A stretch of 48,082 bases of DNA from positions 1-48,082 of IMG/VR virus record IMGVR_UViG_3300035681_000828. One strand, written 5' to 3'. The notes beneath the pieces are model-generated. The model ran no database searches. It worked only from the letters and a program-made list of their open reading frames with translations, and was not told the DNA's origin. The stretch's first letter is position 1; the number at the start of each line of letters is the position of its first letter. Shown one piece after another: positions 1 to 48,082 of this stretch. Both the position numbers and the translations under genes were made by a program. This stretch comes from a virus.

Positions 1-71
1 TGATTTAACCCAAACAGACTAAGTAAAGAATCATTGCAACAAACCATTAACCACCATTGAGGAAGCAGTAT

Positions 72-353
72 ATGAACAACGACCGAGAACAATTAGACGT
101 CAGCGCCAGCGAAGAAGGCGAACAGGCCCAGGCCATTGCCATGATACGTGATGCGCAGGCTCTAGATGCTGTGCGTCAACGGCTGGCCAAACAGCGCAGT
201 CAGCCCAGCTTGACAGAGTGTGATGCATGCGGAGAAGAAATACCTGAGGCTCGCAGATTGGCTGTGCCGGGTGTTACCATGTGTATCTATTGCCAATCAA
301 AGTCAGAACGTTTTACAGCCAGCTATCGACAGCCTGGTGACAGCTCAGAGTAA
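72..353 (+). CDS. TraR/DksA-type C4 zinc-finger protein
   Basis: A 93-residue protein whose C-terminal half carries CDAC and CIYC, 17 residues apart, with the spacing of TraR/DksA zinc fingers. Family members bind the RNA polymerase secondary channel and change promoter choice; small phage versions resemble TraR. The ATG at 72 is preceded by GAGGAAG at 59-65, so it is preferred over the TTG at 57. The N-terminal part is acidic and helical, but shorter than in DksA and with no clear acidic coiled-coil tip. It converges on the YqgE-like gene with a 41-nt overlap of the 3' ends. The family call is good; an effect on host transcription is inferred. Confidence 0.85.
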   Translation: MNNDREQLDVSASEEGEQAQAIAMIRDAQALDAVRQRLAKQRSQPSLTECDACGEEIPEARRLAVPGVTMCIYCQSKSERFTASYRQPGDSSE

Positions 354-876
354 CCACTCCACTCCATAGTTCTTCCACAGGCTGTTCAAACAGCCACTCA
401 GGCCCTAGGTTCTGTGCAGTCAACCATGACTGGGCTTGACTCCATGGACCCTGACCCTCAATCTCCTGATCCAGCTGCCCAGGGCCCCATGCAGCATAGC
501 CCATGAACATTCTAAAATAACGAGGCATGTCATGATCCATCATGCAATGAAACATTTCCAGCGAACTGGTCATGGCCCAGGCCGATGTGATCATCACGGT
601 GTCACTGCAGACCCAATCTGCTGAGTGCAGCATCCATACACTTTGTGAGCCCATGGGCCCACCCCAATACACAGGCATAGGGGGTAGCCCTGTGTGATCT
701 ATGTCGGCATGTTTGAGTATTTCATCTAGGGTGTGACCCAAGGGTCTATTCACACACAGGCCATGAGCACCTCGTTCATCGCTGTGGGTCAACATCAGCA
801 CTGAATCCCTGAATCGGGGGTCAGGCATGTTTGGGGGTGCTATCAGCAGATCAGTGGGGTTTAGGGCCAGTGTCAT
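313..876 (-). CDS. YqgE/AlgH family protein (UPF0301)
   Basis: A 187-residue protein, about the usual length of bacterial YqgE. The family signature is complete: LIAPPNMPDPRFRDSVLML near the N-terminus, a GLCVNRPLG segment, VYWGGPMG mid-protein, and MGYAAWGPGQLDQEI in the C-terminal third. The biochemical role of the family is not settled; AlgH is linked to alginate regulation in Pseudomonas. The ATG at 876 overlaps the upstream stop as ATGA, and no strong ribosome site is visible, so it is probably translated by coupling. It is the last gene of a late operon starting at 1974. A bacterial housekeeping family in a phage late operon is unusual. Confidence 0.9.
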   Translation of the reverse strand: MTLALNPTDLLIAPPNMPDPRFRDSVLMLTHSDERGAHGLCVNRPLGHTLDEILKHADIDHTGLPPMPVYWGGPMGSQSVWMLHSADWVCSDTVMITSAWAMTSSLEMFHCMMDHDMPRYFRMFMGYAAWGPGQLDQEIEGQGPWSQAQSWLTAQNLGPEWLFEQPVEELWSGVVTLSCHQAVDSWL

Positions 877-1358
877 GACCAATCAGGTAAGGGTCCGCCG
901 TATTTCTTGCCTTTGATCTTCTTGCCACGGACTTTGACTCTGTCCGATCCAACCTTGTGGCTCTTGCCGCCATCACGGCTGCGATAGCCCTGGCTCTTGC
1001 ATGATGCCAATTGGCTGGCACCCAGGGCTGAGTCTGGCTTGCCGCTTTGGCACAGATCACGGCTAGCAGGCTCTTCGCTGACTGCTGAATCCCCAGTAGT
1101 GATGCCCAAGATGTCATCGTTCAAAGGAAAGTTCAGTTCTTGGAAACGTTCTGGTAGTTCTTGTGTGTCTATGATAAACTCCAGCTCCTCGGAGCTGGGA
1201 TGTTCCTTCATTAGAACCTGTGCAGCAGCATCGTGTGCTTCTGCGTTTGACCAAATGTCCACATCATAGTGTTCTTTATACAAGCTGGCCACAGCATCCA
1301 TGACCAATCTGTAGTCACAGGTGAATATGTTCTCAGTGACGATTTCACGTATTTTCAT
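873..1358 (-). CDS. Unknown late protein with capsid-targeting-like N-terminus
   Basis: A 161-residue protein of unknown function. The N-terminus MKIREIVTE resembles the T4 capsid-targeting peptide (MKTYQEFITE type). The middle is acidic, and the last 40 residues are strongly basic (KVRGKKIKGKKYGG) and end in PLPDWS, as expected of a nucleic-acid-binding or packaged tail. It shares ATGA junctions with both neighbours, so it is translated within the lipoprotein-YqgE late operon. Packaging into the head is inferred from the N-terminus only. Confidence 0.75.
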   Translation of the reverse strand: MKIREIVTENIFTCDYRLVMDAVASLYKEHYDVDIWSNAEAHDAAAQVLMKEHPSSEELEFIIDTQELPERFQELNFPLNDDILGITTGDSAVSEEPASRDLCQSGKPDSALGASQLASCKSQGYRSRDGGKSHKVGSDRVKVRGKKIKGKKYGGPLPDWS

Positions 1359-1585
1359 GCTAGTTTGGCTCCAATCATCACGCAGGATACCAATAGGTTC
1401 TTGATGTCTTGATCATCTGCTTGTGCGTTGAGTTGATCTGATCTAACCAGATCCTGCATGAGCTCTTGATATTCTTCAAGACTCAGACCCCCACCCTCGT
1501 ATTGCTGCATTATGGCCAGAGCCATTTGAGCACGTTCACGAGCCCATGGTGGTCCCGATTGTGCTAGTTCATGTAGTTGTTGCAT
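1355..1585 (-). CDS. Small conserved phage protein, unknown
   Basis: A 76-residue, helical, Gln/Glu-rich protein (WARERAQMALAIMQQYEGG, then EEYQELMQDLV). It resembles small proteins of marine T4-like phages whose function I do not know. The start at 1585 is chosen over the ATG at 1591 because AGGGAG lies 6 nt upstream of it and the ATG shares an A with the upstream stop (TAATG). Second gene of the late operon. Confidence 0.75.
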   Translation of the reverse strand: MQQLHELAQSGPPWARERAQMALAIMQQYEGGGLSLEEYQELMQDLVRSDQLNAQADDQDIKNLLVSCVMIGAKLA

Positions 1586-1974
1586 TACCATCTCCCTAGT
1601 ATGCCCGCAGCTGCTCGCTGGGCCTGTTGTTGCATGACGGTTCGTTTGAGTTCACAGTATGTGACACTGGCCTGGCCCTTGGATGTGCGTGTATACATGT
1701 CTTCCACAGTGGCCTGCATGGGTGCGATCAATCGGATCACATCCTTTTGTAGAGCACCTTTGCTAGCACTGTAGAGTTCAAACCAACGCAGGTCATCACG
1801 TATGCGAGTGATCTGAGCCAGTTGATCCCCAGCACAGTTGAGTCGATCTATGCCCAGTCTAACGTCCACAATACGAGCACTTTGATTGTCGTCCCAGAAG
1901 CTGGGTATCCATGTCTGCATGCCAGCACAGCCTGTGAGCATGACAGTAATAATAAGTGTGGTAAAGAGTCGCAT
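1585..1974 (-). CDS. Lipoprotein
   Basis: A 129-residue protein with a short signal peptide and a lipobox (VMLTGCAG, Cys16), so it is probably lipidated and periplasm-facing. The rest is soluble and helical with no recognised domain. An outer-membrane spanin-like role in lysis is possible from position and type, but no partner inner spanin is seen. First gene of a leftward late operon. Its ATG lies only 5 nt downstream of a TAAATA late motif and has no Shine-Dalgarno, so the mRNA is probably leaderless. Confidence 0.8.
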   Translation of the reverse strand: MRLFTTLIITVMLTGCAGMQTWIPSFWDDNQSARIVDVRLGIDRLNCAGDQLAQITRIRDDLRWFELYSASKGALQKDVIRLIAPMQATVEDMYTRTSKGQASVTYCELKRTVMQQQAQRAAAGILGRW

Positions 1975-1979
1975 GTAGA

Positions 1980-1986
1980 TATTTAG
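1980..1986 (-). promoter_or_regulatory. T4-type late promoter (leaderless)
   Basis: On the minus strand CTAAATA is followed by 5 nt and then the ATG of the lipoprotein gene. The motif matches the TATAAATA core of T4-type late promoters, and the expected start site falls at or beside the ATG. Confidence 0.65.
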
Positions 1987-2033
1987 CGGAGTGTGCAGGC
2001 TTTTTGCTATTTCGGCATTGATTGTATCATGAC

Positions 2034-3761
2034 TTAAGAGTATTCGTAAACAACAATAATTCCGTCACCGCCAGCAGTAGCCGCAGCAACATACCCGGCG
2101 CCTCCGCCACCGCCACCATATATACCAGCAGTTCCTGCTGTAACGTAACCAGCTCCTACTCCAGCCACGCCAAAAAATGCTGGAATACCCCCAGTTCCAC
2201 CTATGCTGTTAGCAATTGAAAGACCCGAAGCTTGCCCACCAGGTATGTTTAAGTCTCCGCCGGTTGCTGTTCCACCTGCACCGCCCACTGGATATCCGCC
2301 ACTATTACTACCAGGACTGCCGCCACCAGCAGTTATTGTCCCAGCTGGATTAGAAAAAGTTGAACTTGCTCCAGACCCCCCTGCTGCTCCTCCTGCACCT
2401 ACAACTCCACTAATTGAAGCTATAGATGTCACATCTATCATCTTAACTGCACAACCCCCGCCCCCGCCCCCGGGTGCTGATGAACCGTTGTAAACCACAC
2501 CTCCACCTCCACCCCCGATAACATACACGTATATTTTATTAATTCCCACGGGTTTGGTCCAGGTGATTGCCCCAGCTGTGGTAAAATACTGCACAGAAAC
2601 AAATCCTCCTACTGCGGCCCATGTGTTGTCGCCTCTCAAATAGGTGCTGGCACTGGCTGTGCCTGAGGATCCCAGTCGTGCCACGGGCACTGTTCCCGAT
2701 GTTAATTGGGTGGCGTTGAGTGCAGTTAAATTCACCCCCGACACTGTGGGCAACGTGGCTGGAAAACGTGCATCAGCCAAAGTGCCCGTGGTTATCTGTG
2801 CAGCGTTGAGTGCAGTGATTAAGCTGCCGTCGCCACTGAAGTTGGTGGCTGTGAGTAGACCTGCATCTGATATTGTTACAGCACTGACCTGTATTAGAGT
2901 TCCACTGGTGCCATCATAACGAACCACGCTGTTGTCTACATAGCTGCCACCCTGGCTTATAACATCGCCCGAACCTGGTCCTGACGGTCCAGTAGGACCC
3001 TGTGGACCTATCACAGAACCTAGATTTACTGTTGAACTATCCCCAAACATGACTATGAGATTGCCAGAGCCATCCACTTCAAAAGAACTCACATTCAAGG
3101 GACTTGTCCCTGGGAGGCCTTGGGGTCCTGCCACACCCTGTGGTCCTTTGACATTGCCTAGATTCACTGTTGAACTATCCCCAAACATGACTATGAGATC
3201 GCCAGAGCCATCTACTTCAAAAGAACTCACGTCCAGGGCATTTTGGCCAGCAGGACCCTGTGGCCCTACCACACCCTGCGGCCCTGTAGCACCAGTGGGA
3301 CCTTGGGGCCCTACGGGACCTTGAGGGCCTACCACAGTCTGTGGCACAACAGCGGCAGCGGTCACAGTGGCTGCGCCAGCTGAGCCCATCACAGCAGTCA
3401 GCAGTTGACCCTGTCCGGTAGTCACATGTCTAGCTTTGTCCACGGGTTGTTGGCCTGACTGTATGGATCTACCCTGAGCCCTTAACACAGCCACTGCCTG
3501 TGTCCAAGCTGTAGTCCAAGCGGTGGTGTTGGTCAAGGTCGTGCTGCCTATGATTATCTGACGAATCTGCTGCGGTGGAGTCAATTGGGGTGGCTGATCA
3601 TGTGTGATCAAGTTTTTTCCGCTGAATTTGAGATTTACCAACCGGCCAGCTTCAGTGATGTTCTGTGCCTGAGGATTCAGTGCTATACTGCTGCTACCTG
3701 TAGTGAGATAGCTGGCTAGTATGGCCAGCTCTGTGCTGGTAAAAGCAATGGTCTGACTCAT
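2034..3761 (-). CDS. Collagen-like, glycine-rich tail fibre/adhesin
   Basis: A 575-residue structural protein. Residues 1-140 form an N-terminal attachment-like region. From about 143 come collagen-type GPQGPxG repeats interrupted by two near-identical 25-residue blocks (VSSFEVDGSG...LIVMFGDSSTVNLG). Fibre-type repeats follow (GTLADARFPATL, GTVPVARLG). The last 180 residues hold polyglycine runs (GGGGGG three times) of the kind that form receptor-binding tips in T4-like gp38 adhesins. The ATG follows the upstream stop directly with no ribosome site, so translation is coupled. It probably binds the host surface at the distal fibre end. Receptor unknown. Confidence 0.85.
   Translation of the reverse strand: MSQTIAFTSTELAILASYLTTGSSSIALNPQAQNITEAGRLVNLKFSGKNLITHDQPPQLTPPQQIRQIIIGSTTLTNTTAWTTAWTQAVAVLRAQGRSIQSGQQPVDKARHVTTGQGQLLTAVMGSAGAATVTAAAVVPQTVVGPQGPVGPQGPTGATGPQGVVGPQGPAGQNALDVSSFEVDGSGDLIVMFGDSSTVNLGNVKGPQGVAGPQGLPGTSPLNVSSFEVDGSGNLIVMFGDSSTVNLGSVIGPQGPTGPSGPGSGDVISQGGSYVDNSVVRYDGTSGTLIQVSAVTISDAGLLTATNFSGDGSLITALNAAQITTGTLADARFPATLPTVSGVNLTALNATQLTSGTVPVARLGSSGTASASTYLRGDNTWAAVGGFVSVQYFTTAGAITWTKPVGINKIYVYVIGGGGGGVVYNGSSAPGGGGGGCAVKMIDVTSIASISGVVGAGGAAGGSGASSTFSNPAGTITAGGGSPGSNSGGYPVGGAGGTATGGDLNIPGGQASGLSIANSIGGTGGIPAFFGVAGVGAGYVTAGTAGIYGGGGGGAGYVAAATAGGDGIIVVYEYS
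2455..2475 (-). repeat. G-run repeat inside the fibre gene
   Basis: Three runs of five C on the plus strand, each separated by one G (minus strand G5 C G5 C G5), encode part of a polyglycine segment of the fibre tip. Such tracts can slip during replication or form quadruplexes, which could vary the fibre. Variation itself is not observed here. Confidence 0.6.
3019..3230 (-). repeat. Internal 74-nt direct repeat in fibre gene
   Basis: Positions 3019-3092 and 3157-3230 match over 74 nt with three differences, on a 138-nt period that also covers a collagen-like linker. They encode the two VSSFEVDGSG blocks. Recent duplication or recombination-driven length change of the shaft is likely. Confidence 0.85.
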
Positions 3762-3983
3762 TTATTCAGGCCAATCGCAGGCCACTATCATTGCGCCCAA
3801 AGCTGCTTCTGCACGAGGGATACTGGGCTCATCATGAGGTTGATCATAGACTGCCAGCTGATAACGAACATTGGGTGCAGAACCCACAGTTATCACCAAG
3901 CTGCGATTATCAGGCTCTGCTGCCCATGCTTGTATCGCAGCAAGATCTTCATGTCGGGGAATATCATAGAGTTGACGGTTCAT
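3762..3983 (-). CDS. Small unknown protein upstream of fibre
   Basis: A 73-residue protein with no recognised domain (MNRQLYDIPRHEDLAAIQAW...). The start is placed at 3983, 4 nt after a TAAATA late motif, rather than at the GTG at 4001 that lies upstream of this motif. The stop abuts the fibre start, so the two form a late pair. It could be a fibre-linked or assembly protein; this is guilt by association only. Confidence 0.7.
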   Translation of the reverse strand: MNRQLYDIPRHEDLAAIQAWAAEPDNRSLVITVGSAPNVRYQLAVYDQPHDEPSIPRAEAALGAMIVACDWPE

Positions 3984-3987
3984 CTTG

Positions 3988-3994
3988 TATTTAC
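3988..3994 (-). promoter_or_regulatory. Late promoter of fibre operon (leaderless)
   Basis: GTAAATA on the minus strand, then CAAG and the ATG at 3983. The same 14-base string GTAAATACAAGATG recurs at the rightward gene at 22286. Confidence 0.65.
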
Positions 3995-4055
3995 ACCACA
4001 CAGGTTAATTTTGTAGCTGCGAAGCAGCAGCGCGAGATTGTTGTGCAGAGAATTT

Positions 4056-4301
4056 TTACACATAATCCTCGCCAGGAACACGATGTATGATATCCCAGTA
4101 GCGTAACACAAACTCTGATTCTAATGTGCTGTCAGTGGGTATCCAATATCTGCAACGATTCAAATGAACTTCCTGTGGCAGGTTATTAGCCTGTGCCCAA
4201 GACCAAGCAGAGTCACCGCCCGACGCCAAGTGTTCATTGAGTATGCCATAACAGCGCATGGGTTCTTGCACTGTGCGTTCTGATGGTGTTAGTTTGCGCA
4301 T
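4056..4301 (-). CDS. Small unknown late protein
   Basis: An 81-residue protein (MRKLTPSERTVQEPMRCYGI...; C-terminal half rich in Trp and Arg). The frame stays open upstream, but the ATG at 4301 is chosen because a TAAATA late motif lies 5 nt before it and no ribosome site precedes any earlier ATG. No domain recognised. It is transcribed away from the mini-gene at 4366. Confidence 0.65.
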   Translation of the reverse strand: MRKLTPSERTVQEPMRCYGILNEHLASGGDSAWSWAQANNLPQEVHLNRCRYWIPTDSTLESEFVLRYWDIIHRVPGEDYV

Positions 4302-4306
4302 GAGAG

Positions 4307-4313
4307 TATTTAA
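4307..4313 (-). promoter_or_regulatory. Late promoter (leaderless)
   Basis: TTAAATA on the minus strand, a 5-nt gap (CTCTC), then the ATG at 4301. Confidence 0.55.
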
Positions 4314-4353
4314 GTTTTTACTGAGCGCAGAAGCCCATAAACAGGAAGGGCAA

Positions 4354-4360
4354 TTAAATA
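4354..4360 (+). promoter_or_regulatory. Late promoter (leaderless)
   Basis: TTAAATA, a 5-nt gap (TTAAC), then the ATG at 4366. It is divergent from the motif at 4307-4313, so this short stretch would fire late transcription both ways. Confidence 0.5.
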
Positions 4361-4365
4361 TTAAC

Positions 4366-4536
4366 ATGAGCACAGAGTATAGCATACGCACAGATTGGGA
4401 TGCATATGGTGAACGATACACTGTGCTGAAGAACAATCGTGTGGTGATCATCACTCGCTGTAGAAGCATCATCACTAAATGGTTTCCCCTAATGTGGATG
4501 GATACTAGTGGGATACCTGATGTGGTAGGGATCTAG
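4366..4536 (+). CDS. 56-residue unknown protein
   Basis: Begins MSTEYSIRTDWDAYGERYTVLK, a small beta-rich protein with no recognised family. The start is set by the adjacent late motif; no Shine-Dalgarno is present. Coding is plausible from composition and promoter position but not certain. Confidence 0.5.
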   Translation: MSTEYSIRTDWDAYGERYTVLKNNRVVIITRCRSIITKWFPLMWMDTSGIPDVVGI

Positions 4537-4568
4537 CATAATTACGAGACAACATAAAGGACTGGCAT

Positions 4569-4736
4569 ATGACGACTTGGCTATTGGTATTTTGGTTGCA
4601 GTATCCGGAAAATCACACAGTGTATACAGAGTATAAGACTGAACGAGAGTGTAGAGATGCAGAGCACTTATGGCAGCGCAGACTGAACATAGTGGGTTCA
4701 CAGCTGAGAGCGGAGTGCAGGGAGAAACGATTATGA
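4569..4736 (+). CDS. 55-residue protein, hydrophobic N-terminus
   Basis: MTTWLLVFWLQYPENHTVYT..., with a short hydrophobic start followed by a charged, Arg/Glu-rich tail with two Cys. It looks like the small exported or membrane-anchored proteins common in T4-like phages. AAAGGA at 4556-4561 is a good ribosome site. Its stop overlaps the next ATG as ATGA, which supports both genes. Confidence 0.6.
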   Translation: MTTWLLVFWLQYPENHTVYTEYKTERECRDAEHLWQRRLNIVGSQLRAECREKRL

Positions 4737-4891
4737 AATGGCTGATCTTCCTGATATACTGGATCAGTCTAGTATATACAATGCGACAGGGTGATCTATG
4801 GATGTGGTTGATACTGATGCCTTCATTCTTGTTGCTGTGGATGTGGGCTGAGGAACAAGATCAGGACAATGGCCCCGCTGCAATGGATTAG
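4733..4891 (+). CDS. 52-residue membrane protein
   Basis: MKWLIFLIYWISLVYTMRQG followed by a second hydrophobic stretch (WLILMPSFLLLWMW) and an acidic tail: two likely membrane helices. It is coupled to the preceding gene by ATGA and also has GGGAG 8 nt upstream. Function unknown. The end of the gene contains the repeated 11-mer GGCCCCGCTGC. Confidence 0.6.
   Translation: MKWLIFLIYWISLVYTMRQGDLWMWLILMPSFLLLWMWAEEQDQDNGPAAMD
4871..4881 (+). repeat. GGCCCCGCTGC motif, copy 1
   Basis: Exact 11-mer inside the 3' end of the gene at 4733. Further copies lie at 5192, 5399, 13516 and (one mismatch) 17476. Confidence 0.6.
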
Positions 4892-5225
4892 CGTATATGC
4901 GTTTACACGCATAATTGCACAGTAAATGCAGAAAAGTGTGATTTACTGTTGGCCTGAATGCGTATAGAGGCCGCTAAAGCAGCCGTGGGAGACAGAACTG
5001 GTGGGAAAAGTGTGACAAAGTGCAATAAAGTGTGGAATTGTGTGACCATTTGAGCAATGCCTCTCCAACCACCGGTCTTGACTCTGCAAACACTATAGAT
5101 TCTACCCTAGGATCAGTCTCGTTTGAACCGTTTGAACCATTCTTCCACCATGAAATCAGCGTCGTCAACTGGATACCAGCTCGTATACAGTGGCCCCGCT
5201 GCAGGGGTTATGGTGTCATAGTGCT
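4892..5225. other. Gene-poor stretch with inverted repeats
   Basis: About 330 nt with no convincing gene. It holds a 7-bp hairpin TATGCGT/ACGCATA with a 4-nt loop (4896-4913), a 9-bp inverted repeat ACAGTAAAT/ATTTACTGT (4919-4949) and the second GGCCCCGCTGC copy. The hairpins may end the small operon upstream, although neither is followed by a clear T-run. Open frames here on both strands lack ribosome sites and late motifs. Confidence 0.5.
5192..5202 (+). repeat. GGCCCCGCTGC motif, copy 2
   Basis: Exact 11-mer between genes, followed by AGGGG. Confidence 0.6.
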
Positions 5226-5360
5226 CTACACTAGCTTGTAGTATGTGTGTATGATGTCATATACAGTAGCGTGATCAACTCTGAGTCTACGTGCTACCAT
5301 ATCTATACAGTGGTCTTGTTGCCAGCTTTCTCTTACACTGAGATAGAACAGTCTATTCAT
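5226..5360 (-). CDS. 44-residue helix-turn-helix-like protein
   Basis: MNRLFYLSVRESWQQDHCID followed by MVARRLRVDHATVYDIIHTY, which reads like a helix-turn-helix (helix, turn around VDHA, recognition helix). It is of the same type as the small protein at 13880. No clear ribosome site or promoter was found, so it may be weakly expressed or not a gene. It lies antisense to the approach of the first early promoter. Confidence 0.4.
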   Translation of the reverse strand: MNRLFYLSVRESWQQDHCIDMVARRLRVDHATVYDIIHTYYKLV

Positions 5361-5398
5361 ACGCCGATAACGCTTGAGCTAGGTGATCTGTTAACATA

Positions 5399-5409
5399 GG
5401 CCCCGCTGC
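5399..5409 (+). repeat. GGCCCCGCTGC motif, copy 3
   Basis: Exact 11-mer, 28 nt before the first strong rightward promoter. Confidence 0.6.
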
Positions 5410-5436
5410 TGTATATACTAAAATAGCCAAAAACCA

Positions 5437-5465
5437 TTGACACGCTGTCAAAAGTATCGTATAAT
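5437..5465 (+). promoter_or_regulatory. Strong sigma70-type early promoter
   Basis: Consensus TTGACA (5437-5442), 17 bp, TATAAT (5460-5465). An in-frame ATG at 5472 lies 6 nt after the -10 box, in addition to the ribosome-site-led ATG at 5508. Confidence 0.9.
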
Positions 5466-5507
5466 ATACACATGCTTAAGAAAAGAGCACTAGCTAGGAG
5501 CAGAGAA

Positions 5508-5789
5508 ATGACATTACCAGATGAAAGATACCGTGCAGTCAAGAATACCATGGAGTTTCTCATTAGGTTAAGTGCCGGAGAATACCCACGTGTGCCCAAG
5601 GCAGTTCGTGAAGAAGCACGATCATTGCTGCGACACTATCCCAACACCTGGGACATGCAACGTGCAGCAGAGGGGGCACCAGAGATATTCCAGGAACGCA
5701 TGGAAGATCTACACAGATTCGTAGCTGCGGGATCACGTCAAGCAGCGGACAACGAAGCGGAACTCTTGAGAGGATACCGAGAGTTGTAA
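5508..5789 (+). CDS. BPSL0761-family protein
   Basis: A 93-residue protein starting MTLPDERYRAVKNTMEFL, followed by VPKAVREEARSLLRHYP; both segments match the BPSL0761 family of small helical proteins found in Burkholderia and relatives and in phages. No biochemical role is known. AGGAGCAG precedes the ATG at 5508. A leaderless start at 5472 would add 12 residues in frame. First gene of the early array, read into the tRNA pair. Confidence 0.75.
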   Translation: MTLPDERYRAVKNTMEFLIRLSAGEYPRVPKAVREEARSLLRHYPNTWDMQRAAEGAPEIFQERMEDLHRFVAAGSRQAADNEAELLRGYREL

Positions 5790-5796
5790 CAGTTTC

Positions 5797-5874
5797 GGGC
5801 CCCTAGCTCATGTTGGTTAGAGCAGTGGACTCATAATCCATTGGTGCCGAGTTCGACTCTCGGGGGGCCCACCA
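5797..5874 (+). tRNA. tRNA with CAT anticodon (Met or Ile2)
   Basis: A full cloverleaf: acceptor GGGCCCC pairs with GGGGCCC, anticodon loop CTCATAA (CAT at 5832-5834), T arm CCGAG-TTCGACT-CTCGG, and an encoded CCA. The GC-rich acceptor and ACTCATAAT loop resemble bacterial tRNA-Ile2 (lysidine-modified CAT) as much as elongator Met, so identity is left open. Confidence 0.9.
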
Positions 5875-5879
5875 CACAG

Positions 5880-5956
5880 CAGCCCTTAGCTCAGTTGGAT
5901 AGAGCAACAGCCTTCTAAGCTGTAGGCCACTGGTTCGAATCCAGTAGGGCTGGCCA
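5880..5956 (+). tRNA. tRNA-Arg (TCT)
   Basis: Acceptor CAGCCCT pairs with AGGGCTG, loop CTTCTAA gives anticodon TCT, T arm ACTGG-TTCGAAT-CCAGT, discriminator G and encoded CCA. The body is close to gammaproteobacterial tRNA-Arg(TCT). It reads AGA/AGG codons. Only 5 nt separate it from the first tRNA, so both are probably processed from one transcript. Confidence 0.95.
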
Positions 5957-5992
5957 GATCAACAGCAGCACAGCAGCAGAGAGAGAACTAGC

Positions 5993-6139
5993 ATGTATCA
6001 GCATCCAAACCCCATGGATCCCTTTGATGGCGTCAAACGTTGGTATCGCGGGTTATGGCCCGCGCAGCGTGTGGGAGTGTGGCTGTGCTGCGCTGTAGCT
6101 GTATACCTAGCATTCCAGTGGGTCACCATGAACCCTTAG
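5993..6139 (+). CDS. 48-residue single-pass membrane protein
   Basis: A short charged N-terminus (DPFDGVKRWYRGLWPAQRVG), then one hydrophobic helix (VWLCCAVAVYLAFQWV) and MNP at the end. GAGAG lies 8 nt upstream. Unknown function; it follows the tRNAs on the same transcript and ends at a terminator. Confidence 0.6.
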   Translation: MYQHPNPMDPFDGVKRWYRGLWPAQRVGVWLCCAVAVYLAFQWVTMNP

Positions 6140-6168
6140 ACCGCAGCGAGATCCTGAGAAACCCAGGA

Positions 6169-6192
6169 ACCCTAAGGGTCATAGGGTCTTTT
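6169..6192 (+). terminator. Rho-independent terminator
   Basis: Stem ACCCTA/TAGGGT with a 7-nt loop, followed by CTTTTC. An alternative pairing ACCCTTAG/CTAAGGGT uses an upstream copy at 6132-6139. Confidence 0.65.
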
Positions 6193-6201
6193 CCCGTTTG
6201 G

Positions 6202-6230
6202 TTGACAACATGCTCGAATGCTGCTATAAT
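6202..6230 (+). promoter_or_regulatory. Early promoter
   Basis: TTGACA, 17 bp, TATAAT; the leader carries AGGAGCAC before the ATG at 6253. Confidence 0.9.
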
Positions 6231-6252
6231 ACATTTTTAACAGGAGCACACA

Positions 6253-6591
6253 ATGATCAAAGTCAACGCAACACTGCACACAAGCGGTGGGGGCTACTGG
6301 AGCAATACTAAAGCTGCTGTAGACATCACCCATCTGCAACTAAGCTACACAAACGATGAGCTGGACTTCGGCGAGCTGCGGGTGCGTTTTACAGCAGCAA
6401 GCTGGGATGTCAACAAGCTGGGTCTCATATACACAGATAAACAGTTTATGACAGAGCTTAAAGAGTTGTTAACTAGCATGGGCTTTGATGCTAGCGATGT
6501 CAGCTACAGCGAGCAGGGCATGCAGGGGGACACCTACGTAAGCTGCGATGTGGGGGAGCTGTTTATTAACACGTACATGCAACACGCATAA
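6253..6591 (+). CDS. Unknown early protein
   Basis: A 112-residue, beta-rich N-terminal half (MIKVNATLHTSGGGYWSN, LRVRFTAASW) and an acidic C-terminus. No family recognised. It has its own promoter and AGGAG ribosome site and sits alone between terminator-like hairpins, so it is a monocistronic early gene. Confidence 0.75.
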   Translation: MIKVNATLHTSGGGYWSNTKAAVDITHLQLSYTNDELDFGELRVRFTAASWDVNKLGLIYTDKQFMTELKELLTSMGFDASDVSYSEQGMQGDTYVSCDVGELFINTYMQHA

Positions 6592-6598
6592 CCCTAGG

Positions 6599-6613
6599 GC
6601 CCGTAAGGGCTTT
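6599..6613 (+). terminator. Possible short terminator
   Basis: GCCC-GTAA-GGGC followed by TTT just before the next promoter. The stem is only 4 bp. Confidence 0.3.
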
Positions 6614-6623
6614 GACATTTTGG

Positions 6624-6652
6624 TTGACACTTTGGTGAAAAGGTGCTATAAT
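6624..6652 (+). promoter_or_regulatory. Early promoter, leaderless
   Basis: TTGACA, 17 bp, TATAAT, then 6 nt to the ATG at 6659. No Shine-Dalgarno exists between promoter and gene. Confidence 0.9.
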
Positions 6653-6658
6653 TATAAC

Positions 6659-6997
6659 ATGAACTTAGAAAAGCCCACCCGCAAAAAACGAGTAGACCGC
6701 ACTCATATCATCTATGAGCTACGTGTCAACGGAGACAACTACATAGGAGTCACTGCCAAAACAGAGACTACTATTAATAAGTCAGTTCTTGCTCGTGCAG
6801 CCAAGCACTTCTATCGTGCCAAACGTGAGAACAAGGACTGGCTGTTGTGCAGAGCCCTTCGTGGTCTCAACGACAAGAGCGAGATCGAAGTGTTGGTTCA
6901 TGAAACACTGCGCGGCAAGGCAGCTGCCCACAAGCGTGAGGTAGAACTACGTCGCGCAATTAACCCTACACTGAACACGGATGTTCGTGGGGACTGA
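6659..6997 (+). CDS. GIY-YIG-like small protein
   Basis: A 112-residue protein. HIIYELRVNGDNYIGVT resembles the first strands of the GIY-YIG nuclease fold (GIY changed to IYE, YIG kept). A basic helical segment follows, and HKREVELRRAINPTLNT matches the conserved C-terminal Glu-helix with the LN signature. It may cut or bind DNA; the changed GIY leaves catalysis uncertain. The ATG sits 6 nt after the -10 box, so the mRNA should be leaderless. Confidence 0.65.
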   Translation: MNLEKPTRKKRVDRTHIIYELRVNGDNYIGVTAKTETTINKSVLARAAKHFYRAKRENKDWLLCRALRGLNDKSEIEVLVHETLRGKAAAHKREVELRRAINPTLNTDVRGD

Positions 6998-7026
6998 TTG
7001 ACAGCGTGGCAAAACACTGCTATAAT
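6998..7026 (+). promoter_or_regulatory. Early promoter with dual start
   Basis: TTGACA (directly after the upstream TGA stop), 17 bp, TATAAT. An in-frame ATG lies 6 nt after the -10 box at 7033, and a second at 7051 follows AAGGAGCGAT. Confidence 0.9.
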
Positions 7027-7050
7027 ACACACATGTTAACAAGGAGCGAT

Positions 7051-7221
7051 ATGATTACAGAAGACATTAACGTTATCGAAGGCATCAAAGCCCGTTTGAA
7101 TACAGGCATGCTGGAGACCATGATCTACATTGATGCTAACTCAGAAGAGTTCACCCTAGCAGAGCTTAGGGCCTACTTTAGAGTCAAAGCAGAATTCCAA
7201 AAATTGTTTGAACCAGCCTAA
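7051..7221 (+). CDS. 56-residue unknown early protein
   Basis: MITEDINVIEGIKARLNTGM..., helical and acidic, no family recognised. AAGGAGCGAT lies immediately before the ATG at 7051. Starting at the leaderless ATG at 7033 would give 62 residues. Transcribed with the next gene, 11 nt downstream. Confidence 0.65.
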   Translation: MITEDINVIEGIKARLNTGMLETMIYIDANSEEFTLAELRAYFRVKAEFQKLFEPA

Positions 7222-7232
7222 GGAGACCCAGC

Positions 7233-7442
7233 ATGGCACAGGTAGAAGGCAAGACCGTCAAGGTCGGTGATTGGGTAGGCTTCAAGGCTGATGTTGAACA
7301 ATGTGGGCAGATCATAGAGATCAAGAGCAGCTACATGGGACATGCTCTGGTCCTAGAGAACAAGGCAGGGTTCCACGGTGACTACATTGGTGGGCAAACA
7401 ATAACCACAGAGCAGGCCAGGGATTGTTGGCTTGAAGGTTGA
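7233..7442 (+). CDS. Small beta-barrel-like protein, unknown
   Basis: A 69-residue protein beginning MAQVEGKTVKVGDWVGFKAD, with alternating short strands and glycines like an SH3/KOW-type barrel. No catalytic motif. AAGGAG lies 8 nt upstream. Its Gly-stop codons GGT-TGA form part of the following -35 box. Confidence 0.65.
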   Translation: MAQVEGKTVKVGDWVGFKADVEQCGQIIEIKSSYMGHALVLENKAGFHGDYIGGQTITTEQARDCWLEG

Positions 7443-7467
7443 CAGAACTGCCGTTTGGTGCTATAAT
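7439..7467 (+). promoter_or_regulatory. Early promoter overlapping a stop codon
   Basis: TTGACA (containing the upstream TGA), 17 bp, TATAAT; leader ends TAGGAGCGAACT before the ATG at 7501. Confidence 0.9.
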
Positions 7468-7500
7468 AGACACTTACACTAACAAACATAGGAGCGAACT

Positions 7501-7770
7501 ATGAAAGCATTAGAGAAGTTTATAGAGCAGAAGAATCACTGGAACTCATTCTTCAAAGGCGAGCAATACGAGATCGCCACAGCCCAGGGTCGTCAACGAG
7601 TAGCGGACATGATTGACTCTGCACTAAGTCCAGAGAACCTTACATGTGATGGTGAGCTGAGCAGAACAGAAGTCCAGCGCCGTTACAGGGAATTGATGAC
7701 AGCTGCCAAGCAGTTGAAGAAGTTGGATCCGTCAGTTACATTCTACGAATACTCAGAGGAGATTGCATAA
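7501..7770 (+). CDS. Unknown early protein
   Basis: An 89-residue, helical, charged protein (MKALEKFIEQKNHWNSFFKG...; ends FYEYSEEIA). Extended ribosome site AGGAGCGAA. Its stop shares an A with the next ATG (TAATG), so the two are translationally coupled. No known domain. Confidence 0.7.
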   Translation: MKALEKFIEQKNHWNSFFKGEQYEIATAQGRQRVADMIDSALSPENLTCDGELSRTEVQRRYRELMTAAKQLKKLDPSVTFYEYSEEIA

Positions 7771-8204
7771 TGGGCACACGATCAAGAGTAGCAGTCATGC
7801 ATGGCGATGTCTGTAAAAGCGTCTACTGCCACTACGACGGCTATCTGGACTACACAGGGCGCATTCTGTTGAGCCACTATGATTCCACAGCAGCAAATGC
7901 TCTGATTGCACGTGGGGACAATTCGGGCGTCAAAGAGACCCTAGAGGAAATGAACTTCTACGAGGATCGGGAAGCTGAGGGTGAGGACGTTGAAGAGTTT
8001 GTTAACAGCACTCCCTGGGCTGTGGCACACTCATTCGAAGAGTTCCTCGATCAGGTCCAGGGTTGCTATGGTGAATACTACTATGTCATGCGGGACGGAG
8101 TATGGTATGCGGGTGCTGTATACGAAACTGAGGGCTTGATCAAGAACGGTTTGGTAGCACTCAAAGACGCAATTGCTGCGATAGAAGCAGCAGATGTGGC
8201 ATAA
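7770..8204 (+). CDS. Conserved phage protein (MGTRSR family)
   Basis: A 144-residue protein. MGTRSRVAVMHGDVCKSVYC plus HYDGYLDYTGRILLSHY is a signature I recognise from many phage hypothetical proteins, without an assigned function. The body is acidic and rich in aromatic residues. Coupled to the preceding gene by TAATG. Confidence 0.75.
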   Translation: MGTRSRVAVMHGDVCKSVYCHYDGYLDYTGRILLSHYDSTAANALIARGDNSGVKETLEEMNFYEDREAEGEDVEEFVNSTPWAVAHSFEEFLDQVQGCYGEYYYVMRDGVWYAGAVYETEGLIKNGLVALKDAIAAIEAADVA

Positions 8205-8217
8205 AAACAACAGGCCA

Positions 8218-8256
8218 CAAACAGGGGTTGACAACTCCCCTGTTTGAGTGCATAAT
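8218..8256 (+). promoter_or_regulatory. Early promoter with 10-bp inverted repeat around -35
   Basis: CAAACAGGGG (8218-8227) and CCCCTGTTTG (8237-8246) are a perfect inverted repeat with TTGACA (8228-8233) in the 9-nt centre; CATAAT follows after 17 bp (8251-8256). It can act as an operator, or as a hairpin ending the upstream transcript. Confidence 0.8.
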
Positions 8257-8293
8257 AGAGACTATGTTAACAACACACACAGGAGCGAAATCC

Positions 8294-9394
8294 ATGCGTA
8301 TCACACTAAGCCAAGGCCAATACGGCGCCAAAAGCAATCAGATCTATCCCGGCATTGAGCTGGATATGGTTGGGGACTTTGTCACAGAAGCCAACAACGG
8401 TTGGGAAGGCTACATCAAGGCTCGTTCAGGCTACAACATCAAGGGTGGCGGTGAGACCTGTAAGGTCTGGTGCAACCAAAGTGACATTGCTACCATGGCG
8501 GCTCCTGCTGGTGTTACCATGTTGCAGGCTCTGGCTAAACCCGCTAAGGCTGGCAAGAACGATGCTACTGTTACAGACTTTAGCCAGGTCAAAGTGCCAG
8601 ACTCTGCTGTCGCAGACGAAACTGATGAGCAGATCATTGAGCGCACTAGACTGCGCTTTGAGATCCTCAAGGACATGACCAAAGCAGTCAAGACTGGTGA
8701 CGTTCGTGCTATGATTGTCACAGGCCCTCCAGGTGTGGGCAAGAGCTTTGGTGTTGAAGAAGTTCTAGCCAAAGATGACCTGTTCGATCTCATGGGACAG
8801 CGCAAGCCCAAGTATGAGATCGTCAAGGGTGCTATGAGTGCCATTGGCCTGTATAGCAAGCTCTACAAATACAGTGATCCCAAGAACATCATTGTGTTCG
8901 ATGACTGCGACAGCATTCTTTTGGACGACGTTGCACTTAACATTCTCAAGGCCGCTTTGGACACTTCAAAGAAGCGTACCATTTCGTGGAACACTGACAG
9001 CCGTGTGCTACGCTCAGAAGGAGTGCCTGACAAGTTTGATTTCAAGGGCGGTGCTATCTTTATCACCAACTTGAAGTTTGAGAATGTTCGCTCTAAGAAA
9101 CTGCAGGAGCACTTGGCGGCATTGGAGTCACGCTGTCACTTCATCGATCTGCGCATGGACACAGACCGTGAGAAGGTTCTGCGTATCAAGCAGATCGTCA
9201 AAGACGGCATGTTGGACTCCTATGAGCTTGAGGATGTTGCTAAGGACGAGATCGTGGACTTCATCCTTGAGAATCGTAGCCACATGCGAGAGCTGAGCCT
9301 GCGAACTGTTTTGAAGTGTGCAGACTTGAAGAAGAGCTTCCCTACTAACTGGCAGAACATGGCCAAGGTCACTGTTATGAAGGGCATGGCCTAA
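8294..9394 (+). CDS. AAA+ ATPase
   Basis: A 366-residue protein. An N-terminal domain of about 110 residues (beta-rich, GYIKARSGYNIKGGG) precedes the ATPase core: Walker A GPPGVGKS at 144-151, Walker B NIIVFDDCD near 199-206, and a sensor-like segment GGAIFITN. Such phage ATPases may remodel nucleoprotein or protein complexes; the substrate is unknown. AGGAGCGAAATCC precedes the ATG at 8294; another in-frame ATG at 8264 lies 7 nt after the -10 box. It is one of three ATPase-linked proteins in 5 kb, with the MoxR/VWA pair downstream. Confidence 0.85.
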   Translation: MRITLSQGQYGAKSNQIYPGIELDMVGDFVTEANNGWEGYIKARSGYNIKGGGETCKVWCNQSDIATMAAPAGVTMLQALAKPAKAGKNDATVTDFSQVKVPDSAVADETDEQIIERTRLRFEILKDMTKAVKTGDVRAMIVTGPPGVGKSFGVEEVLAKDDLFDLMGQRKPKYEIVKGAMSAIGLYSKLYKYSDPKNIIVFDDCDSILLDDVALNILKAALDTSKKRTISWNTDSRVLRSEGVPDKFDFKGGAIFITNLKFENVRSKKLQEHLAALESRCHFIDLRMDTDREKVLRIKQIVKDGMLDSYELEDVAKDEIVDFILENRSHMRELSLRTVLKCADLKKSFPTNWQNMAKVTVMKGMA

Positions 9395-9395
9395 T

Positions 9396-9611
9396 ATGAG
9401 TGAGTGCCAATACATAGGGTCAGAGCAGACCAAGTGGCCCTACACTATGTGTGGACAAAAGAATCTTGAGGGCAAGAGCTATTGTGCAGATCACTATTGG
9501 GTGGTCTACAAGAAAGGAAGCTCTAACCTCAAGACCAACACCAAGGCCATTGATGCAGAGATCGCAGAGCTGAAACGGCTACAAGAACTCGAGGAGATTG
9601 AAAATGTTTGA
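9396..9611 (+). CDS. Small zinc-binding protein, GcrA-like spacing
   Basis: A 71-residue protein with Cys and His ligands (SECQY, TMCGQ, SYCADHYW) arranged C-x14-C-x9-C-x2-H, similar to the C-terminal zinc region of GcrA-type transcription cofactors, then a coiled C-terminus (AELKRLQELEEI). The GcrA link is tentative. It starts 1 nt after the ATPase stop, so it is in the same operon. Confidence 0.6.
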   Translation: MSECQYIGSEQTKWPYTMCGQKNLEGKSYCADHYWVVYKKGSSNLKTNTKAIDAEIAELKRLQELEEIENV

Positions 9612-9804
9612 TAGTATCGTAAAGGTCACCGTGGCCATAGCACTGATCATCCTGCTATTGGCCATTGGACCCTGGTTGGTGATTTGGGCCCTGAATACTC
9701 TGTTCCCTGTGCTGGCTATCCAGTTCACATTTTGGACATGGTGTGCTGTGGTTATCTTGGGCACGTTCTTTCGAGCGAATGTGTCTGTAAAACGGAAGGA
9801 TTGA
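9604..9804 (+). CDS. Two-helix membrane protein
   Basis: A 66-residue protein with two hydrophobic segments (VAIALIILLLAIGPWLVIWA and FWTWCAVVILGTFF) and a basic tail (KRKD). GAGGAG is 9 nt before the ATG at 9604; it overlaps the preceding gene by 8 nt. Function unknown; a lysis or membrane role is possible. Confidence 0.7.
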   Translation: MFDSIVKVTVAIALIILLLAIGPWLVIWALNTLFPVLAIQFTFWTWCAVVILGTFFRANVSVKRKD

Positions 9805-9863
9805 GCTTGACCTTAGATCAGCGTTCTGTTATTATAATAAAACGCTGATGAAGTTCAGCTCAA
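9801..9863 (+). promoter_or_regulatory. Palindromic operator-promoter of the HTH gene
   Basis: TTGACC (9807-9812), 17 bp, TATTAT (9830-9835). The promoter lies inside nested inverted repeats: TTGAGCT/AGCTCAA (9801-9807 and 9857-9863) and ATCAGCGTT/AACGCTGAT (9817-9825 and 9841-9849), flanking the -10 box. It is the most symmetric regulatory site in the window and precedes a helix-turn-helix gene, so autoregulation is likely. Confidence 0.8.
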
Positions 9864-9882
9864 CAACAAAGGAAACTTAAAC

Positions 9883-10152
9883 ATGAAACGTTTCAATCCA
9901 GAAACAAAGACTTTCAAGGTCTTCAACGCACTCTACAATGGTGCAGCTCTTACAGCAGCTCAAGCTCGTAAAATGGGTGTAGGCAACCTGTCAGCAGAAG
10001 TCAGCCGCATCAAGCAGAATGGTTATGCTGTTTATGCTAACCAACGCACAGCAGGCAATGGCGTGACTGTCACAGAATACGTGATGGGCCAGCCAAGCCG
10101 TGAAATCGTTGCTCTAGGCTACAAGGCCAAGGCATTGGGCATCACTCTTTAA
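9883..10152 (+). CDS. Helix-turn-helix protein (phage HTH_39-like)
   Basis: An 89-residue protein. Residues 10-45 (FKVFNALYNGAALTAAQARK, then MGVGNLSAEVSRIKQNGYAV) read as a winged helix-turn-helix of the type common in phage genomes, followed by a beta wing (NQRTAGNGVTVTEYVMG). It is probably a DNA-binding regulator. Its ribosome site is AAAGGAAAC, unlike the AGGAGCGA of other early genes. The promoter is embedded in a large palindrome, and the 3' untranslated region carries the anti-ribosome-site hairpin, so this gene may be a regulatory hub. Confidence 0.75.
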   Translation: MKRFNPETKTFKVFNALYNGAALTAAQARKMGVGNLSAEVSRIKQNGYAVYANQRTAGNGVTVTEYVMGQPSREIVALGYKAKALGITL

Positions 10153-10161
10153 TTAGGGTTT

Positions 10162-10230
10162 CAAAGACAAGCCGATTCGCTCCCGGGGCGTCTTTGGAGG
10201 GTGTTGTGTAAAAGCAACACCCTTTTTCTT
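10162..10230 (+). ncRNA. 3'UTR hairpin with anti-Shine-Dalgarno loop, then terminator
   Basis: Hairpin 1: CAAAGAC/GTCTTTG (10162-10168, 10190-10196) enclosing CCG-ATTCGCTCC-CGG. The loop is complementary to GGAGCGAA, the extended ribosome site of at least eight nearby early genes. Hairpin 2: GGGTGTTG/CAACACCC followed by TTTTT (10199-10227) is a strong terminator. The layout resembles 3'UTR-derived small RNAs. RNA function is inferred. Confidence 0.55.
10199..10227 (+). terminator. Rho-independent terminator
   Basis: An 8-bp stem GGGTGTTG/CAACACCC, an 8-nt loop, then five T. Confidence 0.9.
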
Positions 10231-10253
10231 TGGCCGGCACTCTCCAAAAGAGG

Positions 10254-10282
10254 TTGACAGATTGGATAAATGATAGTATACT
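10254..10282 (+). promoter_or_regulatory. Early promoter
   Basis: TTGACA, 17 bp, TATACT; leader TAGGAGCGAGT before the ATG at 10312. Confidence 0.9.
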
Positions 10283-10311
10283 AGCATCATAGTAAGAACT
10301 TAGGAGCGAGT

Positions 10312-10941
10312 ATGCAATTCACAGCAGATCAAGTATGGGGTGCCGCGGTAGCTGCAGATCGTATCAACGGGGGCTATCTCAAAGAGCCTGTATACGCTCA
10401 AAACCTAGATGTGATCGAGAAGCAGGCCAACAAGCAGATGGTCAAAGATTGGCTCCGCAGCAACTCCTTCTCGCTGGTTACAGCTGCAGATATCGAGAGG
10501 GGTCGTGAGGTTCGCAACTACTTCAACGGCTTTCTACTCAAAGAGATCGCAGGCAAGATCAACGACTTTGAACGTCAGGCCCTGAAGATCGCCCAAAAGG
10601 ATGAGTTCACAGGTCGCGATATGTTTGATTTCGCTGTGGTCTCATGCTTGCCAGCTGCTATGCTGCGCGATCAAGCCAAGAACCAACTCACAACTGAGAT
10701 CAGGTTCAGCACCCAGCTTGTTGCTGCTGTTGGTGATCGCATCCAGGGAGACATCGAAGTGATCAAATGCTACTGGAACCAGAACTATGGCAAGTGGCGT
10801 GTCACGGCCCGTATGGGTGAGAGCTTTGTGGACTTTTGGGCTTCTGAGGAGTTTAAGGGCACAGTCAGCATCAAAGCCAAAGTCAAAGCCCAGCGTGGCG
10901 ATAATACAACACAGTTGAATTATGTGAAAATCGTAGGTTGA
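10312..10941 (+). CDS. Conserved phage protein, unknown
   Basis: A 209-residue protein (MQFTADQVWGAAVAADRING...). A helical N-terminal half with DIERGREVRNYF is followed by a C-terminal beta region that looks like an OB-type or jelly-roll fold (KCYWNQNYGKWRVTARMG, TVSIKAKVKAQ). It resembles widespread phage hypothetical proteins. Single-stranded DNA or RNA binding is a guess from the fold impression only. Its Gly-stop GGT-TGA builds the next -35 box. Confidence 0.7.
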   Translation: MQFTADQVWGAAVAADRINGGYLKEPVYAQNLDVIEKQANKQMVKDWLRSNSFSLVTAADIERGREVRNYFNGFLLKEIAGKINDFERQALKIAQKDEFTGRDMFDFAVVSCLPAAMLRDQAKNQLTTEIRFSTQLVAAVGDRIQGDIEVIKCYWNQNYGKWRVTARMGESFVDFWASEEFKGTVSIKAKVKAQRGDNTTQLNYVKIVG

Positions 10942-10966
10942 CAACTGAGCAGATTGGTGTTATACT
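10938..10966 (+). promoter_or_regulatory. Early promoter overlapping a stop codon
   Basis: TTGACA containing the upstream TGA stop, 17 bp, TATACT. A long leader (about 45 nt) runs to the ATG at 11018, with GCGAGG as ribosome site. Confidence 0.85.
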
Positions 10967-11017
10967 TATGATACTGAGAGATTAATTGTTTTAACCGTTT
11001 TTAACTAGCGAGGTCTT

Positions 11018-12103
11018 ATGTCAAAGCAAACTGATATTTCCGTCCGTCAAGTAGGCCCTAAGGGTGCTATGAAGGCGATCCGTAAGGCGATTCAAACTCG
11101 TCGTCCTACATTCCTGTGGGGCCCTCCCGGCATTGGCAAGAGTGATGTTGTCAAGCAGATCGGCGAGCAGGCAGGCCGTGAAGTGGTTGACGTTCGACTG
11201 GCCCTGTGGGAACCCACAGACATCAAGGGTATCCCCTACTACAATGCTGATCAGGGCAAGATGGTCTGGGCTCCTCCCAGCGAACTGCCTACAGACCCAG
11301 AGAGCACCGCAATCATCTTCTTGGATGAGTTGAACTCCGCTCCCCCAGCCGTGCAAGCCGCGGCCTATCAGTTGATCCTGAACCGCCGTGTAGGCACATA
11401 CAAATTGCCTGCAGGTGTTGACGTGGTTGCCGCCGGTAACCGTGAAGGTGACCGTGGTGTGACATATCGTATGCCAGCTCCGTTGGCTAACCGTTTCGTC
11501 CACTTGGAGATGAAGGTAGACTTTGATGACTTCCAAGACTGGGCTACGCTCAACAAGGTGCATCCAGAGGTCTTGGGTTATGTGGGTTTTGCCAAGCAAG
11601 ACTTGTATGACTTTGATCCTAAGAGCCCTTCAAAGTCATTCGCAACTCCACGCTCTTGGGTGTTCGTCAGCGAACTCCTGCAGGACGATGACTGCGACAA
11701 CGACACACTGGCCACCCTGATCGCTGGTGCGGTTGGTGATGGCTTGGCTACCAAGTTTATGGCTCACCGTAAGATTGCAGGACGCTTGCCTAAGGCAGAG
11801 GACATCCTCAGCGGTAAGGTCAAGGACCTGCAGATCAAAGAAGTGTCAGCCATGTATTCATTGACCGTGTCTTTGTGCTATGAGTTGAAAGACCAAGCAG
11901 AGAAGAAGGCCAAGGGTTGGGATGGTATGGCAGACTGCTTCTTCCGCTACATGATGGACAATTTCCCAACTGAGTTGGTTGTGATGGGTGCCAAGACTGC
12001 ACTTACCAATTATGACTTGCCTTTGGATGCAACGAAGATGAAGAGCTTCGATGAGTTCCACAAGCGTTTCGGTAAGTATGTTCTCAGTGCTATGGAGAAT
12101 TAA
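11018..12103 (+). CDS. MoxR-type AAA+ ATPase
   Basis: A 361-residue protein. Walker A GPPGIGKS at 35-42, Walker B IIFLDELN at 99-106, sensor AAGN at 138-141, and MPAPLANRFVH typical of MoxR-family ATPases. MoxR proteins pair with von Willebrand A proteins to mature or remodel other proteins, and the next gene encodes exactly such a partner. The pair is separated by a possible attenuator and its own promoter. The target of the pair in the infected cell is unknown. Confidence 0.9.
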   Translation: MSKQTDISVRQVGPKGAMKAIRKAIQTRRPTFLWGPPGIGKSDVVKQIGEQAGREVVDVRLALWEPTDIKGIPYYNADQGKMVWAPPSELPTDPESTAIIFLDELNSAPPAVQAAAYQLILNRRVGTYKLPAGVDVVAAGNREGDRGVTYRMPAPLANRFVHLEMKVDFDDFQDWATLNKVHPEVLGYVGFAKQDLYDFDPKSPSKSFATPRSWVFVSELLQDDDCDNDTLATLIAGAVGDGLATKFMAHRKIAGRLPKAEDILSGKVKDLQIKEVSAMYSLTVSLCYELKDQAEKKAKGWDGMADCFFRYMMDNFPTELVVMGAKTALTNYDLPLDATKMKSFDEFHKRFGKYVLSAMEN

Positions 12104-12105
12104 GA

Positions 12106-12158
12106 CCTCGCCCATAGCAAGGGCGGGAGCTTCTCAGAGTTGCCCGCCCACCTTTTTT
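12106..12158 (+). terminator. Terminator with competing hairpin (possible attenuator)
   Basis: GGGCGGG (12121-12127) can pair with upstream CCTCGCCC (12106-12113) or with downstream CCCGCCC (12143-12149), the latter followed by TTTTTT. The two hairpins exclude each other. A ribosome at the MoxR stop codon (12101-12103) would cover the upstream arm and favour the terminator. Confidence 0.65.
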
Positions 12159-12160
12159 GG

Positions 12161-12189
12161 TTGACAGGTGTGTAAATAGATGCTATAAT
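12161..12189 (+). promoter_or_regulatory. Early promoter
   Basis: TTGACA, 17 bp, TATAAT; leader AAGGAGAGCGACAC before the ATG at 12215. Confidence 0.9.
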
Positions 12190-12214
12190 ATACACATACT
12201 AAGGAGAGCGACAC

Positions 12215-13420
12215 ATGGACCCAATCGTAGAGAAACTAACAACTGCACGAGTAGGACTGCTACTCAAAGCGCCTTTCTTTGGCAACATGGCCACTCGTAT
12301 GCGTTTGATCCAAAGCGACGACTGGTGCCCGACTGCGGCCACTAACGGTCGTGACTTTATGTATAACACAGAGTTCGTCAAGAAGCTCAGTGTTAAGAAA
12401 CTAGAGTTCCTCTTTGCACATGAGATCTGTCATGCTATCTTTGATCACTTTGGTCGTTGCGGTAGCAGAGATCGTATGCTGGCGAACATCGCACAAGACT
12501 ACGCTGTCAACCAGATCCTTGTAGACGAACGCATTGGTGAGAAGATCACTGAAGTTAAGATCTGCTATGATCCAAAGTATCGCGGCATGGCTTGGGAAGA
12601 GATCTACGATCAATTGTATGAGCAGGCAGAGAAGATCCCTATGGATCAATTGCTCAAGCAATTGGGCGATCTCTTAGACGAGCACATCAAAGAAGAAGAA
12701 GGTGCTGGTGCTGGCGGCGACAAGACCAAAGACGGCAAGGGCAAGCCTAGCCTTACCAAAGAAGAAGCAGAAAAGATCAAGCAAGAGGTCAAAGACGCAA
12801 TGATCCAAAGTGCCGCGGCCGCAGGTGCAGGCAAGACTCCTGCAGGCATCATGCGTATGATCAAGAACATGACTGAGCCTAAGATGGACTGGCGCCAGTT
12901 GGTGCAACAAGAGATCCAAAGCATCGTTCGCAACGACTACTCCTTTCAGCGTGTGAATCGCAAGAGTATGCACTCAGGTGCCATACTGCCGGGCATGAAA
13001 GAAGCAACTACTATCGACGTGGCAATCAGCATTGATATGTCAGGTTCAATTGGTGACGAAGATGCAACTGCATTCCTCAGCGAGATCAAAGGCATCATGG
13101 ATCAGTATGAGGACTTCCGCATTAACTTGTGGTGCTTTGACACAGACATCTACAACTGGAAGACCATCACACACGACGAAGGTCACGAGTTAGAAGAGTA
13201 TGAACCACAGGGTGGCGGTGGCACAGACTTTGAAGTCAATTGGACATTCATGGAAGAGAACGGTATCCAGCCCAAGAAGTTTATTATGTTCACAGACGGC
13301 TACCCATGCGGTGGTTGGGGTGACGAGGACTACTGCGATACAATCTTTATCGTCAAAGGCAATACACAGGCCAACGCACCGTTTGGTCAGACTGTGATCT
13401 ATGAGAAGGAGACTGCATGA
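12215..13420 (+). CDS. Metallopeptidase-like (HEXXH) plus VWA domain protein
   Basis: A 401-residue protein of the DUF2201 type. The N-terminal domain carries HEICH at 69-73 within FAHEICHAIFDH, a zinc-peptidase-like motif. A charged linker (160-200) follows. A VWA-like domain starts near 265 with the metal-binding site DMSGS at 274-278, Thr337 in GGTD and FTDG at 359-362. It is the expected partner of the MoxR ATPase upstream. All metal-site residues of both domains appear intact. Whether the HEXXH cuts proteins in this family is not established. Confidence 0.9.
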   Translation: MDPIVEKLTTARVGLLLKAPFFGNMATRMRLIQSDDWCPTAATNGRDFMYNTEFVKKLSVKKLEFLFAHEICHAIFDHFGRCGSRDRMLANIAQDYAVNQILVDERIGEKITEVKICYDPKYRGMAWEEIYDQLYEQAEKIPMDQLLKQLGDLLDEHIKEEEGAGAGGDKTKDGKGKPSLTKEEAEKIKQEVKDAMIQSAAAAGAGKTPAGIMRMIKNMTEPKMDWRQLVQQEIQSIVRNDYSFQRVNRKSMHSGAILPGMKEATTIDVAISIDMSGSIGDEDATAFLSEIKGIMDQYEDFRINLWCFDTDIYNWKTITHDEGHELEEYEPQGGGGTDFEVNWTFMEENGIQPKKFIMFTDGYPCGGWGDEDYCDTIFIVKGNTQANAPFGQTVIYEKETA

Positions 13421-13485
13421 GCCCTACCACACCTAGGTTCCCTAACGATCCTATGGACTATGATCTACCACCACACTCAGACTGA
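13417..13485 (+). CDS. 22-residue mini-gene
   Basis: MSPTTPRFPNDPMDYDLPPH plus two residues. It begins in an ATGA overlap with the VWA stop and has AAGGAG at 13406-13411. Proline-rich; function unknown. It may be a real peptide or chance. Confidence 0.3.
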   Translation: MSPTTPRFPNDPMDYDLPPHSD

Positions 13486-13497
13486 AGTGCCAGGGGT

Positions 13498-13515
13498 TGT
13501 GGCACAAATGCCACA
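13498..13515 (+). terminator. Hairpin after the VWA operon
   Basis: TGTGGCA-CAAA-TGCCACA, a 7-bp stem with a 4-nt loop, immediately followed by the repeated GGCCCCGCTGC motif instead of a T-run. Terminator or protein-binding hairpin. Confidence 0.45.
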
Positions 13516-13526
13516 GGCCCCGCTGC
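13516..13526 (+). repeat. GGCCCCGCTGC motif, copy 4
   Basis: Exact 11-mer next to a hairpin. The 5' flank CCACA is shared with the copy at 17476. Confidence 0.6.
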
Positions 13527-13550
13527 TTACGTGTGCGTGTAATCTAGGTG

Positions 13551-13579
13551 TTGACATCTGGATAGATTGGTGTTATAAT
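13551..13579 (+). promoter_or_regulatory. Early promoter
   Basis: TTGACA, 17 bp, TATAAT; leader AAGGAGCGGTA before the ATG at 13609. Drives four overlapping small genes. Confidence 0.9.
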
Positions 13580-13608
13580 ATAGACATATTAACAAGGAAG
13601 GAGCGGTA

Positions 13609-13758
13609 ATGATAGAACTGATTTTAGCTTTCGTAGCAGGTATGATTGTAATGGACTTTATGTATGCCTGGCGCATGGGCATTCCTCAGATGTTGTGGTA
13701 TCGTTTCAAACATCGCAATGATCCTAAACCTAACTTTCGTGAATGGAGCGAAGACTAA
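13609..13758 (+). CDS. 49-residue membrane-anchored protein
   Basis: MIELILAFVAGMIVMDFMYA is a single membrane helix, then a basic, soluble tail (YRFKHRNDPKPNFREW). Its stop overlaps the next ATG (TAATG). Unknown function. Confidence 0.65.
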   Translation: MIELILAFVAGMIVMDFMYAWRMGIPQMLWYRFKHRNDPKPNFREWSED

Positions 13759-13883
13759 TGAAAATCATTTTGGCATTCATCGCTGGTATGTTCGTGGCCA
13801 CAGTGGGAATCTCTGGTGTAGCATCTGCTGTAGATAAGGCCGTTGGTAAAACTCAAGAAGTAATGAAGGAGACTGTTAAATGA
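13758..13883 (+). CDS. 41-residue membrane or exported peptide
   Basis: MKIILAFIAGMFVATVGISG followed by VASAVDKAVGKTQEVMKETVK. The hydrophobic start ending ...VASA looks like a signal peptide or single helix, with an amphipathic tail. It is related in style to the preceding gene (LAFVAGM / LAFIAGM), which suggests duplication. ATGA overlap with the next gene. Confidence 0.6.
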   Translation: MKIILAFIAGMFVATVGISGVASAVDKAVGKTQEVMKETVK

Positions 13884-14059
13884 GCGCAATGAGTAATCTG
13901 GATTACGATATCCAAGAACTATACATCGAAGGCCACAGTGCCAAGATGATCGCTGCTTTGTTAGAGTGCCCTGTAGAGCTAGTCTTAGGTGCACTTGAGA
14001 CCATGGGGGTTAAGGATGTAGAGGACGAAGAGATCTATAGTCCCTACCAAGGAGCATGA
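13880..14059 (+). CDS. 59-residue helix-turn-helix-like protein
   Basis: YDIQELYIEGHSAKMIAALL plus ECPVELVLGALETMG reads as a helix-turn-helix of the sigma-like or resolvase-like type (helix, GHSAKMIAA turn, recognition helix). It could be a small regulator. Coupled on both sides by ATGA. Confidence 0.55.
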   Translation: MSAMSNLDYDIQELYIEGHSAKMIAALLECPVELVLGALETMGVKDVEDEEIYSPYQGA

Positions 14060-14382
14060 GTAGATTAGAATACCTAGCAAGGCCCTTGGTGGCCTTTGAT
14101 CCTTACAACAAAGATCACAGACGATACTACGCAGAGTTCCTAGAAAGTGGCGGTTGGGGTTCATGCCCTGTGCGTTTTATCTGCCCCGAGGACTCGGGCA
14201 GTGACCTTACTGTTATGATCAAGAACAGCTTGATCTACTTTTACATTGAACGTGAGTTTGGTGGTGGGAAGCTGGCTAAAGCACGATCAGCTGACCTCAA
14301 GGAGCAGGCAGACCGCAGGTACAAGGAAGCGGGACAACTGCGCAAAGAGGCACAGGCTCTGATGAAACCCAGGCGCGGATAG
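14056..14382 (+). CDS. Unknown early protein
   Basis: A 108-residue protein: globular N-terminal half (FDPYNKDHRRYYAEFLESGG, CPVRFICPED) and a charged helical C-terminus (RSADLKEQADRRYKEAGQLR). AAGGAG precedes the ATG in an ATGA overlap. The end contains a weak ACCC/GGGT hairpin with TTT. Confidence 0.65.
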   Translation: MSRLEYLARPLVAFDPYNKDHRRYYAEFLESGGWGSCPVRFICPEDSGSDLTVMIKNSLIYFYIEREFGGGKLAKARSADLKEQADRRYKEAGQLRKEAQALMKPRRG

Positions 14383-14398
14383 GGTCTTTCCCAAGTGG

Positions 14399-14427
14399 TT
14401 GACAATGTGGTGAAACCTTGCTATAAT
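14399..14427 (+). promoter_or_regulatory. Early promoter, leaderless
   Basis: TTGACA, 17 bp, TATAAT, 6 nt, ATG at 14434. Confidence 0.9.
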
Positions 14428-14433
14428 ACAAGC

Positions 14434-14883
14434 ATGAACACACAATACAACACCACATACGAATTTGACTTCACAGGCAAAATCCAATTTGGAGATATGC
14501 CTGTGGAGCAACTGCACACTCTGTTTCAAGACGGTCGTGTGGCCAGCAAGTTCTTGGAGCACACGATTCCTACGTGGTTCCCGGACTTGGAGTTCGTGGA
14601 CGCCAAGGGCTATGATCACGTGAGTAAGACCACTGGACGCAAGTTTGATCTCAAAGGCTTTACCAAAGGTGGAGCCAGCTATGCCCCTAGCACCATGTTA
14701 GGGGCGGGTCGTAAGATCGACACAGTGGTGTTACACGAGCACGCCGAGAGCATCGACTACATCATCAGCGATGTTACAGAGTTCCCCAAGGTTCGAGTAG
14801 TGTTCAAACAGGGCACTGATCTAGTGCGTGATTATCCCAGCGGCAAGATTCCGCTCAAAGCCCGCAAAACACTTTTTGGTTGA
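14434..14883 (+). CDS. Possible PD-(D/E)XK nuclease-like protein
   Basis: A 149-residue protein. FVDAKGYDHVSKTTGRKFDL followed by KGFTKGG has the D...(D)xK pattern of restriction-endonuclease-like folds (FDLKG), with a Gly/Arg-rich segment after it. The assignment is weak; no close family comes to mind. The ATG is 6 nt after the -10 box (leaderless). The Gly-stop GGT-TGA forms the next -35 box. A DNA methyltransferase lies 3.6 kb downstream, but the two are not in one operon. Confidence 0.5.
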   Translation: MNTQYNTTYEFDFTGKIQFGDMPVEQLHTLFQDGRVASKFLEHTIPTWFPDLEFVDAKGYDHVSKTTGRKFDLKGFTKGGASYAPSTMLGAGRKIDTVVLHEHAESIDYIISDVTEFPKVRVVFKQGTDLVRDYPSGKIPLKARKTLFG

Positions 14884-14908
14884 CAGATTGGATCATCGGT
14901 GTTATACT
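14880..14908 (+). promoter_or_regulatory. Early promoter overlapping a stop codon
   Basis: TTGACA containing the upstream TGA, 17 bp, TATACT; AAGGAGCGAAG before the ATG at 14938. Confidence 0.9.
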
Positions 14909-14937
14909 ATAGGTATAGTGAATAACAAGGAGCGAAG

Positions 14938-15204
14938 ATGTATATTAAACTAGAATCTGACACAGAACAAGAGCGTATCATAAAGATCCTCAAGGGATGG
15001 CAGTTCGATCGCAAGCAACACGGTTGCCTGTTTGATCGTGGCAGTGCTGATTCCTACTACGGTCGATCACGTGATCCACACTACGGCGGTGTGGGAGGCG
15101 ACTCAGGTCTGCGTGTTGATCAGTTGTCTGAGGAAGAAGTAGCAGAGTATCAAAGAGGCTACACCCACAACGAACTCTACGGTGACAAGAAAGACTACCG
15201 ATGA
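14938..15204 (+). CDS. Conserved phage protein, unknown
   Basis: An 88-residue protein. CLFDRGSADSYYGRSRDPHY followed by GGVGGDSG is a motif block I recognise from many phage hypothetical proteins. Strong AGGAGCGAA ribosome site. ATGA overlap with the next gene. Confidence 0.7.
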   Translation: MYIKLESDTEQERIIKILKGWQFDRKQHGCLFDRGSADSYYGRSRDPHYGGVGGDSGLRVDQLSEEEVAEYQRGYTHNELYGDKKDYR

Positions 15205-15431
15205 AGAAGTTCACATTTTGGCGCAATGCCATCATATCGGAAATCTACGTGGTCGACGCAGCAACTGAAGAAGAAGCTCGGGAGATGCTCCAGGCAGGGG
15301 AAGTGGAAGTGTTCTCAGAAGAGTGGATGGATTGGGCAACAGACGATTTCGAGCTTGAGCACGTGGAGATCATAGACCCTTTGTACCGTATGGTTAAAGA
15401 CTACGAATCGGTTGACAAATTGAGCAACTGA
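15201..15431 (+). CDS. Small acidic early protein
   Basis: A 76-residue acidic protein (DAATEEEAREMLQAGEVEVF). The N-terminal pattern, with strands flanking an AxTEEEAxEML helix, is typical of small phage proteins of unknown role. The next promoter starts inside its 3' end. Confidence 0.65.
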   Translation: MKKFTFWRNAIISEIYVVDAATEEEAREMLQAGEVEVFSEEWMDWATDDFELEHVEIIDPLYRMVKDYESVDKLSN

Positions 15432-15440
15432 TAGTATAAT
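15412..15440 (+). promoter_or_regulatory. Early promoter inside a coding end
   Basis: TTGACA, 17 bp, TATAAT; the -35 box lies in the last codons of the preceding gene. Leader AAGGAGAGCGAGTA before the ATG at 15466. Confidence 0.9.
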
Positions 15441-15465
15441 ATACACATACTAAGGAGAGCGAGTA

Positions 15466-15675
15466 ATGGGTTATAAGACATTTGAATTCGATACAATGCG
15501 TGACAAGTATGGTCCACGCCCAGGGTTAGAAGGCCCATTCAACTTCCTTGGTAGGGTTTTGTATTACGATCCCAAAGAGGGCAAGTATTGGGATCCACGC
15601 ACAGACTTCTATGTTGAGCAGAGTGAGATGGACACACTCAACCGGAACCTGATGAATCTTTTAACAACATCTTAA
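15466..15675 (+). CDS. 69-residue unknown early protein
   Basis: MGYKTFEFDTMRDKYGPRPG... and YYDPKEGKYWDPRTDFYV, rich in Tyr and Asp. No known family. First gene of a four-gene operon with the Api92-like gene. Confidence 0.65.
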   Translation: MGYKTFEFDTMRDKYGPRPGLEGPFNFLGRVLYYDPKEGKYWDPRTDFYVEQSEMDTLNRNLMNLLTTS

Positions 15676-15684
15676 GGAGCGAAC

Positions 15685-16302
15685 ATGCCTAATTGGTGCA
15701 ACAACAACCTAACACTGGAACACGAAGACCCAGCAATGATCAAGCGTGCCGCAGATGCACTGTTGCGTGGAGAGTTCTTGAATGAGTTCATTCCAGTGCC
15801 AACGGATCTGCAGATCGTTGCAGGACGATTGGGTGACGGTGACGAGCAGAGAGAACTAGAACGCAAGACCGCTGAGAATCTAGAGAAATACGGTTATGGC
15901 AACTGGTATGACTTCTGTGTAGGCGAGTGGGGAACCAAATGGGATGTAGGCTGTGAAGGAAGCACTGATGTGCATCCAGATGGCAAGATGCTACACACCT
16001 ACTTTGATTCAGCCTGGGCTCCTCCTGTGAATGCCTATGTGAAGTTAGAAGAGTTGGGCTTCAAGGTCAACGCTATGTATTACGAATCAGGTATGGCTTT
16101 TGCTGGTGCCTACGGTGATGGCAATGATGAAGAGATCAGCCTCGAAGGCATGAGTGCCGATGATATCGAACAGCACTATCCAGAGATCAACGAAGCATTT
16201 GGCATTGCAGAAAGCATCCGGGAATACGAGGCTGAGAATGAAGAAGAGCTCACTGCTTGGATCAAGGATGGTGCCGAGAAGAAGGCGCTGATCGCAGAAT
16301 GA
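15685..16302 (+). CDS. Api92-like/YubB ferredoxin-fold protein (DUF1281)
   Basis: A 205-residue protein beginning MPNWCNNNLTLEHEDPAMIK, the hallmark of the Api92-like/YubB family, followed by the WYDFCVGEWGTKWDV segment also typical of it. The family is spread on plasmids and phages and has no established function. AAGGAGCGAAC precedes the ATG. ATGA overlap with the next gene. Confidence 0.9.
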   Translation: MPNWCNNNLTLEHEDPAMIKRAADALLRGEFLNEFIPVPTDLQIVAGRLGDGDEQRELERKTAENLEKYGYGNWYDFCVGEWGTKWDVGCEGSTDVHPDGKMLHTYFDSAWAPPVNAYVKLEELGFKVNAMYYESGMAFAGAYGDGNDEEISLEGMSADDIEQHYPEINEAFGIAESIREYEAENEEELTAWIKDGAEKKALIAE

Positions 16303-16592
16303 AAGTAATCAAACTTGATCGACGCTATAGTGGCTACGGTGTTTGGACACACAGAACCAATAGCGGTCATTGGTACGGTGAAGAAGCTCGTGCCCAAGGA
16401 CTCATGGCCTTCTACGAAATGCGATGCTACATGACGCAGATGAATGGCCCAGGCTGTTTCATTCACGAAGCGTGGGCTATCAAGAAGGCGGGTCGGGCAG
16501 TGCCGGAATGGGCCTGGGACACAGACGGCAATGTGTTCTTTCGTGACTCGGCCCTGGTTAACTTTACCTTGGCAAAGGATAGATGGTTATGA
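16299..16592 (+). CDS. Unknown early protein
   Basis: A 97-residue, Trp/Tyr-rich protein (MKVIKLDRRYSGYGVWTHRT...). It starts in an ATGA overlap with the Api92-like gene and ends in another. No recognised domain. Confidence 0.65.
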   Translation: MKVIKLDRRYSGYGVWTHRTNSGHWYGEEARAQGLMAFYEMRCYMTQMNGPGCFIHEAWAIKKAGRAVPEWAWDTDGNVFFRDSALVNFTLAKDRWL

Positions 16593-16765
16593 GAGAATAT
16601 CAATTTGTTTTCAACGTGGTTTGTGCTGGGAACGGCACACCCGATATGGCTAGAGTCGAAGAAATGATCGACCTTAGCATGCAGGATCTGGTCTTTGACG
16701 ATGAGTTCATCACCGCCCTTGACGAGAAAGAGAGTGTCACTATTCAGGTTAATTTGGTAAAATGA
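16589..16765 (+). CDS. 58-residue unknown early protein
   Basis: MREYQFVFNVVCAGNGTPDM..., a small alpha/beta protein. The ATG at 16589 (ATGA overlap, AAAGGA about 9 nt before) is preferred over the one at 16583, which is too close to the ribosome site. Last gene of its operon. Confidence 0.6.
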   Translation: MREYQFVFNVVCAGNGTPDMARVEEMIDLSMQDLVFDDEFITALDEKESVTIQVNLVK

Positions 16766-16769
16766 ATGG

Positions 16770-16798
16770 TTGACTGTTTGAATTTGGTATGCTATACT
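16770..16798 (+). promoter_or_regulatory. Early promoter
   Basis: TTGACT, 17 bp, TATACT, with a long 50-nt leader before the ATG at 16854. Confidence 0.8.
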
Positions 16799-16853
16799 AA
16801 TAACATGCTGAATGATTGGCATATTTTTAACACACACAGAAAGAGGTAACATC

Positions 16854-17165
16854 ATGGCAACAGATAAAAAGTTTGCAGTAGCAGGCGTTTCAACATACGA
16901 AGGCAAGACCAAGGTTCGTTTCGCCAACGACACCATGCGTGTCAAGATCCTGGCCAAGAACGGTCACACAGACGTGCAGCTCGTGGATCTTCCACATGAG
17001 ATGACCAAAGCGGAGATCGGTGCGCACATGGTGAGCACAGGCTTTGGCAAGGGCAACGCAGCTATCGAAGCTGCTGTAGCCTACGTAGTCAAGAAGAACC
17101 CTTCGGCCACAGCTGCCAAGGTAACTACAACTACTGTCGCGAAGGCAGAAGCTGTTGCTGAATAA
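16854..17165 (+). CDS. Conserved phage protein, unknown
   Basis: A 103-residue protein. VRFANDTMRVKILAKNGHTD is a conserved block in related marine phage proteins of unknown function; the C-terminus is Ala/Thr/Lys-rich (TAAKVTTTTVAKAEAVAE). The ribosome site AAGAGG differs from the usual AGGAGCGA. Its 3' untranslated region holds the second anti-ribosome-site hairpin, as with the gene at 9883. Confidence 0.7.
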   Translation: MATDKKFAVAGVSTYEGKTKVRFANDTMRVKILAKNGHTDVQLVDLPHEMTKAEIGAHMVSTGFGKGNAAIEAAVAYVVKKNPSATAAKVTTTTVAKAEAVAE

Positions 17166-17166
17166 C

Positions 17167-17229
17167 CCGATTCGCTCTCGGTAATCAGCAACCTTGATAG
17201 ACCCTAGTAACCCTAGGGTCTTTTTTTTT
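17167..17229 (+). ncRNA. 3'UTR hairpin with anti-Shine-Dalgarno loop, then terminator
   Basis: CCGA-TTCGCTC-TCGG (17167-17181) displays a 7-nt loop identical to the core of the loop at 10176-10183. TCGCTCTC is complementary to GAGAGCGA in the ribosome sites of the genes at 12215 and 15466. A strong terminator follows 19 nt later. RNA function is inferred. Confidence 0.55.
17200..17229 (+). terminator. Rho-independent terminator
   Basis: GACCCTAG/CTAGGGTC, an 8-bp stem with a 5-nt loop and nine T. Confidence 0.95.
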
Positions 17230-17232
17230 GGC

Positions 17233-17261
17233 TTGACATTTTGGACAACTTGTGCTATAAT
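17233..17261 (+). promoter_or_regulatory. Early promoter
   Basis: TTGACA, 17 bp, TATAAT; it starts 4 nt after the preceding T-run. Confidence 0.9.
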
Positions 17262-17284
17262 ACATTTTTAACAGAAAGTAAAAG

Positions 17285-17431
17285 ATGACAAGCAAACAAG
17301 CTAAACAAAAAATCGACAGCTTAATGTTGCAACTGCAAGACATGCTAGAACAAGTAGGACTAGACGAACACGAGCGCATACAAAATGCTTTTAATGCACT
17401 TGCAATAGAACTAGACGACGTTGTCTATTAA
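17285..17431 (+). CDS. 48-residue helical protein
   Basis: MTSKQAKQKIDSLMLQLQDM and on to IQNAFNALAIELDDVVY: a short amphipathic, coiled-coil-like protein. Ribosome site weak (AGAAAG). It lies between a promoter and a terminator, so it is a one-gene unit. Confidence 0.6.
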   Translation: MTSKQAKQKIDSLMLQLQDMLEQVGLDEHERIQNAFNALAIELDDVVY

Positions 17432-17439
17432 ACGCAAAG

Positions 17440-17466
17440 ACCCTACACCTTGTAGGGTTTCTTCTT
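17440..17466 (+). terminator. Rho-independent terminator
   Basis: ACCCTAC/GTAGGGT with a 5-nt loop, followed by TTCTTCTT. Confidence 0.8.
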
Positions 17467-17475
17467 GACCCCACA

Positions 17476-17486
17476 GGCCCCGTTGC
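17476..17486 (+). repeat. GGCCCCGTTGC motif, copy 5 (one mismatch)
   Basis: A variant of the 11-mer lying between a terminator and a promoter, with the same CCACA flank as the copy at 13516. Confidence 0.5.
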
Positions 17487-17493
17487 TAGACGG

Positions 17494-17522
17494 TTGACTT
17501 TTGATCCAAAATCCAGTATAAT
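17494..17522 (+). promoter_or_regulatory. Early promoter, leaderless, with late motif
   Basis: TTGACT, 17 bp, TATAAT, 6 nt, ATG at 17529. The -10 region runs into TATAAATA, a perfect late core, so the gene may be read early and late. Confidence 0.8.
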
Positions 17523-17528
17523 ATAAAT

Positions 17529-17918
17529 ATGGACATGACAGAACTAATCATCGCAGCAGCTGTGGGGATCTTCATAGGATGGAGAGCATCAAGACAGGTG
17601 CATCTCGATGGATTCCGGCAACTGTTGCGAGCCTTGAAGGTCTCTGAACAGGACCTACTCCGAGCCATGATCAAGATCCAATCACCAGGATGGCAGCCGG
17701 AAGATGTCGAGGAAGCCAAGGACTTGACCGTGGTAGAAATCACCCTAGAGCAACAGGGCAATCAGATCTTCGCTTACCGCAAGGATGATTCCACGTTCCT
17801 TGGACAGGGAAATGACAAGGCCACGTTGATAGATGCCATTGCCCACAGGATGAAGGATGTGAGGTTGGTGATCTCCGAAGAGGACGGCGCTGATCTGTTG
17901 CAGAAAAACAACACCTAA
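17529..17918 (+). CDS. Membrane-anchored unknown protein
   Basis: A 129-residue protein with an N-terminal hydrophobic helix (LIIAAAVGIFIGWRA) and a soluble domain (VEITLEQQGNQIFAYRKDDS). No family assigned. Leaderless at 17529; an alternative ATG at 17535 also lacks a ribosome site. Confidence 0.7.
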   Translation: MDMTELIIAAAVGIFIGWRASRQVHLDGFRQLLRALKVSEQDLLRAMIKIQSPGWQPEDVEEAKDLTVVEITLEQQGNQIFAYRKDDSTFLGQGNDKATLIDAIAHRMKDVRLVISEEDGADLLQKNNT

Positions 17919-17923
17919 TTTGG

Positions 17924-17952
17924 TTGACAATCTGGCTGTTCAGTGTTATAAT
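17924..17952 (+). promoter_or_regulatory. Early promoter, leaderless
   Basis: TTGACA, 17 bp, TATAAT, 6 nt, ATG at 17959. Confidence 0.9.
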
Positions 17953-17958
17953 ACACAC

Positions 17959-18189
17959 ATGAACAGAACAAATGACATCTTACAGTGGACCGGAGCAGCG
18001 GCCATTATCGCCATGCATGTGCTCAACGCTATGGGTCCAGAAGCATATCCCTGGAACATCATCGCAGCATTCATAGGCACAGTGGCATTCCTTGCATGGA
18101 CCGTGCGTGTGCGTAACCTACCTCAGTTCACAGTCAACGTGGTAGCACTGCTGATAGGCTTTGTGGGACTATACAAGGCATTTGGATAA
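17959..18189 (+). CDS. Three-helix membrane protein
   Basis: A 76-residue protein with three hydrophobic segments (GAAAIIAMHVLNAMG; NIIAAFIGTVAFLAWTV; VNVVALLIGFVGLYKAF). Small phage proteins of this look have no known role. Leaderless start; the next gene follows 16 nt later. Confidence 0.7.
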   Translation: MNRTNDILQWTGAAAIIAMHVLNAMGPEAYPWNIIAAFIGTVAFLAWTVRVRNLPQFTVNVVALLIGFVGLYKAFG

Positions 18190-18205
18190 CAACAAGGAGC
18201 AGATC

Positions 18206-18460
18206 ATGAACAAATTCTTGGCATTCACTGTGCTGACCGCAGACGAACAAGCAATGATACAACAATATCGCAGTCCTGTCAACGAACTCAGCGTGGTCAA
18301 ACAGGTTCCCATAGACCAAGCTGAATACTTCAGGGCCTTGGTCAAACGAGCCAGTCCCGGGCAGCGTGTTCGTGTGCGCTATCGTGGACCTAGATACGAT
18401 CACATGCGCCAGACCACACTTCGCAGCAACGCGGTTCACGTTTCTATCTATGCGGACTAA
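18206..18460 (+). CDS. Unknown early protein
   Basis: An 84-residue protein (MNKFLAFTVLTADEQAMIQQ...) with a basic C-terminal half (RVRVRYRGPRYDHMRQTTLR) that could bind nucleic acid. AAGGAGCAG lies 7 nt upstream of the ATG. Confidence 0.65.
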   Translation: MNKFLAFTVLTADEQAMIQQYRSPVNELSVVKQVPIDQAEYFRALVKRASPGQRVRVRYRGPRYDHMRQTTLRSNAVHVSIYAD

Positions 18461-18466
18461 CCCCAC

Positions 18467-18473
18467 GTAAATA
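18467..18473 (+). promoter_or_regulatory. Late promoter of methyltransferase (leaderless)
   Basis: GTAAATA, 4 nt (TCAC), ATG at 18478; no Shine-Dalgarno. Confidence 0.6.
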
Positions 18474-18477
18474 TCAC

Positions 18478-19425
18478 ATGCAGACCAACATCATTCACCT
18501 ACAAGACTGCGTGGCAGGCATGCTGTCCCTTCCCGCAGCCAGTGTGGACATGGTCACAACTTCCCCGCCCTACAACTTGGGAATCGACTACAGCACCTAT
18601 CAGGACAACAAACCCAGACAGGAATATCTAGAATGGTTGGACGGGGTTTTTGTTGCCGTCAAGCACTGCCTCAAAGACACAGGCCACTTTTGGTTGAACA
18701 TGGGCTACAGCAACATCGATCCCTGGGTGGGCATGGATGTGGGCATGATCGCTCGCAGACATTTCGTCCTGCAGAACAATTTTACATGGGTCAAGAGCAT
18801 CGCAGTCAATGACGTGACTTCTGGGCATTTCAAACCCATCAACAGCACACGATTCGCTAATCCCACGTGGGAACATCTGTTTCACTTCACCAAAACCGGC
18901 GCTGTGGTCTGTGACAAGTTGGCGGTTGGAGTGCCTTACATGTGGGACTGCAACATTGACAACTCCGGCCGCGTTCGTGGGCGTTTGGCCAAGAAGATGG
19001 GATTCACAGACATCAAAGACTTCAATCGTCGAGCCACTGCTGCTGAACAGGCCAAACTTGCAGCTGATCTAGCACAGAAGATGGCTAGTCAGAAACCACG
19101 TCCAGCAGTTCGATGCCGGGGCAACAGCTGGTATGTGCCCTATGATACCATAGCCAATCGAGAGCTGCACAGGGGCAGTCATCCCGCCACGTTCCCCGTG
19201 GCCCTAATCGAACAGTGCATACGGTTCAGCGGAGTCAAGTCGGGAGTGTTGGTGGATCCATTCATGGGATCAGGAACCAGTGCTGTGGCCGCGCAGCGTC
19301 AGGGCTTGGACTACATTGGATTTGACATTGATGCAGACTACATCCAGTTTGCCCAAGATAGAATCCGTGATCAGGCCCAGGGATCTGCGCCATTGAATCC
19401 CCTGTTTTTCGAAGCTACGGAATAA
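18478..19425 (+). CDS. Site-specific DNA methyltransferase (N4/N6, beta-type order)
   Basis: A 315-residue protein. The catalytic motif TSPPYNLGIDY lies near residue 36 and the SAM-binding motif VDPFMGSGTSAVAA near 260, the order of beta-class amino-methyltransferases. SPPY occurs in both N4-cytosine and N6-adenine enzymes, so the product is undecided; the target site cannot be read from sequence. It is transcribed from a late motif, unlike its early neighbours, which suggests methylation of progeny DNA before packaging. No clear cognate nuclease is adjacent. Confidence 0.9.
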   Translation: MQTNIIHLQDCVAGMLSLPAASVDMVTTSPPYNLGIDYSTYQDNKPRQEYLEWLDGVFVAVKHCLKDTGHFWLNMGYSNIDPWVGMDVGMIARRHFVLQNNFTWVKSIAVNDVTSGHFKPINSTRFANPTWEHLFHFTKTGAVVCDKLAVGVPYMWDCNIDNSGRVRGRLAKKMGFTDIKDFNRRATAAEQAKLAADLAQKMASQKPRPAVRCRGNSWYVPYDTIANRELHRGSHPATFPVALIEQCIRFSGVKSGVLVDPFMGSGTSAVAAQRQGLDYIGFDIDADYIQFAQDRIRDQAQGSAPLNPLFFEATE

Positions 19426-19448
19426 CCCTACTCGATCTAGGGTTATAT
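19423..19448 (+). terminator. Terminator-like hairpin
   Basis: TAACCCTA/TAGGGTTA with loop CTCGATC; it includes the methyltransferase stop codon and is followed by TATTT. Confidence 0.5.
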
Positions 19449-19458
19449 TTGAATTTGG

Positions 19459-19487
19459 TTGACAACCCAGCCAATCTGTCATATAAT
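19459..19487 (+). promoter_or_regulatory. Early promoter
   Basis: TTGACA, 17 bp, TATAAT; leader TAGGAGCGATAT before the ATG at 19524. Confidence 0.9.
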
Positions 19488-19523
19488 ACACACATAGCAA
19501 CAAACAAACAGTAGGAGCGATAT

Positions 19524-19730
19524 ATGACAATAACAGTAGCACACATGATCCAGGCATTGCAGGCATTGCCTCAGGACGCAGAGTTGGTAGTAACCGAGAG
19601 CGGTTACTACTGCTATGGCGAGTTGGCAACTATCATGTTGCCAGAAGCCTACACCATAGAAGGTGAAGACGAAGAGGTTGCCCGGGGCACACAAGTCTAC
19701 CGCATTGGTCACAGTCACCAAAGCTACTAG
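19524..19730 (+). CDS. 68-residue unknown early protein
   Basis: MTITVAHMIQALQALPQDAE... resembles a common type of small phage protein (a helix with ALPQDAELVV, then strands). Function unknown. One-gene unit with an AGGAGCGA site. Confidence 0.65.
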   Translation: MTITVAHMIQALQALPQDAELVVTESGYYCYGELATIMLPEAYTIEGEDEEVARGTQVYRIGHSHQSY

Positions 19731-19734
19731 TCCA

Positions 19735-19776
19735 ATAACCCGGGTGGTTGACGGGTTATCCAAAAGGTGTTATAAT
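19735..19776 (+). promoter_or_regulatory. Early promoter with inverted repeat over -35
   Basis: TTGACG (19748-19753), 17 bp, TATAAT (19771-19776). ATAACCCG/CGGGTTAT (19735-19742, 19752-19759) spans the -35 box, as at 8218. Leader AGGAGCGAACCAA. Confidence 0.75.
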
Positions 19777-19811
19777 ACACACATAGTAACAAAGCAATAG
19801 GAGCGAACCAA

Positions 19812-20198
19812 ATGGCTAAAGTAAATTATGACAACTTTGCCTCGTTTGACATTAACGAGTGCTGTGACTACTTTGACAGCGAGAAGCAGAGCAACTGGAA
19901 GAAGATCGGCAAGTTCATCGTAGCAGACGGTCAGGACTACGTGAACATTATGGAGCAGGAGTTCGACTTTGAGGACACAGCAGACGGTGAGTATGCGGCC
20001 TTTGACGCAGGCGTCAAGTATGCACTTACAAAGATGAACATTGCCTTTGAGGCCGCAGGCTTGGACCTTCAGATCTGCTCTGTGGACCTGGTAGAAAGCA
20101 TGGGATTCGTGTTAGTGCGCACTGACGATGAGCCCGAGGATTTCGTCAAGCGTGTGCTGAAAAAGCCCGTGATGATGGTAGAAAGCTGGGTGGACTAA
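19812..20198 (+). CDS. Acidic unknown early protein
   Basis: A 128-residue, strongly acidic protein (DFEDTADGEYAAFDAGVKYA). High Asp/Glu content could suit a DNA mimic, but nothing specific supports that. AGGAGCGAA ribosome site. Confidence 0.65.
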   Translation: MAKVNYDNFASFDINECCDYFDSEKQSNWKKIGKFIVADGQDYVNIMEQEFDFEDTADGEYAAFDAGVKYALTKMNIAFEAAGLDLQICSVDLVESMGFVLVRTDDEPEDFVKRVLKKPVMMVESWVD

Positions 20199-20256
20199 TT
20201 GCCAACGTGTCAACCCTACCACTAGACCCTGCAACTCGCCTGGGCACTTCGTGGGG

Positions 20257-20285
20257 TTGACATCGAGGCTTTTTGGTTGTATAAT
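20257..20285 (+). promoter_or_regulatory. Early promoter
   Basis: TTGACA, 17 bp, TATAAT; AAGGAGCGGCA before the ATG at 20312. The -35 lies in an arm of a longer inverted repeat (GTCAACCC near 20215). Confidence 0.85.
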
Positions 20286-20311
20286 CAACACATAGCAACA
20301 AAGGAGCGGCA

Positions 20312-20422
20312 ATGGTTAAACTGATTGGATGGATCGCTGTTACATGGTTCTTGTTCCACTTTGGCATTGCCCAGGCTCTCCTGCTGTGGACTGCAGGCAT
20401 AGGCACTATCATATTTGGTTGA
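20312..20422 (+). CDS. 36-residue membrane peptide
   Basis: MVKLIGWIAVTWFLFHFGIA followed by QALLLWTAGIGTIIFG: almost entirely hydrophobic, one or two helices. Strong promoter and ribosome site support it as a gene. Its Gly-stop GGT-TGA forms the next -35. Confidence 0.6.
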   Translation: MVKLIGWIAVTWFLFHFGIAQALLLWTAGIGTIIFG

Positions 20423-20447
20423 CAGTTTGGTAAAACGGTAGTATAAT
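20419..20447 (+). promoter_or_regulatory. Early promoter overlapping a stop codon
   Basis: TTGACA containing the upstream TGA, 17 bp, TATAAT. Confidence 0.9.
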
Positions 20448-20472
20448 TAACACATACACACAAAGGACACAT

Positions 20473-20820
20473 ATGACTATCACAGCAACTCCAGAGCAGA
20501 TCCCCATGATCGTAGCCGAAGCTGAATTCGCTGCCCACGCCGCAGCTGATCAATACTTTCGCCAAGAGCTGGGCGGCAGGGATCAATTCGCATGCGGCTT
20601 TGCCTGGGTGAAGATCTACGGTGTCAAGGGCAACACCAAGTTGGGCCGGGCCTTGAAGGCCGCCGGGATCCGTCCTTCATACTCAGGCGGCTTAGAGATG
20701 TGGAATCCATCCAAGTTTGGATGCCAGAACGTGGACACGCTGGAAGCAGGTGCTAGAGCAGCAGCCGGTGTGTTTGAGAAGTATGGCTTTGAGGCCTATG
20801 CGGGAAGTAGGTTGGATTAA
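20473..20820 (+). CDS. Conserved phage protein, unknown
   Basis: A 115-residue protein. CGFAWVKIYGVKGNTKLGRA followed by YSGGLEMWNPS is a block seen in many phage hypothetical proteins; I know no function. Ribosome site AAAGGA at 20462-20467, 5 nt before the ATG. Confidence 0.7.
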   Translation: MTITATPEQIPMIVAEAEFAAHAAADQYFRQELGGRDQFACGFAWVKIYGVKGNTKLGRALKAAGIRPSYSGGLEMWNPSKFGCQNVDTLEAGARAAAGVFEKYGFEAYAGSRLD

Positions 20821-20829
20821 CCCTAGTGG

Positions 20830-20858
20830 TTGACAGGTTATCCAAAAGACGCTATAAT
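20830..20858 (+). promoter_or_regulatory. Early promoter
   Basis: TTGACA, 17 bp, TATAAT. Drives the membrane gene and probably the following three genes. Confidence 0.9.
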
Positions 20859-20889
20859 TAACACATACACAAACACACAAGGAAACACA

Positions 20890-21075
20890 ATGACAACTAA
20901 TCAAGCAATGTTCGTATTCATCGCAGGACTCTTGCTCACCCTGGGTGCAGTAGGTGGTGTAGAGGCCAGCGTAGATGCAGAGCAACTCACAGGTTCATTG
21001 TTGTTGGCAGTGTTGGGCCTCCTAGGCATGTATGCGGGCACATTGGGTTTCCGTAACGCACACTACTTCGACTAA
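20890..21075 (+). CDS. Two-helix membrane protein
   Basis: A 61-residue protein with helices MFVFIAGLLLTLGAVGGVEA and LLLAVLGLLGMYAGTLGF. AAGGAAAC precedes the ATG. Unknown role. The SWIM gene starts 1 nt after its stop. Confidence 0.65.
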   Translation: MTTNQAMFVFIAGLLLTLGAVGGVEASVDAEQLTGSLLLAVLGLLGMYAGTLGFRNAHYFD

Positions 21076-21076
21076 C

Positions 21077-21391
21077 ATGGAAGCACTGAGAGAGATCACA
21101 GGGGGCCAGTTCCCCGCCCACATATACCTTGTAGATGGCACGAATCTAGTATCGTATATCAAACAGGGCGAAACCGAAGCCTTCTACTTCAAGAATCCCA
21201 TCAAAGGATTTGACAAGAGAGGCCGTAAGTTTGAACCAGTAAAACCCAATCCATTCACAACGAAGAAAGCATCAAATGCAAAAACAGTCATTGGTAGTAG
21301 TGGGCAAGTATACACAGTCACTGAAGACTCGTGTAGCTGTCCCGGCTTCACGTATAGAGGTTCCTGCAAACACTTGGGCCAACATGATTGA
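21077..21391 (+). CDS. SWIM-type zinc-finger protein
   Basis: A 104-residue protein. The C-terminus CSCPGFTYRGSCKH fits CxCx8CxH of SWIM zinc fingers (DNA/protein binding). The N-terminal part is basic (KGFDKRGRKFEPVKPNP). It starts immediately after the preceding stop, in the same operon. A DNA-binding role is likely from the finger but unproven. Confidence 0.75.
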   Translation: MEALREITGGQFPAHIYLVDGTNLVSYIKQGETEAFYFKNPIKGFDKRGRKFEPVKPNPFTTKKASNAKTVIGSSGQVYTVTEDSCSCPGFTYRGSCKHLGQHD

Positions 21392-21409
21392 ATACCTGCG
21401 AGGTGTAGC

Positions 21410-21634
21410 ATGATCCGGCTAGAAGGCTTATCCAAACAAGACGTGCAGATCTGCACACTGTTGTGGAACTGTGACACAGTAGAAGCAGTAGAGGTATTGG
21501 TCAACGCCATGCCCGCCGCATATAAACAACGTGCTGTGACCATGCGTGAGCTAATGACAGCAGCACAACTAGATACCATAGAGGACATTGATGAAGATAT
21601 CACTGCTTATCTGCAGCATATTAGTAGCCGCTAG
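21410..21634 (+). CDS. Small conserved phage protein, unknown
   Basis: A 74-residue helical protein (MIRLEGLSKQDVQICTLLWN...), of a type found in several T4-like phages. GCGAGG lies about 8 nt upstream. It overlaps the following lipoprotein by 44 nt. Confidence 0.65.
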   Translation: MIRLEGLSKQDVQICTLLWNCDTVEAVEVLVNAMPAAYKQRAVTMRELMTAAQLDTIEDIDEDITAYLQHISSR

Positions 21635-21803
21635 CACAGTAACGGGCTGCGCTACACACGATCGCAGGGATGCGCCTTGGGATCCCAATCTGAGGAGGGG
21701 TCAGAGCCTGTTCGATCAGATCCCCAATTGGGAAGGTTCAGCTCAGAAGATATGTTGCGGACATCTTCGAAGCTGCGGTCCGGGACAATCGCCGAGGTGT
21801 TGA
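21591..21803 (+). CDS. Small lipoprotein
   Basis: A 70-residue protein with signal peptide and lipobox (STVTGCAT, Cys20), then SLFDQIPNWEGSAQKICCGH, a Cys-rich pattern seen in small phage lipoproteins. AGAGGAC precedes the ATG at 21591. Probably outer-membrane attached; role unknown (exclusion or lysis are candidates). Confidence 0.65.
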   Translation: MKISLLICSILVAASTVTGCATHDRRDAPWDPNLRRGQSLFDQIPNWEGSAQKICCGHLRSCGPGQSPRC

Positions 21804-21960
21804 GAGGTCAGGTGGTGGTCATGGTGGGGTGGCCGGTTATGCATGTAGTGTTGTATAATAGCAACAGTAGTGGTAGCAAATCACCACCCTGAAATGATAA
21901 GTAACTCACCCAAATTTTTTACGCAGCTGGTTTTTTTCAACTTCAAACTCTTTTTCTACT

Positions 21961-22230
21961 ATGAATCATTCCTTACAACACAGAGACCTTGCAGGCCATC
22001 ATCTCTCACCCGGAGATCATTGCCTAGTCACTGAACACAATAGAATCATCCTAGCCCGTGTCTTAAAACTCTATGATGCCAGCAATCAACTACAGTTACA
22101 GCCATTATCCAGTGATGCAGGTGGCCGTAGAAGCCGACCCAGTCAAAAACCCATTAGGCGAGAGTGCTACAATGTGTATAAGATTGCTGATACAGAGATC
22201 ACCATGAGCATACTACGAGGGGCCATTTAA
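21961..22230 (+). CDS. Unknown protein, SH3-like pattern
   Basis: An 89-residue protein with GDHCLVTEHNRIILARVLKL and a C-terminal CYNVYKIAD segment, a pattern seen in small barrel proteins of phages. No ribosome site is visible, and the nearest candidate -10 (TATAAT at 21853-21858) is over 100 nt upstream. The 150 nt before it are T/A-rich and hold no gene. Confidence 0.55.
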   Translation: MNHSLQHRDLAGHHLSPGDHCLVTEHNRIILARVLKLYDASNQLQLQPLSSDAGGRRSRPSQKPIRRECYNVYKIADTEITMSILRGAI

Positions 22231-22274
22231 AAAACTGCGCAGGATTTTTTTAGGTGCATAGACCCATTTCAGCT

Positions 22275-22281
22275 GTAAATA
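22275..22281 (+). promoter_or_regulatory. Late promoter (leaderless)
   Basis: GTAAATA, CAAG, ATG at 22286; same string as upstream of 3983. Confidence 0.6.
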
Positions 22282-22285
22282 CAAG

Positions 22286-22480
22286 ATGCCTAACATCTAT
22301 CACTTTCTATCACTGTCACCCGCTCCCTTGTTCTTTCTAGGGTTTATATACAGCATCTTCAATCCCATGCACATATGCAGTTCTTGGCCCTATGAAATGG
22401 CAGTGATGTGGTTTGTGATGTTTCTAGCACACCTAACACCGTGGCTCATATGGTTCAAGCAGCGCAACTTTACCAGGTAA
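22286..22480 (+). CDS. Two-helix membrane protein
   Basis: A 64-residue protein with helices around LFFLGFIYSIF and EMAVMWFVMFLAHLTPWLIW. Late, leaderless. The 3' end overlaps the leftward gene at 22433. Confidence 0.6.
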   Translation: MPNIYHFLSLSPAPLFFLGFIYSIFNPMHICSSWPYEMAVMWFVMFLAHLTPWLIWFKQRNFTR

Positions 22481-22693
22481 ACTAAAGCAGCAGTGATATG
22501 CACCTTGTATGACTGCCCATGATTCCCAGTAGTATATTGACAGTATGTCCGGTCTATCTTGGGGACACCATACTAGATCGTGTATGCGTATCACACCCAT
22601 GGGACCTTGTATTTCCACTGTGGTGTTGTATTCACCTGTGCTGGCAATCAGAGTTAGCATATGTGTATATAGCTGGTCACGTAAATAACTCAT
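22433..22693 (-). CDS. Unknown protein
   Basis: An 86-residue protein (MSYLRDQLYTHMLTLIASTG..., VEIQGPMGVIRIHDLVW) with plausible globular composition. No late motif or ribosome site is seen upstream; its ATG overlaps the ATG of the rightward gene at 22692 (CATG). A later start at 22660 is possible. Less certain than its neighbours. Confidence 0.45.
   Translation of the reverse strand: MSYLRDQLYTHMLTLIASTGEYNTTVEIQGPMGVIRIHDLVWCPQDRPDILSIYYWESWAVIQGAYHCCFSLPGKVALLEPYEPRC
22681..22687 (+). promoter_or_regulatory. Late promoter (leaderless)
   Basis: GTAAATA, ACTC, ATG at 22692. Confidence 0.5.
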
Positions 22694-22811
22694 GCGCTAT
22701 AATTTGATATTGCCCAGTGGTGCGATTATTTCATTTAATCTGCTGAGCTGTGCTGAAATATATCGTCGTGCTTTGGGCGGGCACATAGAGCAGGTAGAGC
22801 CCAAAACATAG
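22692..22811 (+). CDS. 39-residue unknown protein
   Basis: MRYNLILPSGAIISFNLLSC, then AEIYRRALGGHIEQVEPKT. Kept because the late motif lies exactly 4 nt before the ATG, as at four other genes. No ribosome site. Function unknown. Confidence 0.5.
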   Translation: MRYNLILPSGAIISFNLLSCAEIYRRALGGHIEQVEPKT

Positions 22812-22816
22812 ACTGT

Positions 22817-22873
22817 AAAAAATCTTGCGCTGTGTGCTTTGCACAAAAAAAATTTTGCGCTGCGCTTCGCAAG
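22817..22873 (-). terminator. Tandem hairpin repeat, minus-strand terminators
   Basis: Two related units (TCTTGCGCTGTGTGCTTTGC and TTTTGCGCTGCGCTTCGCAA) each form a hairpin. Read on the minus strand the stems are followed by runs of T, so they should stop leftward transcription before the rightward genes at 21-22.8 kb. Confidence 0.55.
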
Positions 22874-22926
22874 GAATAATCTCCACCTTGATCCCTATGG
22901 ATAATTAAGCGTAGCAAGGATCGTTA

Positions 22927-23535
22927 ATGGAAATTTTAAATTTATTCCCCACAGCAGTTTTACAAGATAATCTAGGCAAAGATTTCACTGATGCTGAGCA
23001 GGCATCGTTTTCTAAACTTCAGTCCCAAACAAGAGGCAATGCTGAAAACACCACCAGCATTAGTTCTGAAATTTTAGAACGTCCTGAATTTGCAGCGTTA
23101 AAACAGTTTTGTTTAGACAAGACCAAGTTCTACATGAAAAACATCCTTGCTGTGCCGGATACTGTGGAACCTTACATCACACTGAGCTGGTTGAATTTTA
23201 CCAACAAAGGTCAACAGCACCATAGGCATGCTCACAGCAACAGCATTTTGAGCGGAGTGTTTTATATCCATGCCAAAAAAGACATGGACAAGATTCATTT
23301 TTTCAAAGATCGATACGTGGCCATTGACCTAGGATCAACTAGTTATAATCCGTTTAATTCAGAAACTTGGTGGGTTCCTGTGGGCACAGGAGACATTGTT
23401 ATATTCCCGTCGTCGTTGTGTCACGGTGTTATACCAACAAACAACGATCACACTCGCGTCAGTCTAGCATTTAATGTGTTTGTTCGAGGGGAGATTGGCA
23501 GTAGAAGCGATCTAAAATGGTTGAATATCAAATGA
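22927..23535 (+). CDS. 2OG-Fe(II) oxygenase
   Basis: A 202-residue protein. HRHAHSNSILSGVFYIH supplies the first metal His, then GDIVIFPSSLCHGV with the distal His and RVSLAFNVFVRG with the 2-oxoglutarate Arg, as in the 2OG-FeII_Oxy_5 family common in T4-like phages. The N-terminus LFPTAVLQDNL also fits the family. Substrate unknown (protein, sugar or nucleotide hydroxylation). The ATG follows GGATCGTTA; no strong promoter found. Confidence 0.85.
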   Translation: MEILNLFPTAVLQDNLGKDFTDAEQASFSKLQSQTRGNAENTTSISSEILERPEFAALKQFCLDKTKFYMKNILAVPDTVEPYITLSWLNFTNKGQQHHRHAHSNSILSGVFYIHAKKDMDKIHFFKDRYVAIDLGSTSYNPFNSETWWVPVGTGDIVIFPSSLCHGVIPTNNDHTRVSLAFNVFVRGEIGSRSDLKWLNIK

Positions 23536-23557
23536 CCTGTATAGTTGATTCTAGAAG

Positions 23558-23564
23558 ATAAATA
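23558..23564 (+). promoter_or_regulatory. Late promoter (leaderless)
   Basis: ATAAATA, 5 nt, ATG at 23570. Confidence 0.65.
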
Positions 23565-23569
23565 TCTGT

Positions 23570-23779
23570 ATGAGCGAACAATTCCTATTACCCATGGCCC
23601 GCAACATGATTACCGGGCAAACTGTGAAAAATCAAGATCTCACTGGCGACAGATTCACGCAGCGTCAACGTGTGTTAGCCGAAGACATGGCTGCGCAGTT
23701 GGCGCAACGAATGACAGCTAGAACCGGTGAAACGTGGCAGGGCTTTGTAAAACTGTATACCCCATCAGTTCGCAGTTGA
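23570..23779 (+). CDS. Small conserved T4-like phage protein
   Basis: A 69-residue protein (MSEQFLLPMARNMITGQTVK..., RTGETWQGFVKLYTP) that resembles small marine T4-like phage proteins. Likely late and possibly structural. It abuts the convergent gene at 23780 with no gap. Confidence 0.7.
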   Translation: MSEQFLLPMARNMITGQTVKNQDLTGDRFTQRQRVLAEDMAAQLAQRMTARTGETWQGFVKLYTPSVRS

Positions 23780-24217
23780 TTATCTGTAGAGATAGTTCAC
23801 TGTATCAGCGTTTTCTCTAAAAACTTCTGCACCGTTTTTCAAGTGGAATCTACGAGCCATTTCAGTCTTGGGACTCAGAGTCACATAGGTATTGATCTCA
23901 GGCTGCTCACGTTGGATTTCCCGCTGTGCTTCTTGAATCAATCTACGCCCTGCACCTGCAGCATATGACCATATGGTATAGAACACAGCAGTATTGGTGT
24001 TTACTGCAAGATCTGCTAGATCATCGACATCCTGCGGAATCTCACTGAGAAACTTCACACAGGTCACTGCTAGGGGTTGTTGTGTTTGATCATCCCTCAG
24101 CACAAAAATTCGAGAATTGTTGTTGACTCGAAACTCTGCAGGCAGTTCGGGTCTTACTGGATCGTCTTTGATTAGATCAAGCAGGTTATCTCTAAGGTCT
24201 GTGATGATGTGTAGCAT
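23780..24217 (-). CDS. GNAT-like N-acetyltransferase
   Basis: A 145-residue protein. Central strands (RIFVLRDD, PLAVTCVKFL), then AGAGRRLIQEAQREI as the acetyl-CoA loop-helix and YVTLSPKTEMARRFHLKNGA as the C-terminal GNAT signature. It resembles phage GNAT-fold proteins. Target unknown. Late TAAATA motif 25 nt upstream, then AGGAACC. Confidence 0.7.
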   Translation of the reverse strand: MLHIITDLRDNLLDLIKDDPVRPELPAEFRVNNNSRIFVLRDDQTQQPLAVTCVKFLSEIPQDVDDLADLAVNTNTAVFYTIWSYAAGAGRRLIQEAQREIQREQPEINTYVTLSPKTEMARRFHLKNGAEVFRENADTVNYLYR

Positions 24218-24241
24218 GATGGGTGGTTCCTATTATATGCG

Positions 24242-24247
24242 TATTTA
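24242..24247 (-). promoter_or_regulatory. Late promoter with leader
   Basis: TAAATA on the minus strand, 24 nt before the ATG at 24217, with AGGA as ribosome site. Confidence 0.5.
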
Positions 24248-24289
24248 TTGATATCGGTGTGATTTGGCGGTTTTTGTCAAAATCACATG

Positions 24290-24318
24290 TTGACTGTTAG
24301 TATATTATACAGTATAAT
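24290..24318 (+). promoter_or_regulatory. Sigma70-type promoter
   Basis: TTGACT, 17 bp, TATAAT; TTAAATATA follows directly and could act late. Ribosome site AAAGGAG before the ATG at 24350. Confidence 0.85.
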
Positions 24319-24349
24319 TAAATATACAGCAACCACAAAGGAGTTCAAA

Positions 24350-25048
24350 ATGTTCGGAACAAATTACACAGGCGGGGACGTATTAAGTTACCGCTCAGCA
24401 GAACAAGTCAACGCAGCCATGGGCCGTGTCTACGGACACATGAGTCTAGCAGTCATAGTATCAATGTTGGTGAGTTTTTGGGTGGGCACCACACCTGAGC
24501 TGCTGCAATTCTTCTTCACAGGTGTGCTAAAATGGATCGTGATCTTTGCACCCCTGGCCGCCATATTTGGCGTCAGCTATGTGCTAGGTAACAATCCCAG
24601 CAAAGGTGTAGCGCAGTTATGCCTACATGGTTTTGCGGCCTTGATGGGCTTGAGCTTTGCAATGATTTTTGCAGTGTTTACCATGGGCAGCATTGTTAGT
24701 GCATTCATGGGAGCAGCCGTCTTGTTTGCCGTGATGAGCGGATATGGATACTTTACCAAACAGAATCTAGACAGCATGGGCAAGTTCATGTTTGTGGGTT
24801 TGATAGCCATCATCATTGCCAGCATTGTTAATATCTTTATTGGTAGCACAGTCATGCAGATGGTGATCTCAGCATTGGCAATTGTCATCTTCCTTGGACT
24901 AACTGCCTACGACACACAAAAGATACGTGAAATGGTTTCAGTGGATACCAGTGATGCGGTAGAAGTATCGGGTGCATTGACCCTTTACATGGACTTTATC
25001 AACCTGTTCCTAAATCTCTTGCAGTTGTTCGGCGATAGAAAAGACTAG
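24350..25048 (+). CDS. Bax inhibitor-1/YccA-family membrane protein
   Basis: A 232-residue protein with about seven hydrophobic helices and the family signature at the C-terminus: FLGLTAYDTQKI, then LYMDFINLFLNLLQLFG, with both pH-sensing aspartates present. Bacterial relatives include YccA, which restrains the FtsH protease, and the calcium-leak channel YetJ. In a phage it could protect phage proteins from FtsH or alter membrane ion flow; this is inference. It has its own sigma70 promoter, so it is early. Probably captured from a bacterium. Confidence 0.9.
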   Translation: MFGTNYTGGDVLSYRSAEQVNAAMGRVYGHMSLAVIVSMLVSFWVGTTPELLQFFFTGVLKWIVIFAPLAAIFGVSYVLGNNPSKGVAQLCLHGFAALMGLSFAMIFAVFTMGSIVSAFMGAAVLFAVMSGYGYFTKQNLDSMGKFMFVGLIAIIIASIVNIFIGSTVMQMVISALAIVIFLGLTAYDTQKIREMVSVDTSDAVEVSGALTLYMDFINLFLNLLQLFGDRKD

Positions 25049-25092
25049 TCCAGCCTGTGCCAATCGGGCCACGTTGAACGCCATATCAGAGC

Positions 25093-25118
25093 AAACTGGG
25101 TCAACATCGACCCAGTTT
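25093..25118. terminator. Bidirectional terminator
   Basis: AAACTGGGTC/GACCCAGTTT, a perfect 10-bp stem with a 6-nt loop, between convergent genes. The remaining 25049-25271 shows no gene with a proper start. Confidence 0.7.
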
Positions 25119-25271
25119 CAAAAACCACAGTAATGATATTATGTTGTCTGGTTTCTGTAAATCTAATCCAAGGATAACAGCGCCGTATAGATCTCAATCC
25201 TGACCTGATTCTCTTGATCCTACTCCACCGTCGATGAGGCAAGATCAAGTCCGTGGTTCTAGGATTGAAAA

Positions 25272-25469
25272 CTATTGATACTGAGTCCAAAATTGTATCC
25301 AAAAATACATGCCGATGACTATCACAGCAAACTCTATACGCTCACGCCAATATCCTCTAGGACGCTGTGATTTTTCTACTGTCGCAGGTTGAGGTTCTGG
25401 ACGTTGCTGCGCCAGCTTTAAGGGCTGGCTCTTAGTCCAAGGCGGTCTAGGTTTATCTGGAAAAATCAT
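25272..25469 (-). CDS. 65-residue tail-anchored membrane protein
   Basis: A Pro/Gln/Lys-rich N-terminus (PDKPRPPWTKSQPLKLAQQR) and a C-terminal helix (IEFAVIVIGMYFWIQFW). ATGA overlap with the gene upstream. Unknown function, late by context. Confidence 0.65.
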   Translation of the reverse strand: MIFPDKPRPPWTKSQPLKLAQQRPEPQPATVEKSQRPRGYWRERIEFAVIVIGMYFWIQFWTQYQ

Positions 25470-26329
25470 TTCCCGGGAGCGATACGATTAGCAATGCGCT
25501 TCTGTGTACCGTCTACTTTTTCTCTGAGATTAATAACTTCGTCTCGGAGTTCATTGCCGTGATCCTGGCATTCTTGTAGATGATCACCTAGGCTGTCTGC
25601 TAGTCCTGCTAGAGCACGGATTTCTAACTTGTTGATTTCTGCTGCTTTGAGTAGAATATCGGTTTCAGTTTCCGATGCGGTTACACGCTCTGCATTACCG
25701 TCTGCGGTAGATGCCTTCATCGTGCGATCTAGTTCGCCATCAAACCAGACTGCATTCTCGTTGCTGATGTCATCACAGTGTTCTACCATCAGCTCGTTGA
25801 CAGCATAGAAACGCTCTGACACATCTCCAATAGCACGGATAGCTGCTGCCATTTCTTTGATGATCTCTACCATTTCTTGATTGACATGATTACGATGATG
25901 TAGATAATCCAGTTTAGTTTTGGTAATCATCGAATCCTGGAACAATGCCTGTTGTGGATTCTGTGGTTGTAGCTGTGTCAACATCATCATGCGATTACGA
26001 TAGACATCGTCTGTGGTACGCATAATCAGCTCACGATTGCCGCCAGCATTGATGGTATAGCTCTGCATAGCATCAGTAACATTTTCTTCGACAATCGATC
26101 GTGCTACTTGTACCTGGGCTACATTGAACTGTACCAGAGCTTCTGAATCCCAGGCACGTCGAGTATTACGAGCAACCAGTTCTTGCTGTCTGCGGATCTG
26201 ATCAGGATCCTGAGAACGGCTTTCGCGCTCTATACGTAGGAATTTTAGTTCTTCTTGCAGCTCACGAATCGTGTCGTGATCCGTTTTGTTTTCTACAGGG
26301 GCTGCTTCCTGCTTTTTGATTCTGGCCAT
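25466..26329 (-). CDS. Coiled-coil unknown late protein
   Basis: A 287-residue protein with long helical stretches at both ends (IRELQEELKFLRIERESRSQ; LRDEVINLREKVDGTQKRIA) and Gln/Met-rich middle. No family recognised. AAAGGAG precedes the ATG and a TAAATA motif lies at 26385-26390, overlapping the stop of the gene upstream. It is probably a structural or assembly protein. Confidence 0.7.
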   Translation of the reverse strand: MARIKKQEAAPVENKTDHDTIRELQEELKFLRIERESRSQDPDQIRRQQELVARNTRRAWDSEALVQFNVAQVQVARSIVEENVTDAMQSYTINAGGNRELIMRTTDDVYRNRMMMLTQLQPQNPQQALFQDSMITKTKLDYLHHRNHVNQEMVEIIKEMAAAIRAIGDVSERFYAVNELMVEHCDDISNENAVWFDGELDRTMKASTADGNAERVTASETETDILLKAAEINKLEIRALAGLADSLGDHLQECQDHGNELRDEVINLREKVDGTQKRIANRIAPGK

Positions 26330-26384
26330 CTAAATCTCCTTTGGGTTGATTTAGGCCTAGCTCAGATCGCCTCACACGCAGGGA

Positions 26385-26391
26385 TATTTAG
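26385..26391 (-). promoter_or_regulatory. Late promoter overlapping a stop codon
   Basis: CTAAATA on the minus strand; its TAA is the stop of the upstream gene. Confidence 0.5.
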
Positions 26392-27098
26392 TCGAGTATA
26401 TTAGTCTGCTGTTCTAAACTGAGTTCTTGATCTTCCAATTCACGGATCTTGTCTGTGATTTGATCTATCAGTCCTAGATTGCGCAGGATCTTAAACACCA
26501 CATTTTCCACCGAGTATTCCCCAGCACGATCAAGCCCAGCTCGGCGCATGGTAGTAATCTTGTCTTTGACGGTTCTCAGCTTGTCGAGATCTTTTGACAG
26601 CAGAGCCTGTTCTATCTGCGAGAGCATGCTGTCTTTTTTAGCTTCCACTGCTTGATCGTCTAGATCAGGTTCTGTCTTCTGAGGCTTGAGAATCCATGTG
26701 TTATTGACCACGCTGTAGACACCTGTGCTGTGATGTGTTTCTGATTCACCTTGCACATAACATTCCACAGGCAGGCCTTTGACAGTGATATCATGGTATT
26801 CTGCCCACAGTGCCTTTTTTGCTGAAAACAGCTCTCTTTGTGCATCTGAGACTTCACCTTCAATGATCACATGTAGATCAAGGTCGCTGTATTTGCTCCA
26901 GGTATAATTGGCATTTGATCCAGTTATGGTGTAGTCTTTGACATCTAGATCTACACCCACAAAATCCACAAATGCACGAGCAATCTGCAAGAGTTTAAGA
27001 CGAACTTCACCGTCCAGTCTCCCGCCTTGCCATAGCTTGGGATTCAGCTCTGAGTTTACCGTGACAAAATCTGTTTGGGAAAATTCTCGCAGTCGCAT
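26388..27098 (-). CDS. Nucleotidyltransferase-fold protein
   Basis: A 236-residue protein. TITGSNANYTWSKYSDLDLH carries the GS...SDxD core of the pol-beta-type nucleotidyltransferase fold, and VECYVQ supplies a possible third acidic residue position. The C-terminal half is helical. The N-terminus MRLREF resembles a capsid-targeting peptide, so it may be packaged. GGAG lies 7 nt upstream. Substrate unknown. Confidence 0.75.
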   Translation of the reverse strand: MRLREFSQTDFVTVNSELNPKLWQGGRLDGEVRLKLLQIARAFVDFVGVDLDVKDYTITGSNANYTWSKYSDLDLHVIIEGEVSDAQRELFSAKKALWAEYHDITVKGLPVECYVQGESETHHSTGVYSVVNNTWILKPQKTEPDLDDQAVEAKKDSMLSQIEQALLSKDLDKLRTVKDKITTMRRAGLDRAGEYSVENVVFKILRNLGLIDQITDKIRELEDQELSLEQQTNILD

Positions 27099-27099
27099 A

Positions 27100-27459
27100 T
27101 CAAACTCCGTAGCGATTACGTTTAACCACAGCTACTGTGCTCTGTGTATTAACATTGTTTGTTTCTTCTGAGCCTTTACCAGTGACTTCTTGACTAGGTG
27201 CACCCATTAGTTTTTCGGCGCTGCGTCGAATTGCTGCGTCGCCTTCTGAATAGTCCACCGTGATAAAGTTACTGCCTAGAGGACCTTCCTGATCCATCGT
27301 GGATCCTGGACTGCCAGCCATAGCCACACCCATTCTATAGGCTAGATAGGGATTATTATTGTTGTCTAGATATGTGTTTTTACGGAGACTGCTGATACTA
27401 GCCTTAGCACTTTTACGTAAGGGTTTTGTAGTCTCATTGATAAACTCTTTTGCTCGCAT
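27100..27459 (-). CDS. Conserved T4-like phage protein with capsid-targeting-like start
   Basis: A 119-residue protein starting MRAKEFINE, close to the T4 MKTYQEFITE type; the INE is also a good prohead-protease site (I-x-E). The central part (YLAYRMGVAMAGSPGS) recurs in marine T4-like phages. Late, leaderless: TAAATA is 4 nt before the ATG and overlaps the stop of the upstream gene. Virion role inferred. Confidence 0.75.
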   Translation of the reverse strand: MRAKEFINETTKPLRKSAKASISSLRKNTYLDNNNNPYLAYRMGVAMAGSPGSTMDQEGPLGSNFITVDYSEGDAAIRRSAEKLMGAPSQEVTGKGSEETNNVNTQSTVAVVKRNRYGV

Positions 27460-27462
27460 CCA

Positions 27463-27702
27463 TTATTTAGCCCACATTAAGTGATAAGCTAATAGTGTTT
27501 GCTGATCGTAGAATTCTGCTACGAGCTTGAAATCGTCGTTGAGTTTATCTACAACTAACTGACATTTTTCTTTGGGCTGTTTATTGATCCAATTTATTAG
27601 ATCTACTCCTACAGTTTTATGTACTTTGGGCCAGTCTACTTCTATTATATCTTTACCGTTGCGTGTGTGCCAATGATAAAGTTCAAACCTACTACTCTTC
27701 AT
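27463..27702 (-). CDS. Small unknown protein
   Basis: A 79-residue protein (MKSSRFELYHWHTRNGKDII...), mixed alpha/beta, no recognised domain. Overlaps the helicase 3' end by 11 nt, so it is read with the replication genes. Confidence 0.7.
   Translation of the reverse strand: MKSSRFELYHWHTRNGKDIIEVDWPKVHKTVGVDLINWINKQPKEKCQLVVDKLNDDFKLVAEFYDQQTLLAYHLMWAK
27464..27470 (-). promoter_or_regulatory. Late promoter (leaderless), overlapping a stop codon
   Basis: CTAAATA, 4 nt, ATG at 27459. The upstream gene stops inside the motif. Confidence 0.6.
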
Positions 27703-29149
27703 CTGTGTTCATGCTGTTTAATATTTCACGTAGTTTGGTGCTTTCTACCTGTGCTCGCACCTTGGGTTTATCTAGGCTGAATCCGTCTTTGGGTTCAGCA
27801 CGTTCCCAACTAGGTTTGCTGTCACCGGGCTCTTCACGTGAAGTAAGTTCGGTCTTGCGTTTGATCTGTTCAATAATGCTGGATCCACCGCGTCCTGCGC
27901 CGTTGTGACTTTCTTGTTCATCTTCTGGAAGATCACTGATTCGCAGACTTTCAAGATTAAACTCTAGATCAATCTTCATGCCCACGCCACTCGATGAGCG
28001 TGTCTTCATTAACTGTATTTGATAACGACCACGCTCACGCATGGCACGGCTTGTAAAGATACCAAACACGTTATCCGCAGTTTGAATCTTTGACAAACCG
28101 CCTGAAATGTGACTGTGATCAAATTCAACTTCTTCAACAGCGCCTCGATTCAACTGTGCCGCGGTGACAAATACACAGTTCTTTTCTACTGCTAGGTTAC
28201 GAAGTTCTTCTGACACATACTTGTCTTTGATAAACAAGTCTGCTGGACTAATTTTCTTGCTCACTGGCATCAACAAGTCCAAATAATCAACCAACAGCAC
28301 ATCGACTTTCTTGCCTACTTTGATTTCATATTCTTTCAAATATGCACGAATGTCGTTGGCAGTCTTGCCGCTAGGCATGTATTTGATCTGCAACATACCT
28401 GACTTCTTGCCAATCATTTTAACTTTCATTTCAACATCATCTAGCTCTTTGAAAATATCCTTGGTTGACGTTCCGGTGATCATTGCATCAATACGCATAC
28501 TAACTAGTGCTTCTGAAAGTTCAAGAGTTAGGTATACCACATTTAATCCTGCCAATGCCCAGTTCACGCCTAGATTAGCCAAGAATAAGGATTTACCTGC
28601 ACCTGACCCGCCTGCAAAGATGTTCAACTCTCCTCGATTCATTCCGCCAAACAGTTTACGATCCATACAGGGCCATCCTGTGCTCACTTGACCGTTTTTG
28701 TCTTTGATGCCCATCAATCTTCCACGGGGATCAGCAAAATAGTCTGTGCCCATGTCTCGAGCAAGACCAATCTGCACAGCTTCTTTGATCAATACTTCTA
28801 CTGCTCCGTAGTCATGTTTTTCTAATAAATCAGCACTTTCAATAATAGCACGTTCTAATGCCTTGTGTTGAGTGAACTTTTCGAATTCGTCCATGAACCA
28901 ATCCATATGACCATCTTTGAGATCGTCGGGTCGTTTAAGTTCAGTTCTACAGGTGGCATTGACCATTTCATAGTCTGGCAATACATTATAGCCCTTGGCA
29001 TATTCATTTATGAATTCTGCTGCATCTTGTAGTTTGCGATCAAACAGGCTGTGATCAAAAATACCTTGACATCGAACAAATACTTCTGCATCTGCCAGCA
29101 TGAGTTCAAGATATAATTTTTGCACTTCGTAATCGTATGTTTTTATCAT
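27692..29149 (-). CDS. Replicative DNA helicase (T4 gp41/DnaB-like)
   Basis: A 485-residue protein, close to T4 gp41 length. The N-terminal helical domain spans 1-150; the RecA-type core has Walker A FAGGSGAGKS at 178-187 and Walker B VDVLLVDYLDLL near 283-294, plus FVTAAQLNRG (H3-type motif). It unwinds duplex at the fork with the primase encoded three genes upstream. The ATG is 7 nt after a TATAAT with only a poor -35 (TTTACC), so initiation may be leaderless. Confidence 0.95.
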   Translation of the reverse strand: MIKTYDYEVQKLYLELMLADAEVFVRCQGIFDHSLFDRKLQDAAEFINEYAKGYNVLPDYEMVNATCRTELKRPDDLKDGHMDWFMDEFEKFTQHKALERAIIESADLLEKHDYGAVEVLIKEAVQIGLARDMGTDYFADPRGRLMGIKDKNGQVSTGWPCMDRKLFGGMNRGELNIFAGGSGAGKSLFLANLGVNWALAGLNVVYLTLELSEALVSMRIDAMITGTSTKDIFKELDDVEMKVKMIGKKSGMLQIKYMPSGKTANDIRAYLKEYEIKVGKKVDVLLVDYLDLLMPVSKKISPADLFIKDKYVSEELRNLAVEKNCVFVTAAQLNRGAVEEVEFDHSHISGGLSKIQTADNVFGIFTSRAMRERGRYQIQLMKTRSSSGVGMKIDLEFNLESLRISDLPEDEQESHNGAGRGGSSIIEQIKRKTELTSREEPGDSKPSWERAEPKDGFSLDKPKVRAQVESTKLREILNSMNTDEE

Positions 29150-29156
29150 ATATTAT

Positions 29157-29162
29157 ATTATA
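29157..29162 (-). promoter_or_regulatory. -10 box of helicase gene
   Basis: TATAAT on the minus strand, 7 nt before the ATG at 29149. A TTTACC at the right distance could serve as a weak -35, or an activator may be needed. Confidence 0.4.
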
Positions 29163-29166
29163 CACT

Positions 29167-30636
29167 CTAGTTGAACACAGGTAAACCATGCAGTTGGGTC
29201 CAGCTTTCTGCATCAGCAGCATCATTAACCATAGGCTTGCCTTTGATGTTTAGGCTGGTATTCAACAACATAGGACAACCAGTCTTTGCATACCAAAGCT
29301 CTAACAAGGCGCGGAACTGAGGATTATCAGTCTTATTAACCGTCTGCACACGGCTGGTATTGTCTAGATGCACTATGGCCGGAAAAGACTCAGATTTCAA
29401 ACAAGGCGAAATATATTGCATGTAAGTCGTTGATTCTGTTGGCATTTTAAAGTACTGATTTGCGAATTCTTCTAATATTGCAGGAGCGAAGGGTCTGAAC
29501 TGCTCACGATGCTTTATCTGGTTAATTGCGACCTTGATTTCCGAACCACGTGGATCGGCTATCAAACTGCGGTTACCCAACGCTCTGGGCCCAAACTCTG
29601 CAGGGCCTCGAGCAAGACCACACATCTTGTATTCGAGTAAATGTGTCACGATATCTTCGTTGCTGGAGATATACCCCATGTCATATCCCAAATACGGACC
29701 AGTCCATTCTATGTGTTTTTTCTTATGTGCCAATACTGCACCAATACTGCTGCCACTGTCGCCGGGTGCAGGCATGATCCAAACTCGATCAAAATATTTG
29801 TAGGCTATGGGATTAGCTGCACAGTTTAGAGCGCAACCGCCCATCAACACTAGATTTCTACTTGAACTAGATCTTACGGCCTGCTGCAACGCTCTCTCAA
29901 ATGCCATTTCATACACAGCTTGTGTGGCTGCTGCTATATCGTAAAAATCTTGCTGTGTTGTTAATTCAGGTCGCCACCATGTGCATCCACGATGTAGATT
30001 TTGTTTGATCCTGTAAACATGCTCATAATCGTCATTGGGTAAACTAACAAAATCATCTAGTAGATCTCTGAGAAATCTTTTTGGATTTCCCAATGCTGCC
30101 ATGCCCATTAAGATATATTCTTCTTCGTTGGGTTTTAGTCCGCAGCGTTGTGTCATTGCGGAATAAAACAATCCTAGACTATTTGGATATTCTAGACTAT
30201 ACCGTTTATGTAAGTTATTACCAACAGCATCCCATTGTGTTAGGCATTCAAATTCACCAATGGCATCGATTACTAGCACACAGGCATTGTCAAATTCGCT
30301 GGTATAATATCCTGCGGCGGCATGTGTTTGATGATGTCCAAAAGTTTTGATTGGTGCTCGAATGTTAAACTTTCTAAGATAATCTTTTACATTATTATTC
30401 TGCCATCCTTGCCCGGCAGTGAGCTGTCTTAGGGTTTTTAACCAAGGACGTTCATACCAACACACAAGATCAGGCTCGCCAAACGTTCGTGCATGATCTA
30501 CTAGTTTTTGATCTAGATCGGCATCGTTTTTTATTCCGCTGAATCTTTCGCTTTCACTAGCGAAAATCAATTTGTCGTCTTCAAACACTGCTAATGCAGC
30601 GTTGTGACTAGCGGCAGAAATTCCCCAGGTAATCAT
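29167..30636 (-). CDS. Carbamoyltransferase (NodU/CmcH/TobZ family)
   Basis: A 489-residue protein with both domains: an N-terminal Kae1-like domain (MITWGISAASHNAALAVFED; metal site GHHQTHAAAGYY) and the C-terminal carbamoyltransferase domain (FGPRALGNRSLIADPRG; REQFRPFAPAI; MLLNTSLNIKGKPMV). It transfers carbamoyl from carbamoyl phosphate via carbamoyl-AMP to a hydroxyl group. Acceptor unknown: sugar or modified nucleotide. It sits between helicase and primase genes, coupled by ATGA to the mini-gene upstream. Confidence 0.92.
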   Translation of the reverse strand: MITWGISAASHNAALAVFEDDKLIFASESERFSGIKNDADLDQKLVDHARTFGEPDLVCWYERPWLKTLRQLTAGQGWQNNNVKDYLRKFNIRAPIKTFGHHQTHAAAGYYTSEFDNACVLVIDAIGEFECLTQWDAVGNNLHKRYSLEYPNSLGLFYSAMTQRCGLKPNEEEYILMGMAALGNPKRFLRDLLDDFVSLPNDDYEHVYRIKQNLHRGCTWWRPELTTQQDFYDIAAATQAVYEMAFERALQQAVRSSSSRNLVLMGGCALNCAANPIAYKYFDRVWIMPAPGDSGSSIGAVLAHKKKHIEWTGPYLGYDMGYISSNEDIVTHLLEYKMCGLARGPAEFGPRALGNRSLIADPRGSEIKVAINQIKHREQFRPFAPAILEEFANQYFKMPTESTTYMQYISPCLKSESFPAIVHLDNTSRVQTVNKTDNPQFRALLELWYAKTGCPMLLNTSLNIKGKPMVNDAADAESWTQLHGLPVFN

Positions 30637-30749
30637 TTGTAGATAAAAGGATCACGTTTACGTAGCTCTTTTAATCTACGTTTGAATCTTCGGTGTTCTT
30701 GATATCTGTTCCAAGGGTAGAGCAGAAAATCTATAATTTTTTTAAACAT
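30633..30749 (-). CDS. 38-residue basic protein
   Basis: MFKKIIDFLLYPWNRYQEHR then RFKRRLKELRKRDPFIYK. The very basic C-terminus with RKRDPFIYK recurs in small T4-like phage proteins. GAAAGG lies upstream; it overlaps the primase 3' end by 8 nt and the next ATG as ATGA. Confidence 0.65.
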   Translation of the reverse strand: MFKKIIDFLLYPWNRYQEHRRFKRRLKELRKRDPFIYK

Positions 30750-31761
30750 TTTCTAACCTTTCTAATTTATGTTCTTGTTGTTTCTTGGCCATGTTAATTT
30801 TAATCTGTCCTTGTTGTGCTGTTTTTATTGCATCTACAAGCACAAATAACTTCCCATAACGATATACTGCATCTGCTACATCTTTGACATCGGCATCCCA
30901 ATTTGGTATAGCCACTGACCAACCAAGTTCTGCTGCACGATCATACAACACCAATCCTGCTCGATCTTGGTCTGGGATCACAATAACTTCTGCACCTAGA
31001 CTGTTAATTATTCTACTTTGTTGTTCGGCAATCTCGTTGGTAAGAAGGGCTACACCGTCAATGGCCAAGGCATCAAACGGGCCTTCACACACAAATATAT
31101 ACTTCTGATTTTCTTTTTGTTGATCAAAATTGAAAACAAAATGAGGATGCTGATCTGATAGATATTTAGGTTTTCCGGCAGTTACTTTTCTTGCAGTATT
31201 ACCTACAATACGTCCTTGCCACCTAAAGGGAATAATTACTCTATCAACATATCCTGGTGCGGGACTCCAGTAGAAGTTTTCGCTAGTGGGATCGTATCCT
31301 CTACTAACTACATATTCAACAACTTCTACTAACTTTTGCTCTTCTTCAGTAGTTAATTTAGCATCTAGCCATTCTAACAAAGGCATTGCACCCTCTGGTA
31401 ATTGTTTGTCTGTGAATTCTAGCTTGATTTCCTGGTGTTCTGGGCGGTAATCATCGCCTTCTGTTCTCATGGCTTCGAACACTAGTTCTTTAATAGTGTC
31501 TTCGCTGGCGCCTAACCATCTGCACAGCGTTTTCATCTTTTCGCCTATGGTGCTACCAGGTTGCCACCCTGTGGTAAATTTGCAATTGAAACAGTTATAG
31601 ATTACACCATCACCGTCAAATCTTATGCCGGCACGTTTGCGAGTATCAGGACTATGCCCTCGATGTTGACAGCAGGGTGCATTGAATGATGTCCATCCTG
31701 ATGGGCTCGATTTAGCACGAGGTGGGAGCAGTGTTCGAAATTTATCAACGACAAGAGTCAT
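30742..31761 (-). CDS. DNA primase (T4 gp61-like)
   Basis: A 339-residue protein, T4 gp61 length. N-terminal zinc-binding region (APCCQHRGHSPDTRKRAG, then NCFNC), and a TOPRIM core with FVCEGPFDALAIDG and VIPDQDRAG. It makes RNA primers with the gp41-type helicase. A consensus promoter ends 6 nt before the ATG, so the transcript is predicted to be leaderless; no ribosome site is present. Confidence 0.93.
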   Translation of the reverse strand: MTLVVDKFRTLLPPRAKSSPSGWTSFNAPCCQHRGHSPDTRKRAGIRFDGDGVIYNCFNCKFTTGWQPGSTIGEKMKTLCRWLGASEDTIKELVFEAMRTEGDDYRPEHQEIKLEFTDKQLPEGAMPLLEWLDAKLTTEEEQKLVEVVEYVVSRGYDPTSENFYWSPAPGYVDRVIIPFRWQGRIVGNTARKVTAGKPKYLSDQHPHFVFNFDQQKENQKYIFVCEGPFDALAIDGVALLTNEIAEQQSRIINSLGAEVIVIPDQDRAGLVLYDRAAELGWSVAIPNWDADVKDVADAVYRYGKLFVLVDAIKTAQQGQIKINMAKKQQEHKLERLENV

Positions 31762-31767
31762 ACTACA

Positions 31768-31796
31768 AGTATACTATCTATACAGTATCTTGTCAA
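31768..31796 (-). promoter_or_regulatory. Leftward sigma70 promoter, leaderless
   Basis: Minus strand TTGACA (31796-31791), 17 bp, TATACT (31773-31768), 6 nt, ATG at 31761. It lies within the 3' end of the gene at 31774. Confidence 0.9.
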
Positions 31797-32856
31797 TGGT
31801 TCCAACAGGAATATTAGAGTCATTTAACACAAATGTTTTGACTCCATTATATGAAAGGCCGGTATATGTAAATCCAGTAATGCCGCCGTCTGCATTAACA
31901 GCAGAAACCGTGATAGTGAGATCATTGGTTCCCAATTCTCCACCCAATTTATTACCTGTGATGACAATAATATCACCTACATCATAACCTTTGCCAATCT
32001 CACCAATAGTAACATTATATGTTAGTAGAAGAGTTTGAGCTATGGTAAATCTTGCGACGCTGGAAATTTCGCCTGGAGTGTGTTTGATTCTAAACCAATT
32101 ATACTTGCCTGTGACGTTTTTATACTGTTCGGTATCAAGATCCACGGTAGACACTGTGATCCATTTAGTCTCTCTTGGTGTGGCTCCTTGATCGTCTAAA
32201 CTGGCCTGTATCTCTACTGTGCCTTTGTAATTAGTAGAGTAAAATTGAAATGTGTGAATAGGATAGGCTGGCGATGTTTTAGGACGAGCATCTATAATAG
32301 CACTGGTGTAAAATGGTTGAGGATCAGTGGCACCTTGAGTGAAAGGATTGGTATAATTAAATGTGTCTACTATTACACTGTCTGCTACCCCGCCGTATAC
32401 ATCGCCAGTGATTTCTAAGGTGCCTATAGTATCATATTGGCTGTCCATATATAAAGGCATTTTAGAATTTACTATATAGTCTGTGCTGTCTACTGTAGAT
32501 CGAACTTCTTTGACTATGCTGTAGTTATAGAATCCTGTATTAAGATCCAGCAGTTCGTCGGCAGTAACAATCACAGTGACCTTGCCGGTAGCAAGATCCA
32601 TAGCAGTGAAGTCTTTTTGTAGCACTAAATCTTTAGTGTCTTGACTGACGAGATTAAATACCAAAGTGCTGCCCGCAATGTTGCTGGCCTTTTGATCACT
32701 ATTACGAACTTGGATGTCAATGCGATTATCAACACCTCGAAATATTTTTAGATTTCTGTTATACACTCTGCGATACCTCTCAGTTGACCAAGTGTCCGCC
32801 GGGGTGGTAAATACATCGAGTTTGTTGACATATAAATAAACAGGATTAAATTGCAT
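31774..32856 (-). CDS. Virion structural protein (tail/baseplate type)
   Basis: A 360-residue, beta-rich, Thr/Val/Asp-rich protein. The N-terminal 130 residues (RNLKIFRGVDNRIDIQVRNS, GSTLVFNLV, GKVTVIVTADEL) resemble BppU-type baseplate/fibre attachment domains; the C-terminus has repeated Gly-rich strands (GEIGKGYDVGDIIVITGNKL). No enzyme motif. Transcribed from a late TAAATA 21 nt upstream with AAAGG. Confidence 0.7.
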   Translation of the reverse strand: MQFNPVYLYVNKLDVFTTPADTWSTERYRRVYNRNLKIFRGVDNRIDIQVRNSDQKASNIAGSTLVFNLVSQDTKDLVLQKDFTAMDLATGKVTVIVTADELLDLNTGFYNYSIVKEVRSTVDSTDYIVNSKMPLYMDSQYDTIGTLEITGDVYGGVADSVIVDTFNYTNPFTQGATDPQPFYTSAIIDARPKTSPAYPIHTFQFYSTNYKGTVEIQASLDDQGATPRETKWITVSTVDLDTEQYKNVTGKYNWFRIKHTPGEISSVARFTIAQTLLLTYNVTIGEIGKGYDVGDIIVITGNKLGGELGTNDLTITVSAVNADGGITGFTYTGLSYNGVKTFVLNDSNIPVGTIDKILYR

Positions 32857-32877
32857 ACACTAACGGACCTTTAGCAG

Positions 32878-32883
32878 TATTTA
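32878..32883 (-). promoter_or_regulatory. Late promoter with leader
   Basis: TAAATA on the minus strand (GATAAATAC), 21 nt before the ATG at 32856. Confidence 0.6.
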
Positions 32884-32887
32884 TCGA

Positions 32888-33259
32888 ATGAGAATAACAA
32901 CTAACCTACAAGAAAATTTTCCCTTTATCAGTGTTATAGTGCATGTTAACCATGAATATGTGGGCATCATTATTAACCAAGATGCTCAAGTCACTAGTAT
33001 GTATGACTATTCTATGATAAAAACAGACGAGGAAAAACAGCGATTTCTAGAACTAGGCGAAGCCTGGTGGTGGGAGTCGAACAGGCAAATTCCTATCAAC
33101 ATTTTCTTGGCCAGAGAAATCATTGAATTTCGATACGTAATTAGAAATTTTTCAACTAAAGATGTCAAACTCATGCACGGTCCCTGCACTAGTTTAAATG
33201 ACATTATTGTCAAACGAATCAAGCGTAAGTCGATTACTCTAGTTAGAAAGATCGGTTAA
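32888..33259 (+). CDS. Conserved T4-like phage protein, unknown
   Basis: A 123-residue protein. ENFPFISVIVHVNHEYVGII plus LELGEAWWWESNRQIPINIF is strongly reminiscent of a protein conserved in marine T4-like phages; function unknown. No ribosome site or rightward promoter was recognised. It converges with and overlaps the gene at 33243 by 17 nt. One of only three rightward genes (one cut off by the window end) in the right half. Confidence 0.75.
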   Translation: MRITTNLQENFPFISVIVHVNHEYVGIIINQDAQVTSMYDYSMIKTDEEKQRFLELGEAWWWESNRQIPINIFLAREIIEFRYVIRNFSTKDVKLMHGPCTSLNDIIVKRIKRKSITLVRKIG

Positions 33260-34004
33260 CTTGTTTTTCTAATAATTTTTTTATATCGGGATTCTTTTTC
33301 CAAGGACCTGTTAGAGACCAAATCTTAGAATCTTGCTTTTTAGTTACAAAATTTTCTAAATTGCACAAATTAAAAAAATCGTGTTCTTGAGTTATTAGTT
33401 CCGACATGCAGACCTGATCTAATCCATACATATTCGCTCTTTGCAGTTTTTCCATATTTTCGGTAATAGTTTCAAACGGAATATGTTGAATTTTTTCGTT
33501 GTATAAATTTACAATATTTTTTATAAAGTTTTTTCTTTTGTCAGTAACATAAAGAAAATTAGCTCCGGTTTTCTTCCACAAAGTATCATACTGTGGATAA
33601 TATAGAATACCCAACTCTACGCTATTGTCAAAATTTATTCTTTCATTAAAAATAATATCTGCGTCTACTATGTATGCTTTAGAAATTAAATTTTGTTCGA
33701 ACAATAGATTAGAAATAAAATATCTCGAACAAAAATAATAACTTTTTAGTTTATAAAAATTAATATTTGTAGTTGTTAACTTCTCTTTACTAATTGAAAG
33801 ATCGATTGATAATTTTAAATTTTTAATTTGCTCAAGTAGTAAATCGGAAGGATTTATTAAATGTAAATGAACGTCGTGACCGTGATTGTCGCAAGAAAAT
33901 AAATTATAAATTCCATAATTTATAAAATAATTCTCATCACATTGAAAAATTACTTTTTCTCTACCGTTTGGTCTAGAAATTAATTCTACATCTTGAAAAA
34001 ACAT
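33243..34004 (-). CDS. GT8-like glycosyltransferase-type cargo protein
   Basis: A 253-residue, AT-rich gene. KAYIVDADIIFN carries a D-x-D on a strand end, and MYGLDQVCMSEL plus the C-terminal WSLTGPWKK resemble family-8-type transferases. Overall it looks like a distant relative of the gene at 36428. Sugar and acceptor unknown. Base composition is clearly more AT-rich than the genes at 34-36 kb, suggesting recent acquisition. TAATG junction with the gene upstream. Confidence 0.55.
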   Translation of the reverse strand: MFFQDVELISRPNGREKVIFQCDENYFINYGIYNLFSCDNHGHDVHLHLINPSDLLLEQIKNLKLSIDLSISKEKLTTTNINFYKLKSYYFCSRYFISNLLFEQNLISKAYIVDADIIFNERINFDNSVELGILYYPQYDTLWKKTGANFLYVTDKRKNFIKNIVNLYNEKIQHIPFETITENMEKLQRANMYGLDQVCMSELITQEHDFFNLCNLENFVTKKQDSKIWSLTGPWKKNPDIKKLLEKQVNRSF

Positions 34005-34582
34005 TAACTATACCCGTAACTGATCTGCTCACAGATCAAATTCATCTGCACCACAATAGCTACAGCATAGGCAGTGGCATGCGATTGTTTGAAGAAATAT
34101 TCTTCATTGTCGGGTTTCGTCCAAACTTCCGTCATCACCGTGGTCCATTCTTTCCCAATCAGATAACGTTTCGCTGGTCGGATCATCGCTAAAACGGCTG
34201 CTAGTTGTTCGATAGATTTTGGTTCCATCTTTCTTAGTATAGATCCATGACCGTTCACATGAAACAGATTCTGGATAAACTCTTCGTCTTGTAGTAGATC
34301 CCATAATGGCTCAGTCTCCATGAGTTGAATAAGGTGCGCCTCATCTCGAACACCTTTGTAAATGCCAACATTTAAAAAATCAATCTTGAAATATTCTTCG
34401 GCTGCTGCATGATCGTATGGTATACTGCACACAGCTTTCTCAGCATTCATTGGAACACTATGTAAATACACACCGGTGTTGTGTTTGGTCAGAGTTTCGT
34501 TGTCAACACGGCTGGCTGGCACATGCTTGAATAACTTTAGAGCATGGGCTCTGTCTACAAAGTCTATGTCGATATCAGGCAT
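34004..34582 (-). CDS. Truncated DNA polymerase III alpha (DnaE)-like protein
   Basis: A 192-residue protein. MPDIDIDF at the start matches the DnaE active-site motif region, and HGSILRKMEP...LAMIRPAKRYLIG and FFKQSHATAYAVAIVVQMNL resemble DnaE segments after it. Between them several hundred residues of the polymerase are absent, so it cannot be a full polymerase. Similar short forms occur in marine T4-like phages. The ATG at 34582 is preferred because it opens the conserved motif. A role as a scaffold or decoy of the replication machinery is a guess. Confidence 0.75.
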   Translation of the reverse strand: MPDIDIDFVDRAHALKLFKHVPASRVDNETLTKHNTGVYLHSVPMNAEKAVCSIPYDHAAAEEYFKIDFLNVGIYKGVRDEAHLIQLMETEPLWDLLQDEEFIQNLFHVNGHGSILRKMEPKSIEQLAAVLAMIRPAKRYLIGKEWTTVMTEVWTKPDNEEYFFKQSHATAYAVAIVVQMNLICEQISYGYS

Positions 34583-34787
34583 TGTTTTTGATCTCTGCGG
34601 GTGGAGTCCATGTAGCATAGTCTATCTTCTTCCACTGTCTAGGCCCGGGTGTGGTGTAAGGAGTATATATCTCGCCAGTCTCTCTATCAACCAACAACCA
34701 TTTCTCTGGGCATTTAGTTGTAATTGTTAATTCTACTGCCGTATTGTATTCTTGAACTGTGGTTCCGTCTATGAGTTGTCTTGACAT
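34575..34787 (-). CDS. Small unknown protein
   Basis: A 70-residue protein (MSRQLIDGTTVQEYNTAVEL..., DRETGEIYTPYTTPGPRQWK). It is one of a run of overlapping conserved-looking genes; TAATG with the gene upstream, 8-nt overlap downstream. No function known. Confidence 0.7.
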   Translation of the reverse strand: MSRQLIDGTTVQEYNTAVELTITTKCPEKWLLVDRETGEIYTPYTTPGPRQWKKIDYATWTPPAEIKNNA

Positions 34788-34984
34788 TACTGCATCCTTG
34801 TTGTTTCGAATAGCAACAACGGAAGTGTCTCTGCTAAAAATGCTGCATATTCTTCTGCAGATTCTTCATCTGCAAAGTTTGAAAATTTAACATATACACA
34901 GTGTTCACTATCTTCTTCTGTAGTCATTACTTCTATATCTATGTCATCACTAGAAATTAATTCTTGTTTGTTTTCTTCAGTCAC
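34787..34984 (-). CDS. Small acidic protein
   Basis: A 65-residue, very acidic protein (SSDDIDIEVMTTEEDSEHCV) with a helical C-terminus (AEEYAAFLAETLPLLLF). ATGA overlap upstream. Unknown. Confidence 0.65.
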   Translation of the reverse strand: MTEENKQELISSDDIDIEVMTTEEDSEHCVYVKFSNFADEESAEEYAAFLAETLPLLLFETTRMQ

Positions 34985-35664
34985 AGTATTTTGGCCTCCT
35001 TGATGACATCTTTTACTAATTCATGATCTGCTGGCAGAGCTTTAAATCTACGCAACCAAAACTGAGGATCTATCATAGGCCCGATGATTTCTAATTGTTC
35101 ATCGTTCATGCGGGTCAACATTTCTTTGCCTGATCGAGTATTCAATATCATCCAAGGACTTACTAATCCTTCTTTGATATCATGAGTGGCTCTGTTTAGA
35201 TTTACATAGGCAAAATAATGTTCCCATGCTGCAGAGTTTGATTCCGCCCATGACATCATGGTCATGATACTGCGTTGTATGGCACCATCAGCAGGCTCTA
35301 CTTTGATTAAATCTGCGATATAGCTTTGATACAATTCATCTCTGCACCAATGATCTAGTTTAACTCCGCTCTTGACCACGTAGTCTACAAATCGCTCAGG
35401 ATATATAGGCGCTGTATTAACCAAGAAACTGCCAAATTTCACAAAGGCTGTATAGAAACTAGAAGTGGCAAACTCTTCAAAGGTCTTGGGCTGTTGTGCT
35501 TTTTGTGTGAGCTGATAGAATCTTTGGAATGTCAACAATCCCATTAGCACATGTTTTTCATTGCGGCTAAGATGGCGACGCTTTTGTTCACAAATATGCA
35601 CTACCAAAGTTTTTTCTTTGGCAAATAATTTATTGCAATGTTCGCACTTAAAATTTAATTGCAT
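34981..35664 (-). CDS. Zinc-finger-containing conserved T4-like protein
   Basis: A 227-residue protein. FKCEHCNKLFAKEKTLVVHI followed by C is a C2H2/C2HC-type finger, then a long helical domain (YVVKSGVKLDHWCRDELYQS; NRATHDIKEGLVSPWMILNT) that I associate with T4-like cyanophages and relatives; function unknown. The ATG at 35664 is chosen because it places the finger at the N-terminus, overlapping the upstream gene by 17 nt. Confidence 0.75.
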   Translation of the reverse strand: MQLNFKCEHCNKLFAKEKTLVVHICEQKRRHLSRNEKHVLMGLLTFQRFYQLTQKAQQPKTFEEFATSSFYTAFVKFGSFLVNTAPIYPERFVDYVVKSGVKLDHWCRDELYQSYIADLIKVEPADGAIQRSIMTMMSWAESNSAAWEHYFAYVNLNRATHDIKEGLVSPWMILNTRSGKEMLTRMNDEQLEIIGPMIDPQFWLRRFKALPADHELVKDVIKEAKIL

Positions 35665-36127
35665 TGACTTCTTTTTTGTCCCATCCAAGGGTTTGACAAT
35701 AGTCTTTGATTTCTCGATCTGTAGTGATGGCTGCAAGTGTAGCAATGTCTGCCCTTTTCATAGTTGGAAATATCGTGGCAAGAAATTCTTCTTTCCTGTT
35801 CTTTTCTTTTTTCAGAGGAATCCATTCATGAAACTGTTTGGCTTTAGATTCGTGACTGCAAGCCACTAATGTCAGCCATTGCAGTTTAGGGTGTTGGCTA
35901 ATGTTGGCCCAGTTTTTGTTGTAGTATTGATTTACAGTGAGCAGATAGTGTTCTTGTATTTCTCTATCAGAGCCCGATACACTGCTGATATATCTGTTGA
36001 GATTCCACAGATCTCCTTTGATTTCTTTTCGGCCTTCTTCTGTGGCAGCGTCCCAGAGTTCTTTGATTCCCTGATCAACACAGGGTATGATATCTTTGAA
36101 TAGATCTACGTGTTTATTTTTGGCCAT
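35648..36127 (-). CDS. Conserved T4-like protein, unknown
   Basis: A 159-residue helical protein (IKELWDAATEEGRKEIKGDL, WNLNRYISSVSGSDREIQEH). Part of the same block of T4-like core unknowns as the zinc-finger gene. No motif. Confidence 0.7.
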   Translation of the reverse strand: MAKNKHVDLFKDIIPCVDQGIKELWDAATEEGRKEIKGDLWNLNRYISSVSGSDREIQEHYLLTVNQYYNKNWANISQHPKLQWLTLVACSHESKAKQFHEWIPLKKEKNRKEEFLATIFPTMKRADIATLAAITTDREIKDYCQTLGWDKKEVNAIKF

Positions 36128-36374
36128 GGTCTTTGCTCAAGTGATACAATATTTTAACACGTTCTAGGGCTTCTTGTAAAGTGGGATTCGTCCGAGATTC
36201 TCTTAAAATATCTTTCCAAGTATTTTCTAACTCATAATTGATGGTTATATTTTCGTTAAATGGGTCGATATATTTTCCAATCATCGTTCGTTCTAATTTA
36301 CCAACTTCTCTGGCATAGATTTCTTCGCCGTTGCGTTCGTAGATATATGTAGCACTTGGTGTTAATTTTCCCAT
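36114..36374 (-). CDS. Small conserved T4-like protein
   Basis: An 86-residue protein (MGKLTPSATYIYERNGEEIY..., LQEALERVKILYHLSKDHGQ). AGGAAA lies 5 nt before the ATG. Overlaps the next gene by 14 nt. Unknown role. Confidence 0.7.
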   Translation of the reverse strand: MGKLTPSATYIYERNGEEIYAREVGKLERTMIGKYIDPFNENITINYELENTWKDILRESRTNPTLQEALERVKILYHLSKDHGQK

Positions 36375-36427
36375 TTTATTTCCTAATCTATAAATTTTAA
36401 CACAAATTTCGAACCCTGCTAACCTTT

Positions 36428-37111
36428 TTATACCTGCGAATTATAAAAATTTAATAAGTTTACATACTGTTCGTTTTCATGTTTTCTAGATCCTTTAGCA
36501 GTCCATATCATTCGTTCGGGGGTCATTTTTGTACCGGTCCATTCAGAACTTAATCGAGGTATTGATTTTTCTATCATCATAGCATCTAATATATCTTGAT
36601 CTAAAAACCAATAAATGTTTCCTTGTTTGAAACTTTCTTGTAATCTAGTGCTATAAGTATTTCTAAAATCATCATCTCCAAACGATATTGCACTGGCTAA
36701 CGATTTGCCACCTTTTCTAATAGTAATTTTACTAATGTTAGTTGCCTCTAAAAATTTAATTAATGGAATTGTTTTATTGGCAATCACATCACAATCAAAA
36801 CTTATAATTTTTGCAGCTGGATCAAATATTTCCGGAATTCGTATAAATCGAATGCAGGCACATAGGGTATTAAATTCTTTATCATCAACATCTAGTAATT
36901 CGTTGGTGTAACTTATATTTTTTTGAGAACACCATTCTAGTTGTTTGTCTGTTGGATTATACAAGTGAACATGAACTTTTGCCCACGGCGCATGTTGTAG
37001 TAAACTTAAGGCCAGTGCTTTACCATATAGATCAAAATATTTTGAATCTGCCGCAAAATAAAAAAAGTTACCCGTTAATCGAGCCGGTATATTCAAAGAA
37101 GGAAGAATCAT
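36428..37111 (-). CDS. GT8-like glycosyltransferase
   Basis: A 227-residue protein. AAKIISFDCDVIANKTIPL is the D-x-D strand end of GT8/GT-A enzymes; NIYWFLDQDILDAMM supplies a second typical block (WFLDQD). It is probably a retaining transferase acting in glycan synthesis. Start of the AT-rich sugar cargo; ATGA with the reductase gene upstream. Confidence 0.7.
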   Translation of the reverse strand: MILPSLNIPARLTGNFFYFAADSKYFDLYGKALALSLLQHAPWAKVHVHLYNPTDKQLEWCSQKNISYTNELLDVDDKEFNTLCACIRFIRIPEIFDPAAKIISFDCDVIANKTIPLIKFLEATNISKITIRKGGKSLASAISFGDDDFRNTYSTRLQESFKQGNIYWFLDQDILDAMMIEKSIPRLSSEWTGTKMTPERMIWTAKGSRKHENEQYVNLLNFYNSQV

Positions 37112-37923
37112 AGATTTTTTAATTCAATAAGCATTTGATCGTAATCGGAAATATTAAACTCTAATAATTTACGTGTGTCAATTAAGATTTTGTTTACGGG
37201 CTTTGGACCTTGTGTTTGTATAATGGTTTTGTTAAGAGCAAATATATCGTTTATTTTACACAACAAGTCATATTTGTTAATCTTATTATCATTGTTAACA
37301 AGATGATACACTCCCGTAATTACCGGAGTTTGCATGTATTGATCAATGCATTTTGCCAACTGTAAGGTAGTGATGCCGTTCCACCAAGCATTGTTCCATC
37401 CTTGCAATTCACTTGCAGAATTATTGACAATCCAATTAAAGAGTCCTGTGCCATTTGATTTTATTTCAGGTCCGATGATACTCATTCTAAAAGTAACGTC
37501 TTTATCGTTGTTAATTTCACCTAGAGATTTCGACTTGCCATACAAGTTAGTTTCGGTGTGTGTATCTAATTCAACATAGTTTCCTTTCTTGCCATCAAAC
37601 ACACAATCAGTTGATAAGTGAACCACTCGTGTTTTGCTTTTTAAAAAGGTATGTTCTAAAAAGTGTGGAAACCAACCATTGATCAATGCAGCACGATCCG
37701 GACGATCGTTACTATCTTTAACTAACAATCCCACACAATTGATCACAAAGTCAAAAATATTTGTAACTTCACCGAGGCGTTGTATTTCTGCAAAATTCTC
37801 AACATCTATAATAAGATCTGCATTAGATCTTGCCAGTGTGCTTACATCGTGGCCTTGTTGTTTGAGATATCGAGTGATAACATGACCGGCCATACCGTTA
37901 CTGCCAACTACTAAGATTTTCAT
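37108..37923 (-). CDS. RmlD-like nucleotide-sugar reductase (SDR)
   Basis: A 271-residue protein. Rossmann start KILVVGSNGMAGHVITRYL, STDCVFDGKKG, and YGKSKSLGE with the catalytic Tyr and Lys, all as in RmlD-type 4-reductases. With the dehydratase and 2-epimerase nearby it fits the WbvB-WbvR-WbvD/CapE-F-G kind of pathway to UDP-2-acetamido-2,6-dideoxy-L-hexoses. Unlike CapF it has no C-terminal cupin domain. ATGA junctions on both sides. Confidence 0.85.
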   Translation of the reverse strand: MKILVVGSNGMAGHVITRYLKQQGHDVSTLARSNADLIIDVENFAEIQRLGEVTNIFDFVINCVGLLVKDSNDRPDRAALINGWFPHFLEHTFLKSKTRVVHLSTDCVFDGKKGNYVELDTHTETNLYGKSKSLGEINNDKDVTFRMSIIGPEIKSNGTGLFNWIVNNSASELQGWNNAWWNGITTLQLAKCIDQYMQTPVITGVYHLVNNDNKINKYDLLCKINDIFALNKTIIQTQGPKPVNKILIDTRKLLEFNISDYDQMLIELKNL

Positions 37924-38912
37924 ATAAAATTGCCTTTCTTAAGCATTTCTTTAATGGCATTGCGTTGCATAATAAATGTTTTAGAACTAAACTCTTCTTC
38001 TGAAAACTTCTCTAAGCTGCTATACTTGTCTATTAATGTTTGTTTAGGATTAAATGGTAGTATCACAAAATATGCATCGTCATATTTGTATGACATTACT
38101 GCTTCGTGTTTTGATATCAGCATCTCATCTAATTTTTCACCGGGTTTACTCCCCATCTCTGTAATTTCTGCATCGCCGTAGACATCTATCAAAATGTCTG
38201 CGATATCTTTGATGTATGCCGCTGGCATATTCATTACAAATGTTTCACCACCTATACTTTCTTCGGCAGCTTTAAATAGTAAACCAATAGCTTCTTCGAG
38301 TGTTAAGAAGAATCGAGTCATTCTTAGATCAGTGATAGTAACCGGTCCACCGTTACGGATCTGTTCTATAAAGTATGGAATAACACTGCCATTAGATCCC
38401 ATAACATTGCCTCCACGTACACAGACAAATCTAGTATGATCGGTTAGATCGTTGGCTTGAATAATCAACTTTTCACCCACAGCTTTAGTCATTCCGTATA
38501 AGTTCAATGGCTCAACTGCCTTGTCGGTGGATACATCGATGACTTTTTTAACACGATTTTCAATCGCAGCATTAACAACATTTGTTGTACCTATTACATT
38601 TGTTTTAATAGCTTCCTGAGGTTGATCTTCGCAGATAGGTACGTGTTTAAGAGCAGCCATGTGAAAAATATAATCAACATTCTTAGTAGCAAACTTAACT
38701 GCTTCGTAGTCTCTAACATCTCCTATGATGTATTTGATATTGAGATTTTTAAACTTACGTTGCATTAATACCTGCTGAAGTTCACCTCTTGAAAAAATAA
38801 TAATTTCTTTAGGGTTGTGTTTTTCAAGCATTAATCGAGTCAGTGTTTGCCCCCACGAGCCAGTGCCGCCTGTAATTAAAATTCGTGCGTTGTCAAAAAT
38901 ACTATCATTCAT
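37920..38912 (-). CDS. UDP-GlcNAc 4,6-dehydratase-like (CapD/CapE/PseB family)
   Basis: A 330-residue protein. ITGGTGSWGQTLTRLML (NAD(P) loop), MAALKHVPICEDQP, DVSTDKAVEPLNLYG with YGMTK (Tyr-Lys pair) and VRGGNVMGSNGSVIP, all typical of short polysaccharide-type 4,6-dehydratases. It would make UDP-4-keto-6-deoxy-HexNAc. Whether it also epimerises C5 cannot be told. The stop overlaps the reductase start; its start overlaps the oxygenase by 8 nt. Confidence 0.9.
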   Translation of the reverse strand: MNDSIFDNARILITGGTGSWGQTLTRLMLEKHNPKEIIIFSRGELQQVLMQRKFKNLNIKYIIGDVRDYEAVKFATKNVDYIFHMAALKHVPICEDQPQEAIKTNVIGTTNVVNAAIENRVKKVIDVSTDKAVEPLNLYGMTKAVGEKLIIQANDLTDHTRFVCVRGGNVMGSNGSVIPYFIEQIRNGGPVTITDLRMTRFFLTLEEAIGLLFKAAEESIGGETFVMNMPAAYIKDIADILIDVYGDAEITEMGSKPGEKLDEMLISKHEAVMSYKYDDAYFVILPFNPKQTLIDKYSSLEKFSEEEFSSKTFIMQRNAIKEMLKKGNFI

Positions 38913-39663
38913 ATTTTACTCCGATGTCATCTGGGTTGTGGAATAATGCTCTATGTTTGTTATCCAAAGATTCCACTTCCTCTGCAGGTCTTGTATTTGT
39001 ATAGTAATACAAAATTAATGATCTACGACTTCTATCTTCGGGGCATTTTAACGGAGTAGGATGACCGTGAAAACTAAAATCGTCAGTTCTAAATACAACC
39101 AGTCTGTTAAGTAATGGACTAATTTTATCAACGCATACTCCTGGTTTGTTGTCGGGGGTTCTAGACCACATTTCTAAATGGCCTCCCCATTCTTCTTGCC
39201 AATTATCGTTTAAGTATAGGATAACATTTAATCTTCTGTGTACTCCCATTAGATCGTGCCAGTTGCCGTCTGCGTGTACTGCTAGTGTGCCGCCTGTATT
39301 GATCTGGTTAAATCCGCCGCCTGTTAGATAGGGATCAGGAATAAGCCCATTAATTCCAGTTAGCTTAGATAAGAATCTTAAAAATGTTCCACCATTTAAA
39401 AAATTAATTAAATCCAATGTGTTAGCAGGAACATCACTATCGTCTTTCCAATCACTACGCCATTTAATTTGAATCTTATCGTGATTACGCTTGTCCCAAC
39501 TTTCAAAATTTTCATTGTTGAAGTCAGTTAGTGTTTCATTAATAACTTTTTCTGTAAAAAAATCATCTATAGCAATATAGTTAAACGGTTGCTTAGATTG
39601 AAATTCGTTAGAAAGATCTTCTAGATCAAATTTGTCAAATTCTACATATTTCTTTTTCATCAA
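38905..39663 (-). CDS. 2OG-Fe(II) oxygenase (prolyl-hydroxylase type)
   Basis: A 252-residue protein. Metal site HADGNWHD (H-x-D), distal His in FHGHPTPLKCP, and RRSLILYYYTN with the 2-oxoglutarate Arg. NVILYLNDNWQEEWGGHLEMW is the typical central block. Substrate may be a sugar or a protein. AAGGACAATTG precedes the ATG at 39663 or 39660. Confidence 0.88.
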   Translation of the reverse strand: MMKKKYVEFDKFDLEDLSNEFQSKQPFNYIAIDDFFTEKVINETLTDFNNENFESWDKRNHDKIQIKWRSDWKDDSDVPANTLDLINFLNGGTFLRFLSKLTGINGLIPDPYLTGGGFNQINTGGTLAVHADGNWHDLMGVHRRLNVILYLNDNWQEEWGGHLEMWSRTPDNKPGVCVDKISPLLNRLVVFRTDDFSFHGHPTPLKCPEDRSRRSLILYYYTNTRPAEEVESLDNKHRALFHNPDDIGVKYE

Positions 39664-39669
39664 TTGTCC

Positions 39670-40743
39670 TTAGTTCGACAGTAGTATGTTAACAACTACG
39701 TCTGATACATTATTTTGATTGTACTCTTCAGGTATTTTCCAGTTCCTGTCAGCTGACTTCATTCTGTTAAAGCAGGCAACAATATTTTCTTTATCCAAGC
39801 CGCTAATTACGTTAGAGCCGCACCAAACTGTTTCTGGTCTTTCTGTTGTATCTCTAATGGTAATTGTTGGTATACCGAATAAACACATTTCTTCTTGAAC
39901 CGTTCCTGAATCGCTAATTGCCATATGTGCATTTTTTTCTAAGTTGACAAAATCAAAAAACCCCAAAGGTTCCGTTATTATAATGTTTGGATTATCAACT
40001 AAAATATTAAACTTTGCTAATTTTTGTTTGGTTCTAGGATGACAACTAAACACTATCTTATATTCTTTAGATATTTCTTCAAAACTTTCAAAAATATTAA
40101 TCAACCGATCGTTAACATCAACATTTTCTGCTCGATGCGCTGTGGCTATAATGTAGTTATTTTTTTCAAGATTAAGTGCTGATAATATAGGAGAACTGTC
40201 TATTTCATTTGCATAAAAATCTATTACTTCTTTAATTGGATTCCCCGTGACAAATACTTTGTTGTTTGCAGCACCTTCACGCAATAAATTTTGACGGCTT
40301 AACTCAGTATAAGGTAAATTTATACTAGACACGGCATCAATAATTTTTCTATTCTTTTCTTCAGGAACTTTAAGATCATAACAACGATTGCCAGCTTCCA
40401 TATGATAGACCGGAATGCCTAATCTTTCACATATAATTGCTGCTAGGCCTGAATTGGTGTCGCCCAATATCAAAACTTTATCAGGCTTAAATTCGTTTAC
40501 AAATTTTTCAACACCTACAAATGTATTACCAATTTGTTCTGCAAAGGATACAGATTTATTGTCAATTACATAATCTGGGTTTCTTAAACTCAATTCTTTG
40601 AAGAATACATCATTTAAATTTTTATCATAATTTTGACCGGTATGCAATATTTTATGATCAACAATGTTATCAAGTTTAGGAATAATTCTAGATAGTCTTA
40701 TAATCTCAGGTCTTGTTCCTAAAATTGTTAGAACCTTAGTCAT
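39670..40743 (-). CDS. UDP-N-acetylhexosamine 2-epimerase (WecB/WbvD/CapG-like)
   Basis: A 357-residue protein. VLTILGTRPEIIRLSRII, HTGQNYD, VLGDTNSG-like segment (LILGDTNSGLAAI), VYHMEAGNRCYD and ITEPLGFFDFV are classic. The pattern NPDYVI and RCYDLKVPEE is closest to the CapG/WbvD/FnlC subgroup that acts on 6-deoxy sugars. Start at 40743 (MTKVL) chosen to match the family N-terminus; it overlaps the methyltransferase by 8 nt. Confidence 0.9.
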   Translation of the reverse strand: MTKVLTILGTRPEIIRLSRIIPKLDNIVDHKILHTGQNYDKNLNDVFFKELSLRNPDYVIDNKSVSFAEQIGNTFVGVEKFVNEFKPDKVLILGDTNSGLAAIICERLGIPVYHMEAGNRCYDLKVPEEKNRKIIDAVSSINLPYTELSRQNLLREGAANNKVFVTGNPIKEVIDFYANEIDSSPILSALNLEKNNYIIATAHRAENVDVNDRLINIFESFEEISKEYKIVFSCHPRTKQKLAKFNILVDNPNIIITEPLGFFDFVNLEKNAHMAISDSGTVQEEMCLFGIPTITIRDTTERPETVWCGSNVISGLDKENIVACFNRMKSADRNWKIPEEYNQNNVSDVVVNILLSN

Positions 40744-41269
40744 TTGGAAATACCCCAACAAAATAATGGCAAAGACTAGGTAAGTCTAATGGTGTCCAGT
40801 CTGTAAAATCTTCTTTATGCCAAAGACTTTTATGTATGTCAAAAGTATTACCATAGCACCATAATCTTGGATCATTTACATTTTTATGATTATCATCCCA
40901 AATTTCTTCTAACGGAGTCAATAATACAATTTTTTTAGTGGTAAGAGTTTTCACAGAATCTAAAAGACGAATGCCTGCATCTTTATCAAGGTGTTCGATA
41001 AAATCTATCATTAAAACATAATCAAATTTCTCACCGCCTAATAAGGTGTTTAGATCAACAGTTTCTAGGTCTGCTACAAAATCTGGATTCACTGACTCCC
41101 ATGCATCAATTGTGATAATTTTGCTACATCTGTCTTTAAATGGATCTGAATATAATTTCGGACCGCATCCGAGATCTAAAATAGAATCTCCTTCTTTAAC
41201 AACGGAGTGTAGATATCTCATTAGCTCGTCGTTCGATGAAGCTCGTTTTCCGTTTATATTGTGTTTCAT
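40736..41269 (-). CDS. SAM-dependent methyltransferase
   Basis: A 177-residue protein with motif I ILDLGCGPKLYSDPF and IDFIEHLDKDAGIRLL; a small class I methyltransferase, probably acting on a glycan or lipid intermediate. ATGA overlap with the glycosyltransferase upstream. Confidence 0.8.
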   Translation of the reverse strand: MKHNINGKRASSNDELMRYLHSVVKEGDSILDLGCGPKLYSDPFKDRCSKIITIDAWESVNPDFVADLETVDLNTLLGGEKFDYVLMIDFIEHLDKDAGIRLLDSVKTLTTKKIVLLTPLEEIWDDNHKNVNDPRLWCYGNTFDIHKSLWHKEDFTDWTPLDLPSLCHYFVGVFPND

Positions 41270-42036
41270 TTAATATTGTCCTTATTATTAGCTCTAATAG
41301 TGGGGGGAACAGATGCTTGCAATTTGGCAAGTAATTGTTGATTATTAACAGTTGCTGGCGGCGCCAGCGGGTTATTATACATTTTAGGGTGCCATTGATG
41401 TATAACATACGGTGCTTCAACAAACGTTACATTTAATTTTTTATTTTTAATTCTTTGTAAAAATTCGTCGTCATCATAACTATGACCGAAAGCAAATTCT
41501 TCGTCAAAACCATTTAATTCACACAAGTTCTTCCTAGTAATTGCCGAGGTATAGTGATATCCCACTGGATGGTGAACACTATGATTAACCCATTTTGTTT
41601 TACTAGATTTTGTTCCGCCTACATCTATTGTACCGCCTTGATGTAGAATTCTTACATCGCCTTTGTTACATGCCCAGCAATGAAAGGTTAGATAATTGTC
41701 ATCAGTTAATGTTTGATTCACATATGAGATTACATCGCCTTGATGACAGCACTCTGGATTTTGAATAATAATTTTGTCACCAGAACTTTCACGGAATCCA
41801 ACATTATACGGCACACAGGGATTAAACCAAGTCTTAGATCCTCGATCTGACATTTTAATTATTTTAATATTCAGCGACGGAAATTCACTAGGAACAGTAT
41901 CTAAACTGTTTTCTAAATTGCTAAAATCATCTACAATTATTACTTCAAAGTCTTTTTCCCGACTTTGAATAAATGTTTTTAGAGTATGTCTTAATAATTC
42001 TAATCGATTATAATATGCCATTACTATTGATATCAT
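41266..42036 (-). CDS. Family-2 glycosyltransferase
   Basis: A 256-residue protein. SIVMAYYNRLELLRHTLKTF and VIIVDDFS (nucleotide-sugar site), then LCELNGFDEEFAFGHSYDDD (C-terminal acidic catalytic block), as in GT2 enzymes. It transfers an activated sugar to an acceptor on the cytoplasmic side. Coupled by ATGA to both neighbouring methyltransferases. Confidence 0.9.
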   Translation of the reverse strand: MISIVMAYYNRLELLRHTLKTFIQSREKDFEVIIVDDFSNLENSLDTVPSEFPSLNIKIIKMSDRGSKTWFNPCVPYNVGFRESSGDKIIIQNPECCHQGDVISYVNQTLTDDNYLTFHCWACNKGDVRILHQGGTIDVGGTKSSKTKWVNHSVHHPVGYHYTSAITRKNLCELNGFDEEFAFGHSYDDDEFLQRIKNKKLNVTFVEAPYVIHQWHPKMYNNPLAPPATVNNQQLLAKLQASVPPTIRANNKDNIK

Positions 42037-42632
42037 GATAGTTTTACCTCAGCCATTATATATTTGTTTCGTTGATTAATCACATTAACAATTTCTACGC
42101 CGTCTTCTTGCTCGGGCATATTAGTCTTTTTGTATATCACTCGCAAATCCATTATAATTCTCGTATTTGCATGTGAATGTTTTAATATCAAATCTTTATA
42201 AGTGTTTACAGGATAGTGAAAACCACAAGACACCCACGACGTAATCAAATCAAATTTAACATCTTCTGGAATATTAATATTATTGCAATCAATTAAATGA
42301 TATTTTTTAGTGCCTAATTTTTTTAATTCTGCGTCTACCTCTGACAATGGATGATAGAATAAGAAATCGTTAGCTGTCTTATTATATTTTCCAGTTGATG
42401 CTTCGGGAGATTTAGAGTCGTTATCTTTAGTATCGCCGTCTAACAACCACAGCTCGGAATTATATTTTTCATTGAACATTCTCGATTCCCAAGCAAGCCC
42501 GCAGCCAATATCTAAAATCTTCATTGGTGCGCTGCCTAAGAATTTATCTAGAATTTCAAAATTTTCTTTCTTGTGGCTTTGATATAATTCTGTTTCCCAG
42601 AGCCCGCCACTGCCTAACCACTGTTTTGTCAT
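42033..42632 (-). CDS. SAM-dependent methyltransferase
   Basis: A 199-residue protein. ILDIGCGLAWESRMF is motif I, LDGDTK motif II, and FDLITSWVSCGFHYPVNTY motif IV. Acceptor unknown; it is part of the sugar cargo operon. ATGA with the cupin gene. Confidence 0.8.
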   Translation of the reverse strand: MTKQWLGSGGLWETELYQSHKKENFEILDKFLGSAPMKILDIGCGLAWESRMFNEKYNSELWLLDGDTKDNDSKSPEASTGKYNKTANDFLFYHPLSEVDAELKKLGTKKYHLIDCNNINIPEDVKFDLITSWVSCGFHYPVNTYKDLILKHSHANTRIIMDLRVIYKKTNMPEQEDGVEIVNVINQRNKYIMAEVKLS

Positions 42633-42973
42633 TTTGAATACCCCACAGTTTCACGCTCAATGTCATCGTGATCAAATTCTGCCCAATATAATTCAAATGC
42701 TACACAGTCTGTGACTGCTTCAAATTGATGATATTCGCCCGGAGCAACCTTTGTATATTCGCCTGCCTTTAACAAAGTTTCGTCTACGAGATCATAATTG
42801 CCTTTCCATACACGAATAATCATTTCACCGGACTCGACAAAGAATCCATTCCACTTGTATTTGTGTTTATGCTTAGAACATACTCCACCGGCGTTGGCTT
42901 CAATACGATGAAATTCTAATACACCGTTGGCTTCTAACAATTCTGTCTGTCCCCATACTTTTCCTGCTTTCAT
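42629..42973 (-). CDS. Cupin-domain protein
   Basis: A 114-residue single-cupin protein. SKHKHKYKWNGFFVESGEMI gives the His/Glu metal motif 1 and APGEYHQFEAV motif 2. It may be a sugar epimerase/isomerase accessory or supply the cupin half missing from the reductase at 37108 (CapF has a fused cupin). AAGGAG ribosome site; a TAAATA motif at 42993-42998 could serve late transcription. Confidence 0.8.
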   Translation of the reverse strand: MKAGKVWGQTELLEANGVLEFHRIEANAGGVCSKHKHKYKWNGFFVESGEMIIRVWKGNYDLVDETLLKAGEYTKVAPGEYHQFEAVTDCVAFELYWAEFDHDDIERETVGYSK

Positions 42974-42999
42974 GCTATCTCCTTAATGTGTGTATTTAA

Positions 43000-43506
43000 T
43001 CAGATCAATTTATGTAATTGCAAAACTTCGCTTTGTCTTGAAACTTCTTTGACAAAGAACACGCAAGGTGGATTGACCTCCTCGCTGAGCGGCACAGTTA
43101 ATAATTGTCCGTTTTTCATCTTAGGAAAATACCAACGCACATCCTGATAGATATTAACAATTTCTATAGGCATATATTCTGCTCTAAAGCCTTTGATCGG
43201 ATTAAACACTAGTGCGTCAAATCCACGCTCATTGATACTAGTCAACGGTAACACTTCGGGATCAAGCCCACAATCTTTGTCACCTACTACCATGCACCAA
43301 TCCAAAGGCATTTGCACTTCATAGCCTCCTATGTTCAGCACTATAGCCGGTGAATTAAACGATTCTAAAAATATCAAAGGCATGAAATAAAAATCTGGAT
43401 CCTGTGGATTTGAATTATCCAGCACCGAAAATCTTGTATCTTCGTCTACTTGATCCGGCAATTCGTTTAGATCAAATGCTTCATTGTTTAGTGTGAGTAT
43501 TCTCAT
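43000..43506 (-). CDS. Conserved T4-like protein, unknown
   Basis: A 168-residue, beta-rich protein (DFYFMPLIFLESFNSPAIVL; VQMPLDWCMVVGDK; VRWYFPKMKNGQLLTVPL) that I recognise as a type conserved in marine T4-like phages. No catalytic motif. It is embedded in the cargo, which shows that cargo genes were inserted around core genes. Confidence 0.75.
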   Translation of the reverse strand: MRILTLNNEAFDLNELPDQVDEDTRFSVLDNSNPQDPDFYFMPLIFLESFNSPAIVLNIGGYEVQMPLDWCMVVGDKDCGLDPEVLPLTSINERGFDALVFNPIKGFRAEYMPIEIVNIYQDVRWYFPKMKNGQLLTVPLSEEVNPPCVFFVKEVSRQSEVLQLHKLI

Positions 43507-44144
43507 TTTAATTTTCCTAGTATTACGTTTCGGTGATCAGCATCCCATGCTAAAATGTCATAGTTAAAATTGATCTTACAGAAATCAATTGCTCTAGTAT
43601 CACTGTTTTCTTGTTCTACAACCAACAGAGGATTGTATTTTTTAATGGTGTTAACTGCACCTTGTAAAACATTTAATTCGTATCCGTCTACATCAATTTT
43701 AATATAATCAATATCTGAAAAATTAAATTCATCTATAGTGTATAGCTGTTCATCATACCACTTTTCTTGCGGTACTTTTCCAGCAGTTATACTTCCACCA
43801 CCGCTTACCTTTATAATTTTATGTTCTTCACCCAACGCACATTTAAAATGTGTAATTTTAGATAGGTCAACATTTTTATGAAATAATTTTCTTCTTCGAT
43901 AATCAAAACAAAAAACATGATTAAAATCTTTGTGAAGATATCTTGTATATTCGCCGTCTCTACAACCAACATCTATAGCATTTCTTTTTTCTGTAATAAA
44001 AGGAAGACTAGCTACCCACGTTTTTTTACAATGGTGATTAGGGAATTCTTGTGTGCCATCTGGGCTAAAGAAAAAATCAGTATCGTAAAAATCCCAGTTA
44101 AATGTGTTTTCAGAAAACTGAGTAGGTTCAAGAGGATGTATCAT
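43503..44144 (-). CDS. FkbM-family methyltransferase
   Basis: A 213-residue protein. NAIDVGCRDGEYTRYL (motif I), and FSDIDYIKIDVDGYELNVLQ with GAVNTIKKYNPLLVVE, diagnostic of FkbM O-methyltransferases, which often methylate sugars. ATGA with UvsW downstream neighbour and with the preceding gene. Confidence 0.88.
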   Translation of the reverse strand: MIHPLEPTQFSENTFNWDFYDTDFFFSPDGTQEFPNHHCKKTWVASLPFITEKRNAIDVGCRDGEYTRYLHKDFNHVFCFDYRRRKLFHKNVDLSKITHFKCALGEEHKIIKVSGGGSITAGKVPQEKWYDEQLYTIDEFNFSDIDYIKIDVDGYELNVLQGAVNTIKKYNPLLVVEQENSDTRAIDFCKINFNYDILAWDADHRNVILGKLK

Positions 44145-45595
44145 ATATTAACCTTGGTAATGGTAAAGGGGTATTTGGCCTCTTTATAAAACTTTTTTCT
44201 TTCTGTTAGGTGCCGCTTGGCATATTTGCAGGTGCTGGTAATATCCCAGATCTCTACGTGATCTTTGTCTTCTGCTTTTCTAATGCCTCGCCCAATGCTT
44301 TGTATAACACGGACAAAGCTCTTTCCGGGTTCAAGAAGAACCAAATTAAAAATACGTGGAATATTAATACCCACAGCGGCCACACCATAAGTCGCCAAAA
44401 TAATCTTGCCATCACTTGTTTTAATTTCATCATATTCTTCCTTGCGATCATCGAGTTTCATACCGCCGCTGACAAACACTGCCTCTGGTATTAAGTCAAT
44501 TAATTTTTTTCCTGTATCGATTCTGTTAATTAACACCAGAGTATTACCGGTAGCAGATAACGCAGTGATCTTACCGGCGATCCATTGTAGCCGATTATCG
44601 TCTGTGACAAGAAATGAGTATTCGTCCTGGAATGAATTAAACACCTGCACATCTGTGGTCTGTAACACATTGATATTCAATTGTGCTAACACACCTTTTT
44701 CCTGTAAATCATACGCAGATACTTGATTTATCACAGGACCTATACTGGCCAATATACCTTGAAACTCCCACTGTTCTTTAGGCACAGTTCCGGTGAGTCC
44801 CCAGCGTATGGCACAGTTACGAAAGTTTTGTGTCAGTAGTTTGGTCAATACTTCTGCCTTGGCTTGATGCACTTCGTCAACAATGATCGCGCAGACTCCT
44901 TCACAGAATTCTGCCAATGTCATGGTGTCGTTGTCATAGCTTTTCTTGTCTAACACATTCAAACTTTGCCAGGTGCATATGGTATGTGTCTTACCTAATT
45001 CTTTTCTATCTCCGAAGTAAACACCAACATCCAGGCCTAGGTTCTTGTAATCTTCTTCAGTTTGAACCACCAACGATTTATTAGGAACAACTACCATTGT
45101 GCGACCATAAGGTTCGCATAGATGGCTTAAAGTTGCTGTGGTAATTGTTTTTCCAGCACCAGTGGCTACTTCTTGCAAGGCCTGAGGATTCTCTAAAAAC
45201 TTGTTGATTACCTCATACTGATAGTCTCTTAGAACAATAGGTTCTCCTGCCTGTTGATGTCCTTTGGGCCAGACTTTGCCTTTGTCGGCCCAGTAATTTT
45301 CATCGATAGCAGCAAATTTTAATTCCTGATGCGGTCTAAGATCTTCGACTTCGATGTCATAACCTTCATCATCAATTACTGCTAGAATCACATCAAGGTG
45401 TGCAAGATATCCACTGCCGCCAATGTTAAAATAAGTTTTAGTTCCGTCCCAACGTCCTAGTTTATAGGCCGGCATGTGTCGGGCATAAGGTAAATCGAAC
45501 TTTAATTTATTGACAATTTTCCGTCGTGTTTCAACTCGTAGCCCTTCTACCTTGATGTTTACTTCGTCTTTGATTGTTAACTTACAGTTCAACAA
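44141..45595 (-). CDS. uvsW: DNA/RNA helicase UvsW
   Basis: A 484-residue superfamily-2 helicase of the T4 UvsW type. The N-terminal wing-like region (VEGLRVETRRKIVNKLKFDL, YKLGRWDGTKTYF) matches the UvsW RxGNWDG start; Walker A ATGAGKTIT, DEVH box IIVDEVHQ, motif III GLTGT, and motif VI QSIGRGIRK. UvsW unwinds branched DNA and R-loops and helps shift replication from origin- to recombination-driven. The start is placed at TTG 45595, 7 nt after AAAGGA; no ATG exists in this region of the frame. Confidence 0.92.
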   Translation of the reverse strand: MLNCKLTIKDEVNIKVEGLRVETRRKIVNKLKFDLPYARHMPAYKLGRWDGTKTYFNIGGSGYLAHLDVILAVIDDEGYDIEVEDLRPHQELKFAAIDENYWADKGKVWPKGHQQAGEPIVLRDYQYEVINKFLENPQALQEVATGAGKTITTATLSHLCEPYGRTMVVVPNKSLVVQTEEDYKNLGLDVGVYFGDRKELGKTHTICTWQSLNVLDKKSYDNDTMTLAEFCEGVCAIIVDEVHQAKAEVLTKLLTQNFRNCAIRWGLTGTVPKEQWEFQGILASIGPVINQVSAYDLQEKGVLAQLNINVLQTTDVQVFNSFQDEYSFLVTDDNRLQWIAGKITALSATGNTLVLINRIDTGKKLIDLIPEAVFVSGGMKLDDRKEEYDEIKTSDGKIILATYGVAAVGINIPRIFNLVLLEPGKSFVRVIQSIGRGIRKAEDKDHVEIWDITSTCKYAKRHLTERKKFYKEAKYPFTITKVNI

Positions 45596-46766
45596 TTTTT
45601 TGTCCTTTGGTTTCTGTTGGTCTAGTATCACCAAGATATATCACACAGGGATGACACATAAACCAATCCCGTGCCATGGTATTTGTTGGTGGGAAAATGT
45701 TATTTGTTACTACTAGTGTAACATCATTGCTTGTCTTAAACAACCACTTAGCCGGCTTTGATTCAAAAATTAATATCCTACCAGTTTCGACTTTGCCGCC
45801 AACTCCTGCAACCTTGATCCAGTCATTCAGCCCAGTAGTGGATTCTTTGTTTTCTCTAAAACACACCTTGATTTCTTCACGATCAACTCCACTTTTTTCA
45901 GCATCGGCTACAAAACTTTGCAGCCACGGCAATGTGGCGCTGCTTCGATCTAGCAATATACATATTTGTCCGGAAAAAGATTTAGATAACTCAAAAAAAT
46001 CTTGATTGGTTTTCAACCAGAAGCTGTTTTCTTGGCTGGCTGCGATTTTTTCCACTAAAGTATGTGGTTTTTCTTGGTATAAAAACCCCATACTTTTAGC
46101 TAATAACAAATCTTTGCTGATGTTACTAGTTTTATTACTTTGCCACCACTCCGCTGTTTCGTCACTGGCGTTTTTCAATTGAACGCCATTTATATCAACT
46201 TCGCTGTAAGGTGTAGCATCCTCAGAATTTTGCCAAATTTCTTCTACATCCGACAACACGTTCATAAAAGTATCGTCAATTTCAAAATTATGCTTACAGA
46301 CAAATTCATATAATGTGATTAAGTTATACTGATACAAATCTAAGCGTCTTACCTTATCATCGGGATCCCAAAAGCTGTAAGCGTAAAGAGTTTCTCGACG
46401 TTCAATCTCATCTTCAAATTCTTTTTTCAGCTGATACGGAAATTTTAGACAAATTTCCAGTTTGTTTTCACGCAGTTCTACATATATTTTTTTACTGAGA
46501 TCCAACACTCTAAACGGCTTGCGCCATTTGAGATCTTGTAGTTGCGACCTATAATCAAAACCTGCCTGAGCAGATACAATCTTGTATTTTTCCAATAATT
46601 TTATGAGAAAATTCGCCTGATTTTTGGTCAGCTCACCGCTGTTGATAATTTTTTCATGAAAACTTGAGATGGGTGAAAAATCTTGACCTTGTATGGAGAT
46701 TTTTTGTTGAGCAACAAGTTTATAAAACTCAACAAATATGTCTTCGGCAAATTCTGATGGTAACAT
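45582..46766 (-). CDS. Unknown protein paired with UvsW
   Basis: A 394-residue protein (MLPSEFAEDIFVEFYKLVAQ...). The middle and C-terminal parts have a Rossmann-like alternation (QICILLDRSSATLPWLQSFV; GRILIFESKPAKWLFKTSND; LVVTNNIFPPTNTMARDWFM). No motif identified. It shares 14 nt with UvsW, so a recombination role is suggested by context. The ATG is 6 nt after the -10 box (leaderless). Confidence 0.75.
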   Translation of the reverse strand: MLPSEFAEDIFVEFYKLVAQQKISIQGQDFSPISSFHEKIINSGELTKNQANFLIKLLEKYKIVSAQAGFDYRSQLQDLKWRKPFRVLDLSKKIYVELRENKLEICLKFPYQLKKEFEDEIERRETLYAYSFWDPDDKVRRLDLYQYNLITLYEFVCKHNFEIDDTFMNVLSDVEEIWQNSEDATPYSEVDINGVQLKNASDETAEWWQSNKTSNISKDLLLAKSMGFLYQEKPHTLVEKIAASQENSFWLKTNQDFFELSKSFSGQICILLDRSSATLPWLQSFVADAEKSGVDREEIKVCFRENKESTTGLNDWIKVAGVGGKVETGRILIFESKPAKWLFKTSNDVTLVVTNNIFPPTNTMARDWFMCHPCVIYLGDTRPTETKGQKIVEL

Positions 46767-46772
46767 TATTCA

Positions 46773-46801
46773 AGTATACAGCCTTGATTTCTGGTTGTCA
46801 A
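46773..46801 (-). promoter_or_regulatory. Leftward sigma70 promoter, leaderless
   Basis: Minus strand TTGACA (46801-46796), 17 bp, TATACT (46778-46773), 6 nt, ATG at 46766. The -35 overlaps the upstream gene's last codons. Confidence 0.9.
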
Positions 46802-47622
46802 CTGAATAATCTAGAAATTGGTATGCCTTGACGTATTTCGTCCACGGTCCACTCGGTGTGACATAGTTTTAAAAACCATTCAGTTCTGTCTGGCACATAG
46901 GGACTGTCTAATTCTGACCATTTGATGCTGAGATCTGCAGCTAGACTAGACGAATCACACATTATAGGAACACCATTTATGGCTGCTTGAATAGCTGGTC
47001 CGCTGTTATGGTTGATCACGCAATGATAATTGTAAAAAATATCAAAACTGTCATAGGTATCGGGTATAAGCACGGGTCTTTCTACCTCCACCCCAGATTG
47101 CTTGAACGGAAATGCTGACCGAGGATGATATCTCACACGGATTCTTCTATGAGTATGTTGTTTTATTTTTCCAATGGTGTCTGCTACCCAGTCTTTCATG
47201 GCAGGCATTCCTTGCCATTGTAGACTTTCTTGATGTTGGCAGGCTATTAATATTTCGCCACGACGTGTGGTGGCAATTGGCTGCAATTTAACACCTAATT
47301 TTTCAGGTCTAGTTGGATCGAGATTGATATCGTTGCCGAATCTGCCAAGATTGTTGATATGGTCGAGACTGATGCGCCAAGTTTCGCCTCTTTTCAGATT
47401 TCCTACTTCTATGATCATCACAGATTTGCCTGATTGTCGACACTGTTCGTAGATTGTTTTATTTGAACGCATTCTACCGGCCCATAGCACAGACCAAATC
47501 ACAGACACGTCTTCGTTGTCATGCACAATGGTATGCCCTAGTTGTTTTAAACCTTGTTCTAGAGCGTCAAACACAGGAGGACTGTTTAACGCACCGTATT
47601 CTCGATATAATTTGAAGCGCAT
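46798..47622 (-). CDS. Capsule-synthesis-like conserved phage protein
   Basis: A 274-residue protein. GEILIACQHQESLQWQGMPA, IRVRYHPRSAF, and HNSGPAIQAAINGVPIMCDS resemble the C-terminal nucleotide-sugar half of capsule polysaccharide/Kdo-type transferases (KpsS/KpsC-like). It is a plausible glycan enzyme; similar proteins occur in T4-like phages. A perfect late core TATAAATA lies about 40 nt upstream. Confidence 0.65.
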   Translation of the reverse strand: MRFKLYREYGALNSPPVFDALEQGLKQLGHTIVHDNEDVSVIWSVLWAGRMRSNKTIYEQCRQSGKSVMIIEVGNLKRGETWRISLDHINNLGRFGNDINLDPTRPEKLGVKLQPIATTRRGEILIACQHQESLQWQGMPAMKDWVADTIGKIKQHTHRRIRVRYHPRSAFPFKQSGVEVERPVLIPDTYDSFDIFYNYHCVINHNSGPAIQAAINGVPIMCDSSSLAADLSIKWSELDSPYVPDRTEWFLKLCHTEWTVDEIRQGIPISRLFS

Positions 47623-47660
47623 AATGTTGATAAATAATCTACGTAGTTAATACTGCCATA

Positions 47661-47668
47661 TATTTATA
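47661..47668 (-). promoter_or_regulatory. Late promoter TATAAATA
   Basis: Exact T4 late consensus on the minus strand, 38 nt before the ATG at 47622. Confidence 0.65.
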
Positions 47669-47672
47669 GATC

Positions 47673-48071
47673 ATGAATAAGATTAAAAAAAGACTGAGTA
47701 AATTGTCAAAAAACGCAGACAATGCGTTGGTAATTGGTGCCGCATTTGGTCAATTAGAACAACTGTTAGACTTATATTCAACAATTTTTGTTGTGAACGA
47801 AGACAACACAGAACTAAAAGCAAAAAATCTCATTTATAGACAAAGCATTGACAGATTAGATAGCATTGTAAATGTCAGGGCAGTATTTTTTGACATCAAA
47901 CACATCTCTAAATTAGAAAGTCTGCAAACATTTTGGAAGAAAAATAATTCGTTGATATTCATTGAAGGCGGCGACGCTTTGCCTAGGGATCTATCAACGC
48001 CGTTATACGATTCAGGGTGGCGATGCACCAGTCTCCAAGGAGCATTTCACGTATGGGAAAAACAACAATGA
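47673..48071 (+). CDS. Unknown protein, Rossmann-like pattern
   Basis: A 132-residue protein with a basic N-terminus (NKIKKRLSKLSKNADNALVI) and alternating strands (ALVIGAAFGQLEQLL; TIFVVNEDN; NSLIFIEGG; GWRCTSLQGAFHVWE). No clear SAM motif. TAAATA at 47631-47636 is the nearest rightward late motif. It ends in ATGA with the next gene. Confidence 0.6.
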   Translation: MNKIKKRLSKLSKNADNALVIGAAFGQLEQLLDLYSTIFVVNEDNTELKAKNLIYRQSIDRLDSIVNVRAVFFDIKHISKLESLQTFWKKNNSLIFIEGGDALPRDLSTPLYDSGWRCTSLQGAFHVWEKQQ

Positions 48072-48082
48072 AAATAGCAGTA
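48068..48082 (+). CDS. Start of a further gene (cut by window end)
   Basis: ATG in an ATGA overlap with the preceding stop; only MKIAV is visible. Confidence 0.5.

Follow-up and report, generated by a model that had tools for sequence, protein, structure and literature searches.

Hairpins in the mRNA 3' ends of large phages with a loop complementary to the ribosome-binding sites of a putative early gene class

The window, a stretch of 48,082 nucleotides of the virus record IMGVR_UViG_3300035681_000828, contains two short genes, A and B, each followed by a hairpin and an intrinsic terminator. The two hairpins of the preliminary description were recovered, each between a stop codon and a T-run terminator. 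Their apical parts are as described there; both structures proved larger, with outer stems that enclose the apical parts. The window has exactly two copies of CCGATTCGCTC, each on the + strand. The features are:

9883-10152, + strand: gene A, an 89-aa winged-helix-like protein, parent of hairpin A; its ribosome-binding site, AAAGGAAAC, is outside the GGAGCGA class described below
10162-10196, + strand: hairpin A, with outer stem CAAAGAC/GTCTTTG (10162-10168 with 10190-10196)
10172-10186, + strand: apical part of hairpin A, CCG-ATTCGCTCC-CGG, with loop ATTCGCTCC at 10175-10183
10199-10231, + strand: intrinsic terminator 3' of hairpin A
16854-17165, + strand: gene B, a 103-aa protein, parent of hairpin B; ribosome-binding site AAGAGG
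17154-17192, + strand: hairpin B, with outer stem GTTGCTGA/TCAGCAAC, extending into the coding end of gene B
17167-17181, + strand: apical part of hairpin B, CCGA-TTCGCTC-TCGG, with loop TTCGCTC at 17171-17177
17201-17229, + strand: intrinsic terminator 3' of hairpin B

Gene A matched Pfam HTH_39 with an E value of 5e-4, slightly below the family cut-off, and gene B had no match in Pfam or PHROGs. Neither gene had a match among isolate phages, and one A-type pattern gave no matches in GTDB contigs. Searching the window and five relatives with 4227 Rfam models returned nothing but tRNAs at the gathering score. At E values up to 1, the sole match in 10130-17240 of the window was NsiR1 (E 1, 21 bits vs 39 needed), spanning 17179-17227, beyond loop B. 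The hairpins are an RNA family absent from Rfam.

The loop had been claimed to pair with the extended ribosome-binding sites of eight genes, and this held at all of them, with 8-nt matches to TTCGCTCC at five and 7-nt matches at three. One further site, ahead of a short ORF, was missing from the earlier list. The sites are:

7043-7049, + strand: GGAGCGA of gene 7051, 7-nt pairing with the loop, by reading
7491-7498, + strand: GGAGCGAA of gene 7501, 8-nt match to TTCGCTCC
8282-8289, + strand: GGAGCGAA of the AAA-ATPase gene 8294 (phrog_1250), 8-nt match to TTCGCTCC
10303-10309, + strand: GGAGCGA of gene 10312, 7-nt pairing with the loop, by reading
12203-12211, + strand: GGAGAGCGA, weaker variant site of the VWA gene 12215
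13745-13752, + strand: GGAGCGAA ahead of the short ORF starting near 13758
14929-14936, + strand: GGAGCGAA of gene 14938, 8-nt match to TTCGCTCC
15454-15462, + strand: GGAGAGCGA, weaker variant site of gene 15466, little conserved among relatives
15676-15683, + strand: GGAGCGAA of gene 15685, 8-nt match to TTCGCTCC
19514-19520, + strand: GGAGCGA of gene 19524, 7-nt match
19800-19807, + strand: GGAGCGAA of gene 19812, 8-nt match to TTCGCTCC

With both strands counted, GGAGCGA matches the window 12 times, once as the complement of hairpin A itself, vs 2.68 expected, and none of 100 shuffles reached 12. Upon comparison of the 3'UTRs and ribosome-binding sites of 33 × 33 gene pairs, 16 complementary 8-nt matches were found vs 6.7 in letter shuffles, and 35 7-nt matches vs 31.3, counts that are rough as 5 of the 33 coordinate pairs were out of frame. 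Within the window alone the complementarity is modestly above chance and constitutes weak evidence; it is the relatives that make the case strong.

Loop B had also been described as a partner in its own right, TCGCTCTC pairing with GAGAGCGA at 12215 and 15466. The pairing is present at both genes, but a separate co-adapted pair was rejected because relatives retain GGAGAGCGA without the loop B sequence. In 58/66 hairpin-bearing representatives the site of gene 12215 retains GAGCGA, in most cases as GGAGAGCGA, and TTCGCTCT loops were seen only in the window and near relatives (L003-L005, L013).

In the relatives, the hairpin was found in three gene homes: the gene A and gene B 3'UTRs, both as in the window, and an AAA-ATPase gene, where it lies in the terminator loop. 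These three homes need not represent independent origins. The stems covary, whereas the loop sequence UUCGCUC(C) shows almost no variation. TTCGCTCC lies within 120 nt 3' of 109/134 gene-A homologues and of 30/44 gene-B matches. The other 14 gene-B matches comprise two with TTCGCTCT, three with CTCGCTCC, two with a changed loop (L190, L287), one on a cut contig (L185) and six at 43-52% identity without TTCGCTCC. When the six loop bases were left free in the search pattern, the matches listed included at least 162 occurrences of TTCGCT, overlapping loci included, and 15 unrelated GC-rich matches.

Double compensatory changes were observed at all three pairs of the apical stem in 33 aligned B sequences; these rows were chosen for TCGCT[CT], leaving out L287 and L190, and the constancy of these positions in the alignment partly reflects that choice. 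Since MAFFT/RNAalifold recovered the apical stem only, evidence for the outer stem was sought in duplex energies. Pairing with the own partner was stronger than with permuted partners for outer stem A (-12.07 vs -9.97, n = 59), outer stem B (-14.41 vs -11.03, n = 33) and the terminator type (-16.99 vs -9.30, n = 18), the A and B rows being likewise chosen by loop, and in each case 0/20,000 permutations were as strong. The energy filter used for the terminator type could favour own pairing; a repeat without it established that it had dropped 0/18 sequences. Across 142 contexts, the loop bases have a mean unpaired probability of 0.71-0.91 per base, the loop being less open in about 11% of them. 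The hairpin thus has two features expected of an anti-Shine-Dalgarno small RNA, a defined structure and an unpaired loop able to pair with Shine-Dalgarno regions. Covariation is seen in the stems; between loop and site, where a search for it had been suggested earlier, it is lacking because both are near-invariant.

The complementary site defines a gene class. The hairpin strand of 73 dereplicated phage loci that carry the hairpin (1.03 Mb) contains 464 copies of GGAGCGA. Of these, 407 distinct sites, corresponding to 410 start windows, are located 2-10 nt upstream of an ATG; the next GGAGNNN heptamer reaches 71. On the opposite strand of these loci only 2/130 precede an ATG. The following base is an A, matching the loop U, in 285/410 start windows. 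The 406 tagged genes fall into 63 protein families, so that the candidate targets, and these only, are several and unrelated in the manner of an anti-Shine-Dalgarno small RNA. A sigma70-like promoter was located within 120 nt of 373/406 tagged genes vs 4 in shuffled sequence, and is also frequent among other ORFs of at least 100 aa (300/587); judged by this promoter type, the tagged genes are probably early. The loop:site duplex has an energy of -13.0 kcal/mol vs -7.2 kcal/mol for an anti-SD tail (425 sites).

Genes keep their ribosome-binding site class across relatives. Homologues of gene 8294 carry GGAGCGA in 84/85 hairpin-bearing representatives, and those of genes 9396, 11018, 14056, 15201 and 7233 in 0/93, 0/90, 0/38, 0/28 and 0/16, respectively. 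That the parent genes have a different ribosome site was borne out at homes A and B, where GGAGCG precedes 0/141 parents with a start found (142 examined). In the terminator type, by contrast, the AAA parent is among the targets, with GGAGCGA at 12 and GGAGCG at 14 of 16 starts found in 18 loci.

Loop and tag also occur together. Among 15 long records, 12 have 8-22 tagged starts each and all 12 carry the loop; two without it (G001, G015) have 2 and 0 tagged starts. T4, PA5oct, G020, G021 and G022 have no loop and 0, 1, 0, 0 and 0 tagged starts, Phosso has three stray ATTCGCTCC and two tagged starts, and the L091 group has no hairpin, yet 1-3 tagged starts in 30-39 kb. Retention of the sites after loss of the loop had been named as evidence against the proposal; of the 15 long records, G018 alone shows several sites but no proper hairpin. 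This record ends within its cluster, and a sister record carries tandem hairpins.

Of 23 representatives first typed as hairpin-negative, six (L091, L095, L224, L264, L269, L273) were retained as negatives. Among the others, L097 is frameshifted with the hairpin present, the AAA gene carries it in L221, L230 and L232, and for L113 it is present in the sister record L401. Fourteen rows of the gene-A tree were scored as unknown, as 20-kb loci or fragments need not include the AAA gene. The loop-less rows are scattered in this tree, with six changes for six rows. In these rows, several of which are fragments of 30-40 kb, homologues of target genes carry GGAGCG in 0/11 cases, most being only 30-51% identical.

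The end of early phage translation is best known from T4, where it is done by a protein. In the large environmental phages considered here, the conserved hairpin has a loop complementary to the ribosome-binding sites of presumed early genes and therefore probably switches these genes off by base pairing. We consider it likely (probability about 0.78), on sequence evidence, that the hairpin is a phage-encoded anti-Shine-Dalgarno RNA which represses an early regulon, the RNA counterpart of T4 RegA. Both hairpins would belong to one phage RNA family, the stem presenting an unpaired loop (A)UUCGCUCC. The RNA would arise as the 3' end of the gene A or gene B mRNA or, in other phages, of the mRNA of the AAA-ATPase gene, whose terminator is itself capped by the loop. 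Presumably released as a short RNA, it would act in trans on many early mRNAs, the loop pairing over 7-8 nt with the extended Shine-Dalgarno GGAGCGA(A) and hiding the site from the 30S subunit. Repression rather than activation is predicted, and the timing would be that of a delayed negative feedback ending or limiting early translation. Of the 3'UTR RNAs in a two-class code proposed in the preliminary description, the structured RNA, the complementary loop and the conserved site class with sigma70-like promoters hold; the match of loop B with GAGAGCGA does not. We lean towards a wider generalisation, that a widespread group of large phages, most with a T4-type capsid, uses a two-class translational code in which early genes carry an extended ribosome-binding site of their own and a trans-acting RNA, housed at no fewer than three mRNA 3' ends, reads this tag, shuts the whole class off and replaces RegA.

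Unpaired C-rich or pyrimidine-rich loops that pair with the Shine-Dalgarno regions of several mRNAs are a feature of Staphylococcus RNAs of the RNAIII, RsaE and IsrR type; here, in contrast, both the RNA and the detected targets are phage-encoded, and the GCGA extension marks the class. T4 RegA blocks translation initiation on about 30 mRNAs in competition with the ribosome (PMC3014915). The likeness lies in one phage regulator for many mRNAs at the ribosome site, repression being predicted here, but RegA is a protein reading A+U-rich sites, whereas the proposed reader here is an RNA loop that would base-pair with a G-rich Shine-Dalgarno. The RegA family (PF01818, about 122 aa) matched T4 (E 2.3e-75) and 0/13 other records, 10 of them hairpin-bearing and some incomplete; the feature here is an RNA and not a conserved protein of that family. 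The 3' ends of OppZ, CarZ and icaR mRNAs pair with translation start regions and inhibit translation, as described in PMC7398697 and PMC3868564. They act on their own transcript, whereas the parent genes of hairpins A and B are not targets, and the predicted action is on other genes; such an autoregulatory arrangement is found at 0/141 parents of homes A and B, at 14/16 of the terminator type and at MoxR (see below). OOP, sar, PreS, VpdS and 24B_1 are phage-encoded regulatory RNAs (PMC12197685), and none of the phage RNAs in section 2 of that article reads a shared ribosome-binding site class of phage genes. A literature search, thin in its coverage of subscription journals, found no such system.

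It is unlikely that the hairpin instead binds an RNA-binding protein of the phage or its host, or serves in mRNA stability or processing, its complementarity being incidental. Conservation of the apical hairpin in both sequence and structure, the CCG/CGG stem mostly included, and its position beside or within terminators would suit such a role, which leaves unexplained both the conservation of GCGA past the Shine-Dalgarno core in 63 gene families and the scarcity of sites where the loop is absent. An extra CGCTCC in 7/109 gene-A 3'UTRs, six outside the hairpin and one (L241) on an unrelated CCTAGG/CCTAGG stem, also argues against it. Rather improbable, too, is that GGAGCGA is a favoured ribosome site spread by copying of a promoter-leader cassette, the loop targeting host mRNAs or rRNA. 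The early leaders do share a common promoter and an A/C-rich leader, and GGAGCGAA is present in some bacterial 16S rRNAs, but GGAGCGA stays though the leaders vary among relatives, and copying leaves both the loop and its co-occurrence with the site unexplained. This explanation also draws on L095, which, like the L091 group, has another repeated ribosome-binding site element, AGGGCAA. Neither the L095 record (357 kb) nor G004 of the L091 group yielded a convincing hairpin with a TTGCCC loop 3' of a gene, so a shared extended ribosome-binding site can exist without such an RNA. The prediction of a partner loop for AGGGCAA was not borne out, unless the partner is of a different type; tags may differ between lineages, AGGGCAA being one candidate.

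Pairing that is real but acts only in cis, inside one polycistronic or read-through transcript, is very improbable. Several records show clusters of targets and hairpins on a single strand, to an extent that varies between records, and the terminator-type parent is a target. Most tagged genes, however, have their own promoter, terminators follow the hairpins, and the parents of homes A and B are not targets. If the trans-acting repressor RNA is real, an RNA addressing a whole gene class through a common ribosome-binding site tag would be a compact, self-contained counterpart of the T4 protein and a natural translational switch in which one RNA controls many genes, testable by plasmid reporters with no need for a phage isolate.

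A separate system in the window involves the MoxR gene, in which the ribosome site pairs with the 3' end of the same gene and covariation is clear:

11008-11018, + strand: MoxR ribosome site GCGAGGTCTTA
12101-12111, + strand: TAAGACCTCGC across the MoxR stop codon, exact complement of MoxR's own ribosome site

This pairing is a closer match than hairpins A and B to icaR, and its covariation supports the principle of pairing between 3' ends and ribosome sites.

The two hairpins, the two terminators and every complementarity between loop and ribosome site listed in the preliminary description were confirmed in the window, an IMG/VR virus record of 48,082 bases. The genes that bear hairpins in the window or its relatives are:

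8294-9394, AAA-ATPase gene, window member of the family whose terminator is the third home of the hairpin
9883-10152, + strand, gene A, parent of hairpin A
16854-17165, + strand, gene B, parent of hairpin B

Matches of 8 nt between 3'UTRs and ribosome sites numbered 16 in the window, against 6.7 in shuffles, and none of its minus-strand genes carried a GGAGCGA ribosome site. The case from the window by itself is modest; the relatives supply the weight.

Most relatives retrieved via genes A and B are fragments of large phages. The T4-type major capsid protein Gp23 was encoded in 8 of the 10 hairpin-bearing records searched, with no match in the window or G016; among the remaining records G001, PA5oct and T4 gave a match and G015 none. 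Neither genes A and B nor, at the DNA level, window region 6800-18000 matched the phage GenBank collection. The closest isolates by the MoxR gene were PA5oct-like Pseudomonas phages (51%).

A hairpin with loop TTCGCTCC, TTCGCTCT or CTCGCTCC was found after gene B in 33/33 relatives in the first search. Compensating changes (CCG/CGG, TTG/CAA, CAG/CTG, TCG/CGA) were seen in its apical stem among 33 distinct sequences, selected by TCGCT[CT] and excluding the B homologues L190 and L287, in which the loop is altered. Downstream of gene A, TTCGCTCC lay within 120 nt in 109 of 134 homologues. With the flanks fixed and six loop bases left free, TTCGCT occurred at least 162 times (overlapping loci counted in), besides at least 15 unrelated GC-rich occurrences. 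The outer stems vary among phages, yet in a pairing test they match their own partners. Of the 64 stretches from a second pattern scan, about 10 resemble chance hits, with neither tagged genes (GGAGCGA just before the ATG) on that strand nor a terminator. Among all loci collected, the loop caps an intrinsic terminator in 18 unique hairpins with strongly covarying stems, all 18 of them 3' of the AAA-ATPase gene; a tandem pair occupies this home in phages G016, G017 and G019. L241 has an additional loop copy with stem CCTAGG/CCTAGG. In six loci (L008, L022, L024, L090, L254 and L257) an additional CGCTCC stands outside the hairpin right behind the gene-A stop codon, as if it were a second seed. 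In L113, L222, L226, L230 and L233, where the hairpin is absent from that place, the region downstream of gene A contains a palindrome, for example GGATAGGCCTATCC or GGTTAGGCCTAACC.

Candidate target genes were counted in a dereplicated set of 73 hairpin-bearing loci, each 7 kb or longer and selected by CCGATTCGCTCYCGG on one strand only. These hold 91 hairpins of that form, almost all containing the complement of GGAGCGA. On the hairpin strand 407 of 464 GGAGCGA occurrences were located 2-10 nt 5' of an ATG, on the opposite strand 2 of 130. The 406 genes preceded by the tag group into 63 families by single-linkage BLAST; 373 of them have their own sigma70-like promoter, versus 4/406 when shuffled. 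Such a promoter was also present at 300 of the 587 remaining ORFs with a length of 100 aa or more. Whether a gene is tagged is a conserved trait in the hairpin-bearing representatives: GGAGCGA was found in homologues of genes 8294 (84/85), 10312 (87/102), 7770 (72/96; the window's own copy is untagged), 7501 (35/40), 14938 (24/32) and 15685 (21/39), and was absent from those of 9396 (0/93), 11018 (0/90), 14056 (0/38), 15201 (0/28) and 7233 (0/16). The tag is poorly kept in homologues of 15466 (GGAGCGA or GAGCGA in 4/21). All 14 tagged starts of the 147-kb record G017 fall inside 94-106 kb and all 12 of the 108-kb G019 inside 67-79 kb; several in G007 and G011 lie away from the cluster.

Loop and tag were compared across long phage records using the ten-base word TCGCTCCCGG, certain matches of which are incidental (e.g. 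window 25473). Twelve of 15 records had 8-22 tagged starts, all 12 with at least one copy of the word. It was absent from G001 (357 kb) and G015 (170 kb), with 2 and 0 tagged starts; G018, which stops within the cluster, has 5, one of them overlapped by its sole TCGCTCCCGG. Among the 11 records of a second set, the loop was present in G005 and G006, with 12 and 3 tagged starts. The loop was absent from G020, G021, G022, T4 and PA5oct (0, 0, 0, 0 and 1 tagged starts) and from G003 and G004 (1 and 2). The single ATTCGCTCC of G002 overlaps one of 3 tagged starts, and Phosso, with 2 tagged starts, contains the loop word at three stray positions. GGAGCG was found in 0/11 target-gene homologues (30-83% identity) of L091, L095, L264 and L273. 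On the gene-A tree (90 columns, bootstrap not settled) the six loop-less rows are scattered: they require 6 changes, and well-supported branches force no fewer than 5 of these. The tree's topology may be a product of gene exchange. The hairpin-less L095 and L091 group carries another repeated leader element, AGGGCAA, in L095 frequently as two copies per 5'UTR, one close to the promoter and the other at the RBS. For this element no partner RNA was found in these relatives.

The simplest reading of these sequences is that the loop would pair with the tagged ribosome site and occlude the Shine-Dalgarno sequence. The mean loop-site duplex was -13.0 kcal/mol, versus -7.2 for an anti-SD tail on the same 425 sites, and shuffling the flanks lowered the openness of the target sites from 0.64 to 0.52. 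We infer the action of the hairpin RNA in trans, the release of a short RNA, and the sign and timing of the effect. At homes A and B the source of the RNA would be spared, since the parent genes there lack the tag. Terminator-type parents are mostly tagged (GGAGCG in 14/16, absent in 2; two further loci gave no start) and would be under direct feedback. Each component is of a known kind, with precedents in anti-SD sRNAs, in RNAs derived from 3'UTRs and in RegA, a phage protein that represses early translation. In the literature searched, including part of PMC12197685, no report was found of a phage RNA reading a gene class via a shared extended ribosome site. The hairpins had no Rfam match and are filed as a new RNA family.

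A second pairing system was observed at the MoxR ATPase gene 11018, between two exactly complementary 11-nt elements:

11008-11018, ribosome site of the gene
12101-12111, stop-codon stretch of the same gene

Both ends covary with many compensating changes in 67 representatives including the window, for example GAGTGAGGAAG with CTTCCTCACTC, AGAGGTTA with TAACCTCT and GGTCTAGT with ACTAGACC; the ends in L109, L274, L102 and L032 have just six nt in common. Own pairing scored -17.09 versus -14.96 when permuted (sd 0.24); the lowest value among 5000 permutations was -15.89. This probably reflects autoregulation as in icaR or OppZ, by 5'-3' pairing or through an sRNA. As evidence for pairing between 3' ends and ribosome sites in these phages, the covariation makes the proposed anti-Shine-Dalgarno RNA more plausible. 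The MoxR gene is adjoined by a DUF2201 metallopeptidase-VWA protein (12215-13420, + strand), whose family is labelled HNH endonuclease in PHROGs, a label unsupported by its Pfam match. Elsewhere in the window, a Nodulation-type carbamoyltransferase gene (29167-30636, - strand) is flanked by a DnaB-like helicase gene and a primase gene.
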